A stretch of DNA of 64,000 nt, taken from Reichenbachiella agariperforans (lineage in GTDB: Bacteria; Bacteroidota; Bacteroidia; Cytophagales; Cyclobacteriaceae). A program made the position numbers and the translations under genes. The first letter of the stretch is position 1. Each line of letters begins with the position of its first letter. The stretch spans positions 1,510,796-1,574,795 of the forward strand of contig NZ_FRAA01000001.1 of assembly GCF_900142205.1 (NCBI RefSeq), read 5' to 3'. This document shows positions 1 through 64,000 of the stretch, piece by piece. The notes below the pieces were generated by a model, which searched no databases, was not told where the DNA came from, and worked only from the letters and a program-made list of their open reading frames with translations.

Positions 1-766
1 CCCCCATGTTACAGATGGTTCCTTTCCCTGTACAAGATAGGTTTTTAGCTCCTTCGCCAAAGTATTCGACGATCGCTCCAGTACCGCCTTTTACAGTGAG
101 TATCCCCGCTACTTTCAAGATCACGTCTTTCGATGAAGTCCAGCCGTTCATTTTACCCGTTAGCTTGACACCAATCAGTTTTGGGAATTTCAACTCCCAA
201 GCCATGCCTGCCATTACATCTACGGCATCCGCTCCACCGACACCTACAGCGACCATTCCTAGTCCTCCAGCATTCACGGTGTGTGAATCCGTACCGATCA
301 TCAGTCCACCCGGGAAGGCATAATTTTCTAATACCACTTGGTGAATGATCCCTGCTCCTGGCTTCCAAAACCCAATTCCATACTTGCTAGAGACAGAATC
401 CAGAAAATTGAATACTTCATTGGAAGTATTGAGCGCATTTTGCAAATCTGCTGCTGCTCCGATTTTCGCCTGAATCAGGTGATCACAGTGAACTGTCGTA
501 GGTACTGCGACTTTGGGTTTGCCCGCTTGCATAAACTGCAAGAGTGCCATCTGGGCCGTTGCATCTTGGCAGGCAATTCTATCTGGCGCAAAATTCACAT
601 AAGACTCCCCTCGTTTGTATTCCTCGTTTGGCACACCATCGTAGAGATGCGAGTAGAGAATTTTCTCAGACAGGGTCAACGGTTTACCTGTCAATTCCTT
701 TGCCTTGTTGATTCTATCCCCCATTTGGGAATAAACCTTTTTTATCATATCGAGATCAAATGCCAT
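1..766 (-). CDS. acnA: Aconitate hydratase A (mitochondrial type), truncated by window edge
   Basis: Interconverts citrate and isocitrate in the TCA cycle. Only the first 255 or so residues lie in the window. The ATG at 764-766 gives a normal N-terminus ([14 protein letters not shown]). Seen motifs are HCDHLIQA (about residues 93-100), [17 protein letters not shown] (active-site His near 142) and [12 protein letters not shown] (about 158-168). These are the substrate-binding and acid/base residues of the monomeric aconitase family. The three [4Fe-4S] cysteines lie further C-terminal and are outside the window. The closest relatives should be the mitochondrial-type enzymes, not the IRP-like bacterial AcnA. 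A second, unrelated aconitase (AcnB) sits 1.5 kb upstream on the same strand. Confidence 0.95.
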
Positions 767-969
767 AGAAAGTATTTTTTGCTTTATGAATTGTATTCCA
801 ATTTAACAATAAACGAGATATAATAAAGGGAGTTGTGGGATTGATCGCAAAGAAAGGCTGTTCTGCTAGGACTAGGGATTGCCTGATCTACGTGTTCGTG
901 CCTCTGCGTCAGGCAATGGCGATGTGTTGTAAGTAAAGGTCAGGGTTGGTAAAGGTTTAGCGGAACGCT

Positions 970-996
970 TTTCCACCATCCATTGCATGGTGGAAA
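970..996. repeat. Stem-loop, 10-bp stem
   Basis: TTTCCACCAT at 970-979 pairs perfectly with ATGGTGGAAA at 987-996 across a 7-base loop. There is no T-run on either side, so it is not a typical terminator. It may be a REP-type hairpin or part of the acnA leader. Confidence 0.6.
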
Positions 997-1066
997 TAGG
1001 GTGGGCTTTCACCTTCTGTCCCTCACTTCATACATACCAGTACCTACCGCCTAATCACAAAAAGTG

Positions 1067-1079
1067 CTTTTAAACGGCG
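1067..1079 (+). repeat. 13-bp direct repeat, left copy
   Basis: CTTTTAAACGGCG, repeated exactly at 2070-2082. The two copies bracket the transposase and palindrome region. Confidence 0.6.
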
Positions 1080-1136
1080 CTAATCCCCCTGTTTTAAGTG
1101 TTCCGATAAGGGCACTTGAAACATAATAATAAAATT

Positions 1137-1152
1137 CAAGTCTTCAGACTTG
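1137..1152. repeat. REP-like palindrome beside the transposase 3' end
   Basis: CAAGTCTTCAGACTTG forms a 7-bp stem with a TC centre. Its reverse complement occurs at 1755-1770 on the other side of the transposase gene, so the transposase is bracketed by an inverted pair, as is usual for RAYT/REP loci. Confidence 0.75.
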
Positions 1153-1157
1153 ACCTT

Positions 1158-1706
1158 CTATAGAAAACATACCTCAACCAAGCCTTTTCCACCACTGTAG
1201 TCTATAGCACTTGAATACCGATAGTGCTCCGCTTCATTCACGACACCGGCCTCTACTGGATTCATATGTATGTAATTCAACTTTTCGTCTTTGAACTTAT
1301 TAGTCTCTAACTCTTTGGGTTGGTTGCTTTGTCTCCAAAACTGATAAATTTTGTTATTCGAGTTTTTTGCACCTGCTGATTTAAAAATCCATAGCATCCA
1401 AGCCCTTCGACTCTCTTGGACATTGTTTTCTATGGATTTAAGAATTTTTGAGGCAGTAAATTTCTTGAAATCCCGAAGTACATCAGACAACTCGCCCTTA
1501 CTCGAAGATATGATTAGATGAAGATGATTTGACATCAGGCACCATGCATCTATTTCTAAACCTTTTTCTTTTTGGCAATAGTTGAGACTATCGACCACTA
1601 CATCGGCATACTGCCGCCTTGTGAAAACATCAATCCACTCCACTACGGCAAATGTGATGAAATATATCCCCTGTTGATTTCTGATTTTATATCCAGAGGA
1701 GTGCAT
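1158..1706 (-). mobile_element. REP-associated tyrosine transposase (RAYT, IS200-like Y1 family)
   Basis: A 182-residue single-domain HUH nuclease related to IS200/IS605 transposases. RAYTs are thought to recognise and spread REP palindromes and are usually single-copy domesticated genes. Motifs seen: CLMSNHLHLIISS (HUH metal site, near residue 60) and the RAYT hallmark LNYIHMNPVEAGVV (near residues 143-156, holding the likely catalytic Tyr). The length is normal and the frame intact. The start ATG (1704-1706) gives MHSSGYKIRNQQGIYFITF, typical of the family. It is flanked by inverted CAAGTCT/AGACTTG palindromes and sits alone between the two aconitase genes, in AT-richer DNA than its neighbours. 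Confidence 0.9.
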
Positions 1707-1754
1707 TCAATAACTTGAAAATGGCATCATTGAAGATAAATAATTATTATCAAA

Positions 1755-1770
1755 CAAGTCTGAAGACTTG
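1755..1770. repeat. REP-like palindrome upstream of the transposase
   Basis: CAAGTCTGAAGACTTG is the exact reverse complement of 1137-1152. A looser copy follows: AAGTCT at 1789-1794 with AGACTT at 1805-1810. Together they make a small palindrome cluster. Confidence 0.75.
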
Positions 1771-1960
1771 CCTCTGATTCATACTTTCAAGTCTCGCTTT
1801 GCTAAGACTTAAAAGAGCGGGAGACACGGATAAACAGACCTAAAAGAACCTCTCTATTGTGACCGTCAATATGGCAGTTTCACTGCAAAAACACCCGCAA
1901 AAGTCCCGTTTTATCCTTCCCAAAAGTGGGGATGAAAGAACCTCAAGTGATTCTCAAAAG

Positions 1961-2040
1961 AAACACGTGTGTTTGACCGCCGAAACACACGTGTTTGGAG
2001 CTCGGAACACGTGTGTTTGATCGATCAAACACACGTGTTC
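1961..2040. repeat. Cluster of four ACACGTGT palindromes, ending in a 36-bp perfect palindrome
   Basis: The octamer ACACGTGT occurs at 1963-1970, 1987-1994, 2007-2014 and 2031-2038. Each is embedded in a longer arm (AAACACGTGTGTTT or its reverse complement), and the arms alternate in orientation. Arms 1961-1974 and 1983-1996 form a 14-bp stem with an 8-base loop. Bases 2005-2040 are a perfect 36-bp palindrome centred on GATC|GATC. Octamer starts are 24, 20 and 24 bp apart. No coding frame crosses the cluster. Function unknown: a protein-binding array, a cruciform or a non-autonomous REP cluster are all possible. Confidence 0.85.
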
Positions 2041-2069
2041 AAAAAAGGAAACAAAAACCTCCCTCACGC

Positions 2070-2082
2070 CTTTTAAACGGCG
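2070..2082 (+). repeat. 13-bp direct repeat, right copy
   Basis: CTTTTAAACGGCG, identical to 1067-1079. Confidence 0.6.
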
Positions 2083-2158
2083 TTTTTATTAGCTCTTGGG
2101 TATGAATCCACAGCAAGTAATGTCTTTGACCTATCTATTAGGGGGGGGCTAAAAAAAA

Positions 2159-2175
2159 ACGGACATTCTGTCCGT
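2159..2175 (-). terminator. Hairpin with T-run, minus strand (secondary)
   Basis: ACGGACA (2159-2165) pairs with TGTCCGT (2169-2175) over a TTC loop. On the minus strand it is followed by nine T residues (2151-2159). A run of eight G lies just beyond (2141-2148). It is probably a back-up terminator for acnB. Confidence 0.65.
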
Positions 2176-2206
2176 ATCTAGTTAGTCCTAAAAGAAGGGT
2201 AATAAA

Positions 2207-2252
2207 AAAGCCTGTTCTATTCCTAATAGTGATCAGGAACAAAACAGGCTTT
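2207..2252 (-). terminator. acnB terminator
   Basis: AAAGCCTGTT (2207-2216) pairs with AACAGGCTTT (2243-2252); inner pairs TTCCT/AGGAA extend the stem. The minus-strand transcript then runs into a T-rich stretch (2201-2209). It lies 23 bases after the acnB stop codon. Confidence 0.75.
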
Positions 2253-2274
2253 AAATATATTCTCTATCTCGTGA

Positions 2275-5055
2275 CTACTTCATCAGCAACTTACTCGAAG
2301 GCTTGAACTTCGTCAAGTTGATGCCTTTCACTGCTGCTTCGTATTCAGCCAAATTAGGCGTCCGACCCAATACAGTAGAAAGTACTACTACTGGTGTAGA
2401 CGAAAGCAATGACTCTCCTTTTTTCTCTGTCGAGTCCTTCACGACTCTCCCTTGGAATAGACGTGTAGAAGTCGCCATGACCGTATCACCTGGCTCTGCC
2501 TTTTCTTGGTTACCCATACACAGGTTACAACCTGGGCGCTCTAGATACAGCATGTTTTCGTATTTGGTACGAGCAGCGCCCTTAGGTGCGTTATCGTCAA
2601 ACTCAAAACCAGAGTATTTCTTTAGTACATCCCAGTCACCTTCGGCTTTCAGTTCATCTACGATATTGTATGTAGGAGGCGCTACCACGAGTGGCGCTTT
2701 GAATTCTACTTTTCCTTGTTGCGATTCGATGTTTTTCAACATTTGCGCAAGAATTTTCATATCGCCTTTGTGTACCATACACGAACCAATGAAACCAAGA
2801 TCCACTTTCTTGTCTCCACCATAGTACGACAATGGTCTGATCACATCATGCGTGTATCGTTTAGATACGTCATCGTTGTTTACGTCTGGATCGGCGATCA
2901 TTGGCTCTACGATTTGATCCAAATCAACTACTACATCCGCGTAATACTTGGCGTTTGCATCTGGAGTCAACGCCGGCTTCTCACCCGATCTGATCTCCGC
3001 TATTCTCTTGTTGGCAATGTTAATCAATCCTTGAAGCACTTGCTTCTGGTTGTCCATGCCCTTATCGATCATGATTTGGATTCTACCTTTTGCGATCTCT
3101 AGCGATTCGATCAAAGTCTCGTCCTCAGAGATACAGATAGACGCTTTCGCTTTCATCTCTGCTGTCCAGTCGGTAAACGTAAAAGCTTGATCAGCAGTCA
3201 ACGTCCCGATGTGCACCTCGATGATTCTACCTTGGAATACGTTCTCTCCGCTGAATTGCTTCAACATCTGCTGCTGCGTGGCATGTACTACATCGCGAAA
3301 GTCCATGTAGCTCTTCATGTCCCCTTTGAAAGTCACCTTCACTGATTCTGGAATTGGCATAGAAGCCTCTCCCGTAGCAAGTGCAAGTGCAACAGTACCT
3401 GAGTCAGCACCGAAAGCCACACCTTTTGACATTCTCGTGTGCGAGTCACCACCGATGATGATCGCCCAATCGTCGATCGTGATATCGTTGAGTACTTTGT
3501 GAATCACGTCGGTCATCGCGTGGTATTCCCCTTTAGGGTCACGTGCTGTGATCAAACCGAAATCGTTCATGAATTTCATCAACTTAGGAATGTTCGCTTG
3601 CGCTTTGCTATCCCAAACTGAGGCCGTGTGACAACCCGACTGATAGGCTCCGTCCACGATTGGAGAAATCGTAGTAGCAGCCATAGACTCCAATTCCTGA
3701 GAAGTCATCAACCCTGTCGTGTCCTGCGACCCTACGATGTTTACTTCTACACGTACGTCAGACCCCGCATGCAATACTTTGCCTGGAGTCGTTCCCACAG
3801 CGTTTTTGTTGAATATTTTTTCTACAGCAGTAAGCCCTTGTCCCTCGTGAGAAACCTCTTTTGACGGAGCAAATACCACTGGCGCTTCGATACCTAATGT
3901 CTTCGCAGCGAATGTTTGAATCTTCTTACCAAATACGATGGCATATGATCCACCCGCCTTGATAAATTCTACCTTCTGAGGAGTCAACGAAGCAGATATG
4001 TCCATCAATTCTTGATCTCCGTTGTAAAGTTTCTTCTTCTTCGTATTGATTGTAAGTACTGTTCCGGTAGCTACAGAATAAGCTTCTTCCAATACTGGTT
4101 CCCCATCTGCATCCACGATTACTTTACCGTCAGCATCCGTCTTTTTTACCCAGTTTTTGAGGTCAATCCCGATACCTCCTGTCACACCTACAGTGGTCAA
4201 GAAGATCGGCGAAATGCCGTTAGTACCAGCAATGATCGGAGCGATATTGACGAAAGGAACGTATGGACTTGCTTGGATACCAGTCCATAGCGCCACGTTA
4301 TTGACTCCTGACATCCTAGACGAACCGACACCCATGGTGCCTTTCTCAGCGAGTAGCATGACACGCTTGTCAGGATGCTTTTCTTTCAGAGCAGTCAGGT
4401 CGCTTTGCATTTGCTTGTTGTGCTCGAAGATACACTGACCGTGCAACTCACGATCTGATCTAGAGTGGGCATCACCTCCTGGTGATAACAAATCTGTAGA
4501 AATATCTCCTACACCCGCGATGAAAGTCACGATTTCGATTTCTTCTTCTACATCAGGTAGTTCAGTGAAGAATTCCGCTTTTGCATAACTTTCTAACAAC
4601 TCTTTGGCGATGGCGTTACCGCTTTCATACGCCTGCTTCAAACGATCGTAATCCGCATCATACAAGAATACCTGCGTTTTCAGCACCTTAGCAGCTTCTT
4701 GCGCAATAGATGCGTCATCAGCAAGCGCTAGGTCAAGCAGCACCTCAATAGAAGGACCACCCTTCATGTGAGACAGCAACTCAAAAGCGAAAGTAGGTGT
4801 AATCTCCTCTACTACCGATTCACCAAGAATGATCTCTTTTAAAAATTTCGCCTTCACACCAGCAGCACTTGTGGTACCTGGCAAAACGTTGTAAATAAAG
4901 AATTTAAGAGAGTCTTCCCTGCTAGCGTTTCCTGAATCTTTAATTTGTGAAATGATTTCACTTAGCAATTCAGCACCGTCAATTGGCTTTGGGTGAAGCC
5001 CTTCACCTTTTCGCTCTTCGATCTCCTTGATGTAATCGTTGTAATGAGTATTCAT
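2275..5055 (-). CDS. acnB: Aconitate hydratase B (bifunctional aconitase / 2-methylisocitrate dehydratase)
   Basis: TCA-cycle aconitase of the AcnB type, with an N-terminal HEAT-like domain followed by the swivel and catalytic domains. At 926 residues it is somewhat longer than the E. coli enzyme (865). The [4Fe-4S] ligands are visible: Cys near 759 in GFIGSCMVHKGDM and the pair near 843/846 in RPGCNLCMGNQ. GGDSHTRMSKGVAFGADSG is the conserved active-site stretch. The ATG at 5053-5055 gives MNTHYNDYIKEIEERKGEGLHPKPID, typical of the family. It is monocistronic, with a terminator downstream and a long leader upstream. It coexists with acnA on the same strand, so the organism has two aconitases, as enterobacteria do. 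Confidence 0.97.
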   Translation of the reverse strand: MNTHYNDYIKEIEERKGEGLHPKPIDGAELLSEIISQIKDSGNASREDSLKFFIYNVLPGTTSAAGVKAKFLKEIILGESVVEEITPTFAFELLSHMKGGPSIEVLLDLALADDASIAQEAAKVLKTQVFLYDADYDRLKQAYESGNAIAKELLESYAKAEFFTELPDVEEEIEIVTFIAGVGDISTDLLSPGGDAHSRSDRELHGQCIFEHNKQMQSDLTALKEKHPDKRVMLLAEKGTMGVGSSRMSGVNNVALWTGIQASPYVPFVNIAPIIAGTNGISPIFLTTVGVTGGIGIDLKNWVKKTDADGKVIVDADGEPVLEEAYSVATGTVLTINTKKKKLYNGDQELMDISASLTPQKVEFIKAGGSYAIVFGKKIQTFAAKTLGIEAPVVFAPSKEVSHEGQGLTAVEKIFNKNAVGTTPGKVLHAGSDVRVEVNIVGSQDTTGLMTSQELESMAATTISPIVDGAYQSGCHTASVWDSKAQANIPKLMKFMNDFGLITARDPKGEYHAMTDVIHKVLNDITIDDWAIIIGGDSHTRMSKGVAFGADSGTVALALATGEASMPIPESVKVTFKGDMKSYMDFRDVVHATQQQMLKQFSGENVFQGRIIEVHIGTLTADQAFTFTDWTAEMKAKASICISEDETLIESLEIAKGRIQIMIDKGMDNQKQVLQGLINIANKRIAEIRSGEKPALTPDANAKYYADVVVDLDQIVEPMIADPDVNNDDVSKRYTHDVIRPLSYYGGDKKVDLGFIGSCMVHKGDMKILAQMLKNIESQQGKVEFKAPLVVAPPTYNIVDELKAEGDWDVLKKYSGFEFDDNAPKGAARTKYENMLYLERPGCNLCMGNQEKAEPGDTVMATSTRLFQGRVVKDSTEKKGESLLSSTPVVVLSTVLGRTPNLAEYEAAVKGINLTKFKPSSKLLMK

Positions 5056-5608
5056 ATTTTTGAAGTCTATTCAATATCTAAAGGTGGACACCTAAAAGTC
5101 GCAGCCTGTACAACCAGATTCCTTTCCTCCGTAAATTAATTGAAGCAATTTTTAGATTTTATCATCTCAGAACCTAAAACCATATTGCTCAGTTTGTTTT
5201 TAAAATTAACAGTTGTATTTGGGGACAAATGCTTGTTTTGGGTCGCAAAAGTAAAAAACATTCAAGGTATTTTGAGTGAATTACCTACAAATAACTACGT
5301 AGAACATTTTACAGTTAATAATCTAGATGAATTCTAAATAACAAAAGCTAACCTATCTGCACAACTAGCTTTAAACAAACAGTGTTCGTACACGGTGTTA
5401 AAACCAGCCAAACCTATATAAAACCCTTACTCCTTCATACTCACGATCTCACTCAGTGCAAAACGTAGCATTTAACCCAAAAAACTTCACTCCTATGACC
5501 TCCTACTCATCAACCCAAATTTGATCTTAAAAGCAGTTTTATCATCCAGAGTCACGTACTTTGCAACACACATCAGCCTCGGCTGAAACGTCATTAAGTG
5601 CTGTTAAA
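5056..5608. other. Divergent intergenic region between acnB and rlmF
   Basis: About 550 AT-rich bases. It carries a minus-strand promoter box at 5246-5253 and a small AGGTG/CACCT dyad at 5082-5093 in the acnB leader. A 65-codon plus-strand frame at 5140-5337 has no recognisable family and coding-unlike composition, so it is not called. TACTTTG just upstream of rlmF (about 5569) resembles a -7 box with a one-base-shorter spacer. Confidence 0.5.
5246..5253 (-). promoter_or_regulatory. Bacteroidota -7 promoter box for acnB
   Basis: The minus strand reads TACTTTTG, an exact match to TAnnTTTG, followed by CGACCC. It would give acnB a leader of about 190 nt. No good TTG at the -33 spacing was found. 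Confidence 0.5.
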
Positions 5609-6568
5609 ATGAAAGAATCAAAAAAATCACGTCCTCCCAAAGCCAAACTACACCCCAGAAACCAGCACCAAGGCCAGTATGACTTTGCGCTTTTGATCAA
5701 GTCGAACCCTACGCTAGCAGAGTATGTCAAACCCAATGACTATGGCACTGATTCTATTGATTTTTCTAATCCCAAAGCTGTCAAAGCACTCAATCAATCG
5801 TTGCTCCAGCACTACTACAATATCGATCTATGGGACATCCCCGAAGGGCACCTGTGCCCACCCATACCAGGCCGTGCTGACTACATTCACCACATGGCTG
5901 ATCTATTATCCAACAATGGCGTGATCCCAAAAGGGCAAAAAATCCACTGTCTAGATATAGGCGTGGGAGCAAACTGCATATACCCACTGATTGGAAACCA
6001 TGAATACGGTTGGTCATTTGTGGGGTCAGACATTTCCCCTGAATCGATCCATTCCGCTCAGATAATACTAAATGCAAACCCAAGACCTAAAAGCGCTATA
6101 TCCCTTCGACTGCAGGCCAATCCAAAATTCCTCTTCACAGGTATTATCAATCAAGGAGAGGTGTTTGATTTAACGATATGTAACCCTCCGTTTCACGCCT
6201 CAGCAGAAGAAGCGCTCCAAGGATCGAAACGAAAAACACGAAACCTCAAACAAAAAAGGAACACAAAGACGGTCTTAAACTTCGGGGGACAAAGCAATGA
6301 GCTATGGTGCAATGGTGGAGAAAGGGTTTTCGTCTACAACATGATTCAAGACAGTATACAGCATGCTACATCTTGTCTATGGTTCTCCACACTACTCTCC
6401 AAAGAAAGCAACCTCATCCCTACCCGTAAAACACTAGAAAAAGCAGGTGCAGTGGCTATTAAAGTCATCCCTATGGGACAAGGCAACAAAACCAGCAGGA
6501 TCGTGGCATGGTCTTTTCTATCTAAAGAACAACAAGACACATGGAAAAAACTCCGCTGGCCAAAATAG
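5609..6568 (+). CDS. rlmF: 23S rRNA (adenine(1618)-N6)-methyltransferase RlmF
   Basis: SAM-dependent methyltransferase that makes m6A at 23S rRNA position 1618. With the start at 5609 (MKESKKSRPPKAKLHPRN) it has 319 residues, close to E. coli RlmF (308) and with the family's LHPRN opening. An in-frame ATG at 5561 would add 16 residues unlike the family, so it was rejected. Motifs: LDIGVGANCIYPLIG (about 115-129, SAM binding) and TICNPPFHAS (about 189-198, the NPPF adenine-N6 catalytic motif). It stands alone on the plus strand; the lipoprotein gene follows after 76 bases. Confidence 0.93.
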   Translation: MKESKKSRPPKAKLHPRNQHQGQYDFALLIKSNPTLAEYVKPNDYGTDSIDFSNPKAVKALNQSLLQHYYNIDLWDIPEGHLCPPIPGRADYIHHMADLLSNNGVIPKGQKIHCLDIGVGANCIYPLIGNHEYGWSFVGSDISPESIHSAQIILNANPRPKSAISLRLQANPKFLFTGIINQGEVFDLTICNPPFHASAEEALQGSKRKTRNLKQKRNTKTVLNFGGQSNELWCNGGERVFVYNMIQDSIQHATSCLWFSTLLSKESNLIPTRKTLEKAGAVAIKVIPMGQGNKTSRIVAWSFLSKEQQDTWKKLRWPK

Positions 6569-6644
6569 CAATTTGCAAGACCGCTATACCGACCATCGAT
6601 ACTAAAGGAGTGATCCATATCGTTTACCATAAAAATGCTTTAAT

Positions 6645-7178
6645 ATGAAATACACAATACTACTACTCTCCGCATTACTACTAACCATCTTTAGTTGTGA
6701 TGAGCTTGACAAGCTAACACAGTTCAACATGAAATACAGCGAATCGATCACTGTACCTTCCAGTACTGTCATAGACTTTCCCATTAATCTATCCACTCCT
6801 TCGATCGAGTCAAACACTGAATCAACCTTTGCGGGTAACAATACAAACAAGAATCTAATAGAGACAATTCGTTTGGACGAAATGACCTTAACTATTCAAT
6901 CTCCTACCTCTGGAGATTTCGGTTTTCTCGAATCAGTACAGTTGTTCATCAATGCTGATGGACTAGACGAAATAGAAATCGCTTATCTGGAAGAGGTCCC
7001 TGCGGACGCGAGTAATACAATATCACTGGAAACCACAGGGGTCAACCTCAAAGATTACCTCCTCAAAGACTCCTTTCAGCTCCGAATGAAATCAAGCACC
7101 GACGAAACCATCGAGTCTGATCATGAAATCCAGATCAACTCTACTTTCTTCGTCGACGCGAAGATTTTAGGACAGTAA
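6645..7178 (+). CDS. Hypothetical lipoprotein
   Basis: A 177-residue protein with a Bacteroidota-type lipoprotein signal (MKYTILLLSALLLTIFSC, lipid Cys at 18). The acidic CDELD directly after the Cys resembles the surface-export signal described for Bacteroidota lipoproteins (inference). The mature part is rich in Thr, Ser and Asp with beta-strand character and no family that I recognise. A perfect bidirectional terminator follows immediately. It could be co-transcribed with rlmF, but no functional link is evident. Confidence 0.75.
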   Translation: MKYTILLLSALLLTIFSCDELDKLTQFNMKYSESITVPSSTVIDFPINLSTPSIESNTESTFAGNNTNKNLIETIRLDEMTLTIQSPTSGDFGFLESVQLFINADGLDEIEIAYLEEVPADASNTISLETTGVNLKDYLLKDSFQLRMKSSTDETIESDHEIQINSTFFVDAKILGQ

Positions 7179-7185
7179 AGACATA

Positions 7186-7217
7186 GAAAAAGCGAAGGGA
7201 TATCCCTTCGCTTTTTC
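7186..7217. terminator. Bidirectional terminator, perfect 32-bp palindrome
   Basis: Two 16-base arms (GAAAAAGCGAAGGGAT and its complement) with flanking A and T runs serve both the lipoprotein gene and the convergent ychF. Confidence 0.88.
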
Positions 7218-7248
7218 ATTTTCTTGATTATTTCGTCTTGAAATGGTG

Positions 7249-8346
7249 TTACACATTGAAACGGAAATGCATGACATCTCCATCCTCTACCACGTATTCT
7301 TTTCCTTCTATAGCCAACTTACCTGCTTCTTTGCATCCATGCTCAGTTTTGTACTGTACATAGTCTGGTATTTTGATCACTTCTGCTTTGATAAAGCCTT
7401 TTTCGAAATCGGTATGAATCACTCCAGCAGCTTGCGGTGCCTTCCACCCTTTCTTGATCGTCCAAGCCCGAACTTCAGTCTCCCCAGCTGTGAAATAAGT
7501 GATCAAATCCAATAGACCATAAGCTGCTCTGATCAGCTTATCCAATCCAGACTCCTTCAATCCATACTCTCCTAAGAACATCTCTTTCTCTTCTGGTTCG
7601 TCGAACTCGGCGATCTGTGATTCGATCGCTGCACTCACCATCACGACTTCAGCATCCTCATCAGCTACAGCTGCTTTGAGTGCTTCTACGTGCGCATTAC
7701 CTGTTAGTATCGAACTTTCTTCCACGTTGGCTACATAGATCACAGGCTTCACAGTCAGCAACTGCATATCAGCTATCGCTTCCTTTCGCTCAGGAGTCAA
7801 CTCAAGCGAACGAGCGTTCTTACCAGACTCGAGCAAATCCTTGTACTCTTGTAGTATTGCCACCAAGGCTTTTACCTTGGCATCACCAGACTTGGCGAGT
7901 TTGACATTCTTATCTATTTTCTTATCAACAGACTCCAAGTCCTTGATCTGCAATTCTGTATCAATCACTTCTTTGTCAGACACTGGATTAACCACCCCAT
8001 CGACATGCACGATATTGTCATCATTGAAGCATCGGGTCACATGAACGATGGCATCCACCTCACGGATATTCGCTAGGAATTTATTCCCTAACCCTTCGCC
8101 TTTGCTTGCTCCTTTGACCAATCCAGCAATATCTACGAACTCCATGACTGTTGGCAAAACCTTCTGAGGACTAACCAGCCCTTCTAGAATCCTGAGTCGT
8201 TCGTCGGGTACCGTGATCACTCCCACGTTGGGTTCGATGGTACAAAACGGAAAATTAGCTGCCTCTGCTTTGGCATTGGATAGCGCATTGAAAAGAGTAG
8301 ACTTACCTACATTCGGCAACCCTACGATTCCACATTTCAACCCCAT
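7249..8346 (-). CDS. ychF: Redox-regulated ATPase/GTPase YchF (Obg family, OLA1-like)
   Basis: Universal ribosome-associated P-loop NTPase that prefers ATP; implicated in translation and oxidative-stress responses. It has 365 residues, the family standard. Motifs: GLPNVGKST (about 7-15, Walker A), [18 protein letters not shown] (G3 and the glycine-rich switch), and a C-terminal TGS domain (from about 280, ending [12 protein letters not shown]). It starts 8 bases after the stop of the upstream permease gene, so the two are probably co-transcribed. Confidence 0.97.
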
Positions 8347-8354
8347 TTACTTTA

Positions 8355-9449
8355 TTATTTTGATACTTGAAAAACTTGATAACTATTGAACCCGTCTCTG
8401 ATTTCCATCACTGATACCCGAATAATCGTGTAGACCGGAATGGCTGCAATCATGCCCGAAATCCCCGCTAAACTAGCGGCCGCAAAGATAACAACAAATA
8501 TCTCTAACGGATGTGCTTTGACACTTTTAGAAAAGATCATAGGCTGCAGTACCACATTATCCATCACCTGCACTACGGCAAAGACTGATACGATCTTTAC
8601 AATCAGTATCATAGTAACCTCATCTAACGCGAAATGACCACTAGAAGACAGCCCTACTAAAATCCCAAAAACAGACCCGAGCAAAGGCCCTAAGTATGGA
8701 ATCAAATTGGCCAAGGCAGCAAATACAGCAATCGTCAAAGCATAGTTTACCCCAAAAATAGACAAGCCTATTCCTGCAATAGAAAATATTGCCAACATCT
8801 GTAGTAGTAAACCTATGAGATAGTTAGACAATAAATGTTCGATTTTATGAATTGCAGAAATAAATAACTCGAAATACTGATTGGGCACTATGGAGATCAG
8901 CAATCTGCTAATAATTCCATTTTCTAGAAGGAGAAAAAATGTAATAAAACTCAATGCCATAAAGGAAACAAACACTCCTCCTGTCATGGTCACTACATTG
9001 TTCAAAACACTTTGAAAATTAATATCTCCGAGTACTTCTACCGTAGACCGCTTGATTGTCGAAGTGAAAGTGTGGTCTTCTGCACTGATCAGATTGTACT
9101 CTATCAAAAACTCCTCAGTTGCGACGATCGGCTGTGACAGGTGCTTGTACACTTCATCAAAGCTAATACTCGATATCACATTGATTTGCTCTACAATCAA
9201 TGGAATGAAAAGCAAGATAAACAGTGCTATGACACCAATCACACTACAAAAAGAGAGAAGAATAGCCAGTACTCTAGGCACTTTCATTCTAAAAATATAG
9301 GTTCGACTGATGAAATTCGTCATCGGTCGAAGAATGGTCGCTAATACAATGGATATACAGATATACATGAAAATATCTGAAAACAACCATGCACTAAAGA
9401 TGAACAGTGAAGTGATGAGTATGAGCGACAGGAGTGTACGATTGATCAT
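8355..9449 (-). CDS. AI-2E family transporter (PF01594)
   Basis: A 364-residue polytopic inner-membrane protein with about seven to eight hydrophobic segments: one at the N-terminus (MINRTLLSLILITSLFIFSAW), a middle soluble loop (about 100-145), and a C-terminal cluster containing NLIPYLGPLLGSVFG, a family hallmark. Family members have been linked to AI-2 export, Na+/H+ antiport or other solute export, so the substrate cannot be assigned. A second paralogue lies at 11028-12119. It probably forms an operon with ychF. Confidence 0.88.
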   Translation of the reverse strand: MINRTLLSLILITSLFIFSAWLFSDIFMYICISIVLATILRPMTNFISRTYIFRMKVPRVLAILLSFCSVIGVIALFILLFIPLIVEQINVISSISFDEVYKHLSQPIVATEEFLIEYNLISAEDHTFTSTIKRSTVEVLGDINFQSVLNNVVTMTGGVFVSFMALSFITFFLLLENGIISRLLISIVPNQYFELFISAIHKIEHLLSNYLIGLLLQMLAIFSIAGIGLSIFGVNYALTIAVFAALANLIPYLGPLLGSVFGILVGLSSSGHFALDEVTMILIVKIVSVFAVVQVMDNVVLQPMIFSKSVKAHPLEIFVVIFAAASLAGISGMIAAIPVYTIIRVSVMEIRDGFNSYQVFQVSK

Positions 9450-9464
9450 GCGTTAAAATAAAAA

Positions 9465-9490
9465 AAGCCCTTGGTGGTATCCAAGAGCTT
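9465..9490 (-). terminator. Terminator of the DUF3276 gene
   Basis: AAGCCCTTGG (9465-9474) pairs with CCAAGAGCTT (9481-9490) with one mismatch and a 6-base loop. The minus-strand transcript then enters a T-run (9459-9466). It separates the PUR gene from the permease gene. Confidence 0.7.
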
Positions 9491-9513
9491 CATGATTTCT
9501 TTAAGTGAAATTA

Positions 9514-9879
9514 TTAGTCCCAATTCAGGTCTGAATTACCACTGGTAACACCTACCCTTTCTGATTTATGATTTTCGTCTTGTTCTTCATTATCCTCATC
9601 GAAAGCATCAAAATCCACTTCTGGCATCAGCTCCTCTTTGACATGATCAACGGTTTCGGTGAATGCCTTCATAAATTTGTTAAAATCTTCTTTATACAAG
9701 AAAATCTTATGCTTTTCATAGAAGAACCCATCATCCTTGTACCTACGTTTACTCTCTGTGATCGTAAGGTAGTAGTCATTAGATCGGGTCGCCTTGACAT
9801 CAAAAAAGTAGGTTCTTTTCCCTGCCCTTACCCTCTCTGAGAAAATCTCAGTTCTTTCGTTGTCTTTATTCTCTTCCAC
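9514..9879 (-). CDS. DUF3276 family protein, PUR-alpha-like nucleic-acid-binding protein
   Basis: A 121-residue homologue of the bacterial PUR-domain proteins (PF11680) common in Bacteroidota and Borrelia. The core (about 10-80: IFSERVRAGKRTYFFDVKAT, then YYLTITESKRRYKDDGF) fits the single PUR repeat, whose dimer binds single-stranded or double-stranded nucleic acid. The C-terminus is very acidic (DFDAFDEDNEEQDE), also typical. The start codon is GTG (9877-9879); no in-frame ATG lies nearby. A small CCGAC/GTCGG hairpin is in its leader (9900-9911). It has its own terminator. Confidence 0.88.
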   Translation of the reverse strand: MEENKDNERTEIFSERVRAGKRTYFFDVKATRSNDYYLTITESKRRYKDDGFFYEKHKIFLYKEDFNKFMKAFTETVDHVKEELMPEVDFDAFDEDNEEQDENHKSERVGVTSGNSDLNWD

Positions 9880-10112
9880 TTTTCAGTTTGTTTTGGTTTC
9901 CGACAAGTCGGTTCACTTAGTTGATTAGTTTTTCTAAAACATCCAATATAAGCTAAAATAATTAACAAATCCAATAGGACACCCATAATCTAAATCGATA
10001 TATTCACGCCCGAAAACCAGCTTACTAAATCCTCCTATTTTATCTACATTACTTGATATATATAGACTATAGTCGGTAGTTTTAAGTTTGAACAAAGAAT
10101 AACCTAGAGACC

Positions 10113-11024
10113 TTGAAGCTAGAAATAGACATTAATGCCATCAAAGAAACAGCTAACATAGAGCTGCTAGCCAAACAAATGGTGGAAGGTTTCATCACTG
10201 GGCTACACAAATCTCCCTACCATGGTTTCTCTGTAGAGTTTGCAGAGCACAGCCTCTACAATTTCGGAGACAGCACCAGAAACATTGACTGGAAAGTCTA
10301 CGCCAAGACCGACCGACTCTATACCAAAAAATTCGAAGAAGAAACAAATCTCCGCTGTCACATCGTCCTCGACACCTCTTCATCGATGTATTATCCAGAA
10401 CCTTCTTTGGGTAAAATTCGGTTCTCAGTACTAGCAAGTGCAGCACTTGCGTACTTGCTTCACAAACAACGTGATGCCGTCGGACTGTTTACCTTTTCGG
10501 ATCAGATCACTTTCCAATCCGAAACACGATCTACAGGAGCACATCTGCACAATCTACTCGGACATTTTCAGCGCTTATTCGAGGAAGTACCAGAACATCA
10601 AGCTACCGCTGTAGCACAAACCCTACATGAAATTGCTGACAAAATCCCACGTAGATCGTTGGTGATTTTATTCTCAGACATGCTACATAATCAGAAGGAC
10701 GAACAAGAGACTTTTGCTGCCCTACAGCACCTCAAGCACAACAAACATGAAGTACTTGTCTTTCATGTCAACGATAGTCAAACTGAGCATGATTTTGATT
10801 TTGAAGACCGGCCTTACAAGTTTCAGGATCTAGAAAGTGGAGAGATCGTCAAGCTAAGTCCCGCTGAAGTACAGTCGAGCTACAAACAGCAGATGAAAGA
10901 ATACATGACCGAGCTACAGCTCAAATGCTCACAACTCAAAATAGACTTTATCGACTGTGATATCCATCAGAGTTTTGACAATGTACTATCACAATATTTG
11001 ATTAAAAGATCAAAAATGAGATAA
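10113..11024 (+). CDS. DUF58 domain-containing protein (vWA-like)
   Basis: A 303-residue DUF58 protein. In Bacteroidota these usually sit beside MoxR ATPases and vWA/BatA-type proteins, but here no MoxR gene is adjacent. The opening stretch (IELLAKQMVEGFITGLHKSP) and GDSTRNIDWKVYAKTDRLYTKKFEEE (about 52-77) are diagnostic. VLDTSSSMYYP (about 85-95) looks like a MIDAS DxSxS metal site. There is no signal peptide or membrane segment, so it is cytosolic. The start appears to be TTG at 10113, since no ATG precedes the conserved N-terminus. The stop is 3 bases before the next ATG, so it is translated with the downstream permease. Confidence 0.87.
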   Translation: MKLEIDINAIKETANIELLAKQMVEGFITGLHKSPYHGFSVEFAEHSLYNFGDSTRNIDWKVYAKTDRLYTKKFEEETNLRCHIVLDTSSSMYYPEPSLGKIRFSVLASAALAYLLHKQRDAVGLFTFSDQITFQSETRSTGAHLHNLLGHFQRLFEEVPEHQATAVAQTLHEIADKIPRRSLVILFSDMLHNQKDEQETFAALQHLKHNKHEVLVFHVNDSQTEHDFDFEDRPYKFQDLESGEIVKLSPAEVQSSYKQQMKEYMTELQLKCSQLKIDFIDCDIHQSFDNVLSQYLIKRSKMR

Positions 11025-11027
11025 CTC

Positions 11028-12119
11028 ATGGAAAACCAACGCAACAATGCCATCGCCAATGCGGCCAACTGGATCATCATCACTGTCACAGCTTTGGCAG
11101 TACTCCTTTATTTCGGAAACTTCCTGAAAACATTTGCTATGGCAGTACTGATCTGGTATCTGATCAAAAAACTCAGAGACACGATCGGCCTGATCAAAGT
11201 TGGAAAAATCAAATTACCTAAGTGGCTCATCACCACCTTGAGTAGTGTGATTGTGTTCTTGATTATTTATCTGATTATTCAAATCATCGGCTCCAATATT
11301 CGGAAGCTTACTCAAGAACTTCCCCAACATAGCGAAAACATCAACATTGCGCTTCAATACATCGAGACTCAGTTTGGGATCGAAGACCTTTCTCAAAATT
11401 TTTCGAAATTCATCGAGAAATACCAAACCGAGATGTTGGGATACGCAGGGTCTTTTGCTGGGGCAGTGGGAAAATCCCTAATGGTGATCGTCTATGTTAT
11501 TTTCCTCCTATTGGAAGAAAGCCTCTTTGGCATCAAAATAGACAAAGTCCTAAAAACAACACAACGAGGAACCAACATTCAGAAAATTGGAAGTGCCATT
11601 ACCCTGCTTTTTGACCAGTACCTGTCTGTCAAAATTTTCACCAGTTTCCTGACAGGGTTATTGAGTTATTTTGCTCTGCTAATTCTAGGAGTAGAACTAG
11701 CGGGACTATGGGCTTTTCTAATTTTCCTATTCAATTTCATCCCTACCATAGGATCAGTAATTGCAACCGCTTTCCCTGCACTGTTTGCCTTAATGCAAAA
11801 CGGTACTATGAACATTTTTGTCTTAGTTCTCATCTTGGTGGGCGGTATCCAAGTCCTCGTAGGGAGTCTAATAGAACCCCGCATCATGGGCGAAAAACTA
11901 AACATCAGTCCACTGGTAGTTATATTGGGGCTTGGCCTATGGGGATTCATCTGGGGAGTGATAGGCATGCTACTCTCTGTCCCCATCACCGCCACGATGA
12001 TCATCGTATGTAGTCAGTTCGAGAACACCAAGCCCATCGCTATCCTGCTATCCAAAAATGGAGACATAGGATTAATCAAAAAAGAAGTTGAGGACATAGA
12101 GGTAGACGAAAATCTATAA
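11028..12119 (+). CDS. AI-2E family transporter, second paralogue
   Basis: A 363-residue inner-membrane permease of the same family as 8355-9449 but clearly diverged. Hydrophobic segments fall at about 10-50, 65-85, 145-165, 205-275 and 295-330. The hallmark LFNFIPTIGSVIATAFPAL is at about 233-251. The C-terminal tail is charged (KKEVEDIEVDEN). It follows the DUF58 gene after 3 bases, a pairing that suggests co-regulation. The substrate is unknown. Confidence 0.88.
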   Translation: MENQRNNAIANAANWIIITVTALAVLLYFGNFLKTFAMAVLIWYLIKKLRDTIGLIKVGKIKLPKWLITTLSSVIVFLIIYLIIQIIGSNIRKLTQELPQHSENINIALQYIETQFGIEDLSQNFSKFIEKYQTEMLGYAGSFAGAVGKSLMVIVYVIFLLLEESLFGIKIDKVLKTTQRGTNIQKIGSAITLLFDQYLSVKIFTSFLTGLLSYFALLILGVELAGLWAFLIFLFNFIPTIGSVIATAFPALFALMQNGTMNIFVLVLILVGGIQVLVGSLIEPRIMGEKLNISPLVVILGLGLWGFIWGVIGMLLSVPITATMIIVCSQFENTKPIAILLSKNGDIGLIKKEVEDIEVDENL

Positions 12120-12120
12120 C

Positions 12121-12152
12121 AGAAATGTTGAAATAATTATTTTAACATTTCT
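12121..12152. terminator. AT-rich 32-bp near-perfect palindrome after the permease gene
   Basis: AGAAATGTT (12121-12129) pairs with AACATTTCT (12144-12152), and the inner AAATAATTATTT is self-complementary; only one G/T wobble interrupts. It begins one base after the stop codon. The low GC and missing T-run make it a weak intrinsic terminator at best. Confidence 0.5.
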
Positions 12153-12207
12153 CAATCCTCAGTATCAAACCTATCAGAGTTCTATTTCATAGAGCAAAAT
12201 GAATTTT

Positions 12208-12215
12208 TACCTTTG
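12208..12215 (+). promoter_or_regulatory. -7 promoter box for the FemAB-like gene
   Basis: TACCTTTG is an exact TAnnTTTG match, followed by CGGAAAAAA. Transcription should begin near 12220, which limits the possible start codons of the downstream gene to positions after that. Confidence 0.55.
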
Positions 12216-12247
12216 CGGAAAAAATTGATGATTGCAGGGTTTGCAAA

Positions 12248-13333
12248 CTGGAGAAAAAAGAAATTAAAGAAATCAATCCATCCAACATACTGCCTCAAAC
12301 AGCCTACTGGGCAAGAGTTAAAGACAAGCAAGGGTTTCAGCCCAGCGGCTTTCAACTAACTGTATCAAAAGACCTCCTATACAATAATTCAGATTCAAAA
12401 AATACTCAGGACGACCTGCTCGTATTGATCAAATATATTAGTAGCGATCTGTGCTATGCATACGTCCCTCACGGCCCTAAACTCGAACCTATCCTAGAGA
12501 ACCAAGGCTTGTTTTTGGAGCAATTATCTGAGACGATCAAACCCTATCTACCTGTCAACTGCGTATTTATTCGCTATGATCTTCTGTGGCAAAACCAATG
12601 GGCCATAGAAGACGACTACTTTGACACATCTGGACACTGGCAAGGGCCACCTCAAGACCAAGTGCAGGAAATGAGAGTAAACTATAAGACGCACCACTGG
12701 AACTTAAGAAAAAGCACCAGTGACATGTTGCCTAAAAACACCTTCTTCCTAGACTTGACACAAAGCGAAAACGAGCTAATGTCCAACATGCGCTACAACA
12801 CACGCTACTGCATCAAAAAAGCCATCAAACATGGGATTCAGGTCAAGGAATATGGAGTCGAGCACATCAGTGAATGGTACAAGCTCTATCACGAGACAGC
12901 ACTTCGTCACGGCATGCCGCTACAAGACGAAAAGCATTTTGCAGACATCTTGAAAAACCAAGACAGCAGCCACAAAGGTGTCAATGTCAAAATGCTCATG
13001 GCCGATATAGATGGGAAGTATATGGCATCCATGTTTTTGGTCTCATCCCATAGACGTGGCAACTATCTATACGGCGCATCATCCACCAACAACAGAATGG
13101 CCAGCTACGTGCTACAATGGGAATCCATCAAAATCGCGAAATCCATGGGCTGCACCGAGTACGATATGTTCGGTTCTGCTCCCAATATAGACAATGCCCA
13201 CCCACTACATGGTGTGCATATCTACAAAAAAGGATTTGGCGGAGATCTACATCATCGAATGGGCTGCTGGGACTATCCTTATAGTCAGCAAGAGTATGAC
13301 CTGTTTCGACTACAAGAGCTGGGCAACAACTAG
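12248..13333 (+). CDS. FemAB-like aminoacyltransferase (peptidoglycan bridge / lipid II glycyltransferase family), non-ATG start
   Basis: GNAT-fold enzyme of the FemABX type, which adds amino acids to peptidoglycan precursors or related acceptors. Motifs: NMRYNTRYCIKKAIKHGI in the first half and YLYGASSTNNRMASYVLQWESIKIAKSMG with YDMFGSAP in the second (typical FemAB C-terminal half). The family N-terminus (EIKEINPSNILPQTAYWARVK) is present in frame from about 12251, well upstream of the first usual start codon (TTG 12425), yet no ATG, GTG or TTG opens it. The frame is open from 12203. CTG at 12248 is placed here as the best guess. An ATG at 12228 is in another frame. The 3' end overlaps the convergent SnoaL gene by 4 bases. 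Confidence 0.72.
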   Translation: MEKKEIKEINPSNILPQTAYWARVKDKQGFQPSGFQLTVSKDLLYNNSDSKNTQDDLLVLIKYISSDLCYAYVPHGPKLEPILENQGLFLEQLSETIKPYLPVNCVFIRYDLLWQNQWAIEDDYFDTSGHWQGPPQDQVQEMRVNYKTHHWNLRKSTSDMLPKNTFFLDLTQSENELMSNMRYNTRYCIKKAIKHGIQVKEYGVEHISEWYKLYHETALRHGMPLQDEKHFADILKNQDSSHKGVNVKMLMADIDGKYMASMFLVSSHRRGNYLYGASSTNNRMASYVLQWESIKIAKSMGCTEYDMFGSAPNIDNAHPLHGVHIYKKGFGGDLHHRMGCWDYPYSQQEYDLFRLQELGNN

Positions 13334-13800
13334 GCTTTTTCCTTACGCATAAAAGTGTCTAGATTTTTGCGAGCGGTTGCTCGTAGCTTATTCTGAAAGA
13401 AAGGTGTCCAACCCACGGTATAACCAAGAGAGCCAAAAGCCATTCGTGCCCATCGATAGAGATCAAATCGATCCGTGTGAGCAACAATTAATCCATCCTT
13501 GAACACAAAGCTTGCGTGAATTTTATTCGATACTTTTCGACCTGTTTTGGAGAAAGAATAATTAGCACCCCAGTCAACACTCCCGTGTTCTCCTTCGGCA
13601 ATCACGTTATCAAAAAATATCTCTAAGTCCGATCCCGCCTTGATTAGCATCTCCCACATGGCACATGCCTCTTGGTAGTTCAGTACACCAAAAACAGGGT
13701 CTTCAAATCTAAGATCAGGGTGATAACATTCCTTCATTGCATGCGCATCCTTTTGACTAAATGCCTTATAAAAATGCTCTATTAATCCAATATGACTCAT
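13330..13800 (-). CDS. SnoaL-like / nuclear transport factor 2 family protein
   Basis: A 156-residue cone-shaped alpha+beta barrel protein. The opening MSHIGLIEHFYKAFSQKDAHAMKECYHPDLRFEDPVFG is the classic NTF2-like start, and ASFVFKDGLIVAHTDRFDLYRWARMAFG the typical end. Members bind small hydrophobic ligands or act as isomerases or hydrolases; no catalytic assignment is possible. Its ATG overlaps the stop of the SDR gene by 4 bases (13797-13800), so the two are translationally coupled and may act on the same metabolite. Confidence 0.85.
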   Translation of the reverse strand: MSHIGLIEHFYKAFSQKDAHAMKECYHPDLRFEDPVFGVLNYQEACAMWEMLIKAGSDLEIFFDNVIAEGEHGSVDWGANYSFSKTGRKVSNKIHASFVFKDGLIVAHTDRFDLYRWARMAFGSLGYTVGWTPFFQNKLRATARKNLDTFMRKEKA

Positions 13801-14648
13801 GGTTTCATCTTTAACACTTTGTACAGTAATTTATCAAAACCCCGGTCAGACATAAACATACGAGGCAAAGTATATTTCAAAAATTTGTTCCTCACCACCA
13901 ATCGAAAAGTCTTGGGTTTACGCTGTGTAAACGTTTTGAAAAGCAATTCGCTTAAAACCTCCACCGGGATCGCTCCACTGGCTTCTCGCTCGGTAAGCTG
14001 ATAAAACCGCATCAAGGATTTGCCATATGGTGACTGCTGCAGCTTCTCACTAGGCTCCTCTACTTTATCCCAAATCGGCGTTTTGATCGCCCCTGGATTC
14101 AAAACCACTACATCTATCCCAAACAACATCAACTCTCTCCGCAATCCTTCGGAGTAGGCATCCACAGCTGCTTTCGAACTACCATAGGGCGTCATAAAAG
14201 GCATTCCGCTACGACTAGCCACCGAACTGATATTGATAATCTTTCCAGGATGCATCACGCCTCCATCCTGCGCACCCAGAAGTGGCAGAAAGGCATTGGT
14301 CACCGCTACCAGTCCGAAAAAATTAACCTCGAACTGTCTGCGAAAATCATCAGCGGTCAAACACTGAACAGGTCCTGTCACAGCAATCCCCGAGTTATTG
14401 ACCAGCAACTGAAGCCCTTGGTCTCCACACTCGCTCGTCACTATTTTGGCAGCCTGATCTATCGCTTCCTGATCCGTCACGTCGATGAGTAAAGGTCGAA
14501 AGAATGCACCAAACCGCTCCACGAGTTGATCGGCATCTTCCATTTTGCGCACACTACCAAAAACTCTATAACCCTCAGAGATAAATTTCTTGGTAGCATA
14601 GTAACCTATCCCTGTTGAGACCCCTGTGATCAGAACATTACCCTTCAT
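13797..14648 (-). CDS. Short-chain dehydrogenase/reductase (classical SDR)
   Basis: A 283-residue NAD(P)-dependent oxidoreductase. Motifs: TGVSTGIGYYATK (about 8-20, cofactor binding), NNSGIAVTG, INISSVASRSGMPF (catalytic Ser) and YGSSKAAVDAYSEGLRREL (catalytic Tyr/Lys). A positively charged residue after the glycine motif (GSVRK) hints at NADP preference. The substrate is unknown. It lies one base from the TrmH gene and overlaps the SnoaL gene, so the three probably form one transcript. Confidence 0.9.
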   Translation of the reverse strand: MKGNVLITGVSTGIGYYATKKFISEGYRVFGSVRKMEDADQLVERFGAFFRPLLIDVTDQEAIDQAAKIVTSECGDQGLQLLVNNSGIAVTGPVQCLTADDFRRQFEVNFFGLVAVTNAFLPLLGAQDGGVMHPGKIINISSVASRSGMPFMTPYGSSKAAVDAYSEGLRRELMLFGIDVVVLNPGAIKTPIWDKVEEPSEKLQQSPYGKSLMRFYQLTEREASGAIPVEVLSELLFKTFTQRKPKTFRLVVRNKFLKYTLPRMFMSDRGFDKLLYKVLKMKP

Positions 14649-14649
14649 C

Positions 14650-15393
14650 TTATTTCTTATTTAGTACCCGTCTAAAGTTATCACAAAACACGGCAGTAGA
14701 CACGCCCACATTCAAAGACTCTGCACCACCATAGGCTGGTATCTTCACTTCCTGATCCAACTGAGCGATCAGTGCTGGAGCTATCCCCGTCGACTCATTA
14801 CCAAACAGAATCAAAGCGGGTTCTTTGAAACTCACACGGTGTATATCGTCTCCATTCAGCGTCGCACCATAGCATGTTTCCATTTGACCTACTACCTCTG
14901 GCAAATCAGCGTACACCACTCTGACACGTGCAAAAGATCCCATCGTGGCAGAAACCACTTTCGGATTGTAGCAGTCCACCGAATCAGGTGAACACACGAT
15001 GGTATCAAATCCATACCAATCTGCTATCCTAATGATAGTGCCCAGATTACCAGGATCTTTAACCCGATCAAAGCCCAACATAGATCTGCTATAATCCAAA
15101 GCCTGTTCTTGAGGAATTTCGGCGATGGCCAGTGCTGCATTATTATTGGTGAATACACCGACCTTACTCAGTTCCTTCTCTGATACCACGGTGCAGGCGA
15201 CAGCTGCCGCAGCGACCTCCTCTCGATAGTTACCCATAAAGGTCTCCGTGACAAAGCACCGATCTACCCTCAATTCTGACCGAATCAACTCTAGCACATT
15301 TTTTGCCCCTTCGACAATAAAACGGTTTTCGAGTTTTCGAAATTTTTTTAATTGTAATGATTTAATGAATTTTGATTCTTTGTTTGAGATCAT
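14650..15393 (-). CDS. TrmH/SpoU-family RNA 2'-O-methyltransferase
   Basis: A 247-residue methyltransferase with an N-terminal substrate-binding domain (KSLQLKKFRKLENRFIVEGAKNVLELI) and a C-terminal trefoil-knot domain. The three SpoU motifs are seen: DRVKDPGNLGTIIRIADWYG, ALILFGNESTGI and IPAYGGAESLNVGVSTAVF. The target could be 23S rRNA (RlmB-like) or tRNA; the sequence alone does not decide. It is the first gene of the minus-strand run and is divergent from tamL. Confidence 0.9.
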   Translation of the reverse strand: MISNKESKFIKSLQLKKFRKLENRFIVEGAKNVLELIRSELRVDRCFVTETFMGNYREEVAAAAVACTVVSEKELSKVGVFTNNNAALAIAEIPQEQALDYSRSMLGFDRVKDPGNLGTIIRIADWYGFDTIVCSPDSVDCYNPKVVSATMGSFARVRVVYADLPEVVGQMETCYGATLNGDDIHRVSFKEPALILFGNESTGIAPALIAQLDQEVKIPAYGGAESLNVGVSTAVFCDNFRRVLNKK

Positions 15394-15554
15394 TCAAATA
15401 GAGTCTTAAAAGCACGTTTATTTCTACTGTCAAAGCGTACCCAAATACTGACAATAGTTTATATTCAAACTTACATAGAATCTTGCTGATAGCATACAAT
15501 AGATATTAATTCCAAAAAGACCACAGGTCTACTGTTCTGACTAGTATTTTACAA

Positions 15555-17984
15555 TTGTCCGCTCCTATCATACAGCGTAGCTTTATTCATTTGGCTATCC
15601 TGCTGACCCTGTCTGTGGTCGTGTCATCCTGTATGGGTCGCCGCTACCTAGAGGATGGAGAAAAACTACTCGTAGATCAAAAACTAGTAGGTGTCAAAAA
15701 ACTGAATACTGAAGAAATCCAATCGCTCTATGCCAACGAGCCCAATGACAAGATTTTGTTCATCCCATGGTCACCCTATGTAGATCTCTACCAGCTCGGA
15801 AAAAAAGCCTACGATTCGAGCAAATATGAACAACGAAAAATCAAGTTCAACAAAAAGTATCAGCAAAAAATAGAGAAGGCTATTCGCAAGGAGAAAAAGA
15901 AGAAAGAAAAAAGACTGCGCGAGAAACTAAGCAAGAAGATCGCCAAGCAAAACCGAAATATCACAGAGGGAAATCAAGCCATGAGACTGGGCGAACCACT
16001 CGCTATTTATGATTCTACCCTTGAGGAAGAAACCGTGTACAAAATCAGGCAATACCTGCATTCCAAGGGCTACTTCAATGCAGAAGTCAGACACGAGAAA
16101 GAAGAAACTTTTAAGCTCGTCACCGCGACCTACATCATCGAACGCCACCCCCCCTACATTATTGACTCTATCTACTACCAAGTAGCAGACTCGTTAATCA
16201 ACGAGCTTTTGGCGGATCAAATCTCAGAATCTACCATCGTCAAAGGAGAAAACTACGAACAAAACAACATCACCAATGAGCGCGAACGCATCAATGAAAT
16301 CATGCTCAACAATGGATACTACGATTTCAGCAGACAATACATCCGCTTCAAAGTAGACTCATCTAGTCTAGGAGACAAAAAGGTAATCGTCGGTGTACAC
16401 GTCGACAATCCAACGGATCAAACACATCACAAAGTTTTTAGATTAGATTCCATCATCTTCAATACTGATGCGGACATCACTGGCATATCCTCCCCCAGGC
16501 AGTACAATGAATACAAAGGGGTAACCTACCAGTTTTACAAGCGCCGGTATCACGAAAAAATTCTCGACTGGAGACATTTCCTATATCCAGACAGTGTCTA
16601 TAGCAAAGCCAACACCATTGAGACTCAAAAGCAGCTATCCAACCTAGATATATTCAAATTCATCAACATCAACTATGACACCACGGGAGGACAGTTCATC
16701 GCCAACATATTTACCAGCCCACTCAAAAAATATCAAACCTCCACTGAGACAGGCCTCAGCGTAAGCCAGGGGCTACCAGGACCGTTCATCAATGCATCCA
16801 TCAAGAATCGAAATACTTTCAAGGGTCTCGAAACAACCGAACTAAGTGGACGAGTAGGTTTCGAAGGGTTGACGGGTGCGACAGAAACAGACAAGCCTTA
16901 TTCGAGTTTGGACTATGGCGCGAACCTGACACTGACCTTTCCACAGTTTATCATCCCAGTCGGAGGCAACATCAAATCCCAGCTCGGGCGATACAACCCC
17001 AAAACCAGACTCGCCTTTGGCCTCAATTACAACTCTAGGATCGAGTATCTGCGAACCAACATCACAGCCGCCTGGGCCTACACTTGGCAGAACTACGAGA
17101 AGCGTCGCAGCTATGTACTCAACCTCTCTGAGGTCAACTTCATAGATTCAAACCTAACCAATGAATACCGCGAATTCCTAGAAGATCTCGAAGCGCAGGG
17201 CAACAATCTGATTAAATCATTCGAACCCTCTTTTGTCAGTAGTACATCCTTTACCGCTACCTATAACATCAACGAGTACGGCAATAAAAAAAGCACCTCA
17301 TCCTATCTCAGGTACAAAGTCGAAACAGGCGGAAATATCATTCAGTCCTTTGACAAACTAAGTCTAAGAAGTGACGTAGAATTCTTCAAGTTCGCCAAGA
17401 TCAATGTCGATTTTCGTCGGACATACCCCCTTAATTCAAAAATCACGCTAGCCTACCGCATCAATACTGGCGTAGCACTCCCTTATGGAGATAACCAAAC
17501 GCTCCCTTATGAAAAGTTCTACTTCGCTGGAGGTAGCAATAGCGTACGTGCATGGGAACCGCGACGACTCGGCCCTGGCTCTTACCTGCCCGTAGACAGC
17601 CTAGGCGTCTACAACAACAACATCGAACAAACTGGCGAAGTATTGCTAGAAGGAAGTGTCGAGTTTAGACATCAACTATTCGGTCCGATACATGGCGCAA
17701 TGTTCATAGACATGGGCAACATCTGGACCATTAGAGAAGACTCTAGTAGGCCAGGTGCCAATTTCGAGGCAAATGACTTCATCAAGGAAATCGCCGTAGG
17801 AGCAGGATATGGGGTCAGGGTAGACTTCTCTTTCTTGATTCTCAGACTAGATGCCGCATGGAAACTGATAGAACCAGGCAGATACAGCCAGACGGACTCC
17901 TACGAGGGACAAACATTTGATCTACCAGACGTACCAGGATACCAACGACTCGTCTGGAATCTAGGGATAGGCTACCCATTTTAA
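15555..17984 (+). CDS. tamL: TamL, TamA-like outer-membrane lipoprotein (BamA/Omp85 superfamily)
   Basis: An 809-residue Omp85-type protein carrying a lipoprotein signal instead of a plain signal peptide: hydrophobic LAILLTLSVVVSSC with the lipid Cys at about 26. This is the Bacteroidota-specific TamL. A charged coiled segment (about 90-135: KKEKRLREKLSKK) precedes POTRA-like repeats (about 150-370), then a 16-strand barrel domain (about 400-809) with the Omp85 motif FYFAGGSNSVRAWEPRRLGPGSY, and the sequence ends in a terminal aromatic (GIGYPF). Its partner would be TamB, which is not in the window. The start is TTG at 15555. hemF follows after 11 bases. Confidence 0.92.
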   Translation: MSAPIIQRSFIHLAILLTLSVVVSSCMGRRYLEDGEKLLVDQKLVGVKKLNTEEIQSLYANEPNDKILFIPWSPYVDLYQLGKKAYDSSKYEQRKIKFNKKYQQKIEKAIRKEKKKKEKRLREKLSKKIAKQNRNITEGNQAMRLGEPLAIYDSTLEEETVYKIRQYLHSKGYFNAEVRHEKEETFKLVTATYIIERHPPYIIDSIYYQVADSLINELLADQISESTIVKGENYEQNNITNERERINEIMLNNGYYDFSRQYIRFKVDSSSLGDKKVIVGVHVDNPTDQTHHKVFRLDSIIFNTDADITGISSPRQYNEYKGVTYQFYKRRYHEKILDWRHFLYPDSVYSKANTIETQKQLSNLDIFKFININYDTTGGQFIANIFTSPLKKYQTSTETGLSVSQGLPGPFINASIKNRNTFKGLETTELSGRVGFEGLTGATETDKPYSSLDYGANLTLTFPQFIIPVGGNIKSQLGRYNPKTRLAFGLNYNSRIEYLRTNITAAWAYTWQNYEKRRSYVLNLSEVNFIDSNLTNEYREFLEDLEAQGNNLIKSFEPSFVSSTSFTATYNINEYGNKKSTSSYLRYKVETGGNIIQSFDKLSLRSDVEFFKFAKINVDFRRTYPLNSKITLAYRINTGVALPYGDNQTLPYEKFYFAGGSNSVRAWEPRRLGPGSYLPVDSLGVYNNNIEQTGEVLLEGSVEFRHQLFGPIHGAMFIDMGNIWTIREDSSRPGANFEANDFIKEIAVGAGYGVRVDFSFLILRLDAAWKLIEPGRYSQTDSYEGQTFDLPDVPGYQRLVWNLGIGYPF

Positions 17985-17995
17985 ATATTAAAAAC

Positions 17996-18886
17996 ATGAA
18001 TAAAGAAACGATAGAAAACTGGTTCAAAGAACTGCAAGATCAAATCTGTACCGCCATATCGACAACCGATGGCAAGGCCCAGTTCGAAGAGGATATCTGG
18101 ACACGCCCCGAAGGTGGTGGTGGACGTACCCGCATCATCCGAAATGGACACATCATCGAAAAAGGTGGCGTCAACTTCTCTGCAGTCAGTGGCCCCACAC
18201 CAGACAAAATCCTCAAAGCCCTTAACATCGAAGCGTCAGACTTCTATGCCACAGGCGTCTCTATCGTCATGCACCCCCAGTCCCCCATGGTACCCATCAT
18301 CCACATGAACGTCCGCTACTTCGAGATGAGCAATGGCATCAGCTGGTTTGGCGGAGGGATAGACCTTACTCCACACTACGTCGACCGTGCAGATGCTGTC
18401 CACTTTCACCAGCAGCTCAAAGACATCTGTGACCAGCATCACCCCGACTACCATGCACAATTCAAGACGTGGGCAGACGACTACTTCTACATCAAACACC
18501 GAAAAGAGACACGTGGGATCGGTGGTATATTCTTCGATAGACTCAGTGCCACGGACGACATCTCTATGGAGGATAGATGGGCATTTGTCCAATCTGTGGG
18601 AAACACCTTTGCTCCGCTATACACACATTTCATGACGAAGAATCACCCAATGGCATTCGGCGAAAACGAGAAGCAATGGCAACACCTCCGCAGAGGCCGA
18701 TACGTGGAATTCAATCTCGTCCTAGACAAGGGCACCAAATTTGGTCTTGATACCGACGGGCGTACCGAATCCATACTCATGAGCCTCCCTCCTCAAGCCA
18801 ACTGGGAATACAATTTTGAAGTACAACCCAATTCCAAAGAAGAAGAGACTCTCAGTCTACTCAAAAAAGGTATCGATTGGCTATAA
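17996..18886 (+). CDS. hemF: Oxygen-dependent coproporphyrinogen-III oxidase
   Basis: Converts coproporphyrinogen III to protoporphyrinogen IX using O2 in haem synthesis. 296 residues, the usual length. Diagnostic stretches: EDIWTRPEGGGGRTRI (about 31-46), NFSAVSG, MVPIIHMNVRYFEM (about 97-110) and SWFGGGIDLTPHYV. RRGRYVEFNLVLDKGTKFGL is the conserved C-terminal signature. This indicates an aerobic lifestyle. It probably shares the tamL transcript and ends at a strong terminator. Confidence 0.96.
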   Translation: MNKETIENWFKELQDQICTAISTTDGKAQFEEDIWTRPEGGGGRTRIIRNGHIIEKGGVNFSAVSGPTPDKILKALNIEASDFYATGVSIVMHPQSPMVPIIHMNVRYFEMSNGISWFGGGIDLTPHYVDRADAVHFHQQLKDICDQHHPDYHAQFKTWADDYFYIKHRKETRGIGGIFFDRLSATDDISMEDRWAFVQSVGNTFAPLYTHFMTKNHPMAFGENEKQWQHLRRGRYVEFNLVLDKGTKFGLDTDGRTESILMSLPPQANWEYNFEVQPNSKEEETLSLLKKGIDWL

Positions 18887-18901
18887 AAACCACTTTACAA
18901 A

Positions 18902-18931
18902 AAAAGCGTCAAGGTTGCCCTTGACGCTTTT
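18902..18931. terminator. Bidirectional terminator between hemF and mdh
   Basis: AAAAGCGTCAAGG (18902-18914) pairs with CCTTGACGCTTTT (18919-18931) over a TTGC loop, with A and T runs on the outside. Confidence 0.88.
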
Positions 18932-18956
18932 GATATTGTTAGACGATAGATGAGGC

Positions 18957-19883
18957 TTAGAGCTCCAATGCGTCGTTCATTTTTCTAACAGCTGCAGCGC
19001 TAGCTTCGAATTTGGCTTTTTCATCGTCGTTGAGTTTGAAGTCAATCACTTCTTCCCATCCGTCTTTGCCTACGATCACTGGTACACCGACACAGATGTC
19101 GTTTTGTCCATACTCTCCTTCTAGGTATACAGAGGCAGTCATCAGTTTCTTTTGGTCTCTGACGATCGCTTCTACCATCGCAGCACCGGCAGCACCTGGC
19201 GCATACCATGCAGACGTACCGAGTAGGCCTGTTAGTGTAGCTCCACCTACCATAGTTGCTTTCGCTACTTCTTCTAGTTTCTCTTCAGAAAGGTAGTTAG
19301 ATACTGGCGTAGAGTTGTATGTCGCGAGTCTCGTCAATGGGATCATAGTCGTGTCACCATGTCCACCGATCACTACACCTTGAATATCGTTAGGGTTGCA
19401 TTCTAGTGCTTCAGATAGCCTGTATCTGAATCTTGCGCTATCGAGCATACCTCCCATTCCGATTACTCTATTTTTCGGTAGGCCACTTGATTTAGCAGAT
19501 AGATACGTCATAGTATCCATAGGATTAGAGATTACGATGAGGATCGCATCAGGAGAATGCTTGATAAGGTTCTCAGTTACCGTTTTGACGATACCCGCAT
19601 TGGTACCGATCAATTCTTCACGAGTCATACCTGGCTTTCTTGGGATACCAGATGTGATCACGACTACTTTAGATCCAGCAGTTTTGCTGTAGTCTCCAGT
19701 AGTACCCGTTACTTTGGTGTTAAATCCATTCAAAGTTGCGCATTGGTTCAAGTCCATTGCTTTCCCTTCCGCAAATCCTTCTTTGATGTCAAGAAGTACT
19801 ACTTCGTCAGCCAATTCTTTCATGGCACAGTATTCAGCTACGCTAGCACCTACGTTACCAGCTCCTACTACGGTTACTTTCAT
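18957..19883 (-). CDS. mdh: Malate dehydrogenase (LDH-like type)
   Basis: NAD-dependent oxidation of malate to oxaloacetate in the TCA cycle. 308 residues. Motifs: VVGAGNVGASVAEYCAMK (about 4-21, Rossmann fold), ITSGIPRKPGMTREELIG (substrate loop with the Arg that selects malate), VISNPMD and VVIGGHGDTTMIPL (catalytic His). It is monocistronic with its own leader; a near-consensus -7 box (TACTTTCG on the minus strand, 19932-19939) lies about 50 bases upstream. Confidence 0.96.
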   Translation of the reverse strand: MKVTVVGAGNVGASVAEYCAMKELADEVVLLDIKEGFAEGKAMDLNQCATLNGFNTKVTGTTGDYSKTAGSKVVVITSGIPRKPGMTREELIGTNAGIVKTVTENLIKHSPDAILIVISNPMDTMTYLSAKSSGLPKNRVIGMGGMLDSARFRYRLSEALECNPNDIQGVVIGGHGDTTMIPLTRLATYNSTPVSNYLSEEKLEEVAKATMVGGATLTGLLGTSAWYAPGAAGAAMVEAIVRDQKKLMTASVYLEGEYGQNDICVGVPVIVGKDGWEEVIDFKLNDDEKAKFEASAAAVRKMNDALEL

Positions 19884-19987
19884 TTTGATATTGATTTAAA
19901 TATTTCTGTATGTATTTTGATGCCCTCACGGCGAAAGTAGTTAAAAAAACATCCTTAGAACAGGGATGAAGGCATTTATGACGAGAA

Positions 19988-20512
19988 TCAGGGATTATTG
20001 TCATAGACACTGCTCAATTGGAAAAAACCAAAATTGCTGCGGTACTCTTTGAAGATATTGCTGGTGTATTGATTGTACAATTCGGCCATGGAGGCCATGA
20101 TTTTCCCTTTGATTTCAGGGTGGTTGATGAGAATTTCAAAGATGTTGATTTGTGGGATCACATACAATTCGGCTTGTTCCGAGGTGACCATAGCATTGTA
20201 AATCCTTTTGGTTCCGTCCAGGAAGGTGTTGTCCCCGAAGGAGTGCCCCATAGTGATGTTGGATAATTGTTCGAAACCATCCTTGATATCTATCGATAGG
20301 GAGACTCTGCCGTCCTTGATGATGTAGAGTGCATGACTCGGATCTCCACTAAAGAATACTACCTCATTCTGTTTGTACTTTCTCAGGTACATATAGGGAA
20401 TGAATAAGGCGAGTTCATCATTGGTTAGCTTTTCGAACTGTTTGATTTGGGAAAGAAAATTGAAGTATTCTTGTTCCTCGGCATTGTACCTTTTCTTGAA
20501 GGGATTAAACAT
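19988..20512 (-). CDS. Cyclic-nucleotide-binding-domain protein without DNA-binding domain
   Basis: A 174-residue protein with one Crp-type cNMP-binding fold (about 25-140: FIPYMYLRKYKQNEVVFFSGDPSHALYIIKDGRVSLSI, then GHSFGDNTFLDG). The phosphate-binding cassette is degenerate; where Crp has FGExxL..RxA this has FGDNTFLDGTKRIYNA. The winged-helix DNA-binding domain of Crp/Fnr is absent; the C-terminus is a short helix and a Ser/Asn tail. It may sense a nucleotide or act as a protein-protein module. The start overlaps the tilS end by 8 bases, so it is coupled to it. Confidence 0.8.
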   Translation of the reverse strand: MFNPFKKRYNAEEQEYFNFLSQIKQFEKLTNDELALFIPYMYLRKYKQNEVVFFSGDPSHALYIIKDGRVSLSIDIKDGFEQLSNITMGHSFGDNTFLDGTKRIYNAMVTSEQAELYVIPQINIFEILINHPEIKGKIMASMAELYNQYTSNIFKEYRSNFGFFQLSSVYDNNP

Positions 20513-21842
20513 TTCTATCTTGTTTTATGATGAGTACACGTTGGGTAGTGTCCGTGATTTTGTATCGGTTATCTATTCGTTGGCCAGCGATCCAGATGAT
20601 CTCTTTATCGGATTCAAATAGCAGTATTCTACTTTTCAAGTTTACTGGAATTTTCTCATCAATCATAAAATCACTTACCTTTTTTTGAGCTGTCATCCCG
20701 AGTGGAATAAAGCGGTCTCCCTGCTCCCAATTCCTGATTTTAATCGGAAACGCGAGTAAGTCTGCATCCAAAAAAGCATAGTCAGATGAGCGTATAATCT
20801 CGACTGGCATGGATTCCTGACTGATACCAAAGTACTGCCCCTGAACCGTGATTTCAGTCATGTCTTCAGTCAAAGCCGCTTCGTCAGTGGGACTATCTAG
20901 AGGTGTGATCACCAGTTGGTCTCTGTCCACGACGAGTACAGATTCGTCAGACGAAAAGCGTTTGCCAGGGATGCTACTACGCAACGCGACGATAATAGCT
21001 TTGCACTGCTCTATGTTGAACCCGTAGGGACGTAGGATATCTTCTAGGATGACCAATCCTCCATTTTTGACATCCATCCAGCTCATGTCAAGTTTTTGTG
21101 CGCCGTTTTTCATGGACGAAAACTGCTTAAGGACCGACTTAGTTCTCGACTTGAGGAGCGCTTCTAATGACTCGAAGCGCTCTTGGTTTTGCATGTAAGT
21201 CTTCTCTAGTGAAGGATTAATCTTTCGCAATTCCGGGATGACCACATTTCGAATTCTATTTCGATGGTATTTATTGCTGGCGTTAGAACTGTCCTCCCTC
21301 CAGGTGAGAGCATGTGCTTCGGCGTACTTATGAATTTTCTTCTTGGTGGCAAAACTAAGTGGACGGATCGTTTGTCCGTTTTTCTTTTGGATTCCCCGCA
21401 GCCCAGCGATGCTGGTTCCTTTGGTGAAATTAAAAAGGCTGGTTTCGATCAAGTCATTGGCATGATGGGCAGTGAGGAGGTAGTCCATTTGATGCTCCGA
21501 CATCAGCGTATCGAACCAAGCATAACGCAGGTCTCTTGCCGCCATCTGGATGGACACCTTGTTGGTTTGTGCGTAGGCTTCTGTTTCGAAATGCTGCGTG
21601 TAAAAAGGCACATCCATCGAGCCACTAAGTGCTCGAACGAATTGCTCATCCTGATCTGAATCTTTACCTCTGAGTCCGAAATTGCAGTGCGCGACCGAAA
21701 ACTGATACCCCAGCTGATGTAGGAGATGACAGAGGACGACAGAGTCTATTCCTCCACTGACAGCTACGAGCAGTCGGCTTTCTTTGCCGAACAGCCCGTG
21801 AGACTGAATATATGCCTCGAATTTTTCTGATAGATTTGTCAC
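20505..21842 (-). CDS. tilS: tRNA(Ile)-lysidine synthetase
   Basis: Modifies C34 of the tRNA-Ile CAU anticodon to lysidine, which is essential for AUA decoding. 445 residues: an N-terminal PP-loop ATPase (VAVSGGIDSVVLCHLL, about 26-41; LTAHHANDLIETSLFNFTKG), a middle TilS domain and a C-terminal TilS_C domain (RNWEQGDRFIPLGMTAQKKVSDF, about 371-393). It is divergent from the ostA-like gene, with promoter boxes for both strands in the 76-base gap. Confidence 0.95.
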   Translation of the reverse strand: MTNLSEKFEAYIQSHGLFGKESRLLVAVSGGIDSVVLCHLLHQLGYQFSVAHCNFGLRGKDSDQDEQFVRALSGSMDVPFYTQHFETEAYAQTNKVSIQMAARDLRYAWFDTLMSEHQMDYLLTAHHANDLIETSLFNFTKGTSIAGLRGIQKKNGQTIRPLSFATKKKIHKYAEAHALTWREDSSNASNKYHRNRIRNVVIPELRKINPSLEKTYMQNQERFESLEALLKSRTKSVLKQFSSMKNGAQKLDMSWMDVKNGGLVILEDILRPYGFNIEQCKAIIVALRSSIPGKRFSSDESVLVVDRDQLVITPLDSPTDEAALTEDMTEITVQGQYFGISQESMPVEIIRSSDYAFLDADLLAFPIKIRNWEQGDRFIPLGMTAQKKVSDFMIDEKIPVNLKSRILLFESDKEIIWIAGQRIDNRYKITDTTQRVLIIKQDRNV

Positions 21843-21858
21843 CGTTGTTATTTTAGAT

Positions 21859-21866
21859 CAAACTTA
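21859..21866 (-). promoter_or_regulatory. -7 box for tilS
   Basis: The minus strand reads TAAGTTTG, matching TAnnTTTG, 17 bases upstream of the tilS start. Confidence 0.5.
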
Positions 21867-21891
21867 GGTTTTTTTCGTTATTGATACGAAT

Positions 21892-21899
21892 TAGCTTTG
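21892..21899 (+). promoter_or_regulatory. -7 box for the ostA-like gene
   Basis: TAGCTTTG matches TAnnTTTG, 20 bases before the ATG at 21919, giving a short leader. Confidence 0.6.
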
Positions 21900-21918
21900 T
21901 GCTCTACACACATTAAAT

Positions 21919-23571
21919 ATGCGTCGAATAAAATTTCTATTGATAGTCCTTAGTGTCCTGATCGGGGCTCATCAAATGCAAGCCCAGCGCAAGAGCAAAA
22001 TTAGATACAAGGCGCAAAAACTAACCAATGCACAAGAGAAAGGAGAGAAATACAAAAAGCTGATTGGCAAAGTAGTATTTACTCAGAACGAAACGATAGT
22101 CTATTGTGATTCTGCCTACTTTTTCAAGGATGAAAACATCATGGAGGCTTATGGTCGTGTACGCATCAAGGATGGAGACTCGGTGACGATCACTGCGCGA
22201 AAGTTGATCTACGAGGGAGATACAGAAATGGCGCTACTAAGAGAAGATGTGGTCTACCGTAGAGGGAAGAAACGGATGTACACCGACTTTCTAGACTACC
22301 ACATGACAACCGAGGTAGCTGAATTCAAAAACGATGGAAAACTAGTCGACGAACACAATACGCTCACAAGTAGCTATGGGATCTACTACTCCAAAACCGA
22401 GAAAGCCTACTTCTACAATGACGTACTACTCGTGTCTCCAGATTTTAATCTCAGAACAGATAGTCTGGAATACTCTTCCTATACTAAAGTGGCTATATCG
22501 ACAGGTCCTACCTATATAGACGATCGAGAAGGAACGACTGTAGACTCCAAAGGAGGCACCTACCGTACACTACGAGAACAGACTACCTTTGCCAAGGGAA
22601 CCATCGAGACCCGAAACTACATCTTGGTGGGGGATGATATATTCATTGATGAGTTCAAGAAGTTCTATACCGCTAAAGGGAACGTCGTGATGACCTCTAA
22701 GAAGGACGATATCGTGATCTTCGGGGATGAGGCTCTCTATGACAAGGAGCAGGGCATCAGTAAGGTGTATGGCAAACCCGTGATGAAAAAAATCATGAAG
22801 GATCAGGACACTTTGTTTATGTCCGCAGACACCTTGGTTGCCATAGAAAATGTCGATAAAGACAAGGAGCGTGTACTAGGCTACTATGACATTCTGATCT
22901 ACCAAGACGCGCTCCAAGGCAAATGTGACTCTATTGCTTATTTTCTATCTGACTCGACAATACACATGTACAGAGATCCGATTCTCTGGAATGAGAATAG
23001 CCAAATGGAAGCTGACTCAATAGATTTAATTTTCAAGAATGATTTGATCTATCAGATGAACTTGAGACGTCAAGCTTTTTTATCATCCCTAGACACAATG
23101 GGACAGCACAATCAGATCAAGGGACGCGAGATGATTGGGCGCTTCGATACGTTAGGGCATATCTCGACGATGGATGTCAACGGTAACGGGGAGAGCCACT
23201 ACTTTGTCCTAGAGGGCGACAGTTTATTTATTGGGATGAACAAAATCTTCTGCAGCCGGATGAAGATCAACTTCGAGGAGAATAATATGCGAAATATTAC
23301 TTTCTACAACCAGCCCGAAGCGCAGTTCATACCTCCACTGGAATTGGTTGTTTCCCAGCATTTCTTGGATGGTTTCAGTTGGCGTGTCAACGAAAAGCCT
23401 TCGAAAAACGATGTGCTAACGCGAACGATTAAGGATGCTTCCACCCCAGAGCCTGAGAAATCCAGCCTAAAGGATAGTGCCAAAGCAATCAATGACGAAA
23501 TCAATAAACGCGTGAGCCCAGAACAAAAGAAGGAATTTCAAGACAAGGCTTTGCAACGAAAGCCGAGATAA
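21919..23571 (+). CDS. OstA/LptA-like LPS transport protein
   Basis: A 550-residue secreted protein. It has a signal peptide (MRRIKFLLIVLSVLIGAHQMQAQ, cleavage about 22) followed by OstA-type beta-jellyroll repeats: VVFTQNETIVYCDSAYFFKDENIMEAYGRVRIKDGDSVTITARKLIYEGDTEMALL repeats in spirit at about 220-290 and later. Bacteroidota carry this long periplasmic LptA analogue, which probably bridges LPS from the inner membrane to LptD. A charged, disordered tail (from about 500) may be variable. It heads the run ostA-bamD-rpoZ-coaBC-porD-recN. Confidence 0.85.
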   Translation: MRRIKFLLIVLSVLIGAHQMQAQRKSKIRYKAQKLTNAQEKGEKYKKLIGKVVFTQNETIVYCDSAYFFKDENIMEAYGRVRIKDGDSVTITARKLIYEGDTEMALLREDVVYRRGKKRMYTDFLDYHMTTEVAEFKNDGKLVDEHNTLTSSYGIYYSKTEKAYFYNDVLLVSPDFNLRTDSLEYSSYTKVAISTGPTYIDDREGTTVDSKGGTYRTLREQTTFAKGTIETRNYILVGDDIFIDEFKKFYTAKGNVVMTSKKDDIVIFGDEALYDKEQGISKVYGKPVMKKIMKDQDTLFMSADTLVAIENVDKDKERVLGYYDILIYQDALQGKCDSIAYFLSDSTIHMYRDPILWNENSQMEADSIDLIFKNDLIYQMNLRRQAFLSSLDTMGQHNQIKGREMIGRFDTLGHISTMDVNGNGESHYFVLEGDSLFIGMNKIFCSRMKINFEENNMRNITFYNQPEAQFIPPLELVVSQHFLDGFSWRVNEKPSKNDVLTRTIKDASTPEPEKSSLKDSAKAINDEINKRVSPEQKKEFQDKALQRKPR

Positions 23572-23615
23572 ACGCATTGTTCATAGTAAGTTGGGTTTGC
23601 GTCCCGACAAATTAA

Positions 23616-23648
23616 TTGAGGATATTATTTTAAAGCATACTATATTTG
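23616..23648 (+). promoter_or_regulatory. Promoter of bamD (TTG ... TATATTTG)
   Basis: The -7 box TATATTTG is at 23641-23648 with a TTG at 23616-23618, spacing 22 bases. The ATG follows only 7 bases after the box, so the leader is very short. Confidence 0.55.
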
Positions 23649-23655
23649 CAGGCTT

Positions 23656-24471
23656 ATGCGAAAAACAAGTGTTTTTGGAGTTTTTGGAGTGTTTTTAGGC
23701 TTGATTTTGGCTACTTCGTGTAGCGAATTTCGTATGCTTCAAAAAAGTACAGATTGGCAAGGGAAGTATCAGGCGGCTCTCGCATACTATGAAGAAGGCG
23801 AGTATTACAAAGCCAGCGTCCTTTTAGATCAGGTTTTGCCGATCATCAAAGGAACTGTGGATGGAGAGAAGGCGAGTTTTTATAGAGCTTACGCCTATTA
23901 TCATCAGGAGCAGTATATCCTGAGTGCTAGTTATTTTGGAGAGTTTGCTAGAGTCTACTCTAGGAGTGACTGGGCGGTAGAGTCTGCTTATATGGAAGCT
24001 TACTCGCTGTATCTACAGTCTCCAGATTACAATTTGGATCAGACGAGCACCTACAAAGCCATAGATGCATTTCAGATTTTCTTGAATCGAAATCCTTACA
24101 CGGACTATACCGACAAGGCAAACGAGATGATCAATGAGATGCAGCAGAAGTTGGAAAAAAAGGCATTTGAGAATGCCAAACAATACCACAAACTGGAGCG
24201 TTGGGAGGCTGCACGAGTAGCCTTTGAGACTTTTGAAAAAGATTTTCCAGACTCAAAACTCAATGAGGATGTGATGTTTTTGGCCATAGATTCGGAGTAT
24301 AGCTATGCCAAACAAAGTATCCGCGCAAAGCAGAAAGAAAGATTTGGAAAAACCATCGAACTCTATCAAGAGTTAGTAGATGAGTATCCTAACAGTAAGT
24401 TTATAAAGCAAGCAGAAAAGTATTATATCGATTCTGTGGAACAAATTGATAAATTATCAAATAGATCATAA
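23656..24471 (+). CDS. bamD: Outer-membrane assembly lipoprotein BamD
   Basis: Lipoprotein subunit of the BAM complex that inserts beta-barrel proteins. 271 residues: signal with lipid Cys at about 22 (LGLILATSCSEF), then TPR-like repeats: WQGKYQAALAYYEEGEYYKASVLLDQVLP, ASFYRAYAYYHQEQYILSASYFGEFA and AVESAYMEAYSLYLQSPDYNLDQTSTYKAIDAFQIFLNRNP. The last repeat, FGKTIELYQELVDEYPNSKFI, is the usual BamD end. The rpoZ ATG is only 4 bases after the stop, a conserved bamD-rpoZ pairing in Bacteroidota. Confidence 0.95.
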   Translation: MRKTSVFGVFGVFLGLILATSCSEFRMLQKSTDWQGKYQAALAYYEEGEYYKASVLLDQVLPIIKGTVDGEKASFYRAYAYYHQEQYILSASYFGEFARVYSRSDWAVESAYMEAYSLYLQSPDYNLDQTSTYKAIDAFQIFLNRNPYTDYTDKANEMINEMQQKLEKKAFENAKQYHKLERWEAARVAFETFEKDFPDSKLNEDVMFLAIDSEYSYAKQSIRAKQKERFGKTIELYQELVDEYPNSKFIKQAEKYYIDSVEQIDKLSNRS

Positions 24472-24475
24472 TATT

Positions 24476-24799
24476 ATGGCAATTAATCCTTCAATAGAGA
24501 CAAGAAATGTCGCTCAATTATCTGAAGATACAGGTAACGTATACAAGTCAATAGCGATTATCTCTAAAAGAGCAAGACAGATATCTGCGAATGTCAAAGA
24601 AGAGTTGAGCGGTAAACTGGCAGAGTTCGCTTCGACTGTTGACAACTTGGAAGAAATCTTCGAAAACAGAGAGCAAATAGAAATCTCTAAGTTCTACGAA
24701 AGAATGCCAAAGCCAAGTAAAGTAGCTATCGAAGAATTCATAGAGAAGAAGATTTTGGCTAGAGATGCCGAAGTTGAAGAAGGCGGAATCAACGTATAA
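24476..24799 (+). CDS. rpoZ: DNA-directed RNA polymerase subunit omega (Rpb6 type)
   Basis: Small RNA polymerase assembly subunit of the Bacteroidota type: 107 residues from ATG 24476 (MAINPSIETRNVAQLSEDTGNVYKSIAIISKRARQI). The SIAIISKRARQI helix is the omega/Rpb6 signature that holds the beta-prime C-terminus. An upstream ATG at 24446 lies inside bamD and was rejected. It sits between bamD and coaBC; the omega-coaBC linkage is widely conserved. Confidence 0.93.
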   Translation: MAINPSIETRNVAQLSEDTGNVYKSIAIISKRARQISANVKEELSGKLAEFASTVDNLEEIFENREQIEISKFYERMPKPSKVAIEEFIEKKILARDAEVEEGGINV

Positions 24800-24808
24800 T
24801 ACTCCCTC

Positions 24809-26002
24809 ATGGAGGGGAAAAAGATACTTTTAGGTGTATGCGGCAGTATTGCCGCATACAAATCTGCACTACTGGTACGTCTACTCGTCAAAGCAGGTGC
24901 TGAAGTGAAAGTCATTATGACTAACTCTGCACGATCTTTTATCACTCCCCTCTCACTATCTACACTTTCCAAAAACCCTGTTGCTAACCAGTTTGTCAAA
25001 AATGATGCTGGGGAATGGGAAAACCATGTCGAACTAGGGCTGTGGGCTGATCTCATGATCGTTGCACCCGCTAGTGCGCATAGTTTGGCCAAATTCGCAC
25101 TGGGATTGTGTGACAACCTACTCTGTGCTACTTACCTCTCAGCTAGATGTCCTGTAATGATGGCGCCTGCCATGGATCTAGACATGTACCAGCACCCATC
25201 CACTCAGACTAATCTGAAGACACTTCAGGCGCATGGCGTGAGACTCATCGATGCGACACATGGCGAACTGGCCAGTGGACTCGTTGGGACTGGACGCATG
25301 GCAGAGCCAGAAGACATCATGGTAGAGATTCAGCAGTTTTTTACTAAGTCCAGTAGGTTTGAAGGCAAACGGGTGATTGTCACAGCAGGCCCAACTTATG
25401 AATCAATAGACCCAGTTAGATTCATTGGGAATCATTCCTCCGGAAAGATGGGGTTAGCGATTGCGCATGCGTTGGCTAACGAAGGTGCTGTTGTCCGTTT
25501 GGTCGCAGGACCAGGCGATTATGTTATTCATTCAGATCGTGTACAATTGACCAAAGTGCAGTCTGCAGATGATATGTATGCGGAGGTAGAGAGACAATAT
25601 ACGGATACAGATATCGCTGTTTTTGCGGCAGCTGTGGCAGATTACAAACCAGCCGAAGTGGCGGATCAAAAAATAAAAAAGACTGGAGAGTCTATGACCA
25701 TCACATTGGTCAAGAACAAAGATATAGCGGCCGAAATGGGACAGCGTAAAAAGGCTGGTCAACTTAATATTGGTTTTGCTCTAGAGACTGAGAATGAAGA
25801 AACGCATGCGAAACAAAAGCTAGAGAAGAAGAATTTTGACCTCATCGTACTCAATTCTCTCAATGACAAAGGAGCTGGTTTTTCCCACAACACCAACAAA
25901 ATTACTATCTTCAACCGAGAAGGACAGTCCATGGCTTATGACATAAAGTCAAAGCAGGAAGTGGCTGTGGACATCATAAATGCAATATATGATTTGGTAT
26001 AG
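24809..26002 (+). CDS. coaBC: Bifunctional phosphopantothenoylcysteine decarboxylase / phosphopantothenate-cysteine ligase
   Basis: Two consecutive steps of coenzyme A synthesis in one 397-residue protein. CoaC flavoprotein half (about 1-185): GVCGSIAAYKSALLVRLL (FMN binding), NHVELGLWADLMIVAPASA (active-site His) and APAMDLDMYQHP. CoaB half (about 186-397): TAGPTYESIDPVRFIGNHSSGKMG (dimer and nucleotide loop) and VKNKDI (CTP/Lys motif). Its last 23 bases overlap the porD start. Confidence 0.96.
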   Translation: MEGKKILLGVCGSIAAYKSALLVRLLVKAGAEVKVIMTNSARSFITPLSLSTLSKNPVANQFVKNDAGEWENHVELGLWADLMIVAPASAHSLAKFALGLCDNLLCATYLSARCPVMMAPAMDLDMYQHPSTQTNLKTLQAHGVRLIDATHGELASGLVGTGRMAEPEDIMVEIQQFFTKSSRFEGKRVIVTAGPTYESIDPVRFIGNHSSGKMGLAIAHALANEGAVVRLVAGPGDYVIHSDRVQLTKVQSADDMYAEVERQYTDTDIAVFAAAVADYKPAEVADQKIKKTGESMTITLVKNKDIAAEMGQRKKAGQLNIGFALETENEETHAKQKLEKKNFDLIVLNSLNDKGAGFSHNTNKITIFNREGQSMAYDIKSKQEVAVDIINAIYDLV

Positions 26003-26894
26003 ATTAATCTTGGTAGTCTTCACAACGGGCTTTATGCTTTCGAGTAGTAGCGCTCAGGAACTAGACTGTAGAGTGGTGATCAATGCCAAGCAGCTACAAA
26101 CCACTGAACGTCGTGTATTTGAGGAGATGGAGACCGAGTTCTCTCGTTTTATCAATGACCGCAAGTGGTTGGACGGAGAATTTCAAACCTACGAGAAGAT
26201 CAAATGTGCCATCATGATCAACATGGAGAGTCAGCCTGATGTAGCGAACTTCAAAGCCAGTGTTCAGATCATCTCCGCCCGCCCCGTATATGGCACCAGC
26301 TACGAAACGTCGATGATCAATTTTGCCGATCGCAATTTTGATTTTGAATACACCGAGTCCCAGCCGCTCAACTACAGCGAAAACTCATTTTCCTCTAACA
26401 TCACTTCTATGCTGGCTTACTATGCCTATATGATTTTGGCCTATGACTATGACTCCTTTCAGAAGTTCGGGGGTGACGCTTTGTTTGAGAAGTCATGGCA
26501 GGTGGTCAGTACCGCACAGCAAAGTGGCTATGGAGGATGGGATCAGTTCGATAATCTTCGAAACAGATACTGGTGGTCGGAGAACTCCATTGATCAAGTG
26601 ATGAAACCTTTTAGAGAGGCGATGTACCAGTACCACAGAGAAGGATTAGATATCATGAGCGAAAAGCCCGAGGAAGCCAGAACCAACATACTCGAAGCGC
26701 TCAAGAAAATACAAGAAGTCAATCGATCCAAGCCACGTTCCATCATGATGATCACCTTCATGGATACAAAAATGGACGAATTGATCAGCATCTTTTCGGA
26801 GGGCGATATGAATACCCGCAGAGAGGCCTATGAAATCCTTAAGACAATTGATCCCGCTCGGACTGACGAATTCAAAGAGATTTTGACCAACTAG
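25980..26894 (+). CDS. porD: Type IX secretion system protein PorD (DUF4835)
   Basis: A 304-residue periplasmic protein with a signal peptide (hydrophobic LILVVFTTGFMLSSSSAQ, cleavage about 26). ELDCRVVINAKQLQTTERRVFEEMETEFSRFINDRKWL is the DUF4835 hallmark opening, and EGDMNTRREAYEILKTIDPARTDEFKEIL the usual end. Family members are linked to gliding and the type IX secretion system, in the conserved coaBC-porD-recN order seen here. ATGs at 25980 and 25989 are both possible. Its presence suggests the organism exports proteins by T9SS, although no CTD-bearing cargo is seen in the window. Confidence 0.9.
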   Translation: MQYMIWYRLILVVFTTGFMLSSSSAQELDCRVVINAKQLQTTERRVFEEMETEFSRFINDRKWLDGEFQTYEKIKCAIMINMESQPDVANFKASVQIISARPVYGTSYETSMINFADRNFDFEYTESQPLNYSENSFSSNITSMLAYYAYMILAYDYDSFQKFGGDALFEKSWQVVSTAQQSGYGGWDQFDNLRNRYWWSENSIDQVMKPFREAMYQYHREGLDIMSEKPEEARTNILEALKKIQEVNRSKPRSIMMITFMDTKMDELISIFSEGDMNTRREAYEILKTIDPARTDEFKEILTN

Positions 26895-26954
26895 AGTCAA
26901 TTATTTTTAAATTCGCTCTTTCATTATTGTCGTACGCTTCAGCAAGATACCACC

Positions 26955-28610
26955 ATGATTTCTAATCTTTCCATCAGTAATTATGCCCTCATTCGTGAGC
27001 TAAATATAGCGCCACATAGTGGCCTAAATATGATTACTGGAGAAACAGGTGCTGGTAAGTCTATTATGCTGGGCGCAGTAGGCTTGTTGCTCGGCAACAG
27101 AGCAGATGTCAAGGCACTATTGGATCAGGAGACGAAGTGTATCGTCGAGGCGGAGTTTGATGTGACCAAACTTAAGTTACAGACGCTTTTTGACGAAATG
27201 GATCTGGAGTACGACGATCACACGATTATCCGCCGAGAGATTAGTCCGAAAGGAAAATCCCGTGCTTTTGTCAATGACATGCCTGTGACCCTTGACGTAC
27301 TGAAGGTTTTGGGGCTCAAACTAATCGATATTCATTCGCAGAATGAAAGTCTACAGTTGGGCAAGAAGGAAGTAAAACTACAGGTGATCGACGATTTTGC
27401 GCAGAGTCAACCTCAGCTGGAAAATTACCGAAAGGTATATACCGCCTACAATGAATGTAAGAGTAAACTGGAAAGGCTACAAGAGAAAGCCAAATCAGCC
27501 AAACAAGATGCAGACTATAAAACCTATCTATTAGACGAACTGGTCAAAGCCGAACTCCAACCTCAGGAACAGGAAGAATTAGAATCAGAACTCTCCGTAC
27601 TAGAACATGCAGAGGAGATCAAACTGCAACTAGTTCAAATCCATACTCAATATGACGAATCGGAGATCGCTATCAACGACAGACTCAAAGAAACCGTAAG
27701 CGTTCTGCGCAAACTGTCTACCTATAGCACGCAGCTGGGGAGTTTGAGTGAACGGCTGGACTCAGCAGCGACAGAGATCATCGATGTGATCGCTGAGTTG
27801 GGTCAAGTCCAAGAGTCGGTAGAGCATAACCCTGAGCGGATGTCAGCGGCGCAGGAACGGCTCAATTTGATTTTCCAACTCCAACAAAAACATCAAGTCA
27901 ATACCGTACAAGGTCTATTGGACATTCAGGCCAGCCTAGAAGAGGAAGCATCTGATTCGCTCAACTTGACCGATGAAATCGCTGCATTGGAGAAAGAGCA
28001 TGAACAGCTCAAGAAGCAACTCATGCAGTCAGCCGAGGTACTCTCTGATAAACGCAGAGGGCAGATCGATGAGTTCTGTATGCAGATCACCACGATGCTC
28101 AAAGTCCTCGGGATGCCTGACGGTTTTGTAGAAGTCGCTTACAAGCGTGTCGATCCATGGAAGATGGGGATAGACGAAGTAGAGTTTCTGTTCACTGCCA
28201 ACAAAGGGATTAGTCCAGAACCACTCGCCAAAGTAGCCTCTGGAGGAGAATTTTCACGGTTGATGTTTTGTGTCAAGTATATACTCGCCAACAAGACCGC
28301 TATGCCGACGGTGATTTTTGATGAAATCGATACGGGTGTATCTGGAGAGATCGCAATCAAGCTGGCACAGATGATGAAGAAGATGGCTCGCAATCATCAG
28401 TTGATCGCAATCAGTCATCTCCCACAGGTAGCAGCCAAAGGAGACCAACATTATTTCGTCTACAAAGACAACCAATCAGACAAAACACAGAGTGCCATCC
28501 GAGAGCTAGACGATCAATCACGGCTAGAGGAGATTGCCAAAATGATAGGAGGAGATAACCCATCGCAGATGGCGATCAATAGTGCACGAGAACTCATTGG
28601 CGAAAAATAG
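26955..28610 (+). CDS. recN: DNA repair protein RecN
   Basis: SMC-like ATPase acting early in double-strand-break repair. 551 residues: Walker A TGETGAGKSIMLGA (about 29-42), two coiled-coil arms (about 155-390) rich in Glu/Gln/Lys, and the C-terminal ABC signature ASGGEFSRLMFCVKYI (about 427-442) with Walker B MPTVIFDEIDTGVSGEIA (about 449-466). HIHSQNE-like LIDIHSQNESLQLG (about 119-132) is the RecN-specific motif. It stands 60 bases after porD. Confidence 0.97.
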   Translation: MISNLSISNYALIRELNIAPHSGLNMITGETGAGKSIMLGAVGLLLGNRADVKALLDQETKCIVEAEFDVTKLKLQTLFDEMDLEYDDHTIIRREISPKGKSRAFVNDMPVTLDVLKVLGLKLIDIHSQNESLQLGKKEVKLQVIDDFAQSQPQLENYRKVYTAYNECKSKLERLQEKAKSAKQDADYKTYLLDELVKAELQPQEQEELESELSVLEHAEEIKLQLVQIHTQYDESEIAINDRLKETVSVLRKLSTYSTQLGSLSERLDSAATEIIDVIAELGQVQESVEHNPERMSAAQERLNLIFQLQQKHQVNTVQGLLDIQASLEEEASDSLNLTDEIAALEKEHEQLKKQLMQSAEVLSDKRRGQIDEFCMQITTMLKVLGMPDGFVEVAYKRVDPWKMGIDEVEFLFTANKGISPEPLAKVASGGEFSRLMFCVKYILANKTAMPTVIFDEIDTGVSGEIAIKLAQMMKKMARNHQLIAISHLPQVAAKGDQHYFVYKDNQSDKTQSAIRELDDQSRLEEIAKMIGGDNPSQMAINSARELIGEK

Positions 28611-28633
28611 AAAAGCAAAGTCAAAGACTTTGA

Positions 28634-28641
28634 TATCTTTG
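28634..28641 (+). promoter_or_regulatory. -7 box for fabI
   Basis: TATCTTTG matches TAnnTTTG, 44 bases before the fabI ATG. The -33 region is not clear. Confidence 0.55.
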
Positions 28642-28685
28642 CCACCAAATAGGAACAAACGAATAATCAATAAAAACATAATCAC

Positions 28686-29498
28686 ATGGCTAACAATCTT
28701 TTAGAAGGGAAAAGAGGAATCATCTCTGGAGCATTGGACGAAAACTCAATCGCTTGGAAAGTAGCTCTCAAAGCCAAGGAGCAAGGTGCTTCTTTTGTCT
28801 TAACCAATGCACCGATTGCATTGAGAATGGGGGCAATCAATAAGCTCGCTGAGCAGTGCAACGCTGAAATCATCCCTGCGGATGCGACATCTGTAGAAGA
28901 CATTGAGAACCTGTTTTCTAAATCTACTGAGGTACTTGGTGGCAAACTCGATTTTGTACTGCACTCTATCGGGATGAGCCCTAACGTTAGAAAAGGCAAA
29001 GACTATGGCGACCTCAACTATGATTGGATGCTAAAGTCTATGGACATCTCTGCGATCTCTTTTCACAAGATGATGGCTGTAGCTGAGAAACAAGATGCAA
29101 TGAACGAATGGGGATCTATCCTAGCGCTATCGTATATCGCTGCACAGCGTACTTTCCCAGACTACTCGGATATGGCACAGGCCAAGGCCATGCTAGAGTC
29201 TATCGCGCGTAGCTACGGTGAGCGTTTTGCTCGTTTGAAGAATGTAAGAGTCAATACAATCTCACAGTCTCCGACGATGACTACTGCGGGTTCTGGTGTT
29301 GGTGGATTTGATGTATTCATGGATTATGCAGACAAGATGTCTCCACTAGGCAACGCCTCTGCGGATGCATGCGCAGACTACTGTGTGTCTATGTTCTCTG
29401 ATCTGACGAGAATGGTGACGATGCAAAACTTGATGCACGATGGTGGATTCTCTTCATCAGGGATCACTGAGCGTCTCGTGGAGCAATTGAAAAAATAA
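28686..29498 (+). CDS. fabI: Enoyl-[acyl-carrier-protein] reductase (NADH), FabI
   Basis: Last reductive step of type II fatty-acid elongation. 270 residues, SDR fold with the FabI variant motifs: GKRGIISGALDENSIAWKVALKAKEQGA (about 8-35) and the Tyr-x6-Lys pair YSDMAQAK with an upstream Tyr in LSYIAAQRTFPDY. INTISQSPTMTTAGSGV covers the substrate-binding loop; the usual A/G in SAGPIRTLA is replaced by SQSPTMTTAG, as in other Bacteroidota FabI proteins (from memory). Monocistronic, with a strong terminator. Confidence 0.94.
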   Translation: MANNLLEGKRGIISGALDENSIAWKVALKAKEQGASFVLTNAPIALRMGAINKLAEQCNAEIIPADATSVEDIENLFSKSTEVLGGKLDFVLHSIGMSPNVRKGKDYGDLNYDWMLKSMDISAISFHKMMAVAEKQDAMNEWGSILALSYIAAQRTFPDYSDMAQAKAMLESIARSYGERFARLKNVRVNTISQSPTMTTAGSGVGGFDVFMDYADKMSPLGNASADACADYCVSMFSDLTRMVTMQNLMHDGGFSSSGITERLVEQLKK

Positions 29499-29507
29499 TA
29501 TAGCTAG

Positions 29508-29541
29508 AAAGAGTCGAGACGAGCATCTCGACTCTTTTTTT
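29508..29541 (+). terminator. fabI terminator
   Basis: AAAGAGTCGAGA (29508-29519) pairs with TCTCGACTCTTT (29526-29537) over CGAGCA, followed by a T-run to 29541. Confidence 0.9.
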
Positions 29542-29563
29542 GAATTACCCATTTCTATAGCCG

Positions 29564-30370
29564 ATGATAGCTTTCCCTAATGCTAAAATTAACCTAGGTC
29601 TCAATATCCTCTCCAAAAGACCCGATGGCTATCACAACATATCTTCTTGTTTTGTCCCTATCAGCTGGTGCGATGCATTAGAGATTGTCCAGGCTGATGC
29701 TTTTTCTTTTACTTCGTCAGGGTTGCCTATCCCAGGTGATACGGCAGGCAATCTGGTCGTCAAAGCCTATGAAACGCTCCGTCACGATTTTGATCTCCCG
29801 CCTGTACAGATGCACTTGCACAAAGTGATCCCCATGGGCGCAGGTATGGGAGGAGGTTCGGCAGATGGTGCCTACGCACTCCGACTACTCAACGAACTCT
29901 TTGATCTCCAGCAGAACTATCAGCAACTAGAACAGTATGCTGCGAGCTTGGGTGCTGATTGTCCGTTTTTCATCCGAAACCAGACACAAATGGTAGGCGG
30001 AATAGGTGATGAATTTGAGACCATCGATCTAGATCTGTCGGGATACAAAATGGTAGTTATCTACCCAGAGATACATGTCGATACCGCATCGGCCTTTCGG
30101 GCGATTAGACCGCAAAAGCCCACCTACATGCCAGCGGATGTTTTGAAACTGGCGATAGGTGAATGGCGAGATTTGTTGATCAATGATTTTGAACAGCCTG
30201 TATTTGCAGCACATCCAGAGTTAACTGCTATCAAACAAGGCTTATATGACCAAGGTGCGCACTATGCCGCCATGTCGGGTAGCGGAAGTTCCGTCTATGG
30301 GTTATTTGCTACAGAGGCGACCGTGACTGTGGATTCAAAACACAAAAATCACCACGAACATATTTTTTAA
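29564..30370 (+). CDS. ispE: 4-diphosphocytidyl-2-C-methyl-D-erythritol kinase
   Basis: GHMP kinase of the non-mevalonate isoprenoid pathway. 268 residues: FPNAKINLGLNILSKRPDGYHNI (about 4-26, catalytic Lys and substrate-binding YH), the ATP loop PMGAGMGGGSADGA (about 89-102) and the C-terminal GHMP motif YAAMSGSGSSVYGLF. The His-rich C-terminal tail (HKNHHEHIF) is odd but short. The start directly follows the fabI terminator. Confidence 0.95.
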   Translation: MIAFPNAKINLGLNILSKRPDGYHNISSCFVPISWCDALEIVQADAFSFTSSGLPIPGDTAGNLVVKAYETLRHDFDLPPVQMHLHKVIPMGAGMGGGSADGAYALRLLNELFDLQQNYQQLEQYAASLGADCPFFIRNQTQMVGGIGDEFETIDLDLSGYKMVVIYPEIHVDTASAFRAIRPQKPTYMPADVLKLAIGEWRDLLINDFEQPVFAAHPELTAIKQGLYDQGAHYAAMSGSGSSVYGLFATEATVTVDSKHKNHHEHIF

Positions 30371-30696
30371 CTTGAGTTCGATTAAACCTTGAATACAAAT
30401 CATCTTCTATATGCTTGATTCAATGTTTTTGAGAATTATACTGTTTGAGCGATAGCGAGTCTATAATTCCCTAGCCTTTCTGCTCCCTTTTTGAGCAATG
30501 AAAAAAAGGAAGAGCCTGTCTGACTTGAAGACAAAGCATGATTGATCTATTTCCGACAAGGGTTTAATGAAAGTTAAAATCGAACACATTTTTAGATTCA
30601 CTGTAGCCTGTCAAGTACTTTTTTTGAGACAAATCAAGAAAGAATACACACACGATGTATCTTAGTGTGTATTTCTAAATAGAAAATAACAAGACA
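30371..30696. other. Intergenic region between ispE and the M48 protease gene
   Basis: 326 AT-rich bases with no supported gene. Visible structure: an 8-bp dyad GAATTATA/TATAATTC (about 30432-30468), an imperfect GCTC..CTTTTT / AAAAAGG..GAGC hairpin (about 30482-30514), and TACACAC/GTGTGTA around 30650-30673 just upstream of the protease gene. Confidence 0.5.
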
Positions 30697-32103
30697 ATGA
30701 GAATTATCATACTGACCTTTCTAGTTTCTTTTTCCCTACAAGTGATGGGGCAAGAAAAATCCCTAAGTGAGAAGATAGGAAAAGCTACACTCGAGCAAGT
30801 GAAGAGTTCCATGGGTATCTATGAAGATGAAGAGCTGTTGTCTTTCGTGATGACCGTGGGTAAGAAACTCGAAGCGCAGATGGGAGACAAAAAGAAATAC
30901 GATTTCAAATACTATTTGGTGGATACCGAAGACCCAAATGCCTTTGCTACTGCTGGTGGATATGTATTCGTGACCAGAGGACTGCTGGCGATCATTGATA
31001 CTGAGGACGAATTGGCGGGTGTACTAGGGCACGAGTTTAGTCATGTGCTACTCAATCATAGTGAGAAGAAGCTGGCGAGAAAAATAGTCCCTACCCTACT
31101 AGAACTGCCTGGTAATATCGTCGGAGCATTATTTAGTGAGACAGTTGGCGCATTGCTTAACGCACCGATAGAGTTGACCTCTAACACCGTAGGTTCGGCG
31201 TTTGACAGAGGACAGGAAAATCAAGCAGACAAGGCTGGACTTGCTTTGGCGGCCAAGGCTGGGTTCGATCCTGAGGCACTTGCTAGTGCCTTGACGAAGT
31301 TAGAGTTTTATGTAACCACCCTTTCGGGCAAAAAGAGCAGTTTCAGTCTCTTCGATGATCACCCATTGACAGATAAACGATTGAAAAACCTTAGTGAAGA
31401 GTTGTCTGTAATGCCGGATTTTGAGGGAACAGATGAAAGTATCCTGTCAGACTTGGACGGACTGGTAGTGGGGCAAAACCCAAGAAATGGAGTAGTGACG
31501 TCTGATAATAAATTTTTGCACCCGGATATGAATTTTGCAATGCAGCTGCCTACCGATTGGAGAACTAAAAACACACCAGAGTCGCTGACCGCTGTGGATC
31601 AGATAACTAGAGCTGCTTTGGTTTTGGGTTTTGATGGAAAACACGAAACCCCTAAGGCAGCTTACAAAGACTATGTCAAGGAGCTGAAAGGCAAGAAAGG
31701 ACTGATGCTAACGGTGGACAAGAAAAAGGATGTCAATGGTTTTGAAGCAGTGGAACTGTTCGTCGAGTCGGGCAAAGATAAAATCGTCATCACATGGATC
31801 AAGTTCGGAGAAATGGAAGGCGTACTACAACTGCTGGGCACTGCAAACAAAGAGGCACAGATGGACAGTGTCTTAGCCTCTATCAATTCCTTCAATACGA
31901 TCACAGATAGCGAAAGAGATCAGGTCGTGACGACTCGTCTGCGATACGAGGCAGCGCCTGATATGACCGTAAGTGAGTATGCAGTACAGAAGAACCTCAC
32001 GGATCACTTGGTCTTGCTAGAAGTGATCAACAGCACGACAAAGGACGAAAGAGTCAAAGGAGAATTCATCAAGTTCGTCGAAGAAGAGCCTTATAAGCCT
32101 TAA
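30697..32103 (+). CDS. Secreted M48-family zinc metallopeptidase with C-terminal extension
   Basis: A 468-residue protein with a signal peptide (MRIIILTFLVSFSLQVMGQ, cleavage about 19). Peptidase M48 domain at about 35-235: zinc motif LGHEFSHVLLNHSEKKLA (HExxH-type at about 108-118) and the third ligand in RGQENQADKAGLALAAKAGFDP (about 169-190). The M48 core resembles BepA/LoiP-type periplasmic proteases that monitor outer-membrane proteins. The C-terminal half (about 265-468) has a DcrB/PsbP-like segment (NFAMQLPTDWRTKNTP) and no obvious TPRs. Monocistronic. Confidence 0.88.
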   Translation: MRIIILTFLVSFSLQVMGQEKSLSEKIGKATLEQVKSSMGIYEDEELLSFVMTVGKKLEAQMGDKKKYDFKYYLVDTEDPNAFATAGGYVFVTRGLLAIIDTEDELAGVLGHEFSHVLLNHSEKKLARKIVPTLLELPGNIVGALFSETVGALLNAPIELTSNTVGSAFDRGQENQADKAGLALAAKAGFDPEALASALTKLEFYVTTLSGKKSSFSLFDDHPLTDKRLKNLSEELSVMPDFEGTDESILSDLDGLVVGQNPRNGVVTSDNKFLHPDMNFAMQLPTDWRTKNTPESLTAVDQITRAALVLGFDGKHETPKAAYKDYVKELKGKKGLMLTVDKKKDVNGFEAVELFVESGKDKIVITWIKFGEMEGVLQLLGTANKEAQMDSVLASINSFNTITDSERDQVVTTRLRYEAAPDMTVSEYAVQKNLTDHLVLLEVINSTTKDERVKGEFIKFVEEEPYKP

Positions 32104-32176
32104 ATGCAAACTAGGGTGACAGGTAAGAATGATTACTCATTTGTTAAGGTTAGGGATGATGCATATCCCACGGTCA

Positions 32177-32234
32177 CGCCTTTACGTTCTGCTCAAACGT
32201 CCGCCATTGGCGGTTTAAGCAGAACGTAAAGGCG
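32177..32234. repeat. 58-bp imperfect palindrome (cruciform-like)
   Basis: The outer arms pair over 22 bases with one mismatch: CGCCTTTACGTTCTGCT from 32177 with AGCAGAACGTAAAGGCG ending at 32234. An inner CCGCC/GGCGG hairpin (32201-32213) has an ATT loop. No T-run follows. It looks like a small non-autonomous element or a REP-type unit. Confidence 0.8.
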
Positions 32235-32259
32235 TACAGTCGTTGACTCAGTTCTGGTG

Positions 32260-32355
32260 TTGCGCAAGGCCTACTCTCTCCTTGCGCAAGGTGGATGTCA
32301 TGGTTGCGCAAGGTCAACTGTCTCCTTGCGCAAGAAGAACCTTCTGGTAGCGCAA
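32260..32355. repeat. Five TTGCGCAA boxes with an exact 22-bp period
   Basis: TTGCGCAAG starts at 32260, 32282, 32304 and 32326, and a degenerate fifth box TAGCGCAAC at 32348. All four intervals are exactly 22 bp. The 13-base spacers differ but are not random: boxes 2 and 4 are preceded by CC, boxes 3 and 5 by GG, giving CCTTGCGCAAGG and GGTTGCGCAAGG versions. 22 bp is about two helical turns, so a protein would meet all boxes on one face. No gene overlaps it. Confidence 0.85.
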
Positions 32356-32553
32356 CCAGACACCCGAACATTTATAACTCTTCTTAAGGTAATCGGAAAG
32401 ATGAAAAAGGAGAGCCTTCTATCTGCTACCTAGATTCGGGGATTTTTCGTAAATCATGTGATTTCGGGAAGAGACCTTTTTTGATGAGGTGAGGGTGTTT
32501 TCTGACTACCGAGTGCTTGTTTCGCGAAATGCGTTTATTTTTTTTAAGACTTA

Positions 32554-32572
32554 ACAGGTTTCAGAAACCTGT
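32554..32572. repeat. REP-like hairpin ACAGGTTT-CAG-AAACCTGT
   Basis: An 8-bp stem with a 3-base loop, followed on the plus strand by CAGGCC and six T residues (32578-32584). It could work as a terminator, but the nearest plus-strand stop codon is 450 bases upstream, so a dispersed repeat is equally likely. Confidence 0.5.
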
Positions 32573-32667
32573 CAGGCCTTTTTTAGTAACCCATAGACTA
32601 TCTTGAACTGCACCCAACCAGCCCCTGTCCCACGCCCAAAGTCATTACAAACACCCTTACAACAACA

Positions 32668-32692
32668 AAAGGGCAGCATGATGCCGCCCCTT
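32668..32692 (-). terminator. Probable terminator of the 32725 gene
   Basis: AAAGGGCAGCAT and ATGCCGCCCCTT form an imperfect GC-rich stem; the minus-strand transcript then reads TTTTGTTGTTG. Confidence 0.45.
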
Positions 32693-32724
32693 CATTCCTC
32701 TATGAGGATTCTACTTTTTCTTTG

Positions 32725-33120
32725 TTATCTCAGTGCGACTATCTTGTCCTGAATGTGTGAGGTATCTACGGTCGCATCATCTGCTTTCAGTGCATTCATA
32801 GATTTGATGTAATGCATCATGGCTTCTCTTTTCAGGTTACACTTGCTGTAGTAGTCGCCCATTACTTCTAGATTATATGGAGCTTCTTTGATAGCTAACG
32901 ACGCTTCGATCCATGTTTTGGCTTTGGTCATCCCAGCGTCCTTTTTGATCAAATAGTCTGCTTGCTCTGCGAGCAACATCCAATCGTCAGGCGCGCCATT
33001 CTCTACCGCGTCTACGGCTTTTTCTATCGCCTTCTCTTTTGTCCCTCCGGCAAAAGATGTAGTGGTGATCATTAGTATTGTTGCAATTACAAGTGAGGAA
33101 GTTTTGATTAAATTTTTCAT
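32725..33120 (-). CDS. Small secreted TPR-like protein, unknown function
   Basis: 131 residues from the ATG at 33118-33120 (MKNLIKTSSLVIATILMITTTSFAGG), which gives a clean signal peptide cleaved near 24; an upstream in-frame ATG at 33189 would spoil it. The mature part has two TPR-like helical pairs: DDWMLLAEQADYLIKKDAGMTKAKTWIEASLAI and APYNLEVMGDYYSKCNLKREAMMHYIKSMNAL. Probably periplasmic. No family name recognised. Its upstream region carries a 14-bp direct repeat. Confidence 0.75.
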   Translation of the reverse strand: MKNLIKTSSLVIATILMITTTSFAGGTKEKAIEKAVDAVENGAPDDWMLLAEQADYLIKKDAGMTKAKTWIEASLAIKEAPYNLEVMGDYYSKCNLKREAMMHYIKSMNALKADDATVDTSHIQDKIVALR

Positions 33121-33238
33121 GTCTTTATGATTTTGGTTTTTGATATCTGACTCTATCATGACCAACGACGTGCCAAAACACAAAAACAACTGTATATCAA
33201 TGTGTTACACAAATATCATAGATAGACCGATCAAAAAA

Positions 33239-33284
33239 CCGAACACAAAACCGTCCCATAACGAACGCATCCGAACACAAAACC
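33239..33284. repeat. Direct repeat CCGAACACAAAACC, two copies 32 bp apart
   Basis: Copies at 33239-33252 and 33271-33284, upstream of the minus-strand gene at 32725-33120. The 32-bp offset (about three helical turns) would suit an operator, but dispersed-repeat origin is also possible. Confidence 0.5.
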
Positions 33285-33339
33285 CTAGATAAAACTATCC
33301 GTAGCAGGCTCCTTACGAGATGGGGTTTGGGTCTACAAC

Positions 33340-33386
33340 GAAAAAGGAGAGTGTAACAATAAATTATTGTTACACTCTCCTTTTTC
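33340..33386. terminator. Terminator of the TonB-dependent receptor gene, 23-bp stem
   Basis: Bases 33340-33362 pair perfectly with 33364-33386 around a single A (GAAAAAGGAGAGTGTAAC and complement). A-run and T-run ends make it bidirectional. Confidence 0.88.
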
Positions 33387-33405
33387 AAAATCAATATTAG
33401 GATTG

Positions 33406-36204
33406 CTAGAATGTAAAATTCAATCGTCCGAAAAAGTAGGCTCCATCCGATCCCATCTGAACAGAGTCATTAAATCCTCCTTGATCCGTCCATCCATCAA
33501 ACTGAGGAGTAGGATATTTATTAAGAATATTATTTCCTCCAATGGTAAATTTGATCCCTTCGGTAATATTATACCCTACACTCATATCTACTGTCATTAT
33601 CGCCTCATAAGTATCTGTTGCAACTGCATAAAGCGCTTCTGCCTCAGTATCTGTTGTCGGAGGCGAGTCTACCCATTGAAAGTCTTGAAGTTGAACTTCA
33701 CTAAACTGTGTCAAGTTCACGCTAGCTGTTAGCTTTGGGGATGAGTAATTTAAATTTAACCCAAATTTATAATCAGGAGCAGCAGCCTTCAAATAAGCCT
33801 GAGAAAAAGGGCCAAAAAAGGTATACTCATTCAAATCGCCATTATGAATTTCCTCTATGGTCAGCTCATTGATATTCCCAATCAAACCTACCTGAAAATT
33901 ACCTTTAGCACCTAGTTCCATTCTATAAGAGAGAACAATATCTACTCCTTCGGTCTTCGTATCCACTCCATTCGCAAAAAACTGAGCCGCTTCAGCACCT
34001 ACGTTTAGACTAGACGCGTCGAAATTATCAGTCAAGATAATTCTATCATCCACCGAGATAGAATAAGCATCCACAGTAGCTGTAAAATCGCCCTTTTCAT
34101 AGGTTATACCTACACTGTAGTTTTGGGCCGTCTCTTGCTTTAACGGCTCGATTCCAAATGCACGAGTCACAGTACTTGTATTAGATGCGAGTAAAGTACG
34201 AATCGATGTGCCTGCTACTATGTTGTTAAAAAGTAAATTGTAATGAATCTGGGCTAAAGAAGGAGCTCTGAAGCCTGACGACGCTGACGCTCGTACTGCA
34301 AGGCCATCTAGTATTTCATACCGAGCGGCTAGCTTATAGTTAAAGGTTTCTCCAAAATCACTATACTCCTCGAAGCGCAACGCTCCACTCACCGACAAAT
34401 CTTCGATGATATTCAGTTCTGCATCTACATATATTCCAAAATTAGTACGTCCTTTATCCACTTCATTAGAAGGACTATACCCTGGAAATCCCTGAGATCC
34501 CCCTGGCAACTGATCGCCATTGCTATCCACTGCTGGGGTCTGCTCAGCTGGGATAGAAATAAAAGTCCCATTCTGATCGTAAATACCATATGACGCTTGC
34601 TCTCCAGCAAAAATCTCAAACTGCTCAGTTCTATACTCTAAACCATAAGCGATATTGAGTCCTGATGCGATATCTTCAAAATACTTTGTAAAATCTATCC
34701 CTGTTGTATTCATAGAGAGGCTGTGTCCTCCTGCATCAAATTCAGTAGGAGATGCTGCTCCTAACGAGGCATTGTTTGAATCTTTGATCAAATAATGAAA
34801 ATTGTTCTTCCCGTAATTATTGAAAAAATCAACTTTCCATCCATTGTCCATATCATAACGAACCCCTGCTGTAGCTGATACGTCAGTAATTACAGAAGTA
34901 ATTCTCGGCGTAAAACCATTAGGGTACAAACTAGGTACCGAACGATTGTCTCCATCATCAAAACTATCTCTAGAAAACGCATAAGCATCCGTATCTCTAT
35001 AGTTACGACCACCATAGGCATAAAACTCTATACTGTTTGTAATAGGAACCGCCGTATTGACCATGAAATTAAACCCATCAACACCTGCTGTACCATAGCC
35101 TTTCCGCCATTCATAACTTGGTCGGAGCGTTCTATCCTTAGTCAGGTATTCCGTAGTGATATTAGCATACCCACCTTTGTCTCCGATTTTCATCCCATAG
35201 TTCAGATCAATCTTCATCGTATTACCATCAAATGATTTCTCCTCTCCATCTAAGCGGTTCTTACCATTAACATTATAAATAAGTGTCTCCCACCCATCTT
35301 GGGTATCAAATATCTTTTGCTCATAATCACCTCCTACATTTGTACTGTAAGCACCATAAGTAACTCCACCAGTCACCCCTTCAGTTTGATCTTTCAAGAC
35401 TATATTAATAACACCTGCAATAGCATCTGATCCATACTGTGCAGAGGCGCCATCTCTCAATATCTCAACCCTCTTAATAGAAGATGCTGGTATAGCGTTC
35501 AGGTCTGTACCAGAGTTTCCCCTTCCTCTTGTACCAAAAATATTAACAAGTGATGATTGGTGTCTTCTTTTTCCATTGACCAAAACTAACGTTTGGTCGG
35601 GACCTAAACCTCTCAAAGATGCTGGATCCACATGATCTGCACCATCAGACCCTGATTGTTTGGTAGCATTAAAAGATGGGGCTGCATATTGCAGAATTTG
35701 ATTAATTTCTACACGCCCTGTATTAGCAGACAACTCTGACACATCCAACACATCCACTGGAACAGCAGAATTCAATTCCGAACGATTGGCATTTCTAGAT
35801 CCCACGACATACACCATCCCGAGCTCTGTCGCATTTTCCTCTAGCGTTATGGTGTATTCTGTTTCCCCTCCTACAACCTCAAAAGTTTCATCTGTATAAC
35901 CGACAAAACTCACTGTAAATACATCTCCCTCCTTCGCTTGAATAGAGAACTTCCCATCCATATCCGTTACTGTACCCAAGCTCGTTCCTTTGATCACAAC
36001 AGCAGCACCAAGTACTGCTTCTTTATTTTGGTCTAAAACAGTCCCTACAATCATGCTGCTTTCCTGCGCATGTGAGACAGAAAAAATACTTATGCTCAGA
36101 AACAGCAATACTCCAAACCTGAGCAAGGCTCGAACATAGCTACTAATTTGGTTTTCACTGCTTAAAAACAGTCTTTCTGTGATTTTTATTATCATGATTT
36201 CCAT
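33406..36204 (-). CDS. TonB-dependent receptor with carboxypeptidase-regulatory-like N-domain
   Basis: A 932-residue outer-membrane active transporter. Signal peptide within the first 45 or so residues (FGVLLFLSISIFSVSHAQ), then a CarboxypepD_reg-like domain (about 50-135: MIVGTVLDQNKEAVLGAAVVIKGTSLGT). The plug domain (about 150-275) carries DPASLRGLGPDQTLVLVNGKRRH and VEILRDGASAQYGSDAIAGVINIVLK, followed by a 22-strand barrel ending in Phe (GRLNFTF). No SusD-like gene follows, so it is not a SusCD pair. The ligand is unknown; siderophore, vitamin or oligomer uptake are all possible. Monocistronic. Confidence 0.93.
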   Translation of the reverse strand: MEIMIIKITERLFLSSENQISSYVRALLRFGVLLFLSISIFSVSHAQESSMIVGTVLDQNKEAVLGAAVVIKGTSLGTVTDMDGKFSIQAKEGDVFTVSFVGYTDETFEVVGGETEYTITLEENATELGMVYVVGSRNANRSELNSAVPVDVLDVSELSANTGRVEINQILQYAAPSFNATKQSGSDGADHVDPASLRGLGPDQTLVLVNGKRRHQSSLVNIFGTRGRGNSGTDLNAIPASSIKRVEILRDGASAQYGSDAIAGVINIVLKDQTEGVTGGVTYGAYSTNVGGDYEQKIFDTQDGWETLIYNVNGKNRLDGEEKSFDGNTMKIDLNYGMKIGDKGGYANITTEYLTKDRTLRPSYEWRKGYGTAGVDGFNFMVNTAVPITNSIEFYAYGGRNYRDTDAYAFSRDSFDDGDNRSVPSLYPNGFTPRITSVITDVSATAGVRYDMDNGWKVDFFNNYGKNNFHYLIKDSNNASLGAASPTEFDAGGHSLSMNTTGIDFTKYFEDIASGLNIAYGLEYRTEQFEIFAGEQASYGIYDQNGTFISIPAEQTPAVDSNGDQLPGGSQGFPGYSPSNEVDKGRTNFGIYVDAELNIIEDLSVSGALRFEEYSDFGETFNYKLAARYEILDGLAVRASASSGFRAPSLAQIHYNLLFNNIVAGTSIRTLLASNTSTVTRAFGIEPLKQETAQNYSVGITYEKGDFTATVDAYSISVDDRIILTDNFDASSLNVGAEAAQFFANGVDTKTEGVDIVLSYRMELGAKGNFQVGLIGNINELTIEEIHNGDLNEYTFFGPFSQAYLKAAAPDYKFGLNLNYSSPKLTASVNLTQFSEVQLQDFQWVDSPPTTDTEAEALYAVATDTYEAIMTVDMSVGYNITEGIKFTIGGNNILNKYPTPQFDGWTDQGGFNDSVQMGSDGAYFFGRLNFTF

Positions 36205-36446
36205 AGTTGTTTTTGCAAATGAAGAACTTCAAAAACCGCAATAACCGAATACCCATCACTTAAAATCACGCAACACAAATCACCCATGAGAGTGAATAAA
36301 CCTACAGTCCTATAGCTTTGATCTGGTTATTATTTTTGAAGTATGAACGATCTTAAAAACTATTTCGCCATTCACCAAAGCCTTGGTTAAAACGCAGAAA
36401 ACGAAGTGTTTTACTCCACAAAAGATAATGAATAAAAACTACAAAA

Positions 36447-37340
36447 TCAGAAAAGCATACCGATACCAAAACTGACTACAAATATTAAAGTACTCAAGGC
36501 TAGTTGTTTTAGATACGGATCTAACTCAGTAGCACTTGTCTTGAAAAAAACTGCACGAGCATTAATAACAAATAGCGGTATAGTACCACACCATAAAAAT
36601 TGAACAGGAGATTGATAATTTATCAATACAAAACACAATGCAGCTAACACACCTCCTAATAAAAGAACCCAATGATAATAGACCGCCCTTTTCCATCCAA
36701 TCCGCACAGGGATCGACCGCTTACCCGCTTTCTTGTCCGACTCTATATCACGGATATTATTGACATTAAGTACGCCGGTGGCGAACAGTCCGCAACTGAT
36801 CGCAGGCAAAACAGCCCACGTATCAAAAGACCGAGTATACAGAAAGTACGAACCGAGCACCCCTACCAAGCCAAAAAACAAGAACACCGAAATATCTCCC
36901 AAGCCCATGTAGCCATAGGGATTCTTGCCAGAGGTGTAGGTAATCGCCGCATAGATAGACAATAAACCAACGCCCAAAAAGATCGAGACATAGATCAGCT
37001 GATCAGCAAAAGCAACATAGAGCAATGCCAGACCCGCGACCAAAGATAGCCCAGCGAATAGCACCATCGCTCGTTTCATCGCTGTGGCGCTAATCGCTCC
37101 AGTCTGCACGGCACGCTGTGGTCCCTGTCGGTCTCCACTATCCGCTCCATGTACCGAATCCCCATAGTCATTGGCCAGATTGGACAGGACCTGCAAAAAA
37201 ACCGTGGTGAGAATAGATAAACCAAAAATATCCCAGGAGAAAGCGTTGGCTTTGACAGCCAAAAAGCCTCCCATGATAATACTAGACAGAGCCAAAGGCA
37301 GTGTCCTTAGTCTAAATGCTTCTAACCAATGCTTAATCAT
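36447..37340 (-). CDS. menA: 1,4-dihydroxy-2-naphthoate polyprenyltransferase
   Basis: Membrane UbiA-family prenyltransferase that makes demethylmenaquinone. 297 residues, about eight membrane spans. Asp-rich motifs: SNLANDYGDSVHGADSGDRQGPQRAV (about 51-76) and NNIRDIESDKKAGKRSIPVRIG (about 193-214). It indicates menaquinone-based respiration, normal for Bacteroidota. It is the last gene of the run amidinohydrolase, ctlX-like, argS, menA and starts 10 bases after argS. Confidence 0.94.
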   Translation of the reverse strand: MIKHWLEAFRLRTLPLALSSIIMGGFLAVKANAFSWDIFGLSILTTVFLQVLSNLANDYGDSVHGADSGDRQGPQRAVQTGAISATAMKRAMVLFAGLSLVAGLALLYVAFADQLIYVSIFLGVGLLSIYAAITYTSGKNPYGYMGLGDISVFLFFGLVGVLGSYFLYTRSFDTWAVLPAISCGLFATGVLNVNNIRDIESDKKAGKRSIPVRIGWKRAVYYHWVLLLGGVLAALCFVLINYQSPVQFLWCGTIPLFVINARAVFFKTSATELDPYLKQLALSTLIFVVSFGIGMLF

Positions 37341-37350
37341 CTCTCTGCTA

Positions 37351-39138
37351 TTACATTCTCTCTGGTACGTGGATACCCAGTAGCGACATACCTAATTTAA
37401 TCAATCGAGCCACCTGTCCAGATAACTGTACTCTAAACGCCACCTGCTCCGCTTCGTCTTCGGTAAAGATGGCCTGTGCTGCATAGAACTTGTTGTATTC
37501 CTTGGCTAGATCATAGACATACTGCGCGATCACCGCCGGACTGTACTCGTCAGCGGCGAGCTGTATTTTGTTTTGGCACTCGGAGATCAAATAGATCAGC
37601 TCGGCTTCATTAGCAGTGAAAGTGATGTTGTCTGCAACGGCTCCTTCTGCCACTCCCAGTTCCGCCGCACGTCTCAGGATCGCTGAGATACGCGCAAAAG
37701 TGTACTGTACGAATGGGCCAGTATTCCCTTGAAACTCTATCGATTCTTTGGGATCAAAAAGCATACGTTTCTTTGGGTCTACTTTGAGTAGAAAATACTT
37801 CAACGCTCCCATACCGATCGTGTCGTAGAGTGCCGCAGCCTGCTCATCACTAAAGCCATCGATCTTTCCTAGCTCACGGGTATGATCCTCCGCGATCTGA
37901 ATCATCTCTCCCATCAGGTCATCCGCATCTACTACAGTTCCTTCTCTTGATTTCATTTTGCCAGATGGCAAATCCACCATCCCGTATGACAAATGAAAAC
38001 ATCCATCCGCCCACGCATAACCAAGCTTCTTTAGGATCAGAAACAGCACCTTGAAGTGATAGTCCTGCTCATTGCCTACGGTGTAGACCAAACGCTCTAG
38101 CCCTGGGTATTCTTTGAATCGCTGGATGGCGGTACCGATATCTTGCGTCATATAGACCGCTGTCCCATCGCTACGACGAACGATTTTTTGGTCTAGTCCT
38201 TCGTCCGTCAGGTCGATCCATACAGAGCCATCCGCCTTTTCAAAGAAGTGACCAGTAGCTAATCCAGCCTCTACGGCATCCTTGCCTAGCAGATAGGTAT
38301 CAGACTCATAGTATAGCTGATCAAAATCCACCCCCATCTGCTCATAGGTCTTGTCAAACCCATCGTAGACCCAGCCGTTCATCGTCTCCCAAAGCGCATA
38401 CACTTCTGGATCTTTGGCCTCCCACTGACGTAGCATCTCTTGCGCTGCGAGTAGCAAAGGCGCTTGCTTCTCTGCCTCCTCTTTGGTTTTGCCTGACTCG
38501 ACCATCTCAGCTACCTCTGCTTTGTATGCCTTGTCAAACGCCACATAGTACTTACCTACGAGCTTATCACCCTTCAGTCCAGAAGATTCGGGCGTCTCTC
38601 CTTCTCCGAACTTTTGCCAGGCGATCATGGATTTACAGATATGTATCCCTCGATCGTTGATGATCTGCACCTTCACTACATTATAACCTAGTGCGTCGTA
38701 GATTTTAGCCACCGAGTATCCTAGAAAGATATTTCTCAAGTGCCCAAGGTGAAGAGGCTTGTTGGTATTAGGCGAAGAGTACTCCACCATGACTGACTGC
38801 TCTTTTTTCTCTCCCAAACCATAGTGCTCATCCGCCATCGCTTCGTTGAGTACTTGCAACCATGCTTGATCTGCAATTTCGATATTCAAAAAGCCTTTGA
38901 CTACATTGAAACCTGATACAGTTGGACACTTCTCAGTGAGGTACTCACCAATCTGCTGTGCCGTGTCTTGAGGGCTTTTCTTGGATATTTTCCCATACGG
39001 GAAAGTCACAAAAGTATAAGCTCCTGCGAACTCCTTGCGTGTAGGTTGTAAGCCAAGTGTAGATTGCTCTACCTCATGGCTGTATAAGTCTTGTAGCGCA
39101 GACTGTAGCGCTTTTTGTATATCTAAAGCAATATTCAT
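37351..39138 (-). CDS. argS: Arginyl-tRNA synthetase
   Basis: Class I aminoacyl-tRNA synthetase, 595 residues. The N-terminal Arg additional domain is at about 1-100. The HIGH motif is HLGH in SSPNTNKPLHLGHLRNIFLG (about 124-143) and the KMSKS equivalent is SGKMKSREGTVVDADDL. The C-terminal DALR anticodon-binding domain is at about 475-595, ending GIHVPERM. It starts 3 bases after the ctlX-like gene, placing a tRNA-charging enzyme in a transcript with two arginine-related hydrolases. Confidence 0.97.
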   Translation of the reverse strand: MNIALDIQKALQSALQDLYSHEVEQSTLGLQPTRKEFAGAYTFVTFPYGKISKKSPQDTAQQIGEYLTEKCPTVSGFNVVKGFLNIEIADQAWLQVLNEAMADEHYGLGEKKEQSVMVEYSSPNTNKPLHLGHLRNIFLGYSVAKIYDALGYNVVKVQIINDRGIHICKSMIAWQKFGEGETPESSGLKGDKLVGKYYVAFDKAYKAEVAEMVESGKTKEEAEKQAPLLLAAQEMLRQWEAKDPEVYALWETMNGWVYDGFDKTYEQMGVDFDQLYYESDTYLLGKDAVEAGLATGHFFEKADGSVWIDLTDEGLDQKIVRRSDGTAVYMTQDIGTAIQRFKEYPGLERLVYTVGNEQDYHFKVLFLILKKLGYAWADGCFHLSYGMVDLPSGKMKSREGTVVDADDLMGEMIQIAEDHTRELGKIDGFSDEQAAALYDTIGMGALKYFLLKVDPKKRMLFDPKESIEFQGNTGPFVQYTFARISAILRRAAELGVAEGAVADNITFTANEAELIYLISECQNKIQLAADEYSPAVIAQYVYDLAKEYNKFYAAQAIFTEDEAEQVAFRVQLSGQVARLIKLGMSLLGIHVPERM

Positions 39139-39141
39139 AAT

Positions 39142-40083
39142 CTATGATTTCGGAAGGAAGATCTCTGCCATCATGCATCGGGCACTGCCTCCTCCTAATG
39201 TTTCTATCGTATTAAGCGAACTATGGATGATCTCCTTGTTGTACGCTAAAATTCTATCTATTTGACTTTGGTCAAGACTGTTGTAGGCTGTAGACGACAT
39301 GACCATCATCTTTTCCCCTTCTTGGTTCTCGACCTGGAGCATATTCCCTGCGAACTGCCCCACCTGTTCTTCTGTGATTTCGATGATTTCCTTGTCTGAC
39401 TCCTCCAGTGTTTCGATCACTGCATCTCTGTCCTCCATGTCATCTATAGCGTCTAGACATATCACCGCAAACTCATCTCCCAGACACATCATGACATTGG
39501 TATGATAGATGGGAAGCCGCTCGCCATTCACAGATTGATTCGCCACAAAATCGGCGATGCGAAACCCGAACTGTTCTCTGAACGCCAACAACACATCGGA
39601 GTTGGTTCGCTCTGAAAGTGCAGCATACGCGATCTTATTTTCTCGATCGAGAATTAAACTCCCCGTACCTTCTAGGTATTTCTCTACATGTTCGAAATCC
39701 GTAAGGTGAATCTCCTGTGTGATCTCAAACCCTCTCTCTTCTAGGATATCGAATATCTCTTCGCGGCGCTCCAGTCTTCTGTTCTCTGCAAACATCGGAT
39801 AAACGCCTATCGTACCGTCATGATGAAACGACACCCAGTTGTTCGGGAAAATCGAATCTGGTGTCTCAGGCTTGAGCGTATCATTCACGACGACCACCTC
39901 CACACCTGCAGTTGTCAACTTATCTACGAAATCATCGAACTCCTCCAATGCCTTGGTCTGAATATCTTCTTGTGCTTCTTCTTCTGGTTTGTTTTGATAA
40001 TAATTATTGACGGCTGTCTCCTCGTTGAACCGGAAGCTCACAGGTCGTATCATCAGTATGCTGGAAGTTGTATTTATTCCCAT
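39142..40083 (-). CDS. ctlX: CtlX-like amidinotransferase/arginine-deiminase-fold hydrolase
   Basis: 313 residues from ATG 40081-40083 (MGINTTSSILMIRPVSFRFN). The penta-bladed guanidino-modifying fold is shown by PDSIFPNNWVSFHHDGTIGVYPMFAENRRLERR (about 80-112), EGTGSLILDR, IYHTNVMMCLGDEFAVIC (catalytic His region) and the C-terminal catalytic Cys in LGGGSARCMMAEIFLP. The family includes citrulline ureidase (CtlX) of Francisella and many arginine-deiminase-related proteins of Bacteroidota; substrate citrulline or arginine. Its start codon shares one base with the stop of the upstream amidinohydrolase gene. Confidence 0.85.
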   Translation of the reverse strand: MGINTTSSILMIRPVSFRFNEETAVNNYYQNKPEEEAQEDIQTKALEEFDDFVDKLTTAGVEVVVVNDTLKPETPDSIFPNNWVSFHHDGTIGVYPMFAENRRLERREEIFDILEERGFEITQEIHLTDFEHVEKYLEGTGSLILDRENKIAYAALSERTNSDVLLAFREQFGFRIADFVANQSVNGERLPIYHTNVMMCLGDEFAVICLDAIDDMEDRDAVIETLEESDKEIIEITEEQVGQFAGNMLQVENQEGEKMMVMSSTAYNSLDQSQIDRILAYNKEIIHSSLNTIETLGGGSARCMMAEIFLPKS

Positions 40084-41000
40084 TAGTAGCTTCTTTTGAG
40101 TGGTAAAGTAGAACAACGAAACAATCCTTCCATCTTAGAAATCTCTGTATAAGGCACACGCTCTACTGTAAAACCACGCCGTTCGAGCTCGGTATTCAGC
40201 CGATCAAAACCTGCTTCACTCACGATCACTTCTGGTGATATCGAAAACACATTGGAATTCATGTGATACATCTCATCTTGCGTGATCTCAATACAGTTGT
40301 CCGCACCGAACTCTGCTACTAACCATTCGTAATCGGATAGATTTTTGAATCCCCCCTTATAGATAATACACTGATCTCGCCCGATAGGCTGAAAACAACA
40401 ATCCAGATGCAATGCATTGGCCTTGGCATCTGTATCCGATTTTTTCAATTCGAAACCTATCACCTCATAGTTGGAAAAATGCTGCTCCAAAAACTCAAGT
40501 CCTGCACGATTGGTTCGACTCACCTTGTAGGCTTGATAGTCCTCCTCCTCCGAATAGCCGACGAATAAGCGACCTTTCCAGGGCATCACATCACCACCTT
40601 CCGCATGCGCCCCTTCGGGCATCACTAGGATATCCTCTGGGCTCACCTGATCGATCAGATAGGCTATCCCATCCTTTTCGTGCTCTCTGTCTTCTATAAT
40701 ATTAGGCATAATGAAAGTCTCGTCGATCACCATACCGATATCGCGGGCATACACCTGATTGGTATCAGCTAAGGTCTCGGGACGATATACTTTGACATGG
40801 TGTTTTTCCAGCACTGCTTTGAAAGCTTCGTTTTCGCGGATTAAATCTTCTTCTTTTGGGAACGTCCCGTCGATGATATGTTCTCGCGATTTAGGATCGT
40901 AGACATGTGCCAGGTCAGGAGTCCCTCCTAAACTCATGGCCGTCCCCAGCACCACAGCTTCTAGTGGTGCAGTTTCGTCCTTAATCATCAATTTTATCAT
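40083..41000 (-). CDS. Arginine-deiminase / dimethylarginine-dimethylaminohydrolase-fold protein
   Basis: A 305-residue guanidino-group-modifying enzyme distinct from the ctlX product. Features: VYARDIGMVIDETFIMPNI (about 102-120), PEGAHAEGGDVMPWKGRLFVG (about 150-170, the EGGD motif), ALHLDCCFQPIGRDQCIIYKGG (catalytic His, about 212-233) and FRCSTLPLKRSY at the C-terminus (catalytic Cys about 297). It may hydrolyse arginine, methylarginine or agmatine-like substrates; true agmatine deiminases (PPADI) look different. First gene of the minus-strand run and divergent from the arginine decarboxylase gene. Confidence 0.82.
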   Translation of the reverse strand: MIKLMIKDETAPLEAVVLGTAMSLGGTPDLAHVYDPKSREHIIDGTFPKEEDLIRENEAFKAVLEKHHVKVYRPETLADTNQVYARDIGMVIDETFIMPNIIEDREHEKDGIAYLIDQVSPEDILVMPEGAHAEGGDVMPWKGRLFVGYSEEEDYQAYKVSRTNRAGLEFLEQHFSNYEVIGFELKKSDTDAKANALHLDCCFQPIGRDQCIIYKGGFKNLSDYEWLVAEFGADNCIEITQDEMYHMNSNVFSISPEVIVSEAGFDRLNTELERRGFTVERVPYTEISKMEGLFRCSTLPLKRSY

Positions 41001-41145
41001 TATTGGTCATTTTTTGGGTCTGCAAATTTAACCGTATTTTATACAAAACATTTCAAAGTCCGAAAACATAAATAATTGATGGTGGTTTTTCATTTTTTGT
41101 GATATTTGTAGGATTTAATAAAGCAAAACGTTGACTCCAGATTAG

Positions 41146-42534
41146 ATGAATAAGTACATAGACCTGATAGACCAGACCTTTTATTTCCCCACGAAAGAAT
41201 TTGAAGTAAAGGATGATAATTTGTTTTTTCATGGTGTCGACCTTCAAGCAATCATCAACGAGTACGGAACTCCTCTCAAACTCACCTACCTCCCTAAAAT
41301 CTCCGAACAAATCCAAAATGCCAAACAACTATTCAAAGAGGCAATGGAGAGAAAAAACTATCAGGGGAAATACACCTACTGCTACTGCACCAAGTCTTCG
41401 CACTTTCAGTTCGTGGTAGAAGAGGCACTCAAAAACGACATCCATCTAGAAACTTCGTCTGCTTATGACATCTCCATCATCAAAAGTCTCTACGCCAAAA
41501 AACAAATCACGAAAGAGACCTATATCGTCTGCAACGGATTCAAAAGACCGCTATATGTAGAGGAAATCAGTGGCCTGCTCAATGATGGTTTCAAGAACTG
41601 CCTCCCCATCCTAGACAATATGAAGGAGCTCGAATACTACGAGCAGCACGTCAATGACAACTACCAGATGGGGTTGCGAGTGGCCTCTGACGAAGAGCCG
41701 AGCTTTAGCTTTTACACGTCCAGACTAGGGATACGCTACAACAAGATCGTGGACTTCTACGAAGAACGTATCAAAGGCAAGACCAAAGGACAGCTCAAAA
41801 TGCTGCATTATTTCATCAATACAGGGATCAAGGATACCGCCTACTACTGGAACGAACTGAGTCGCTTTGTCAACAAATACTGTGAACTCAAAAAAGTATG
41901 TCCAGAAATCGAGTCTATTGATATAGGAGGTGGATTCCCAATCAAAAACTCACTTCACTTCGAATATGACTATGCCTACATGGTCGATCAGATCGTAGAG
42001 CAAATCCAAAGCATCTGCAAGGAGCATGATGTCCCTACCCCTAACATCTTTACGGAGTTCGGGAGCTATACCGTAGGAGAAAGTGGTGCGAATATATACT
42101 CTGTTTTGGACCAAAAACTCCAAAATGACAAGGAACTATGGTACATGATGGATGGCTCATTCATCACACACATGCCAGATGTGTGGGGTCTAAACACCAA
42201 GTTTACCATGCTGCCCATCAACCTATGGAACAATGACTATCACCGTGTCAACATCGGTGGGCTGACCTGTGACAGCATGGACTACTATGACTCAGAGGCA
42301 CATATTGCAGAGGTTTTCCTCCCTAAAATTAAAAAAGAGCAATCGCTATACTTTGGCTTCTTCAATACGGGGGCATACCAAGAATCACTCGGAGGCTATG
42401 GCGGGATACAGCACTGTCTGATCCCTGCTGCCAAACATGTGATCATAGAAAAAGATGCTGACGGAAACATGGTTTCAAGATTGTTCGCCCCCGAACAAAG
42501 TAGCGAACAAATGCTAAAGATACTTGGCTATTGA
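41146..42534 (+). CDS. speA: Arginine decarboxylase (fold-type III PLP, Bacteroidota type)
   Basis: A 462-residue PLP decarboxylase of the alanine-racemase-like fold. PLP Lys is in YTYCYCTKSSHFQFVVEEAL (about 77-96) and IESIDIGGGFPIKNSL holds the glycine-rich phosphate loop (about 260-275). The C-terminal barrel contains ESGANIYSVLDQK and GAYQESLGGYGGIQHCL (active-site region). It is annotated as arginine decarboxylase by resemblance to the roughly 460-residue Bacteroidota enzyme; diaminopimelate or carboxynorspermidine decarboxylase is less likely. It would convert arginine to agmatine for polyamines, and faces two arginine-family hydrolase genes. Confidence 0.78.
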   Translation: MNKYIDLIDQTFYFPTKEFEVKDDNLFFHGVDLQAIINEYGTPLKLTYLPKISEQIQNAKQLFKEAMERKNYQGKYTYCYCTKSSHFQFVVEEALKNDIHLETSSAYDISIIKSLYAKKQITKETYIVCNGFKRPLYVEEISGLLNDGFKNCLPILDNMKELEYYEQHVNDNYQMGLRVASDEEPSFSFYTSRLGIRYNKIVDFYEERIKGKTKGQLKMLHYFINTGIKDTAYYWNELSRFVNKYCELKKVCPEIESIDIGGGFPIKNSLHFEYDYAYMVDQIVEQIQSICKEHDVPTPNIFTEFGSYTVGESGANIYSVLDQKLQNDKELWYMMDGSFITHMPDVWGLNTKFTMLPINLWNNDYHRVNIGGLTCDSMDYYDSEAHIAEVFLPKIKKEQSLYFGFFNTGAYQESLGGYGGIQHCLIPAAKHVIIEKDADGNMVSRLFAPEQSSEQMLKILGY

Positions 42535-42592
42535 AACCGTTGACTCCTAAAACCGTCCTAATTTAGCCAGTAACACCATAGAAAACATATCC

Positions 42593-43321
42593 TTGAACGA
42601 TAGTCTAGTCATAATCCCCACCTTCAACGAGAAAGAAAACATCCAAGCCATCATACAAACTGTGATCGATTTGGATCAAGGCTTTGATGTATTGATTGTG
42701 GACGATGGATCACCCGATGGAACAGCGACCCTAGTCAAATCAATGATGGAGGTGCACCCGCAGATTCATATCATCGAGCGAGAAGGAAAACTTGGCTTAG
42801 GAACTGCCTATATCACTGGCTTCCAATTCGCGATAGATCATGGCTTTGACTACATCTTCGAGATGGATGCCGATTTTTCACATAACCCTGCCGATCTGAT
42901 CCGTCTCCGAACTGCCTGCCGAGAAGATGGCTATGACATGGCCGTCGGTTCTCGCTACATCTCAGGAGTCAATGTCGTCAACTGGCCTATGGATCGTGTA
43001 CTCATGTCTTACTTTGCCAGTATCTACGTTCAGTTCATCACTGGCATCCCCGTCAAAGACACCACTGCAGGTTTCAAGTGCTACCGGCGAGAAGTCCTCG
43101 ACACCATCGGCCTAGACAATATCCACTTTGTGGGCTATGCATTCCAAATCGAAATGAAATTCCAGGCATGGAAGTACAATTTTAAAATCACCGAAGTACC
43201 TATCATTTTCACAGATCGCACACTAGGACACTCCAAAATGAGCCGAGGCATATTCAAAGAGGCTGTTATCGGGGTGATACAAATGAAAATCAAGAGTTTG
43301 TTCAAAAAGTATATCCGCTGA
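42593..43321 (+). CDS. Polyprenol-phosphate mannosyltransferase-like GT2 glycosyltransferase
   Basis: A 242-residue GT-A fold enzyme of the Dpm1 type. Motifs: IIPTFNEKENIQAII (about 7-21), LIVDDGSPDGT (about 34-44), EMDADFSHNPADL (about 92-104, DxD-like) and VGSRYISGVNVVNWP (about 118-132). Such enzymes transfer mannose (or glucose) to an undecaprenyl/dolichyl phosphate for use outside the cell, for example in lipoprotein or S-layer O-glycosylation. No C-terminal membrane domain. TTG is the start codon. It follows speA after 58 bases. Confidence 0.88.
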   Translation: MNDSLVIIPTFNEKENIQAIIQTVIDLDQGFDVLIVDDGSPDGTATLVKSMMEVHPQIHIIEREGKLGLGTAYITGFQFAIDHGFDYIFEMDADFSHNPADLIRLRTACREDGYDMAVGSRYISGVNVVNWPMDRVLMSYFASIYVQFITGIPVKDTTAGFKCYRREVLDTIGLDNIHFVGYAFQIEMKFQAWKYNFKITEVPIIFTDRTLGHSKMSRGIFKEAVIGVIQMKIKSLFKKYIR

Positions 43322-43424
43322 TAGAAAATACTTATCATCCCATCTCCTAATTTGATTCAATTTTCCGATCCTAAGGTGCCGTCTTTGCGTTATTTGTAGT
43401 GAATAGAACTTAAACAAATAGATC

Positions 43425-43868
43425 ATGATCAAGAATCAAAATATTATAGACCAGTTAAACGGGTTACTGTCAGATTATCAAATCTTCTATCAAAACCTGA
43501 GAGGGTTTCACTGGAATATCCAAGGAAAAAACTTCTTTGAACTCCATGTTAAATTCGAAGAACTCTATACCGAGACCAATGTCAAAGTAGACGATATCGC
43601 AGAGAGAATCTTAACGATAGGCGGCACCCCGATTCACAACTTCCAAGATTATTTGGATACTGCAGAGCTAGTCCCTGTAAAGAATGTCCATGATGATGAG
43701 ACTGCAGTCAAAACCATCGTCTCCAACCTAGAAAAAATCATCATTAAGGAGAAAGCAATCAAAGAAGCCGCAGGTGCCGTCGATGACAGTGGTACCGAAG
43801 ACCAAATGTCAGCCTTCGTCGAGGAGCAAGAAAAAACACTCTGGATGTACAAAGCTTGGTTGAAATAA
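43425..43868 (+). CDS. dps: Dps-family ferritin-like DNA-protecting protein
   Basis: 147 residues. The intersubunit ferroxidase signature NLRGFHWNIQGKNFFELHVKFEELYTETNVKVDDIAERIL (about 24-63) carries the His, Asp and Glu ligands. Forms a dodecamer that oxidises iron with H2O2 and protects DNA in starvation or oxidative stress. The N-terminus is short without a Lys-rich tail, so direct DNA binding may be weak. A bidirectional terminator separates it from the response regulator. Confidence 0.93.
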   Translation: MIKNQNIIDQLNGLLSDYQIFYQNLRGFHWNIQGKNFFELHVKFEELYTETNVKVDDIAERILTIGGTPIHNFQDYLDTAELVPVKNVHDDETAVKTIVSNLEKIIIKEKAIKEAAGAVDDSGTEDQMSAFVEEQEKTLWMYKAWLK

Positions 43869-43889
43869 TCAAATAAAGCATTCCTACAC

Positions 43890-43918
43890 AAAGCCATCTT
43901 ATCTGATAAGATGGCTTT
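43890..43918. terminator. Bidirectional terminator between dps and the response regulator
   Basis: AAAGCCATCTTAT (43890-43902) pairs with ATAAGATGGCTTT (43906-43918) over CTG. Confidence 0.88.
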
Positions 43919-43919
43919 T

Positions 43920-44567
43920 CTATTTTAGTAATCCTTTGAGAATCGTCTGCTTTACCAAACCTGCCGTGTTTTTCACTCCAAGTTTGGACAAGAGGTTCTT
44001 GCGGTGCGTATTGACGGTGTGTTGACTAATAAAAAGCTTTTCTGCGATTTCTTGAGCCGTAAACTCTTCCACGATCAAATGTAAAATTTCCTTTTCCCGT
44101 TTGCTCAAAGCAGTCTGGACAGTACTGCTAGTCGTAGCAGACGAAAACAGGCTCTCTGTATACTTCTTTTGAACCTCCTGCGAAAAATGCTTGCCCCCAG
44201 TAGCTACTGTTTTGATAGCCGTTAGCAATTCGTTTTTCTCTGCGTTTTTTAGCAGATAACCATCCACCCCTCCTTTGATGAGCTTCTGAATGATATCAGG
44301 ATCATTATGAGTGGTCAGTACCAATACTTTCGCTTGTATATTTCGCTTTTTTAACTCGGCATTCAACTGTATCCCATCCATATGCGGCATACTCACATCT
44401 GTCACCACTACATCTACAGGTGCGTCTTTCAAAGTATCGATTACCGCTCTAGCATCCGTTAGAACACCTACCACCTCTACCTGTTCGTCACCTACCAGTA
44501 TAGACGACAACCCATCCAAAAACATTTGATGATCATCTACGATTAGTACTTTTATACTTTTTTGCAT
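43920..44567 (-). CDS. NarL/FixJ-family response regulator
   Basis: A 215-residue two-component regulator. Receiver at about 6-122: acidic pair in VLIVDDHQMFLDG, phospho-Asp in VDVVVTDVSMPHMDGIQL (about 57) and Lys in GYLLKNAEKNEL. LuxR-type HTH at about 150-213: LSKREKEILHLIVEEFTAQEIAEKLFISQHTVNTHRKNLLSKLGV. It lies 33 bases downstream of a HisKA_3 kinase, its likely partner. The two 16-bp palindromes at 46605-46646 are candidate target sites (inference). Confidence 0.93.
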   Translation of the reverse strand: MQKSIKVLIVDDHQMFLDGLSSILVGDEQVEVVGVLTDARAVIDTLKDAPVDVVVTDVSMPHMDGIQLNAELKKRNIQAKVLVLTTHNDPDIIQKLIKGGVDGYLLKNAEKNELLTAIKTVATGGKHFSQEVQKKYTESLFSSATTSSTVQTALSKREKEILHLIVEEFTAQEIAEKLFISQHTVNTHRKNLLSKLGVKNTAGLVKQTILKGLLK

Positions 44568-44600
44568 TCCTATCTCTATAAAAACTGTACGCTACCAAAT

Positions 44601-46550
44601 CTACGCCACCACTGGAACAGTCAAGTCGATGTTAACAATCGTCCCTCTCCCTACACTCGAATCGATATGCATTGTCCCTTTCAATGTTTCCAATCGGTGT
44701 TTGATATTCTCTAAACCGATCCCTTTATTCTTTTGAGAGCGATCAAACCCTCGGCCATCATCCTCCACGATCAGATTGATTTCTCTATCATTTTTCGTCA
44801 GCGACACCTCTGCAGACTTTGCGCTAGCATGTTTCACTACATTTGCGACGAGTTCTTGAATAATCCGATACAGATCCACTTTGAACTGAACTGGCATATC
44901 ATTCAAATTCAACTCCTGAGAGGTGACGAGCTGAAAATCTACCCCCGTAGCATCTGCTATCTCATGCACATAATCCTGTATCAAAGCGACAAACGGAGCA
45001 CTCATAACCTTGAACGGTGTAAGGTTGTGCGACAAACTCCTGACCTCTTCGTAGATATCTCCCACCGCAGAAATAATCAGATCTAGCCCTAACCCTTTGC
45101 TATCTTCAACATGTCTTAAGTTCAATTTGACAGCAGCCAAAGAACCCGCTACTCCATCATGTAATTCCTTGGCCATACGAACTCTCTCCCGCTCCTGACC
45201 TGCCAAACTTGCCTTAATGGTTTTAATTTCGTTTTCCTTTAAAATATCTTTGATTACTTGTTGATTGATCTCGTCATTCTTCTGCGCCAACAACTGACTT
45301 GTCTTTAGTTTTTGCGCATACACGAAAATGAAAGAAATAAGCACAATCGACATACACACACTGCCTACTATGGCCACATTCCTAATTAACTCGTGCTTCT
45401 CCAAATTAGCCTTTTGCATAAGTTGCTCGGATTGCAACATTGCTATTTCCTTTTCTTTCTTCTCTGATTCATACTTAGCAAGAACTTCCTCTAACTGCTT
45501 ATTCTTATCTAGGGAATACAGAGTATCCTTCATTTGGGAATGAACGAACATATTATCATAGGCCAGTTTATAATTCCCATATGCCGCTTGATTAATAGCC
45601 ATATTGGCAAGAATAAACACCTCATTACTAAGCTCATATTTTCGCGCTAATTCAAGACTCTTTTGATAGTAGTCATCTGCCAATTGATAAGACTTCAACT
45701 GATTATAGATCAACCCAAGCATATTATATGGGTGAACAAGTGCTATCTCATTGCCCTGACTCAAACTGTAATTCACTAAGTCCAAACAAAAAGGCAATGC
45801 TTCTTGAGCCCGCCCTTCTTCCCAGTACAATGAGGTTAGATAATCAACAATCACATAAACACTTGCACTATCCTGCACCTGTTCAGCTAAGTTCAATCCA
45901 AATTCATAATAATAGCTTGCACTATCGAAATGTCCCTGTTTTTGTTTTGTCAAACCAATGTTCCCCAAAATTGTAACTTTTGCTTTCATCGAAGGATTCA
46001 TAGCCAGAGCTTCGTTAAAATACCTTATAGCCTCTTCATAGTGAGACTGCTCTTGATGTACAATCCCAATGTTATTTTTTATTTTAAGAATTTCCTCTTT
46101 AATCTCCAGCTCCTCAGCGTATCTTAAGGCTATTTTATACTGTTGCATTCCTGTCTTATGCTCACCCATATTACGCAACACATTGCCCATTGTCTTATGC
46201 AAGACCATCAAATATTCCCCATCTCTCGAAACCTCAAAAAGCTCTTTGGCACTCTGCAAATAATCTAGAGACCGTTTGTTATCTAACAAACCATAGTACA
46301 TCTCCCCTAAGAGGAAATAACTCTTTGCTAGTCCCAAATCATAACCTGCTATTTTACTGAGCTCAACACTTTTATGTAATAACACCTCCATACTATCAAC
46401 ATCATAAATCAGTCCCTCTGCACGAACTATTAAAGCGTCAACGTCAGCTTTTTGATCAATTATTTGTGCAAATAATTGGCCTTCTGATATAGAAAACACA
46501 AGGATAAAGAGGAGTAAAACAGATAAAATAAGTTTGTTAATTTCTAGCAT
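44601..46550 (-). CDS. TPR-containing sensor histidine kinase (HisKA_3 / NarX-like)
   Basis: 649 residues. Signal/anchor at the N-terminus (LILSVLLLFILVFSISEGQLFAQ). Six to seven TPRs (about 60-365, for example EEILKIKNNIGIVHQEQSHYEEAIRYFNEAL) form a periplasmic sensor region. A membrane span follows at about 390-412 (IVGSVCMSIVLISFIFVYA), then the dimerisation/phosphoacceptor box QERERVRMAKELHDGVAGSLAAVKLNLRH (His near 465) and a HATPase domain ending with DDGRGFDRSQKNKGIGLENIKHRLETLKG. It pairs with the NarL regulator downstream and is divergent from the LipL32-like gene. Confidence 0.93.
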   Translation of the reverse strand: MLEINKLILSVLLLFILVFSISEGQLFAQIIDQKADVDALIVRAEGLIYDVDSMEVLLHKSVELSKIAGYDLGLAKSYFLLGEMYYGLLDNKRSLDYLQSAKELFEVSRDGEYLMVLHKTMGNVLRNMGEHKTGMQQYKIALRYAEELEIKEEILKIKNNIGIVHQEQSHYEEAIRYFNEALAMNPSMKAKVTILGNIGLTKQKQGHFDSASYYYEFGLNLAEQVQDSASVYVIVDYLTSLYWEEGRAQEALPFCLDLVNYSLSQGNEIALVHPYNMLGLIYNQLKSYQLADDYYQKSLELARKYELSNEVFILANMAINQAAYGNYKLAYDNMFVHSQMKDTLYSLDKNKQLEEVLAKYESEKKEKEIAMLQSEQLMQKANLEKHELIRNVAIVGSVCMSIVLISFIFVYAQKLKTSQLLAQKNDEINQQVIKDILKENEIKTIKASLAGQERERVRMAKELHDGVAGSLAAVKLNLRHVEDSKGLGLDLIISAVGDIYEEVRSLSHNLTPFKVMSAPFVALIQDYVHEIADATGVDFQLVTSQELNLNDMPVQFKVDLYRIIQELVANVVKHASAKSAEVSLTKNDREINLIVEDDGRGFDRSQKNKGIGLENIKHRLETLKGTMHIDSSVGRGTIVNIDLTVPVVA

Positions 46551-46604
46551 TTGAGGGGTTAAACTCTATTCATTTTTCAAAGATAACATGACACCTCACT
46601 GAGC

Positions 46605-46620
46605 TCACTAAAAATAGTGA
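46605..46620. promoter_or_regulatory. Candidate operator 1, 16-bp palindrome TCACTAAAAATAGTGA
   Basis: Two 6-base arms with an AAAA centre, in the 157-base gap between the kinase and LipL32-like genes. Matches operator 2 at 12 of 16 positions, each arm change being compensated on the other side. Confidence 0.6.
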
Positions 46621-46630
46621 TTCTTTTTTT

Positions 46631-46646
46631 TCGCTATTTATAGCGA
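46631..46646. promoter_or_regulatory. Candidate operator 2, 16-bp palindrome TCGCTATTTATAGCGA
   Basis: Same layout as operator 1, starting 26 bases further on. The shared consensus is TCrCTAwwwATAGyGA. Compensated A/G and T/C changes in the arms argue for selection on the palindrome. Confidence 0.6.
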
Positions 46647-46707
46647 TGCATAGAGATAACCAACAATCTAATATTGCAAAGTATTATTTAAAAAATCATA
46701 TATAAAG

Positions 46708-47406
46708 ATGAAAAGCACACTATCAAAAATTAGTTTTATTGCAATGACACTATGTGTCGTTTTCGCAACAAATACTTCTGCTCAAAAACTAGGCAGCTTC
46801 GGTAGCCTTACAGAAAAAACCGTTGGCCCAAAAACCATCAAAGTACCTTATACAGATGTCGTATCATACCTCGGCTATGCAGCTGCTGGCAATGAAGACG
46901 CTACTGTAGATGGTAAAAAATTCTACTACATCTATATCTGGGTACCCGCAGTAGCTCCTGAACTAGGTGTGAGAATGATGTCTCCAGTCGGAAAAACCAA
47001 AGTAAAAAACGCTATAGAAGCGGCAGACTATGCAGATCACGCAGGTGACAAAGACTATTTTGATACCTACATCACACTAGAGCGATCTACTATCATCTCT
47101 AAGGATGACATCAATGAAGCCGCTGTATCTAGTGCTAAATGGACAACACTAGAAAGAAATGACGACAGCAGCGAGATGCCTAGTCAGCCAAGTGGTAGCA
47201 ACTACAACTCACTCTTGAGATACAAAAGTGAAGTAGGTAACCCGACTAAAGCACTTACAGTAGGTCTATACAGAGTAGGTTTCACGACATACAAAACAGG
47301 TGAAGTCAACGGTACATTCCTAGCAGAGGTAGCAGCACCTATCAAACTCCCAGGTGTAGCAATGGCCAAAACACTAGACGAGTTGAACAAGCAGATCAAC
47401 CAATAA
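46708..47406 (+). CDS. LipL32-like surface protein
   Basis: A 232-residue secreted protein with a plain signal peptide (cleaved after about 26, NTSAQ|KLG) and no lipid Cys. The mature part matches the Leptospira major surface lipoprotein LipL32 (PF12103), compared from memory: VDGKKFYYIYIWVPAVAPELGVRMMSP (about 68-93), YFDTYITLERS (about 117-127), NYNSLLRYK (about 165-173) and GLYRVGFTTYKTGEVNGTFLAEV (about 187-209). Residues equivalent to the reported LipL32 calcium ligands appear kept: Asp119-Thr120, Asp152-Asp153 and Tyr166. Divergent from a kinase/regulator operon. Probably an abundant envelope or secreted protein of unknown role. Confidence 0.85.
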   Translation: MKSTLSKISFIAMTLCVVFATNTSAQKLGSFGSLTEKTVGPKTIKVPYTDVVSYLGYAAAGNEDATVDGKKFYYIYIWVPAVAPELGVRMMSPVGKTKVKNAIEAADYADHAGDKDYFDTYITLERSTIISKDDINEAAVSSAKWTTLERNDDSSEMPSQPSGSNYNSLLRYKSEVGNPTKALTVGLYRVGFTTYKTGEVNGTFLAEVAAPIKLPGVAMAKTLDELNKQINQ

Positions 47407-47553
47407 TAACAATCTATTCGAGTCCTCAGTTTTTCTCCGCCTAACCCCAAAACTGAGGACTCTACACATACAGACTGGTTTTTTTGATACGGCACTCATT
47501 GACCTACTAACCTCGCCTTATTCTAAAGAGCCAGTCATTTTATCTTTTCAATC

Positions 47554-47952
47554 ATGATCGAAAGCTATTTATCTATCGGGCTAGGCACCCTCTCACTGAT
47601 CCTTCTATTGGTCAAACACCTACTACAGGCTAACAACTCCACACTCCATACGCTACAGGCTATAGTCAGCATGGCTTTTAGTGCAGTGGGGCTTTACACT
47701 ATTCTATCTCTCACACTATCCATAGAGTCTACTGAGCAATTAGACGCACTTTTGCTCCTTCGTATCGGTACCAATTTGACAGTTGTCACGCTGGGAGGCT
47801 TCATTCTTAATGACGCCATCACTTCCTTCAACCTGACCGTATCGCAGCATCTTAAGCCCACAGCACTACCTTATCAGAAGATTCCCCTATTCCGTACCTT
47901 CTTGAGTTTGTCTAGTATATCACTTGGAGTTATTCAAATGTATGTGAGCTAA
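47554..47952 (+). CDS. Small polytopic membrane protein, unknown function
   Basis: 132 residues with about four hydrophobic spans (about 5-24, 35-57, 68-90 and 108-130). The N-terminus is MIESYLSIGLGTLSLILLLVK. No family recognised. Its stop overlaps the convergent thioredoxin-like gene by 4 bases. The 147-base gap before it holds nothing recognisable. Confidence 0.65.
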   Translation: MIESYLSIGLGTLSLILLLVKHLLQANNSTLHTLQAIVSMAFSAVGLYTILSLTLSIESTEQLDALLLLRIGTNLTVVTLGGFILNDAITSFNLTVSQHLKPTALPYQKIPLFRTFLSLSSISLGVIQMYVS

Positions 47953-48380
47953 AGCGCTTCTATAGTACCCAAAAACTGATTTTTCTTTTGGTATCCGACG
48001 ATGAGTTCGTGTGAGCTCAAGTCGGGATCAAAAACCACCATGGTTGGCAACCCAGTAATCCCTACATCTTGCGCTAATTCTTTAGCAGTCACTTTTTTCC
48101 CTCCAAACATAAATTGCTCAGGGCTATCTATATCTAATTTTACAGGATAGAAACTTGCATTCATTTTCTCAGCTACCTCTTCGTCCGAGAAGGTCGTCTG
48201 ATCCATTTTCTTACACCAGCCACACCAAACCGCCGTAAAGTCAACAAAAATCGGTTTTTCCACACTGGACTGCATCGCCTGCGCCTCTTCTACACTGTAC
48301 CACTGGATGGCTGTATCTTGTGCCTGAGTATACAATATCGTAGACAGGCCAATGACTATGGTAAAGATTAATGCCTTCAT
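47949..48380 (-). CDS. Periplasmic thioredoxin-family protein
   Basis: A 143-residue thioredoxin fold with signal peptide (MKALIFTIVIGLSTILYTQAQ, cleavage about 21) and a CxxC centre in DFTAVWCGWCKKMDQTTFSDEEV (Cys at about 53 and 56). VGITGLPTMVVFDPD carries the cis-Pro. The layout resembles the C-terminal domain of DsbD and thiol:disulfide oxidoreductases that keep periplasmic cysteines reduced. No partner gene is adjacent. Confidence 0.88.
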   Translation of the reverse strand: MKALIFTIVIGLSTILYTQAQDTAIQWYSVEEAQAMQSSVEKPIFVDFTAVWCGWCKKMDQTTFSDEEVAEKMNASFYPVKLDIDSPEQFMFGGKKVTAKELAQDVGITGLPTMVVFDPDLSSHELIVGYQKKNQFLGTIEAL

Positions 48381-48541
48381 ATTCTTCCTTTTAAAATGAC
48401 TTTATGATTCGGAAATCTAACGACTCCCTTCTTTTCAAGATTCGTTTCTTAGATATTTTTATTCGATGGATTGAAAAAGGAAACAATTCATCCATTTTTC
48501 GTCAGCGGCACGTTAATTTAACGGTGACAATTTTTTGACGC

Positions 48542-49303
48542 ATGTACATCAATCTATCAGGACTTAACATACTCGTCACAGGTGCGAGCAAAGGGATCGG
48601 CAAAGCCATCGCGACGAAACTCGCCGAAGCGGGCGCTACCATCGCCGTGCATTACAACAAAAACATGAGAGAGGCCGAAAACCTCGCGCAAGTTCTCGGT
48701 AATGAATCCCGTGCTTTCCAAGCAGACCTATCTCAGCCAGACGAAGCTGCAAACCTCTTCGACCGAGTCGTCCTAGAGATGGGCAGCATAGAAATCCTCG
48801 TCAACAACGCAGGAGTTGCCATGCCTGTCAACATTGACGCAAAGGAAACCGACTGGATGACGACTTGGAATACGACCATTCAGGTCAATCTCACCTCCTG
48901 CGGAGTGTTGTGCAAAAAAATTGTGGAGCATTTCATCAAACGAAACGCCACAGGCCGAATCATTAACATTACTTCTAGGGCTGCCTTCAGAGGAGATACC
49001 GCCGAGTACATGGCGTATGCTGCATCTAAAGCGGGGTTAGTTTCCCTCACCAAAACGATAGCACGCGCGTATGGCAAACAAGGTATCAAAGCATTTAGCA
49101 TCGCTCCAGGGATCGTCCGGACAGACATGGGAAAAGAAACCATGGAAAAATACGGCAGTGAACATGCGACAGGAGACCTAGCACTGGAACGCCTCACCGA
49201 ACCAAAAGATATAGCACCCATGGTCACTTTCTTAGCCAGTGGTATGGCAGATCACGCCACAGGCAGTACGATTGACCTCAACGCTGGTAGCTACGTTCAC
49301 TAA
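48542..49303 (+). CDS. SDR-family oxidoreductase, FabG-like
   Basis: A 253-residue NAD(P)-dependent reductase. Motifs: ILVTGASKGIGKAIATKLAE (about 10-29), VNNAGVAMPV, IINITSRAAFRGDTAEYMAYAASKAGLVSLTK (Ser/Tyr/Lys triad, about 139-170) and the C-terminal GSTIDLNAGSYVH. It resembles 3-oxoacyl-ACP reductase, but isolated FabG paralogues often act on other substrates. Not close to other fatty-acid genes. Confidence 0.88.
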   Translation: MYINLSGLNILVTGASKGIGKAIATKLAEAGATIAVHYNKNMREAENLAQVLGNESRAFQADLSQPDEAANLFDRVVLEMGSIEILVNNAGVAMPVNIDAKETDWMTTWNTTIQVNLTSCGVLCKKIVEHFIKRNATGRIINITSRAAFRGDTAEYMAYAASKAGLVSLTKTIARAYGKQGIKAFSIAPGIVRTDMGKETMEKYGSEHATGDLALERLTEPKDIAPMVTFLASGMADHATGSTIDLNAGSYVH

Positions 49304-49306
49304 AGC

Positions 49307-49423
49307 TCAATCGACCCCTATTACTAAAAACAAGAATAGGAGAAAAAACAGCATAAAGAGATAGAAAAAAAGATCTATCCTAAAATACTTCTTGTACTTG
49401 CCATAAAAGTCTTTGAGGTTCAT
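49307..49423 (-). CDS. Small 38-residue single-span membrane protein
   Basis: An unusually short frame: ATG at 49421-49423, stop at 49307-49309. The N-terminus is basic and aromatic (MNLKDFYGKYKKYFRIDL), followed by one strongly hydrophobic helix (FFYLFMLFFLLFLFLVIG) ending VD. The positive-inside pattern is good for a small inner-membrane protein. It lies between the SDR gene and pruA, convergent with the first and divergent from the second. Function unknown. Confidence 0.5.
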   Translation of the reverse strand: MNLKDFYGKYKKYFRIDLFFYLFMLFFLLFLFLVIGVD

Positions 49424-49471
49424 TTGCTATCTCTTATTTGGGAAATCAAAATTATATCATTCTTAGAAATT

Positions 49472-49499
49472 TTGGGTAGGGATATCTTTCTTAAATTTG
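49472..49499 (+). promoter_or_regulatory. pruA promoter (TTG ... TAAATTTG)
   Basis: TTG at 49472-49474 and the exact -7 box TAAATTTG at 49492-49499, spacing 17 bases. It lies 34 bases before the ATG. Confidence 0.62.
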
Positions 49500-49533
49500 C
49501 AATCCAAAATTGTAACATTAAACACAAAATGAT

Positions 49534-51165
49534 ATGCCCAAAGGAATATATCCCGTGCCTACCCCTGTCAATGAACCCATCAAAAGCTACAAGGCAGGTA
49601 GTCCCGAAAAAATAGCACTAAAGGCTGCCGTCGCGCAGATGAGGAGCGAAGAGCTAGATGTACCGATGTACATCGGTGCAGAAAAAGTGACCACTGACGA
49701 CAAAGTTAGAATGGCTCCTCCCTATGATCATCAGCACACCCTGGGCTACTTCAACCGTGGAGATGCGGATCACGTCGAACAAGCCATCAATGCCGCACTG
49801 GGTGCTAAAGACGCTTGGCAGAGCCTATCTTGGGAGCACAGAGCGAGCATTTTCCTAAAAGCAGCGGACTTGTTAGCAGGTCCTTACCGAGCGAAGATCA
49901 ATGCAGCAACCATGCTGGGACAATCCAAAAATGCATTTCAGGCGGAAATCGACTCTGCATGCGAACTCATAGACTTCTTGCGATTCAACGTGCACTTCAT
50001 GACACAGATATATAGCCAGCAACCGATTTCCTCTCCAGGGATGTGGAATAGGCTAGAGTATCGTCCGCTCGAAGGGTTCATTTTTGCCATCACACCATTC
50101 AACTTTACAGCGATCGCGGGCAACCTATCCGCAGCGCCAGCGATGATGGGCAATACCATCGTATGGAAACCTGCTGACACGCAAATCTACTCTGCGCAGG
50201 TGATCATGGAAGTATTCAAAGAAGCTGGCTTACCTGATGGTGTCATCAACTTGATCTACACTGACGGACCAGTGGCTGGCGATGTGGTATTCAACCACCG
50301 TGATTTTGCGGGGCTACACTTTACAGGCAGTACAGCCGTTTTCCAACAGCTCTGGAAAACCATAGGAGAAAATGTAACCAAGTACAGAACCTATCCAAGA
50401 ATCGTCGGAGAAACAGGTGGAAAGGACTTCATCATTGCACATAAGTCTGCTAACCCAAAAGCTGTTGCGACGGGTATCGTCAGAGGAGCATTTGAGTTCC
50501 AAGGGCAGAAATGTAGTGCTGCATCACGCGCCTACATCCCACAAAACATCTGGGATGAGACGAAAGCTAAGGTTCTATCTGATCTAGATACAATCACTGT
50601 AGGTTCTCCTGAGGATTTCACCAATTTCGTCAATGCAGTGATCGACGAACGTGCATTTGATAAGATCTCAGGCTACATCGACAAAATCAAAGCCAGTGAT
50701 CATGCCGAAATCATCGCAGGCGGTGGCTATGACAAGTCCAAAGGCTACTTCATCGAGCCTACAGTAGTCGTGACCAAAGACCCAATGTTCTTGACGATGT
50801 GTGAGGAAATATTTGGTCCAGTCATTACCATCTACGTCTATCATCCTGAGCATTTCGAAGAGGCGCTCGAACTCGTAGACAAAACCTCTGACTATGCACT
50901 GACAGGAGCAATCTTCTCAGACGATCGCTATGCTATCGAACTGGCTACCAAAAAACTGCAAAATGCTGCAGGTAATTTCTACATCAACGACAAGCCAACA
51001 GGCGCAGTAGTCGGACAGCAACCATTCGGTGGCGCTAGAGGATCAGGTACCAATGACAAAGCAGGCTCTGTACTAAATCTACTCAGATGGGTGTCACCAC
51101 GTACAATCAAAGAGACTTTTGATGCTCCACATGACTACCGTTATCCATTTTTGGAAGAAAAGTAG
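49534..51165 (+). CDS. pruA: L-glutamate gamma-semialdehyde dehydrogenase (1-pyrroline-5-carboxylate dehydrogenase)
   Basis: A 543-residue ALDH-family enzyme converting P5C/glutamate semialdehyde to glutamate in proline breakdown. Residues: FNFTAIAGNLSAAPAMMGNTIVWKPADTQ (NAD-binding loop, about 188-216), RIVGETGGKDFIIAH (general-base Glu, about 290) and GAFEFQGQKCSAASRAYIP (catalytic Cys about 329). The single-domain form lacks PutA proline dehydrogenase; the PRODH gene is not in the window. Confidence 0.95.
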   Translation: MPKGIYPVPTPVNEPIKSYKAGSPEKIALKAAVAQMRSEELDVPMYIGAEKVTTDDKVRMAPPYDHQHTLGYFNRGDADHVEQAINAALGAKDAWQSLSWEHRASIFLKAADLLAGPYRAKINAATMLGQSKNAFQAEIDSACELIDFLRFNVHFMTQIYSQQPISSPGMWNRLEYRPLEGFIFAITPFNFTAIAGNLSAAPAMMGNTIVWKPADTQIYSAQVIMEVFKEAGLPDGVINLIYTDGPVAGDVVFNHRDFAGLHFTGSTAVFQQLWKTIGENVTKYRTYPRIVGETGGKDFIIAHKSANPKAVATGIVRGAFEFQGQKCSAASRAYIPQNIWDETKAKVLSDLDTITVGSPEDFTNFVNAVIDERAFDKISGYIDKIKASDHAEIIAGGGYDKSKGYFIEPTVVVTKDPMFLTMCEEIFGPVITIYVYHPEHFEEALELVDKTSDYALTGAIFSDDRYAIELATKKLQNAAGNFYINDKPTGAVVGQQPFGGARGSGTNDKAGSVLNLLRWVSPRTIKETFDAPHDYRYPFLEEK

Positions 51166-51216
51166 AATAGAAATGGTGTTTACATTTCGTGTTCTCACCA
51201 AGTCAAAACACAGTAC

Positions 51217-51248
51217 AAAGTCCCTATCATTTAGATAGGGACTTTTTT
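51217..51248 (+). terminator. pruA terminator
   Basis: AAAGTCCCTATC (51217-51228) pairs with GATAGGGACTTT (51234-51245) over ATTTA, followed by a T-run to 51248. Confidence 0.9.
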
Positions 51249-51298
51249 CATGTCCAAAAAACACTGATATCTCATCGATTTCAAGAGATTTGCAGCCT

Positions 51299-52057
51299 AT
51301 GGTAGAACTATTCGGATATACGCTGAGCTACTCAGCCCTCGCCTCATTTTGTGTAGTAGGTATATTAGTTGGGATGTCGAAGACTGGAGTCGCTGGTGTG
51401 AGCAAACTAGCTGTACCACTACTAGCCGTAGCTTTTGGTGGTAAAGAATCGAGCGGACTTATGCTCCCAGTACTCATCATGGCAGACTTCATAGGTGTCA
51501 AGTACTACCACCGACATGCCGAAACTAAATACCTATGGAAACTTCTGCCTTGGACAATCATAGGCGTGCTGGCAGGCACCTATTTTGGTCAACAGATAGA
51601 TGACAAGACCTTCCGCATCATCATGGGTGTGATCATATTCCTCAGTCTCATCGTCATGCTATGGATGGAGCGTACCAACAAAGAAAAAATACCTGACTAT
51701 CTATGGTTTGCAGCGCTAATGGGGATCGTGGCTGGGTTCACCACGATGGTGGGTAACTTGGCAGGTAGTGCCATGGCACTATATCTACTATCCATGCGTC
51801 TACCCAAAAACCAATACATCGGTACAGCAGCTTGGTTCTTTATCTGTGTCAACATATTCAAAGTTCCTTTTCATATCTGGGTCTGGGAGACCATCACATG
51901 GCATTCCTTTCTTTTAGATCTCATCCTTATTCCATTCATTGCTATAGGAGCCCTTGTAGGAATTAAAATCATCAAGAAAATCTCAGATCAGTATTTCAGA
52001 TGGTTCGTCATTCTGATGACCACTGTAGCAGCTATTTTCATGATTTTGAGCAGTTAA
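51299..52057 (+). CDS. TauE/SafE-family sulfite/organosulfonate exporter-like permease
   Basis: 252 residues from ATG 51299; a TTG at 51290 would add three. About eight membrane spans. ILVGMSKTGVAGVSKLAVPLLAVAFGGKESSGLMLPVLIMADFIG is the characteristic first repeat (GxxxSKTG), and VGNLAGSAMALYLLSMRLPKNQYIGTAAWFFICVNIFKVP the second. Family members move sulfite, sulfoacetate or similar anions; the substrate is not determinable. Monocistronic. Confidence 0.88.
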   Translation: MVELFGYTLSYSALASFCVVGILVGMSKTGVAGVSKLAVPLLAVAFGGKESSGLMLPVLIMADFIGVKYYHRHAETKYLWKLLPWTIIGVLAGTYFGQQIDDKTFRIIMGVIIFLSLIVMLWMERTNKEKIPDYLWFAALMGIVAGFTTMVGNLAGSAMALYLLSMRLPKNQYIGTAAWFFICVNIFKVPFHIWVWETITWHSFLLDLILIPFIAIGALVGIKIIKKISDQYFRWFVILMTTVAAIFMILSS

Positions 52058-52081
52058 AGTGTGTTAAATCACGCTTTAACT
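52052..52081. repeat. Hairpin over the TauE/SafE stop codon
   Basis: AGTTAAAGTGTG pairs with CACGCTTTAACT (12 bp, one wobble) over TTAAAT. No T-run; possibly an mRNA 3'-end stabiliser. Confidence 0.5.
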
Positions 52082-52266
52082 ACTGAATATCAATCAACTA
52101 TGTAACCTCTATGAATATTTATCATTTGATGGCTTCAAATTAATTCAGTATTCTTGCGTTGCTAAGTATAGGGAAACGAAAAAACGCCAGCCTCCCACCC
52201 TATTCTCTAACGTTTTAATACTAAAATCACATCAGTTCACTAACCTACTGAATGTGCCAAAATCAT

Positions 52267-53340
52267 ATGATTAATTATAAATTTAAAAGCAAAGAAGAAA
52301 ACGATTTCTGGAGTGTTCTTAGAAAAAGAGTAAATACCTACTTCAAAGAAAACAATCTAGAAAAAGATGCAAACAGACACATGGTGATCAAATCGATCGC
52401 ATTGTTCTCGCTCTATCTCACGCCATTCTTTATCCTCATATTCGCAGGCATTACGAACCTATACATCCTGATGTCTCTCTGGGTGATCATGGGGTTAGGC
52501 AAGGCCTTTATAGGTACGGCTGTGATGCACGATTCTATACACGGCGCCTATTCTAAGAATAAAAGTTACAATAGCATTGTCGCCTTCTCGGCTGCTTTGG
52601 TTGGTGTAGATAGATTGATCTGGAAGATCCAGCACAACGTCATACACCACACCTATACCAACATTGAGGATACCGATGAGGACATTCTACCTAGGTTCTT
52701 CTTCAGGTTCTCTGAGCATCAGCCCAAGCGGTGGTTTCACAGATTTCAGCACATCTATGCGCCGATATTCTACTGTGTACCACTACTGGAGTGGATCACA
52801 ACCAAAGATTTCGTGAAGGCTTTTGAATATCGCCAAATGGGACTCATCAAAAAAGGAGCTGAATTCAGAAAGGAGTTTGCAGGAATTTTCTTCCGAAAAC
52901 TCATGTACTATGTCGTGTTTCTAGTACTTCCCGTCCTTATGATTGATATCCCTGTAGGAACTACTATCGTGATGATCATCGTATCTCATGCGGTGACAGG
53001 CATCATGTTAGCACTGATTTTTCAGACCGCACATGTGGTTCCTAACGCCAGCTTCGTCAAGGCTGAAAGTGAAAACCTAGATACCTGCTGGGCATCACAT
53101 CAGATCCTGACGACCTCTAACTATGGGATGAAAAACAAAATTCTGACTTGGTTCGTAGGGGGGCTAAACTTCCAAATCGAGCATCATCTCTTCCCTGATG
53201 TGTGTCATGTACACTATCCCGCTATTGCTAAAATCGTGCAACAGACCACCAGCGAATATGATCTGCCCTACTATAGCTTTCCAAGTTTCCGCTCGGCAGT
53301 AGCAGGACACTTTGGTATGCTCCGGGATTTAGGGAAATAA
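52267..53340 (+). CDS. Membrane fatty-acid desaturase
   Basis: 357 residues with the three His boxes of membrane desaturases: HDSIH (88-92), HNVIHH (123-128) and QIEHH (303-307). QIEHH in place of HxxHH marks the front-end/acyl-lipid type, here without a fused cytochrome b5. Four or so membrane spans lie at about 42-80, 105-115, and 195-250. The product would be an unsaturated membrane fatty acid, for example for cold adaptation. The start at 52267 (MINYKFKSKEEN) is preferred; ATG 52252 adds five residues. It needs a separate electron donor, not seen nearby. Confidence 0.9.
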   Translation: MINYKFKSKEENDFWSVLRKRVNTYFKENNLEKDANRHMVIKSIALFSLYLTPFFILIFAGITNLYILMSLWVIMGLGKAFIGTAVMHDSIHGAYSKNKSYNSIVAFSAALVGVDRLIWKIQHNVIHHTYTNIEDTDEDILPRFFFRFSEHQPKRWFHRFQHIYAPIFYCVPLLEWITTKDFVKAFEYRQMGLIKKGAEFRKEFAGIFFRKLMYYVVFLVLPVLMIDIPVGTTIVMIIVSHAVTGIMLALIFQTAHVVPNASFVKAESENLDTCWASHQILTTSNYGMKNKILTWFVGGLNFQIEHHLFPDVCHVHYPAIAKIVQQTTSEYDLPYYSFPSFRSAVAGHFGMLRDLGK

Positions 53341-53351
53341 GAAATACTATA

Positions 53352-53384
53352 AATAATGAATCGACATCTCGTCGATTCATTATT
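53352..53384. terminator. Bidirectional hairpin between desaturase and kinase genes
   Basis: AATAATGAATCGAC (53352-53365) pairs with GTCGATTCATTATT (53371-53384) over ATCTC. It overlaps the last codons of the convergent kinase gene. Confidence 0.65.
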
Positions 53385-55317
53385 CTCCAGCCTTCAATAC
53401 GATCGTTATTTTAGTCCCTACCTCTACTTGACTAGCAATATTCAGTTCGCCATTAGATTTCTCGACAAATTCCTTGACGAGATTGAGCCCCATTCCGCTC
53501 CCCTTCTCATTGGCTGTCCCTCGTTGCGTCGTGAATGTCGACGTAAATAAGATTTTATTGAGTTGCTCGGGAGTCATTCCTACCCCGTCATCTTGAATAC
53601 TAAAAAGTACATGACCTGACTGATCCGACACTGCTCCTGCTATCGTGATACAACCACCTGTGGATGAAAATTTGACTGCATTGGATATCAAATTGCGTAT
53701 AATGGCTAAAAGTGCATTTTCGTCCATCCATACCAAAACATCCTCCTGCACCTGATTGTCTACTTTCAGCGATTTATATGCTAGCTGATTATTAAAAAGG
53801 TCTACACAATGCTCCACAGCACCTTTGAGCTGGACGGACTTAGGGTTGAAAGCAAACCCGCGCTGCTGTGCGATCGACCAAGACAACAAATCATTGAGTA
53901 GCATACTCACCGAATGTGACGCGTTATTTATATCTACAACCAGACCGTGCGCTTCCTTGCTATCCTCTTCTAATTCGTCCTGCAACATATCGACTAGCAT
54001 CTGAATATTGGCCACTGGTGCTTTCAGGTCATGCGCTACGAATCCAAACAACTTATTCTTGGTTCTATCAGCCTCTGCCAATAGCTCCTTATTTCTGTAC
54101 AGCTTGTATGCCAACACAAACGCAACCAACAATAACGCCATCAATACAGCACCAAAAAGATACTGCTGTGCGATGATGGTTTCCTTATCGGCCAGTTCTC
54201 GCCCTCTCAATACATTTTCCTGTGTCAGTACTTCATTGAGTTTTTCTTTTTCCTCCAAATCATAGCGCCCCATCACATCCAGTAATTCTAGGTTTCGATT
54301 GACCTGAGCCAACGAGTCATCAGTCTCTGCATACCGTTCGTGATATTGATAAGCCAGCGCATACTTACCCTGTTTCGCATAGCATTCCGCTATCAGTCTC
54401 AGAATTTCAGGCTTTTCACGTGTCTCATGCGTGAACCTAACCAGGTCTAAACTTTTTTGAAAATGATCCATCGCCTGCTCATATTCGCCCAACTGGGTAT
54501 AGCTCACTCCCGCACTATAATGGACAAATATGAGCCCTGAATTAAATTGATGTGCCTGAAGGATTTCTTCTGACTTCTCAAAATACGTCAGCGCCTTATC
54601 ATAGGATTCCATGTAGTTATAAACCTCTCCTATATTGGCATAGGTAACACCCGCATCCAATTCATTTCCGATCTGAAGATTCATAGAAAGTGACTTCATA
54701 TAAAAATGTATGGCCTGGTCATATCGCTCCTCAAAAAAACGCACAATACCTATATACTCATAACAACTTGCTAGCCCAACCGAATCATAGCTAGCTTTCG
54801 CCATATGCAATGTGGATTGATAAATATCCTCTGCCTTGTCCAATTCGCCAATACTGACATAGATGCCTGCTAGTATGTGAGACGAACTAATCAATGATGC
54901 TGTATCTATCAAGGCTTTATAAATCCCTATGCTCTCCATGGCCGAATGGATAGATTTCACATTGTCTCCATAGCGCCACAGGATATGTGACATCCCCTCT
55001 AGAGCAGTAGCTTTTTCGTGCATCATGCTATCTTCCTCAGCTCGCCTTAAGGCTGTCTGATAGGTCGTGTATGCCTTTTGGAAGTCCCCTTGCTTATAGA
55101 GCAAATCGGCTATTTTATTATTGATTTGGACGAAAACAGTACCTGAGACATCATCGTGATATGACAGTACCTCTTCATACTGACTAACCGCACAATCATA
55201 GTCAGCAAGCCTAGCACAAGAATCCGCTCGCTCAATCATGACATCTATTGATTGTCCCAGACTATTGAACGAAAACACCATACTGGCCACAAGCCCTATG
55301 TAGATATTCCACCTCAT
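53380..55317 (-). CDS. TPR-containing sensor histidine kinase (HisKA type), no adjacent regulator
   Basis: 645 residues. N-terminal signal (MRWNIYIGLVASMVFSFNSLGQ), then about seven TPRs (about 30-330). A membrane span lies at about 388-408 (YLFGAVLMALLLVAFVLAYKLY), followed by HisKA with FGFVAHDLKAPVANIQMLVDML (phospho-His about 432). HATPase: NLISNAVKFSSTGG (N box, about 549-562), SIQDDGVGMTPEQL and GTANEKGSGMGLNLVKEFVEKS. Unlike the kinases at 44.6 and 60.3 kb, no response regulator is beside it. Confidence 0.92.
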   Translation of the reverse strand: MRWNIYIGLVASMVFSFNSLGQSIDVMIERADSCARLADYDCAVSQYEEVLSYHDDVSGTVFVQINNKIADLLYKQGDFQKAYTTYQTALRRAEEDSMMHEKATALEGMSHILWRYGDNVKSIHSAMESIGIYKALIDTASLISSSHILAGIYVSIGELDKAEDIYQSTLHMAKASYDSVGLASCYEYIGIVRFFEERYDQAIHFYMKSLSMNLQIGNELDAGVTYANIGEVYNYMESYDKALTYFEKSEEILQAHQFNSGLIFVHYSAGVSYTQLGEYEQAMDHFQKSLDLVRFTHETREKPEILRLIAECYAKQGKYALAYQYHERYAETDDSLAQVNRNLELLDVMGRYDLEEKEKLNEVLTQENVLRGRELADKETIIAQQYLFGAVLMALLLVAFVLAYKLYRNKELLAEADRTKNKLFGFVAHDLKAPVANIQMLVDMLQDELEEDSKEAHGLVVDINNASHSVSMLLNDLLSWSIAQQRGFAFNPKSVQLKGAVEHCVDLFNNQLAYKSLKVDNQVQEDVLVWMDENALLAIIRNLISNAVKFSSTGGCITIAGAVSDQSGHVLFSIQDDGVGMTPEQLNKILFTSTFTTQRGTANEKGSGMGLNLVKEFVEKSNGELNIASQVEVGTKITIVLKAGE

Positions 55318-55484
55318 TTATCGTATTTACTCCAGCTCTCTGATATTACCACAGTTTATTAAAACTATCCCAAAGTACAACATTTCACCCCACCCCTTTA
55401 AAACTAATCCTAACGATGACTATATATTTTTTGAGCATAGCTGTAAGTTTCCATTGACATAGCCACTAAACAAGAAAAACTTGA

Positions 55485-55976
55485 ATGAGTAGCGATTTTT
55501 ACACTTCGTCCATTTTACCCTTTGCGGCGATCATCATTAAGATATGTCGAGCTTATACCAATACGCAAGAAGATTTCGAAGACTATTACCAAGAAGTCTC
55601 TCTACAGATTTGGCGCAGCAGGGACAACTTCAAAGCACAGTCTGAATGGTCGACTTGGGTCTATCGCATTTCGCTCAATGTGTGCCTCACCCTACTCAAG
55701 AAAAAAAAGAAGAATGGGCAATACTTCGCATCAGATACGCTGCCAGACATTGTCACAGAGGACAGTCGGGCTTTTGCAGACGAGTCTCTCAATGCGCTCT
55801 ATGATGCCATACGCCAACTCTCAGAAGTAGATCGAGCGGTGATCTTACTCTACTTGGAGGAAAAATCCTACCAAGAAATCGCCGACATCATCGGCACCAA
55901 CGCCAACAACATAGGCGTACGAATCAATCGAATCAAAGAACGTTTAAAAATCTTATTAGATGGAAAAGTCAATTGA
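55485..55976 (+). CDS. ECF-type RNA polymerase sigma factor
   Basis: A 163-residue sigma-70-family member with region 2 (about 10-80: TQEDFEDYYQEVSLQIWRSRDNFKAQSEWSTWVYRISLNVCLTLLKKKKK) and region 4 (about 105-160: LSEVDRAVILLYLEEKSYQEIADIIGTNANNIGVRINRIKERLK). It overlaps the next gene by 17 bases, which marks that gene as its likely regulator. Target promoters are unknown. Confidence 0.93.
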   Translation: MSSDFYTSSILPFAAIIIKICRAYTNTQEDFEDYYQEVSLQIWRSRDNFKAQSEWSTWVYRISLNVCLTLLKKKKKNGQYFASDTLPDIVTEDSRAFADESLNALYDAIRQLSEVDRAVILLYLEEKSYQEIADIIGTNANNIGVRINRIKERLKILLDGKVN

Positions 55977-56634
55977 AACAATCTGGAAAAATGGTTTTGT
56001 GGATAGCCAAGCACTCATCGCTCCCAAGCTCAACAATCTCTACAACCAAAAGTCTCAAGACATTGTAGAAAAATTTAAGCGCATGTTCAAGCTCAACCTA
56101 TGGGGTCTAGTCATCCTATCGGCGATTATGCTACCGGTGAGTTTTGCCTTGCACATGCCCTATATGGGCGTCCCATTTTTCATTATAATCAACCTCACGG
56201 TATTCATCAACTACCGCCTGAGCCAATCGCTCGGTGATCTGGACAAGAGTACCAACAGTTACGAATACCTCCTTTCGTTTCACAACTGGATGCAAAAGCA
56301 AATCCATATCAATGCGCAACTGTCCCGCATACTCTATCCCATGATCTTCCTATCGATGATCGCTGGCATGTGGTTCTTGGATTTTAATGGGCAGACCATG
56401 GGGATAAAACTCACCCAAAAGCTACTAGACTCCTTTCCTACTCTACACCTAACCTATGGTATCCCTACAGTTTTCTGGGCAGGTCTCGCTGTGATATGTG
56501 CTGTTATGTTCGTTCTAGGTGGCAAAATCTATACCTTGGACCTCAAGATCGTCTACGGACGACTGCTCCAAAAACTAGATGAGATCATGGCAGATATGGA
56601 GGCATTAAGAAAAGAAGCAGACACGCATCCATAG
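55960..56634 (+). CDS. Membrane protein coupled to the ECF sigma factor (candidate anti-sigma)
   Basis: 224 residues with a cytoplasmic N-terminus (MEKSIETIWKNGFVDSQALIAPKLNNLYNQKSQDIVEKFKRMFK), four hydrophobic spans (about 45-62, 65-83, 122-140 and 170-190) and a coiled C-terminus (LLQKLDEIMADMEALRKEAD). No zinc anti-sigma (ZAS) motif is visible. The role as anti-sigma is inferred only from the 17-base overlap with the sigma gene, a common arrangement in Bacteroidota. Confidence 0.7.
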   Translation: MEKSIETIWKNGFVDSQALIAPKLNNLYNQKSQDIVEKFKRMFKLNLWGLVILSAIMLPVSFALHMPYMGVPFFIIINLTVFINYRLSQSLGDLDKSTNSYEYLLSFHNWMQKQIHINAQLSRILYPMIFLSMIAGMWFLDFNGQTMGIKLTQKLLDSFPTLHLTYGIPTVFWAGLAVICAVMFVLGGKIYTLDLKIVYGRLLQKLDEIMADMEALRKEADTHP

Positions 56635-56740
56635 GATTTTGCGACTTAGCAATTATTTCTTATTCTTGTCAGTACAAAATGGATGATACAACTATTAAAT
56701 TGTACCATTCTCACAAACAAAAACCTAAATACCACCTACA

Positions 56741-57787
56741 ATGAAACGAGTATTATCTCTGAGTATCGTCCTCTTACTGGCAGTCCAGTCCTTTGCTCAA
56801 ACCTATATCGCACTCGTCAAACCCGACGGTTCTAAAACATGGGGCTACACCACCAGTAATGGCGAAATGATTATTAAACCCATCTCGAAACGCTGCGTCG
56901 AATTCTCCGAAGAGGGTCTGGCACTGTACTACGAGAAGCCCAATTTCAAAATCATTAATATCCAAGGAGAAATTATTCCTTCTGAAATCAAAGAGTACAG
57001 AGTAGTTGAACTTTTTGGGTTCGGTATGAAAGGCTATTCAAATGGACTATTGGCAATCAACGACGATGGAAAATGGGGATATCTAGACACAGAGGGCAAA
57101 ACCGTAATCACTCCACAGTACGACAAAGTATCGGTGTTCACCAACGATAAAGCCATAGCCAGAAAAGATGACAAGTTCTTTATCCTAGACATATCGGGCA
57201 GCGAAACCAAAGTTGACATTCCCGGCCTAATCGATCTCGACCCTTTCGAAGGAGATGGCTTGGCTCCATACAGGTTAGAAGACAAAACTTGGGGATTTAT
57301 CAACGCAGACGGCACTGTAGCCATCAAGGCTCAGTTCGGCAGTGTAGGTTACTTTAGCGATGGACTCGCATGGGCCAGAGGAACCAGTGGCCTCATAGGT
57401 TTTATCGATACATCAGGCCAATGGGTCATCGAGCCTCAGTTCCAAAGTGCCAAAGAATTTGATCCATCGAGTGGACTAGCCAGAATCAAACGCAACGACC
57501 AATGGGGATACACCAATAAGTCTGGAGAAATCATCAGAATCAACGATACAGAAAAATGGGAAGACTTCAGTGATGGATTAGCACTCGGTAGGAAAAATGA
57601 CAAATTTGGTTTCTTTGATGTCTCAGGTCAATGGGCTATCGAACCGCAGTACGATGGAGCACGTTCTTTCTACAATGGTTTCGCAGCAGTCAAAAAAGGA
57701 GATCTCTGGGGCTATATCAACACAAAAGGAGAATGGGTCATCGAACCTAAATTTTCAGGTGTCAAAGATTTTCAGAAGATCAACTAA
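56741..57787 (+). CDS. Secreted WG-repeat protein
   Basis: 348 residues with a signal peptide (MKRVLSLSIVLLLAVQSFAQ, cleavage about 20) and about seven WG repeats: WGYTTSNGEMIIKP, WGYLDTEGKTVITPQYD, WGFINADGTVAIKAQFG, IGFIDTSGQWVIEPQFQ, WGYTNKSGEII, FGFFDVSGQWAIEPQYD and WGYINTKGEWVIEPKFS. WG repeats form a beta-rich solenoid of unknown binding specificity. It lies downstream of the sigma/membrane pair with its own gap of 106 bases. Confidence 0.88.
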   Translation: MKRVLSLSIVLLLAVQSFAQTYIALVKPDGSKTWGYTTSNGEMIIKPISKRCVEFSEEGLALYYEKPNFKIINIQGEIIPSEIKEYRVVELFGFGMKGYSNGLLAINDDGKWGYLDTEGKTVITPQYDKVSVFTNDKAIARKDDKFFILDISGSETKVDIPGLIDLDPFEGDGLAPYRLEDKTWGFINADGTVAIKAQFGSVGYFSDGLAWARGTSGLIGFIDTSGQWVIEPQFQSAKEFDPSSGLARIKRNDQWGYTNKSGEIIRINDTEKWEDFSDGLALGRKNDKFGFFDVSGQWAIEPQYDGARSFYNGFAAVKKGDLWGYINTKGEWVIEPKFSGVKDFQKIN

Positions 57788-57831
57788 ACAGTACTAGGTC
57801 AGGAGGTGTAGACCTCCTGACCTAGTACTGT
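57788..57831. repeat. Hairpin with a perfect 20-bp stem
   Basis: 57788-57807 pairs perfectly with 57812-57831 over GTAG. It begins directly after the WG-gene stop codon and ends 9 bases before the convergent barrel gene's stop. There is no T-run, but it probably ends both transcripts. Confidence 0.75.
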
Positions 57832-57839
57832 TACTGTTG

Positions 57840-59023
57840 CTAAAAAACCTCATTCAATCCCATATACCAGTTGAAGCCTTCACCGTAGGCTACATCAAAT
57901 GTCAAGTTCGAGTCAGAGAATTTGTTGAATTTTAAGCGTAAACCCGTACCCACAGCTGGGTTGAGGTACTCAAACCGCCTACTCTCTTGCTCCATTACAC
58001 TTTGACAATTGGTAAACACTACGCCCCCCAGCAACCCATCCTTGGTAATATCAAACCTAAACTCCGCCTCAGTATAGAGCAGTTGTCGCCCCCTAAAACG
58101 AGCCCGTGGATAGCCACGCCCCGTCCAGCCATATAAGTCTAACCCACTAGCCGGCATATCAAGGTAAGGCACATTACCCCAAGACGCCCAGTACAACCCC
58201 CAAAGTGCCAATACACGATGTTTCTCCTCACTAAAATTGATGTACCTCCGTGTATCCATATAAACTGAATAAGACAGGTCATCACTGCCTAACCAGGTGG
58301 GATTGATTCGCAAGGTCCCTTTCGAAAACACACCATTGAACGAGTTGATAGGATTAATGCGACTATCTACGAATACATCGAATGTAAGCCCAGATGCTAT
58401 ACTCGTCGAACCCGTCCCATACTGATAGCGTCCAAAATCCGTCTGCCGGACAACATCCCCACTGTCCTCATAGATGTCATAATAGTAGTCCAGCGCATAC
58501 CCACCTCCAACATATACATACTTGACCAGACGCTTGCCCAAAGACATATACGCCCGACTTAGCTTATATTTTATTACAAACAAACTATCCTCATCTGTGC
58601 CTCCTCCCAGCACATAATTATCTTGAGCCTCTTGGATCAACTCTAGTTTTCCAGGAATGTTCCAAATGTTGCCCTCTAGCCAAAGGTTAGAAGTGACTTT
58701 GATATGAAAATAGGAACTAAAATTCGTGCTAGGGTAGAGCGTTATATTAGAAAAATTAGTCGTCTCGGGATCCCCTAAATGAAAAGAAGCATTGACCACC
58801 GAAATCGAAATATTAGGCCCACCACTACCTGATGACAAGGGCATCAACGAAAAGAAAACACGCTTGCTATCCTGACTTCCTGATGCATTGAGGCTATCTC
58901 GATTCTTCTTAAAAACGAAATCAAGGACATCTCTTTGTGCCCGAAGACTGTCTGCTACCAGTACATCTTCCTCTTGAGAGTATGCCTGCCAGATAAGAAA
59001 ACACAGGTGATTGATATTCTCAT
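57840..59023 (-). CDS. Outer-membrane beta-barrel protein (surface antigen / BamA-type barrel), N-terminal frame disrupted
   Basis: The clear barrel frame runs from 58847 (335 residues) but is open up to 59026, and the added part reads like the true N-terminus: FLIWQAYSQEEDVLVADSLRAQRD, the end of a signal peptide. No start codon opens that frame. The ATG at 59021-59023 begins a good signal (MRISITCVF) but in a frame one base off, so a 1-base slip near 58993-59003 would join them. The barrel has Omp85-like GRGYPRARFRGRQLLYTEAEFRFDI and ends with YMGLNEVF. POTRA domains are absent. Possible explanations are a sequencing error, a frameshift mutation or a non-ATG start. Confidence 0.65.
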
Positions 59024-59545
59024 ATCAGGGGGGAAGTAGACAATTGCAGTTCACGACACAACTTAAGATTTCTCCTTCAAGAAACAAAGCAATCTACCTC
59101 CCGATAAGTTTGAATACATGAGCAAAACGACATCCTCTACAAAATAACATTATCCATAACAGATGGTTCTCAGGTCACTATCGATCTAGACGAAATGGAA
59201 CTAGTAGCCTTTTACCGATGCTAAATAGTCTTCAAAAGGTACTGAAATAATCTCATAAGCGCATAATAATTAGACAAACACCAATCAGTTATTAATATAA
59301 GAGTAATAGTAAATAACATTATCTCAATAGAATATAACATCTACCACATACAAAATGACATATCCCCATTATCAAATGATTCAATACCAGTATAAAATAA
59401 GTCTGTCTCAGCAAAAAATCATTTAGTGTCATATATAAATAATATAAGCTCACTACTAGTTAACTAACTGACAATGATTCGTTTCCAATTTTGAGTATTC
59501 TGTAATTTCTACTTAACTTTATTGTAAGACCAAACCAACACAACG
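59024..59545. other. AT-rich intergenic region
   Basis: About 520 bases. A 36-codon plus-strand frame (59114-59221) reads ILYKITLSITDGSQVTIDL but has no start codon and may be a gene remnant. The ATG at 59118 opens a 9-codon frame in another phase. No other gene or structure seen. Confidence 0.45.
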
Positions 59546-59887
59546 ATGCTGACACTTCAGATATCACGATTGATGCACATCCGTGGCATCCCGAAACCAT
59601 ATAATTATTTGAGAAAGCTAGGACTGAGTCACAATGTGGTGCACCGCATGCTCGCCGACAAGGCCGTGGGTATCAAGATGTATCAGCTCCAGCAGTTATG
59701 TATAGCGCTGCACTGCACACCGAACGATCTGATGGCTTGGGATAGTGCGGAGACATCTCTTGCGCCTAATCATCCAATAACGGAGCTAGACCGACCCAGT
59801 GAGAATGGGCTGACAGTGGCGGAGCTGCGCAAGATGCCTCTCGAAAAGCTCGATCAGATCAAACAAATCCTGAGAGAGATGGAATAG
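59546..59887 (+). CDS. XRE/Cro-type helix-turn-helix regulator
   Basis: 113 residues. HTH at about 5-62: MLTLQISRLMHIRGI, LRKLGLSHNVVHRMLADKAVGIKMYQLQQLCIALHCTPNDLM (HTH_26 type). The C-terminal tail (LTVAELRKMPLEKLDQIKQIL) is a predicted helical dimer segment. Flanked by AT-rich gaps and not in an obvious operon. It resembles small toxin-antitoxin or restriction-control regulators, but no partner toxin is adjacent. Confidence 0.85.
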   Translation: MLTLQISRLMHIRGIPKPYNYLRKLGLSHNVVHRMLADKAVGIKMYQLQQLCIALHCTPNDLMAWDSAETSLAPNHPITELDRPSENGLTVAELRKMPLEKLDQIKQILREME

Positions 59888-60315
59888 TGACAACCTGAGT
59901 TCGATTCATAAAGAAGGCTCTTGAGCTTCGATAGGTGATTATTTTATAAAAAAAACAATAACGAATTTCGAACAATGAATCTTGAATCACGAAGTGATCT
60001 ACTATCTCTCCCCCAGATATACAGGGTGATCCTCAAAGATTCTCTTTTCAAGTCATAGACAAAACGAATCACATACTAAATCCTTCAAAAAAGCCCTTGA
60101 AGGGGTATTCAAAATCTAACTCAGGCTGATAGAAAACTATAAAAGCATCAAGATGGCTCTGCCCTCTATGTAGTGAAGACAATGCGCCCAGTTGCTATGC
60201 AGTACGGTTGCTTAGCGCTAAGCTACTTCATTCACTTTCTTTCCCCAGAGGTATTTGCGCTTCCTCCGACTTTTGTGGTAGGTATTCGTTATTTTCGAGT
60301 CAGCATTTATTACTT
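59888..60315. other. Intergenic region upstream of the LytS-type kinase
   Basis: About 430 bases, AT-rich. It holds a perfect 14-bp palindrome GCTTAGCGCTAAGC at 60210-60223 and nothing else that I recognise. The frame of the kinase extends upstream to 60208 but the sequence there does not look like protein-coding sequence. Confidence 0.5.
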
Positions 60316-62166
60316 ATGACAAATTGGTTTTACCTAACCCTATTCGTCACTTTCGTGAGCTGCTCTCATCACAAGACTGTAGAGAACACTGCCCAAGTCA
60401 GCGACCTACCAACCCATTACAATAACAAGCTCAAAACAGGGCTAGAACATGATTCCTTGCAGTACTTTGCGCTACAGCTGTCCAGCATCATCGAGATGGA
60501 CATCCCTGATTCGCTCAAACGTCAATATCGCTATGTCCAGTTTCGATACTTGTACCGTCTGGGCGAGGTAGATTCTGCGATCCACGAGCTACGCAGAGCG
60601 ACAGATTATGCAGAGGAACCTCACCTATCCGAGAGAAGTGCCTTCTACTATCGGGCACTTATGAATGCCTACTATCTTCAAAACGACTTCCTCAACGGGC
60701 TAGGTACTGCGGAGAAAATGATCAGTATGCTCGGGGAGCAGGATTACAAAAGCAAAGCCCTCGCCTACAACTATATCCAGCGCGTGTACACGAGCATGGA
60801 AAAGCATGACCAATCCCTGTCCGCCAATGCCCTTGCCTATGACATGTTCGAGCAGGCGCATGATACAGCTAACATGATGGTGAGCAAAATCAGCAGGGCT
60901 AGCATCTACTTTGGACAGCAGGATCTCGACCTAGCACTCAATACCCTGAGCGAAATCAACATAGACTTAACGCAACTGAGTCCTAACATCAACTATCAGT
61001 ACTATGGCAATTTAGGCGCTATACAGTTTGAAAATCACCTATATAGCGACGCGCTACAGACGTTTCACAAAGCAGCCTACTACATCGATCTACTACCTGC
61101 CAATGTTAAAACCTCAGCCTTGATCAACAACTATCTCAACCTATCCCACGCCTACTACGAGCTGGATCAGCTGGACCTGAGTAGTCTCTACATCGATTCG
61201 GTGTTTTGGTATGGTATAGATGACGCCCACTACCAAAATCAAAAAGAGGCACTCAAGAAAAGGCTGGAAATCGCTATTAGGAAAGGAGAATCACCCCAGC
61301 AGGTCTCTAGCCAGTTGGACTCCATCTTTAGCTACCAGGAGGGCAATTATGAAAACCGCATCAATAGCGAACTGATCGAACTCAAAAACTCATTTGCCAA
61401 AGAAAAAGAGTTAGAAGCTGCCAAAAGAATTGTGGAGATTGAGAACATCAGTTTTCAACGCAACCAATACCTCCTACTGACACTATTGCTCGGTGCTATC
61501 CTAGCCACTACATTGATCGTATTCTACTACAGACAGCGAAGGTTCAGGATGGAAAAACAAAACTTTCTCCTCCACCAGCGACTGCTCCGTTCGCAGATGA
61601 ATCCACATTTCGCTTTCAACAGTCTCAACCTCATCAAAAGCGAAATCAACAAAAACGCAGAGGTATCTTCCCGTTACATCGTCAAGTTTTCGCGAATTCT
61701 ACGTGCACTGTTCGAGAACTCGACCAAAGACTATGTCTTAATAGAAGATGAGGTGCAGTTGCTCGAAGATTACCTCGACATGCAGCAGTTTAGATTTGCG
61801 GATCGGTTCGAGTATGAGATCATCAATGACATACCCGAAGATGCCGAAATCACTATCCCACCGATGTTGCTCCAGCCCTTCGTCGAGAATGCCATTGCGC
61901 ATGCCTTCAAAGAAATAGAAGAAAAAGGTATGATTTCCGTGATGCTAACGTTAGAAGAGCAATCAGTACAATGTACGATAGAGGACAATGGTCATGGGTT
62001 TGATATCAAAGCCCTCCGTCCCGATTCTTCAGTCCAGCTAATTGATACTTTTTTGAGAAAAATGACAGGTCATGGTGTTTCCATCCTCAACAAGCAGGAA
62101 GGCAATCCAGATGACCATGGAACAATCATTAAATTAAAGATTCCTTTTAAACTGTTGACAGCATGA
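60316..62166 (+). CDS. TPR-containing LytS/YehU-type sensor histidine kinase
   Basis: 616 residues from ATG 60316; a longer frame from 60208 was rejected because MTNWFYLTLFVTFVSCSHH gives a signal with a possible lipid Cys at 16 (weak lipobox). The TPR region is at about 40-335, with a membrane span at about 400-422 (YLLLTLLLGAILATTLIVFYY). The His_kinase domain (PF06580) shows RSQMNPHFAFNSLNLIKSEINKN (phospho-His about 443), and the HATPase ends with EDNGHGFDIKALRPDS. The LytTR regulator overlaps it by 4 bases. Confidence 0.92.
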   Translation: MTNWFYLTLFVTFVSCSHHKTVENTAQVSDLPTHYNNKLKTGLEHDSLQYFALQLSSIIEMDIPDSLKRQYRYVQFRYLYRLGEVDSAIHELRRATDYAEEPHLSERSAFYYRALMNAYYLQNDFLNGLGTAEKMISMLGEQDYKSKALAYNYIQRVYTSMEKHDQSLSANALAYDMFEQAHDTANMMVSKISRASIYFGQQDLDLALNTLSEINIDLTQLSPNINYQYYGNLGAIQFENHLYSDALQTFHKAAYYIDLLPANVKTSALINNYLNLSHAYYELDQLDLSSLYIDSVFWYGIDDAHYQNQKEALKKRLEIAIRKGESPQQVSSQLDSIFSYQEGNYENRINSELIELKNSFAKEKELEAAKRIVEIENISFQRNQYLLLTLLLGAILATTLIVFYYRQRRFRMEKQNFLLHQRLLRSQMNPHFAFNSLNLIKSEINKNAEVSSRYIVKFSRILRALFENSTKDYVLIEDEVQLLEDYLDMQQFRFADRFEYEIINDIPEDAEITIPPMLLQPFVENAIAHAFKEIEEKGMISVMLTLEEQSVQCTIEDNGHGFDIKALRPDSSVQLIDTFLRKMTGHGVSILNKQEGNPDDHGTIIKLKIPFKLLTA

Positions 62167-62897
62167 TCAAAGCCCTTATTATAGATGACGAGAAGCATGT
62201 CCGTGATCAAATAAAAGATAGACTCGCAGATCAATTTTCGCAAGACATCCATGTAATAGACGAGGCGCCCAGTGTTGCAGAGGCGCTTACTAAGATTAAT
62301 ATCCATGAGCCTGATCTGGTGTTTTTGGATATTGATATCATAGGTGGTACGGGATTCGAAGTGATAGAGCGATTAGAAGAGGTGAATTTTCAACTTATTT
62401 TCATCACAGGGTTCAATGACCAAGCCATCAAGGCGATACGTATAGGTGCGTTGGATTACTTGCTCAAACCCATCGATGACGAGGAGTTTAGCAATGCCGT
62501 CAACCGCGCCATCAAAGCTTTCAAAAATGATGATAGTATCCACGACGCTGTAGATGTCGCCAATCAGTTCTACAATGGCAACCATCAAAACAAAATCGTA
62601 CTGAGAACACTAGAGGCACATCACGTAGTGTATTTAGAGGACATTATCTTTTGCAAATCGGATGGAAACTATACGACTTTCAACACCACAAAGGAGAAAA
62701 TCATGATCTCCAAACCACTAAAACTAGTAGAGTCCCTGCTCAATAAGGCAGTTTTCTTAAGATGTCATCAATCCTATGTCGTCAACACTTCTTACGTGAC
62801 CAAATACACCAACGAAGGATGCCTAGTCTTAAAAAATGGAGAGGAAGTACCCGTAGCATCTAGGCGAAAAGATGCTATACTAAAAAGACTTTTCTAG
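62163..62897 (+). CDS. LytTR-family response regulator
   Basis: 244 residues. Receiver at about 3-120: ALIIDDEKHVRDQI, phospho-Asp in DLVFLDIDIIGGTGFEVIE (about 57) and DYLLKPIDDEEF (Lys). The C-terminal LytTR DNA-binding domain (about 140-240) shows VVYLEDIIFCKSDGNYTTF and RCHQSYVVNTSYVTKY. Translationally coupled to the LytS-type kinase (ATGA overlap). Target genes are unknown; the lipoprotein gene 100 bases downstream is one candidate. Confidence 0.94.
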   Translation: MIKALIIDDEKHVRDQIKDRLADQFSQDIHVIDEAPSVAEALTKINIHEPDLVFLDIDIIGGTGFEVIERLEEVNFQLIFITGFNDQAIKAIRIGALDYLLKPIDDEEFSNAVNRAIKAFKNDDSIHDAVDVANQFYNGNHQNKIVLRTLEAHHVVYLEDIIFCKSDGNYTTFNTTKEKIMISKPLKLVESLLNKAVFLRCHQSYVVNTSYVTKYTNEGCLVLKNGEEVPVASRRKDAILKRLF

Positions 62898-62997
62898 TCG
62901 ACTCTTAGCGAATTTGAATCCATTCGCTTCATATATGAATCTACAGACTTTAATAAATCGTCATCGCCTACCTTAGCCTGACTTAAAATCAAAAACC

Positions 62998-63777
62998 ATG
63001 AAAATATACCCATTTATCCTACTAATCGCCGCAGGGATGCAATTCTCATGCGGAGATCAATTGATCGATCCTGTACTCAACCAAACCATCAATAGTCCGT
63101 CACTAGAAGAGTACACTAGCGAAACAGAACTCAATGAAATTTCACAAGAGTTCATGTACATGACCAGCTTTCTGATCACACGCAGTATCATCGACGATGA
63201 ACCTGCCAGAGACTATTTCAAAGAAGTCATGATAACCTCTGAATCTGATCACTTTGATCTGACAGACCTCATCTCCGTGAGTACAAACAATATGAACCCT
63301 TTTCAGGAAGAGCTCTATGAGCAATTCAAAACGTACAATTATGAAGTCATCTATGACACCACATATATAGAGAAAGAGGAAGTGATCTCGATTCGAGTGG
63401 TTCCACCTGTCGCCAATCCAGATCCAGCAGAGGATGTATTCCCTCACCTCGCCACTGCACAACTCAAATGTTCATTCCTAACTTTTCTGACAGAGGCAGG
63501 TGGCAATAACTGCCTAGAACTGTACTTTCCTAATATTGAAGTTTTAGGACCTGCAATTAGCCTAGAAGATCACTCAGACAGAATCCGCAGCACATGGCAC
63601 CCGATGAACAACGAAGAGTCTAATGACGGTATGGAGCTCAACGAAGACGGAGGAGAATATCTATTTGTCGACAATAGTGTATATGAAGATCACGTATTCC
63701 TCATGGTACTCCGACCAGAAAACAACTCAAACTGTAACTATGGCAACATAGACTTCACTAATTACCTATCTAATTAA
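62998..63777 (+). CDS. Hypothetical lipoprotein
   Basis: 259 residues. Signal peptide with lipid Cys at 18 (MKIYPFILLIAAGMQFSC), followed by GDQLIDPVLN. The mature protein is acidic (many Glu/Asp), lacks any family I recognise, and carries a short Cys pair (CSFLTF, NNCLEL) and a C-terminal CNYGNIDFTNYLSN. Two terminator-like hairpins follow. It may be controlled by the LytTR pair just upstream (inference from position). Confidence 0.72.
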   Translation: MKIYPFILLIAAGMQFSCGDQLIDPVLNQTINSPSLEEYTSETELNEISQEFMYMTSFLITRSIIDDEPARDYFKEVMITSESDHFDLTDLISVSTNNMNPFQEELYEQFKTYNYEVIYDTTYIEKEEVISIRVVPPVANPDPAEDVFPHLATAQLKCSFLTFLTEAGGNNCLELYFPNIEVLGPAISLEDHSDRIRSTWHPMNNEESNDGMELNEDGGEYLFVDNSVYEDHVFLMVLRPENNSNCNYGNIDFTNYLSN

Positions 63778-63815
63778 CCAATTCTCGCATAATGCTGATA
63801 GATCTGAAACCAGCA

Positions 63816-63853
63816 TTTCGCCGTACATTTTAGACCTAAAGTGTACGGCGAAA
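63816..63853. terminator. 18-bp hairpin downstream of the lipoprotein gene
   Basis: 63816-63833 pairs with 63836-63853 with one G/T wobble (TTTCGCCGTACA and its complement) and a 2-base centre. A-run follows on the plus strand, so it is better as a minus-strand terminator or as an mRNA-end structure. Confidence 0.5.
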
Positions 63854-63903
63854 AAGCAATTGAAAATGGTTTAGGTTTATCAGTCTAGTTAGTGACTGAC
63901 TAT

Positions 63904-63945
63904 AGCCCCCTGAAGCATCCGTTGTTTCGGGGGGCTTGCTTTTAG
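63904..63945 (+). terminator. GC-rich terminator
   Basis: AGCCCCCTGAA (63904-63914) pairs with TTCGGGGGGCT (63926-63936), one wobble, 11-base loop, followed by TGCTTTT. Confidence 0.7.
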
Positions 63946-64000
63946 GATCCCTTATTCATTCTGGTAGAGACAATGCCCGTTTTAATAGATTCTTACTATC

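Follow-up and report, generated by a model that had tools for sequence, protein, structure and literature searches.

In Reichenbachiella agariperforans, the gene for an exported protein of the LipL32 family (PF12103, 232 aa) lies beside the genes of a two-component system. The reading that we favour, with belief somewhat stronger than doubt, is that this is a calcium-binding envelope protein of LipL32 type, switched on by the adjacent two-component system and probably serving surface attachment. The gene is on the + strand at 46708..47406 of the window (the whole stretch of 64,000 nucleotides that was analysed) and begins with ATG, as the initial annotation had read it.

In the Pfam profile search, PF12103 matched residues 42-219 along the whole model (positions 1-179 of 179) with 273.2 bits against a cut-off of 25, which bears out the relationship to LipL32 that the initial annotation had proposed from three quoted stretches. 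All three stretches aligned with LipL32 (E 7.4e-29), namely YYIYIWVPAVAPELGVRM with YYLYVWIPAVIAEMGVRM, YFDTYITLER with WFDTWIRVER, and GFTTYKTGEVNG with SFTTYKPGEVKG, and the identity to Leptospira LipL32 was 44% over 174 columns. In the structure model, the protein takes the jelly-roll fold of LipL32, with residues 156-163 poorly modelled. The NCBIfam equivalog NF038394, which stands for LipL32 sensu stricto, gave 110.8 bits, far below its threshold of 300. Compared with Leptospira LipL32 (PDB 2zz8, 3frl, 2wfk), the protein thus falls below the equivalog cut-off, has no lipobox and keeps the acidic loop in part. Judged by sequence, the 232-aa protein is a LipL32-family member, a real homologue, such as marine Bacteroidota were already known to have. 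Carriage on a plasmid or phage was also considered and was rejected, as none of 72,556 plasmid and 50,697 phage records matched at E 1e-5.

The calcium ligands of LipL32 are D132, T133, D164, D165, and Y178 (PMC5566480, PMC8951592). In the alignment, D132-T133 correspond to D119-T120 (codons at 47062..47067, + strand), D164-D165 to D152-D153 (47161..47166, +), and Y178 to Y166 (47203..47205, +), exactly the positions given in the initial annotation. The alignment used for ligands and lipobox was built from 97 ORFs, leaving out four fragments shorter than 200 aa and three loci missed by the motif filter (L047, L078, and L087). The results showed that the five ligand equivalents were invariant in 91/91 rows (the 232-aa protein, LipL32, and 89 relatives). 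The invariance of D119 and T120 was partly selected for, because FDTY lies inside one of the six motifs of the pattern search; D152, D153, and Y166 are outside this bias. The acidic run DDDDDGDD of LipL32 is partly kept as ERNDDSSE, which we count against the favoured reading. From the conserved ligands, we infer that the 232-aa protein binds calcium.

A signal peptide was read by eye at residues 1-25 (46708..46782, +), with a putative signal-peptidase I site of the Q-rule type, A25|Q26, and no lipobox. The missing lipobox had been noticed in the initial annotation, and a simple lipobox pattern was indeed absent from the first 40 residues, not just here but in 90/90 copies (the 232-aa protein and 89 relatives, nearly all Bacteroidota-named). 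AQK occurred near the predicted cleavage site in 89/90 copies, a type of site that fits the Q-rule reported for Bacteroidetes (PMC5837995). Lacking a lipobox is therefore the norm among the examined copies and not an oddity of one gene. Known models for a C-terminal type IX signal domain gave no Pfam or NCBIfam match at E up to 1, which rules out, as far as those models go, that the protein is type IX cargo. The LipL32-fold protein would be exported by Sec and signal peptidase I, its N-terminal glutamine probably cyclised to pyroglutamate, and would stay in the envelope, either in soluble form or attached peripherally.

A guide to function is PtlL32 of Pseudoalteromonas tunicata. According to PMC4080168, its deletion lowered attachment to Matrigel ten-fold and also lowered attachment to the alga Ulva, leaving attachment to polystyrene unaffected. 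By analogy, the most likely role of the product in R. agariperforans is to help the cell attach to biological surfaces or live on them. A different function has to be weighed, that of a structural or envelope-protecting protein of the periplasm that depends on calcium, is no adhesin, and is raised in level by an envelope-stress system on damage. Because LipL32 of Leptospira has been reported as largely subsurface (PMC3544172), such a structural role in the envelope has to be taken seriously as an alternative; we place its probability clearly below even. It is in keeping with a protein that has neither a lipobox nor a recognisable type IX signal domain, and with the position of the TPR repeats of the neighbouring kinase after an apparent signal peptide (by eye); the selective loss of Matrigel and algal attachment in the PtlL32 mutant speaks against it. 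A review further states that a LipL32 knock-out of Leptospira was unaffected in pathogenicity (PMC8951592), so that, together with the reported subsurface location, the adhesin role is uncertain even in Leptospira.

The favoured reading also rests on the genes around LipL32. In the window, the block runs in the order response regulator, histidine kinase, LipL32, and a 4TM protein, the first two lying directly upstream of LipL32 on the opposite strand. The regulator (43920..44567, − strand) is of NarL/FixJ type, with a receiver and a GerE (LuxR) HTH domain; the adjacent kinase (44601..46550, −) contains TPR repeats, HisKA_3, and HATPase_c, with a signal peptide and one TM segment recognised by eye. 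Downstream of LipL32, a hairpin with a perfect 14-bp stem (47420..47462, +, z −4.26), terminator- or stabiliser-like, precedes the gene of the 132-aa 4TM protein (47554..47952, +), which has about four hydrophobic segments and no Pfam match. A further ORF, on the − strand at 53380-55317 and some 6 kb away from LipL32, looks by eye like a kinase with TPR-like repeats; it matched the linked-kinase loci only weakly.

The block is bounded by a dps-like gene at 43425 (name by eye) and a thioredoxin-like gene at 47949. In the three LipL32-negative congeners examined (G302, G300, and G298), the whole block was missing as a unit and the flanks were retained; G302 had no ORF of at least 80 aa between them, and G300 and G298 had unrelated genes there. 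The linked kinase showed identities of 100, 56, 45, and 42% in the four LipL32-positive genomes of the genus, against 27-33% for the best match in the four negative ones, and the linked regulator 100, 77, 66, and 61% against 35-51%. The flanking thioredoxin-like protein followed the same division (100, 58, 56, and 57% against 47, 48, 46, and 36%), so the LipL32-positive congeners may form one clade and the co-absence may reflect a single gain or loss, a point against the favoured reading. A second such point is a kinase paralogue of 37% identity elsewhere in the R. agariperforans genome with no LipL32 beside it; the kinase matched 17-36 sequences per genome in the eight congeners.

The 157-bp gap between the kinase and LipL32 genes contains two perfect palindromes of the form TCRCTA-N4-TAGYGA, P1 (TCACTAAAAATAGTGA, 46605..46620), the proposed response-regulator site, and P2 (TCGCTATTTATAGCGA, 46631..46646), which starts 26 bp after P1. 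Twenty-two bp after P2 comes TAATATTG (46669..46676, +), a −7 box-like element with 5/6 of the positions of TAnnTTTG. Flavobacterial promoters also have a −33 element. The −7 box of the flavobacterial sigma-A is TAnnTTTG at −12 to −5 (PMC9723704); taking the element in the window to occupy these positions puts P1 at about −76 to −61 and P2 at about −50 to −35, so that P2 would abut the −33 region. From this position and from conservation, the regulator is predicted to bind the two tandem 16-bp palindromes.

At one mismatch, two palindromes were found in the window against 0.40 expected, and two anywhere were reached in 5/100 shuffles. The pair, allowing up to 3 mismatches, occurred a single time each in the R. 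agariperforans genome and, at the corresponding locus, in G299. The other six congeners yielded no such pair, G296 and G301 among them, which carry LipL32 with more degenerate sites, and the reversed-pattern control gave one match, in G298. The P1-P2 spacing was also present before LipL32 in L092, L094, L043, L050, and L049, with weaker cases in L093 and L069; in the loci sharing it, a −7-like box followed the paired site after 22-23 bp. The gaps of three other carriers of the divergent pair (L010, L015, and L095) yielded no paired site, which weighs against the favoured reading. A sigma-70 scan returned 12 matches against a mean of 12.2, no more than chance, and no RNA family was found by Rfam at gathering score in 40000-54000.

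Exact single palindromes numbered 12 in the genome, including the pair in the window, and 4 with the reversed-pattern control; as 4 of the other 10 lie inside ORFs, single palindromes are weak evidence. One perfect palindrome (G000, C14:299302; L237, 3303) stands 23 bp before TAATATTG, upstream of a gene for a 179-aa flavodoxin-like protein (name by eye), a possible further target of the regulator. At C11:423431 of G000 (L236, 3932 and 3954), the − strand gene for a 786-aa protein, exported as judged by eye, is preceded by two perfect palindromes with a distance of 22 bp between them.

Because the paired site lies in a divergent intergenic region common to both directions, it could serve autoregulation of the kinase-regulator pair alone, with LipL32 a neighbour that has no regulatory tie to it. 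In G297, an orthologous RR-HK pair occurs without LipL32 (L171, 6999-9636), and a one-mismatch palindrome is retained before the kinase gene (L171, 9666-9681), as this explanation would have it. Autoregulation alone nevertheless seems unlikely to us, since the −7 box-like element at fixed distance faces LipL32, the site precedes LipL32 in L050 and L049 with no kinase in the fetched stretch, and the flavobacterial site precedes 4TM-LipL32 genes downstream of a co-oriented HK-RR pair. G297, too, has a −7-like box, TACCTTTG, directed towards a 154-aa gene.

In 90 loci (the window, L001-L080, and L092-L100), the fetched stretch contained the kinase cluster in 37, the regulator cluster in 33, and a 4TM protein of ~140 aa in 41. 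For a regulator as neighbour, chance would give ~2.5% by our arithmetic (14 RRs above 100 bits in a 5.03-Mb genome, taken in 9-kb stretches). The remaining 57/90 loci, some of them ended by contig ends, had no such regulator in the fetched stretch, which we set against the favoured reading. Among drawn genomes, the regulator was near LipL32 in one of the six further LipL32 carriers of the order (L095 of L095-L100) and in 3/8 of those in the family of L001 (G582, G595, and G728, the centre genome counted in). These results indicate that the linkage of regulator and LipL32 is well above chance and yet a minority state, with lower values in the draws, which are less biased, than in the pattern search; a general linkage is ruled out by the 57 loci and the two draws.

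The linked regulators, which occur near LipL32 genes of several families, are orthologous on sequence evidence. In a tree with 25 paralogues of the genus, the 33 linked regulators and the unlinked one of G297 formed one clade (100/99). When paralogues of four further genomes were added, a clade of 31 rows (100/99) held 27 linked and 4 unlinked regulators; this tree left out 7 near-duplicate linked regulators, one truncated paralogue, 3 loci repeating linked rows, and 5 failing the length filter, and in one further comparison set 93 rows were thinned to 61. The unlinked members, in G297, G728, G582, and G583, have neighbours other than LipL32 genes, which counts against the favoured reading and rules out a regulator exclusive to LipL32. 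The initial annotation had placed the protein under two-component control; the adjacent pair, the co-absence of the block in three congeners, the orthologous regulators, and the operator-like pair of palindromes all point that way, and the control itself is something that we infer.

The genes are arranged in two ways. In the window, L010, L015, L043, L069, and L092-L095, regulator and kinase are followed by a divergent LipL32; in the flavobacterial arrangement, kinase, regulator, 4TM gene, sometimes a gene with a weak SIMPL match, and LipL32 are co-oriented. The adjacency might be inherited synteny without function, one ancestral cluster having been passed on or transferred together, and with the linked regulators forming one orthologous group and most loci having no RR/HK pair, this would account for part of what is seen. 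We find it quite improbable, because the association persists in both arrangements despite the different order and orientation of the genes, and because the geometry of the site upstream of the first target gene has mostly been retained.

In Flavobacteriaceae, many 4TM genes have an upstream site with ACCCTG-N4-CAGGGT and a second element like TCACTA-N4-AGGGT, followed after 22 bp by TAAATTTG or CATCTTTG. The spacing is 24 bp there, as against the 26 bp of the window type, and the half-sites differ, a further point against the favoured reading. A regular expression for the flavobacterial site matched upstream of 29/41 4TM genes, 1/95 LipL32, 1/18 kinase, 0/33 regulator, and 3/537 other ORFs, and one for the window type upstream of 6/95 LipL32, 4/18 kinase (in shared divergent gaps), 0/41 4TM, 0/33 regulator, and 1/537 other ORFs. 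Both expressions were written after the sites had been seen, so the counts describe an enrichment and are not a blind test. The LipL32 sites are undercounted, as some ORF starts are set too far upstream; L092-L094 are among these, and their sites were read directly in the site-geometry comparison. Of the three other ORFs with the flavobacterial site, one was an FG-GAP gene (L016) and two were DKNYY-cluster genes. These two (L059, 1383-2705; L068, 1102-2433) lie near a flavobacterial 4TM gene, and the L059 copy has a Pfam match.

The 4TM proteins of the two types may be distantly related. In L010 and L015, the gene that comes immediately after LipL32 is a 4TM gene of flavobacterial type, in the same place as the 4TM gene of the window. 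The hhalign probability between the window protein and flavobacterial cluster 1 was 5.9, so that proof of homology was rejected and the likeness is suggestive only, even though none of 150 within-block shuffles (maximum 20.7) reached the raw score of 22.9. The window 4TM protein is thus a possible distant relative of the LipL32-linked flavobacterial ones.

In L050 (Fulvivirga marina), a second paired palindrome at 132-173 precedes the gene of an FG-GAP/HYR protein (329-2869) with a CHU_C type IX signal, the one other ORF that the window-type expression matched; this gene is followed by a PorP/SprF gene and then by LipL32. A site common to LipL32 and a type IX-secreted protein of this kind argues against the purely structural, envelope-protecting role. 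A wider and tentative proposal, whose probability we put clearly below even, is that some Bacteroidota have one conserved surface- or envelope-sensing two-component system with paired palindromes that control LipL32, the 4TM protein, and, in certain species, also FG-GAP adhesins that are secreted by the type IX route and have a PorP/SprF partner, making up an undescribed attachment regulon.

LipL32-family genes are patchy. R. agariperforans was the one carrier in 296 genomes drawn across the phylum; with the centre genome counted in each time, there were 7 carriers in 291 drawn genomes of the order, 8 in 199 of the family of L001, and 4 in the set of 8 Reichenbachiella genomes. The pattern search contributed 80 of 108 confirmed loci, including Aquimarina, Winogradskyella, Formosa, Lacinutrix, Fulvivirga, Labilibaculum, and Tenacibaculum; neither this capped set of loci nor the draws of genomes give true frequencies. 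By the organism names of their records, those 80 loci are from Bacteroidota, except L069 ("bacterium"). In Tenacibaculum piscium, T. finnmarkense, and T. dicentrarchi (L073, L074, and L075), the LipL32-family genes have one common neighbourhood, with no regulator pair or 4TM gene in the fetched stretch. Several Aquimarina genomes have two LipL32-family genes ~1 to 14 kb apart (L002/L017, L004/L020, L008/L032, L034/L019, L042/L026, L006, and L038), in some cases (e.g., L005) with SPFH- and DUF6620-cluster genes between the copies.

A copy in Bacteroidota had been thought undescribed. This did not hold, since Table 2 of Gardiner et al. 2014 (PMC4080168) already lists PtlL32 orthologues from Cellulophaga algicola, C. 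lytica, Formosa agariphila, and Ulvibacter, and the pattern search added further Bacteroidota-named loci. These orthologues belong to the same phylum and protein family as the 232-aa protein, and Formosa and Cellulophaga relatives likewise have no lipobox pattern. The sections of PMC4080168 that deal with them give distribution and a tree, with no regulator pair, 4TM gene, or palindromes. PtlL32 itself, known here from the description in that paper, is likewise a marine orthologue outside the spirochaetes; it is called a lipoprotein there, unlike the 232-aa protein, and those sections do not mention a two-component neighbour. Among the titles listed in searches of the open-licence literature, none on a two-component system tied to a Bacteroidota LipL32 was found; measured against these titles, the RR-HK-LipL32-4TM block, the regulator linkage, and the paired site are new, and the LipL32 homologue is of a known kind. 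TPR histidine kinases with NarL-type regulators are numerous in Bacteroidota and have the same domain make-up as the pair in the window; the group described here differs in being orthologous (100/99) and in its frequent position next to LipL32; the window type also has the paired palindromic site in the shared intergenic region.

Under the reading that we favour, the TPR-bearing histidine kinase would sense an envelope or surface cue, the envelope being suggested by the TPR part that follows the apparent signal peptide (by eye), and would phosphorylate the NarL-type regulator. Bound to its paired site, the regulator would activate the TAnnTTTG-type promoter of LipL32, which would be its main target, with a possible effect on the divergent kinase gene.

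No lipoprotein of pathogenic Leptospira is reported to be expressed more abundantly than LipL32 (PMC4080168), and its role is unsettled, with reports of binding to matrix and to TLR2, of a subsurface location, and of a knock-out without effect on pathogenicity. The features that merit testing at the bench are the regulator linkage and the paired site. With a sensor pair next to its gene and a predicted operator, this non-lipidated relative offers a way to ask, in environmental bacteria, which signal prompts the production of a LipL32-type protein and what function such a protein has.
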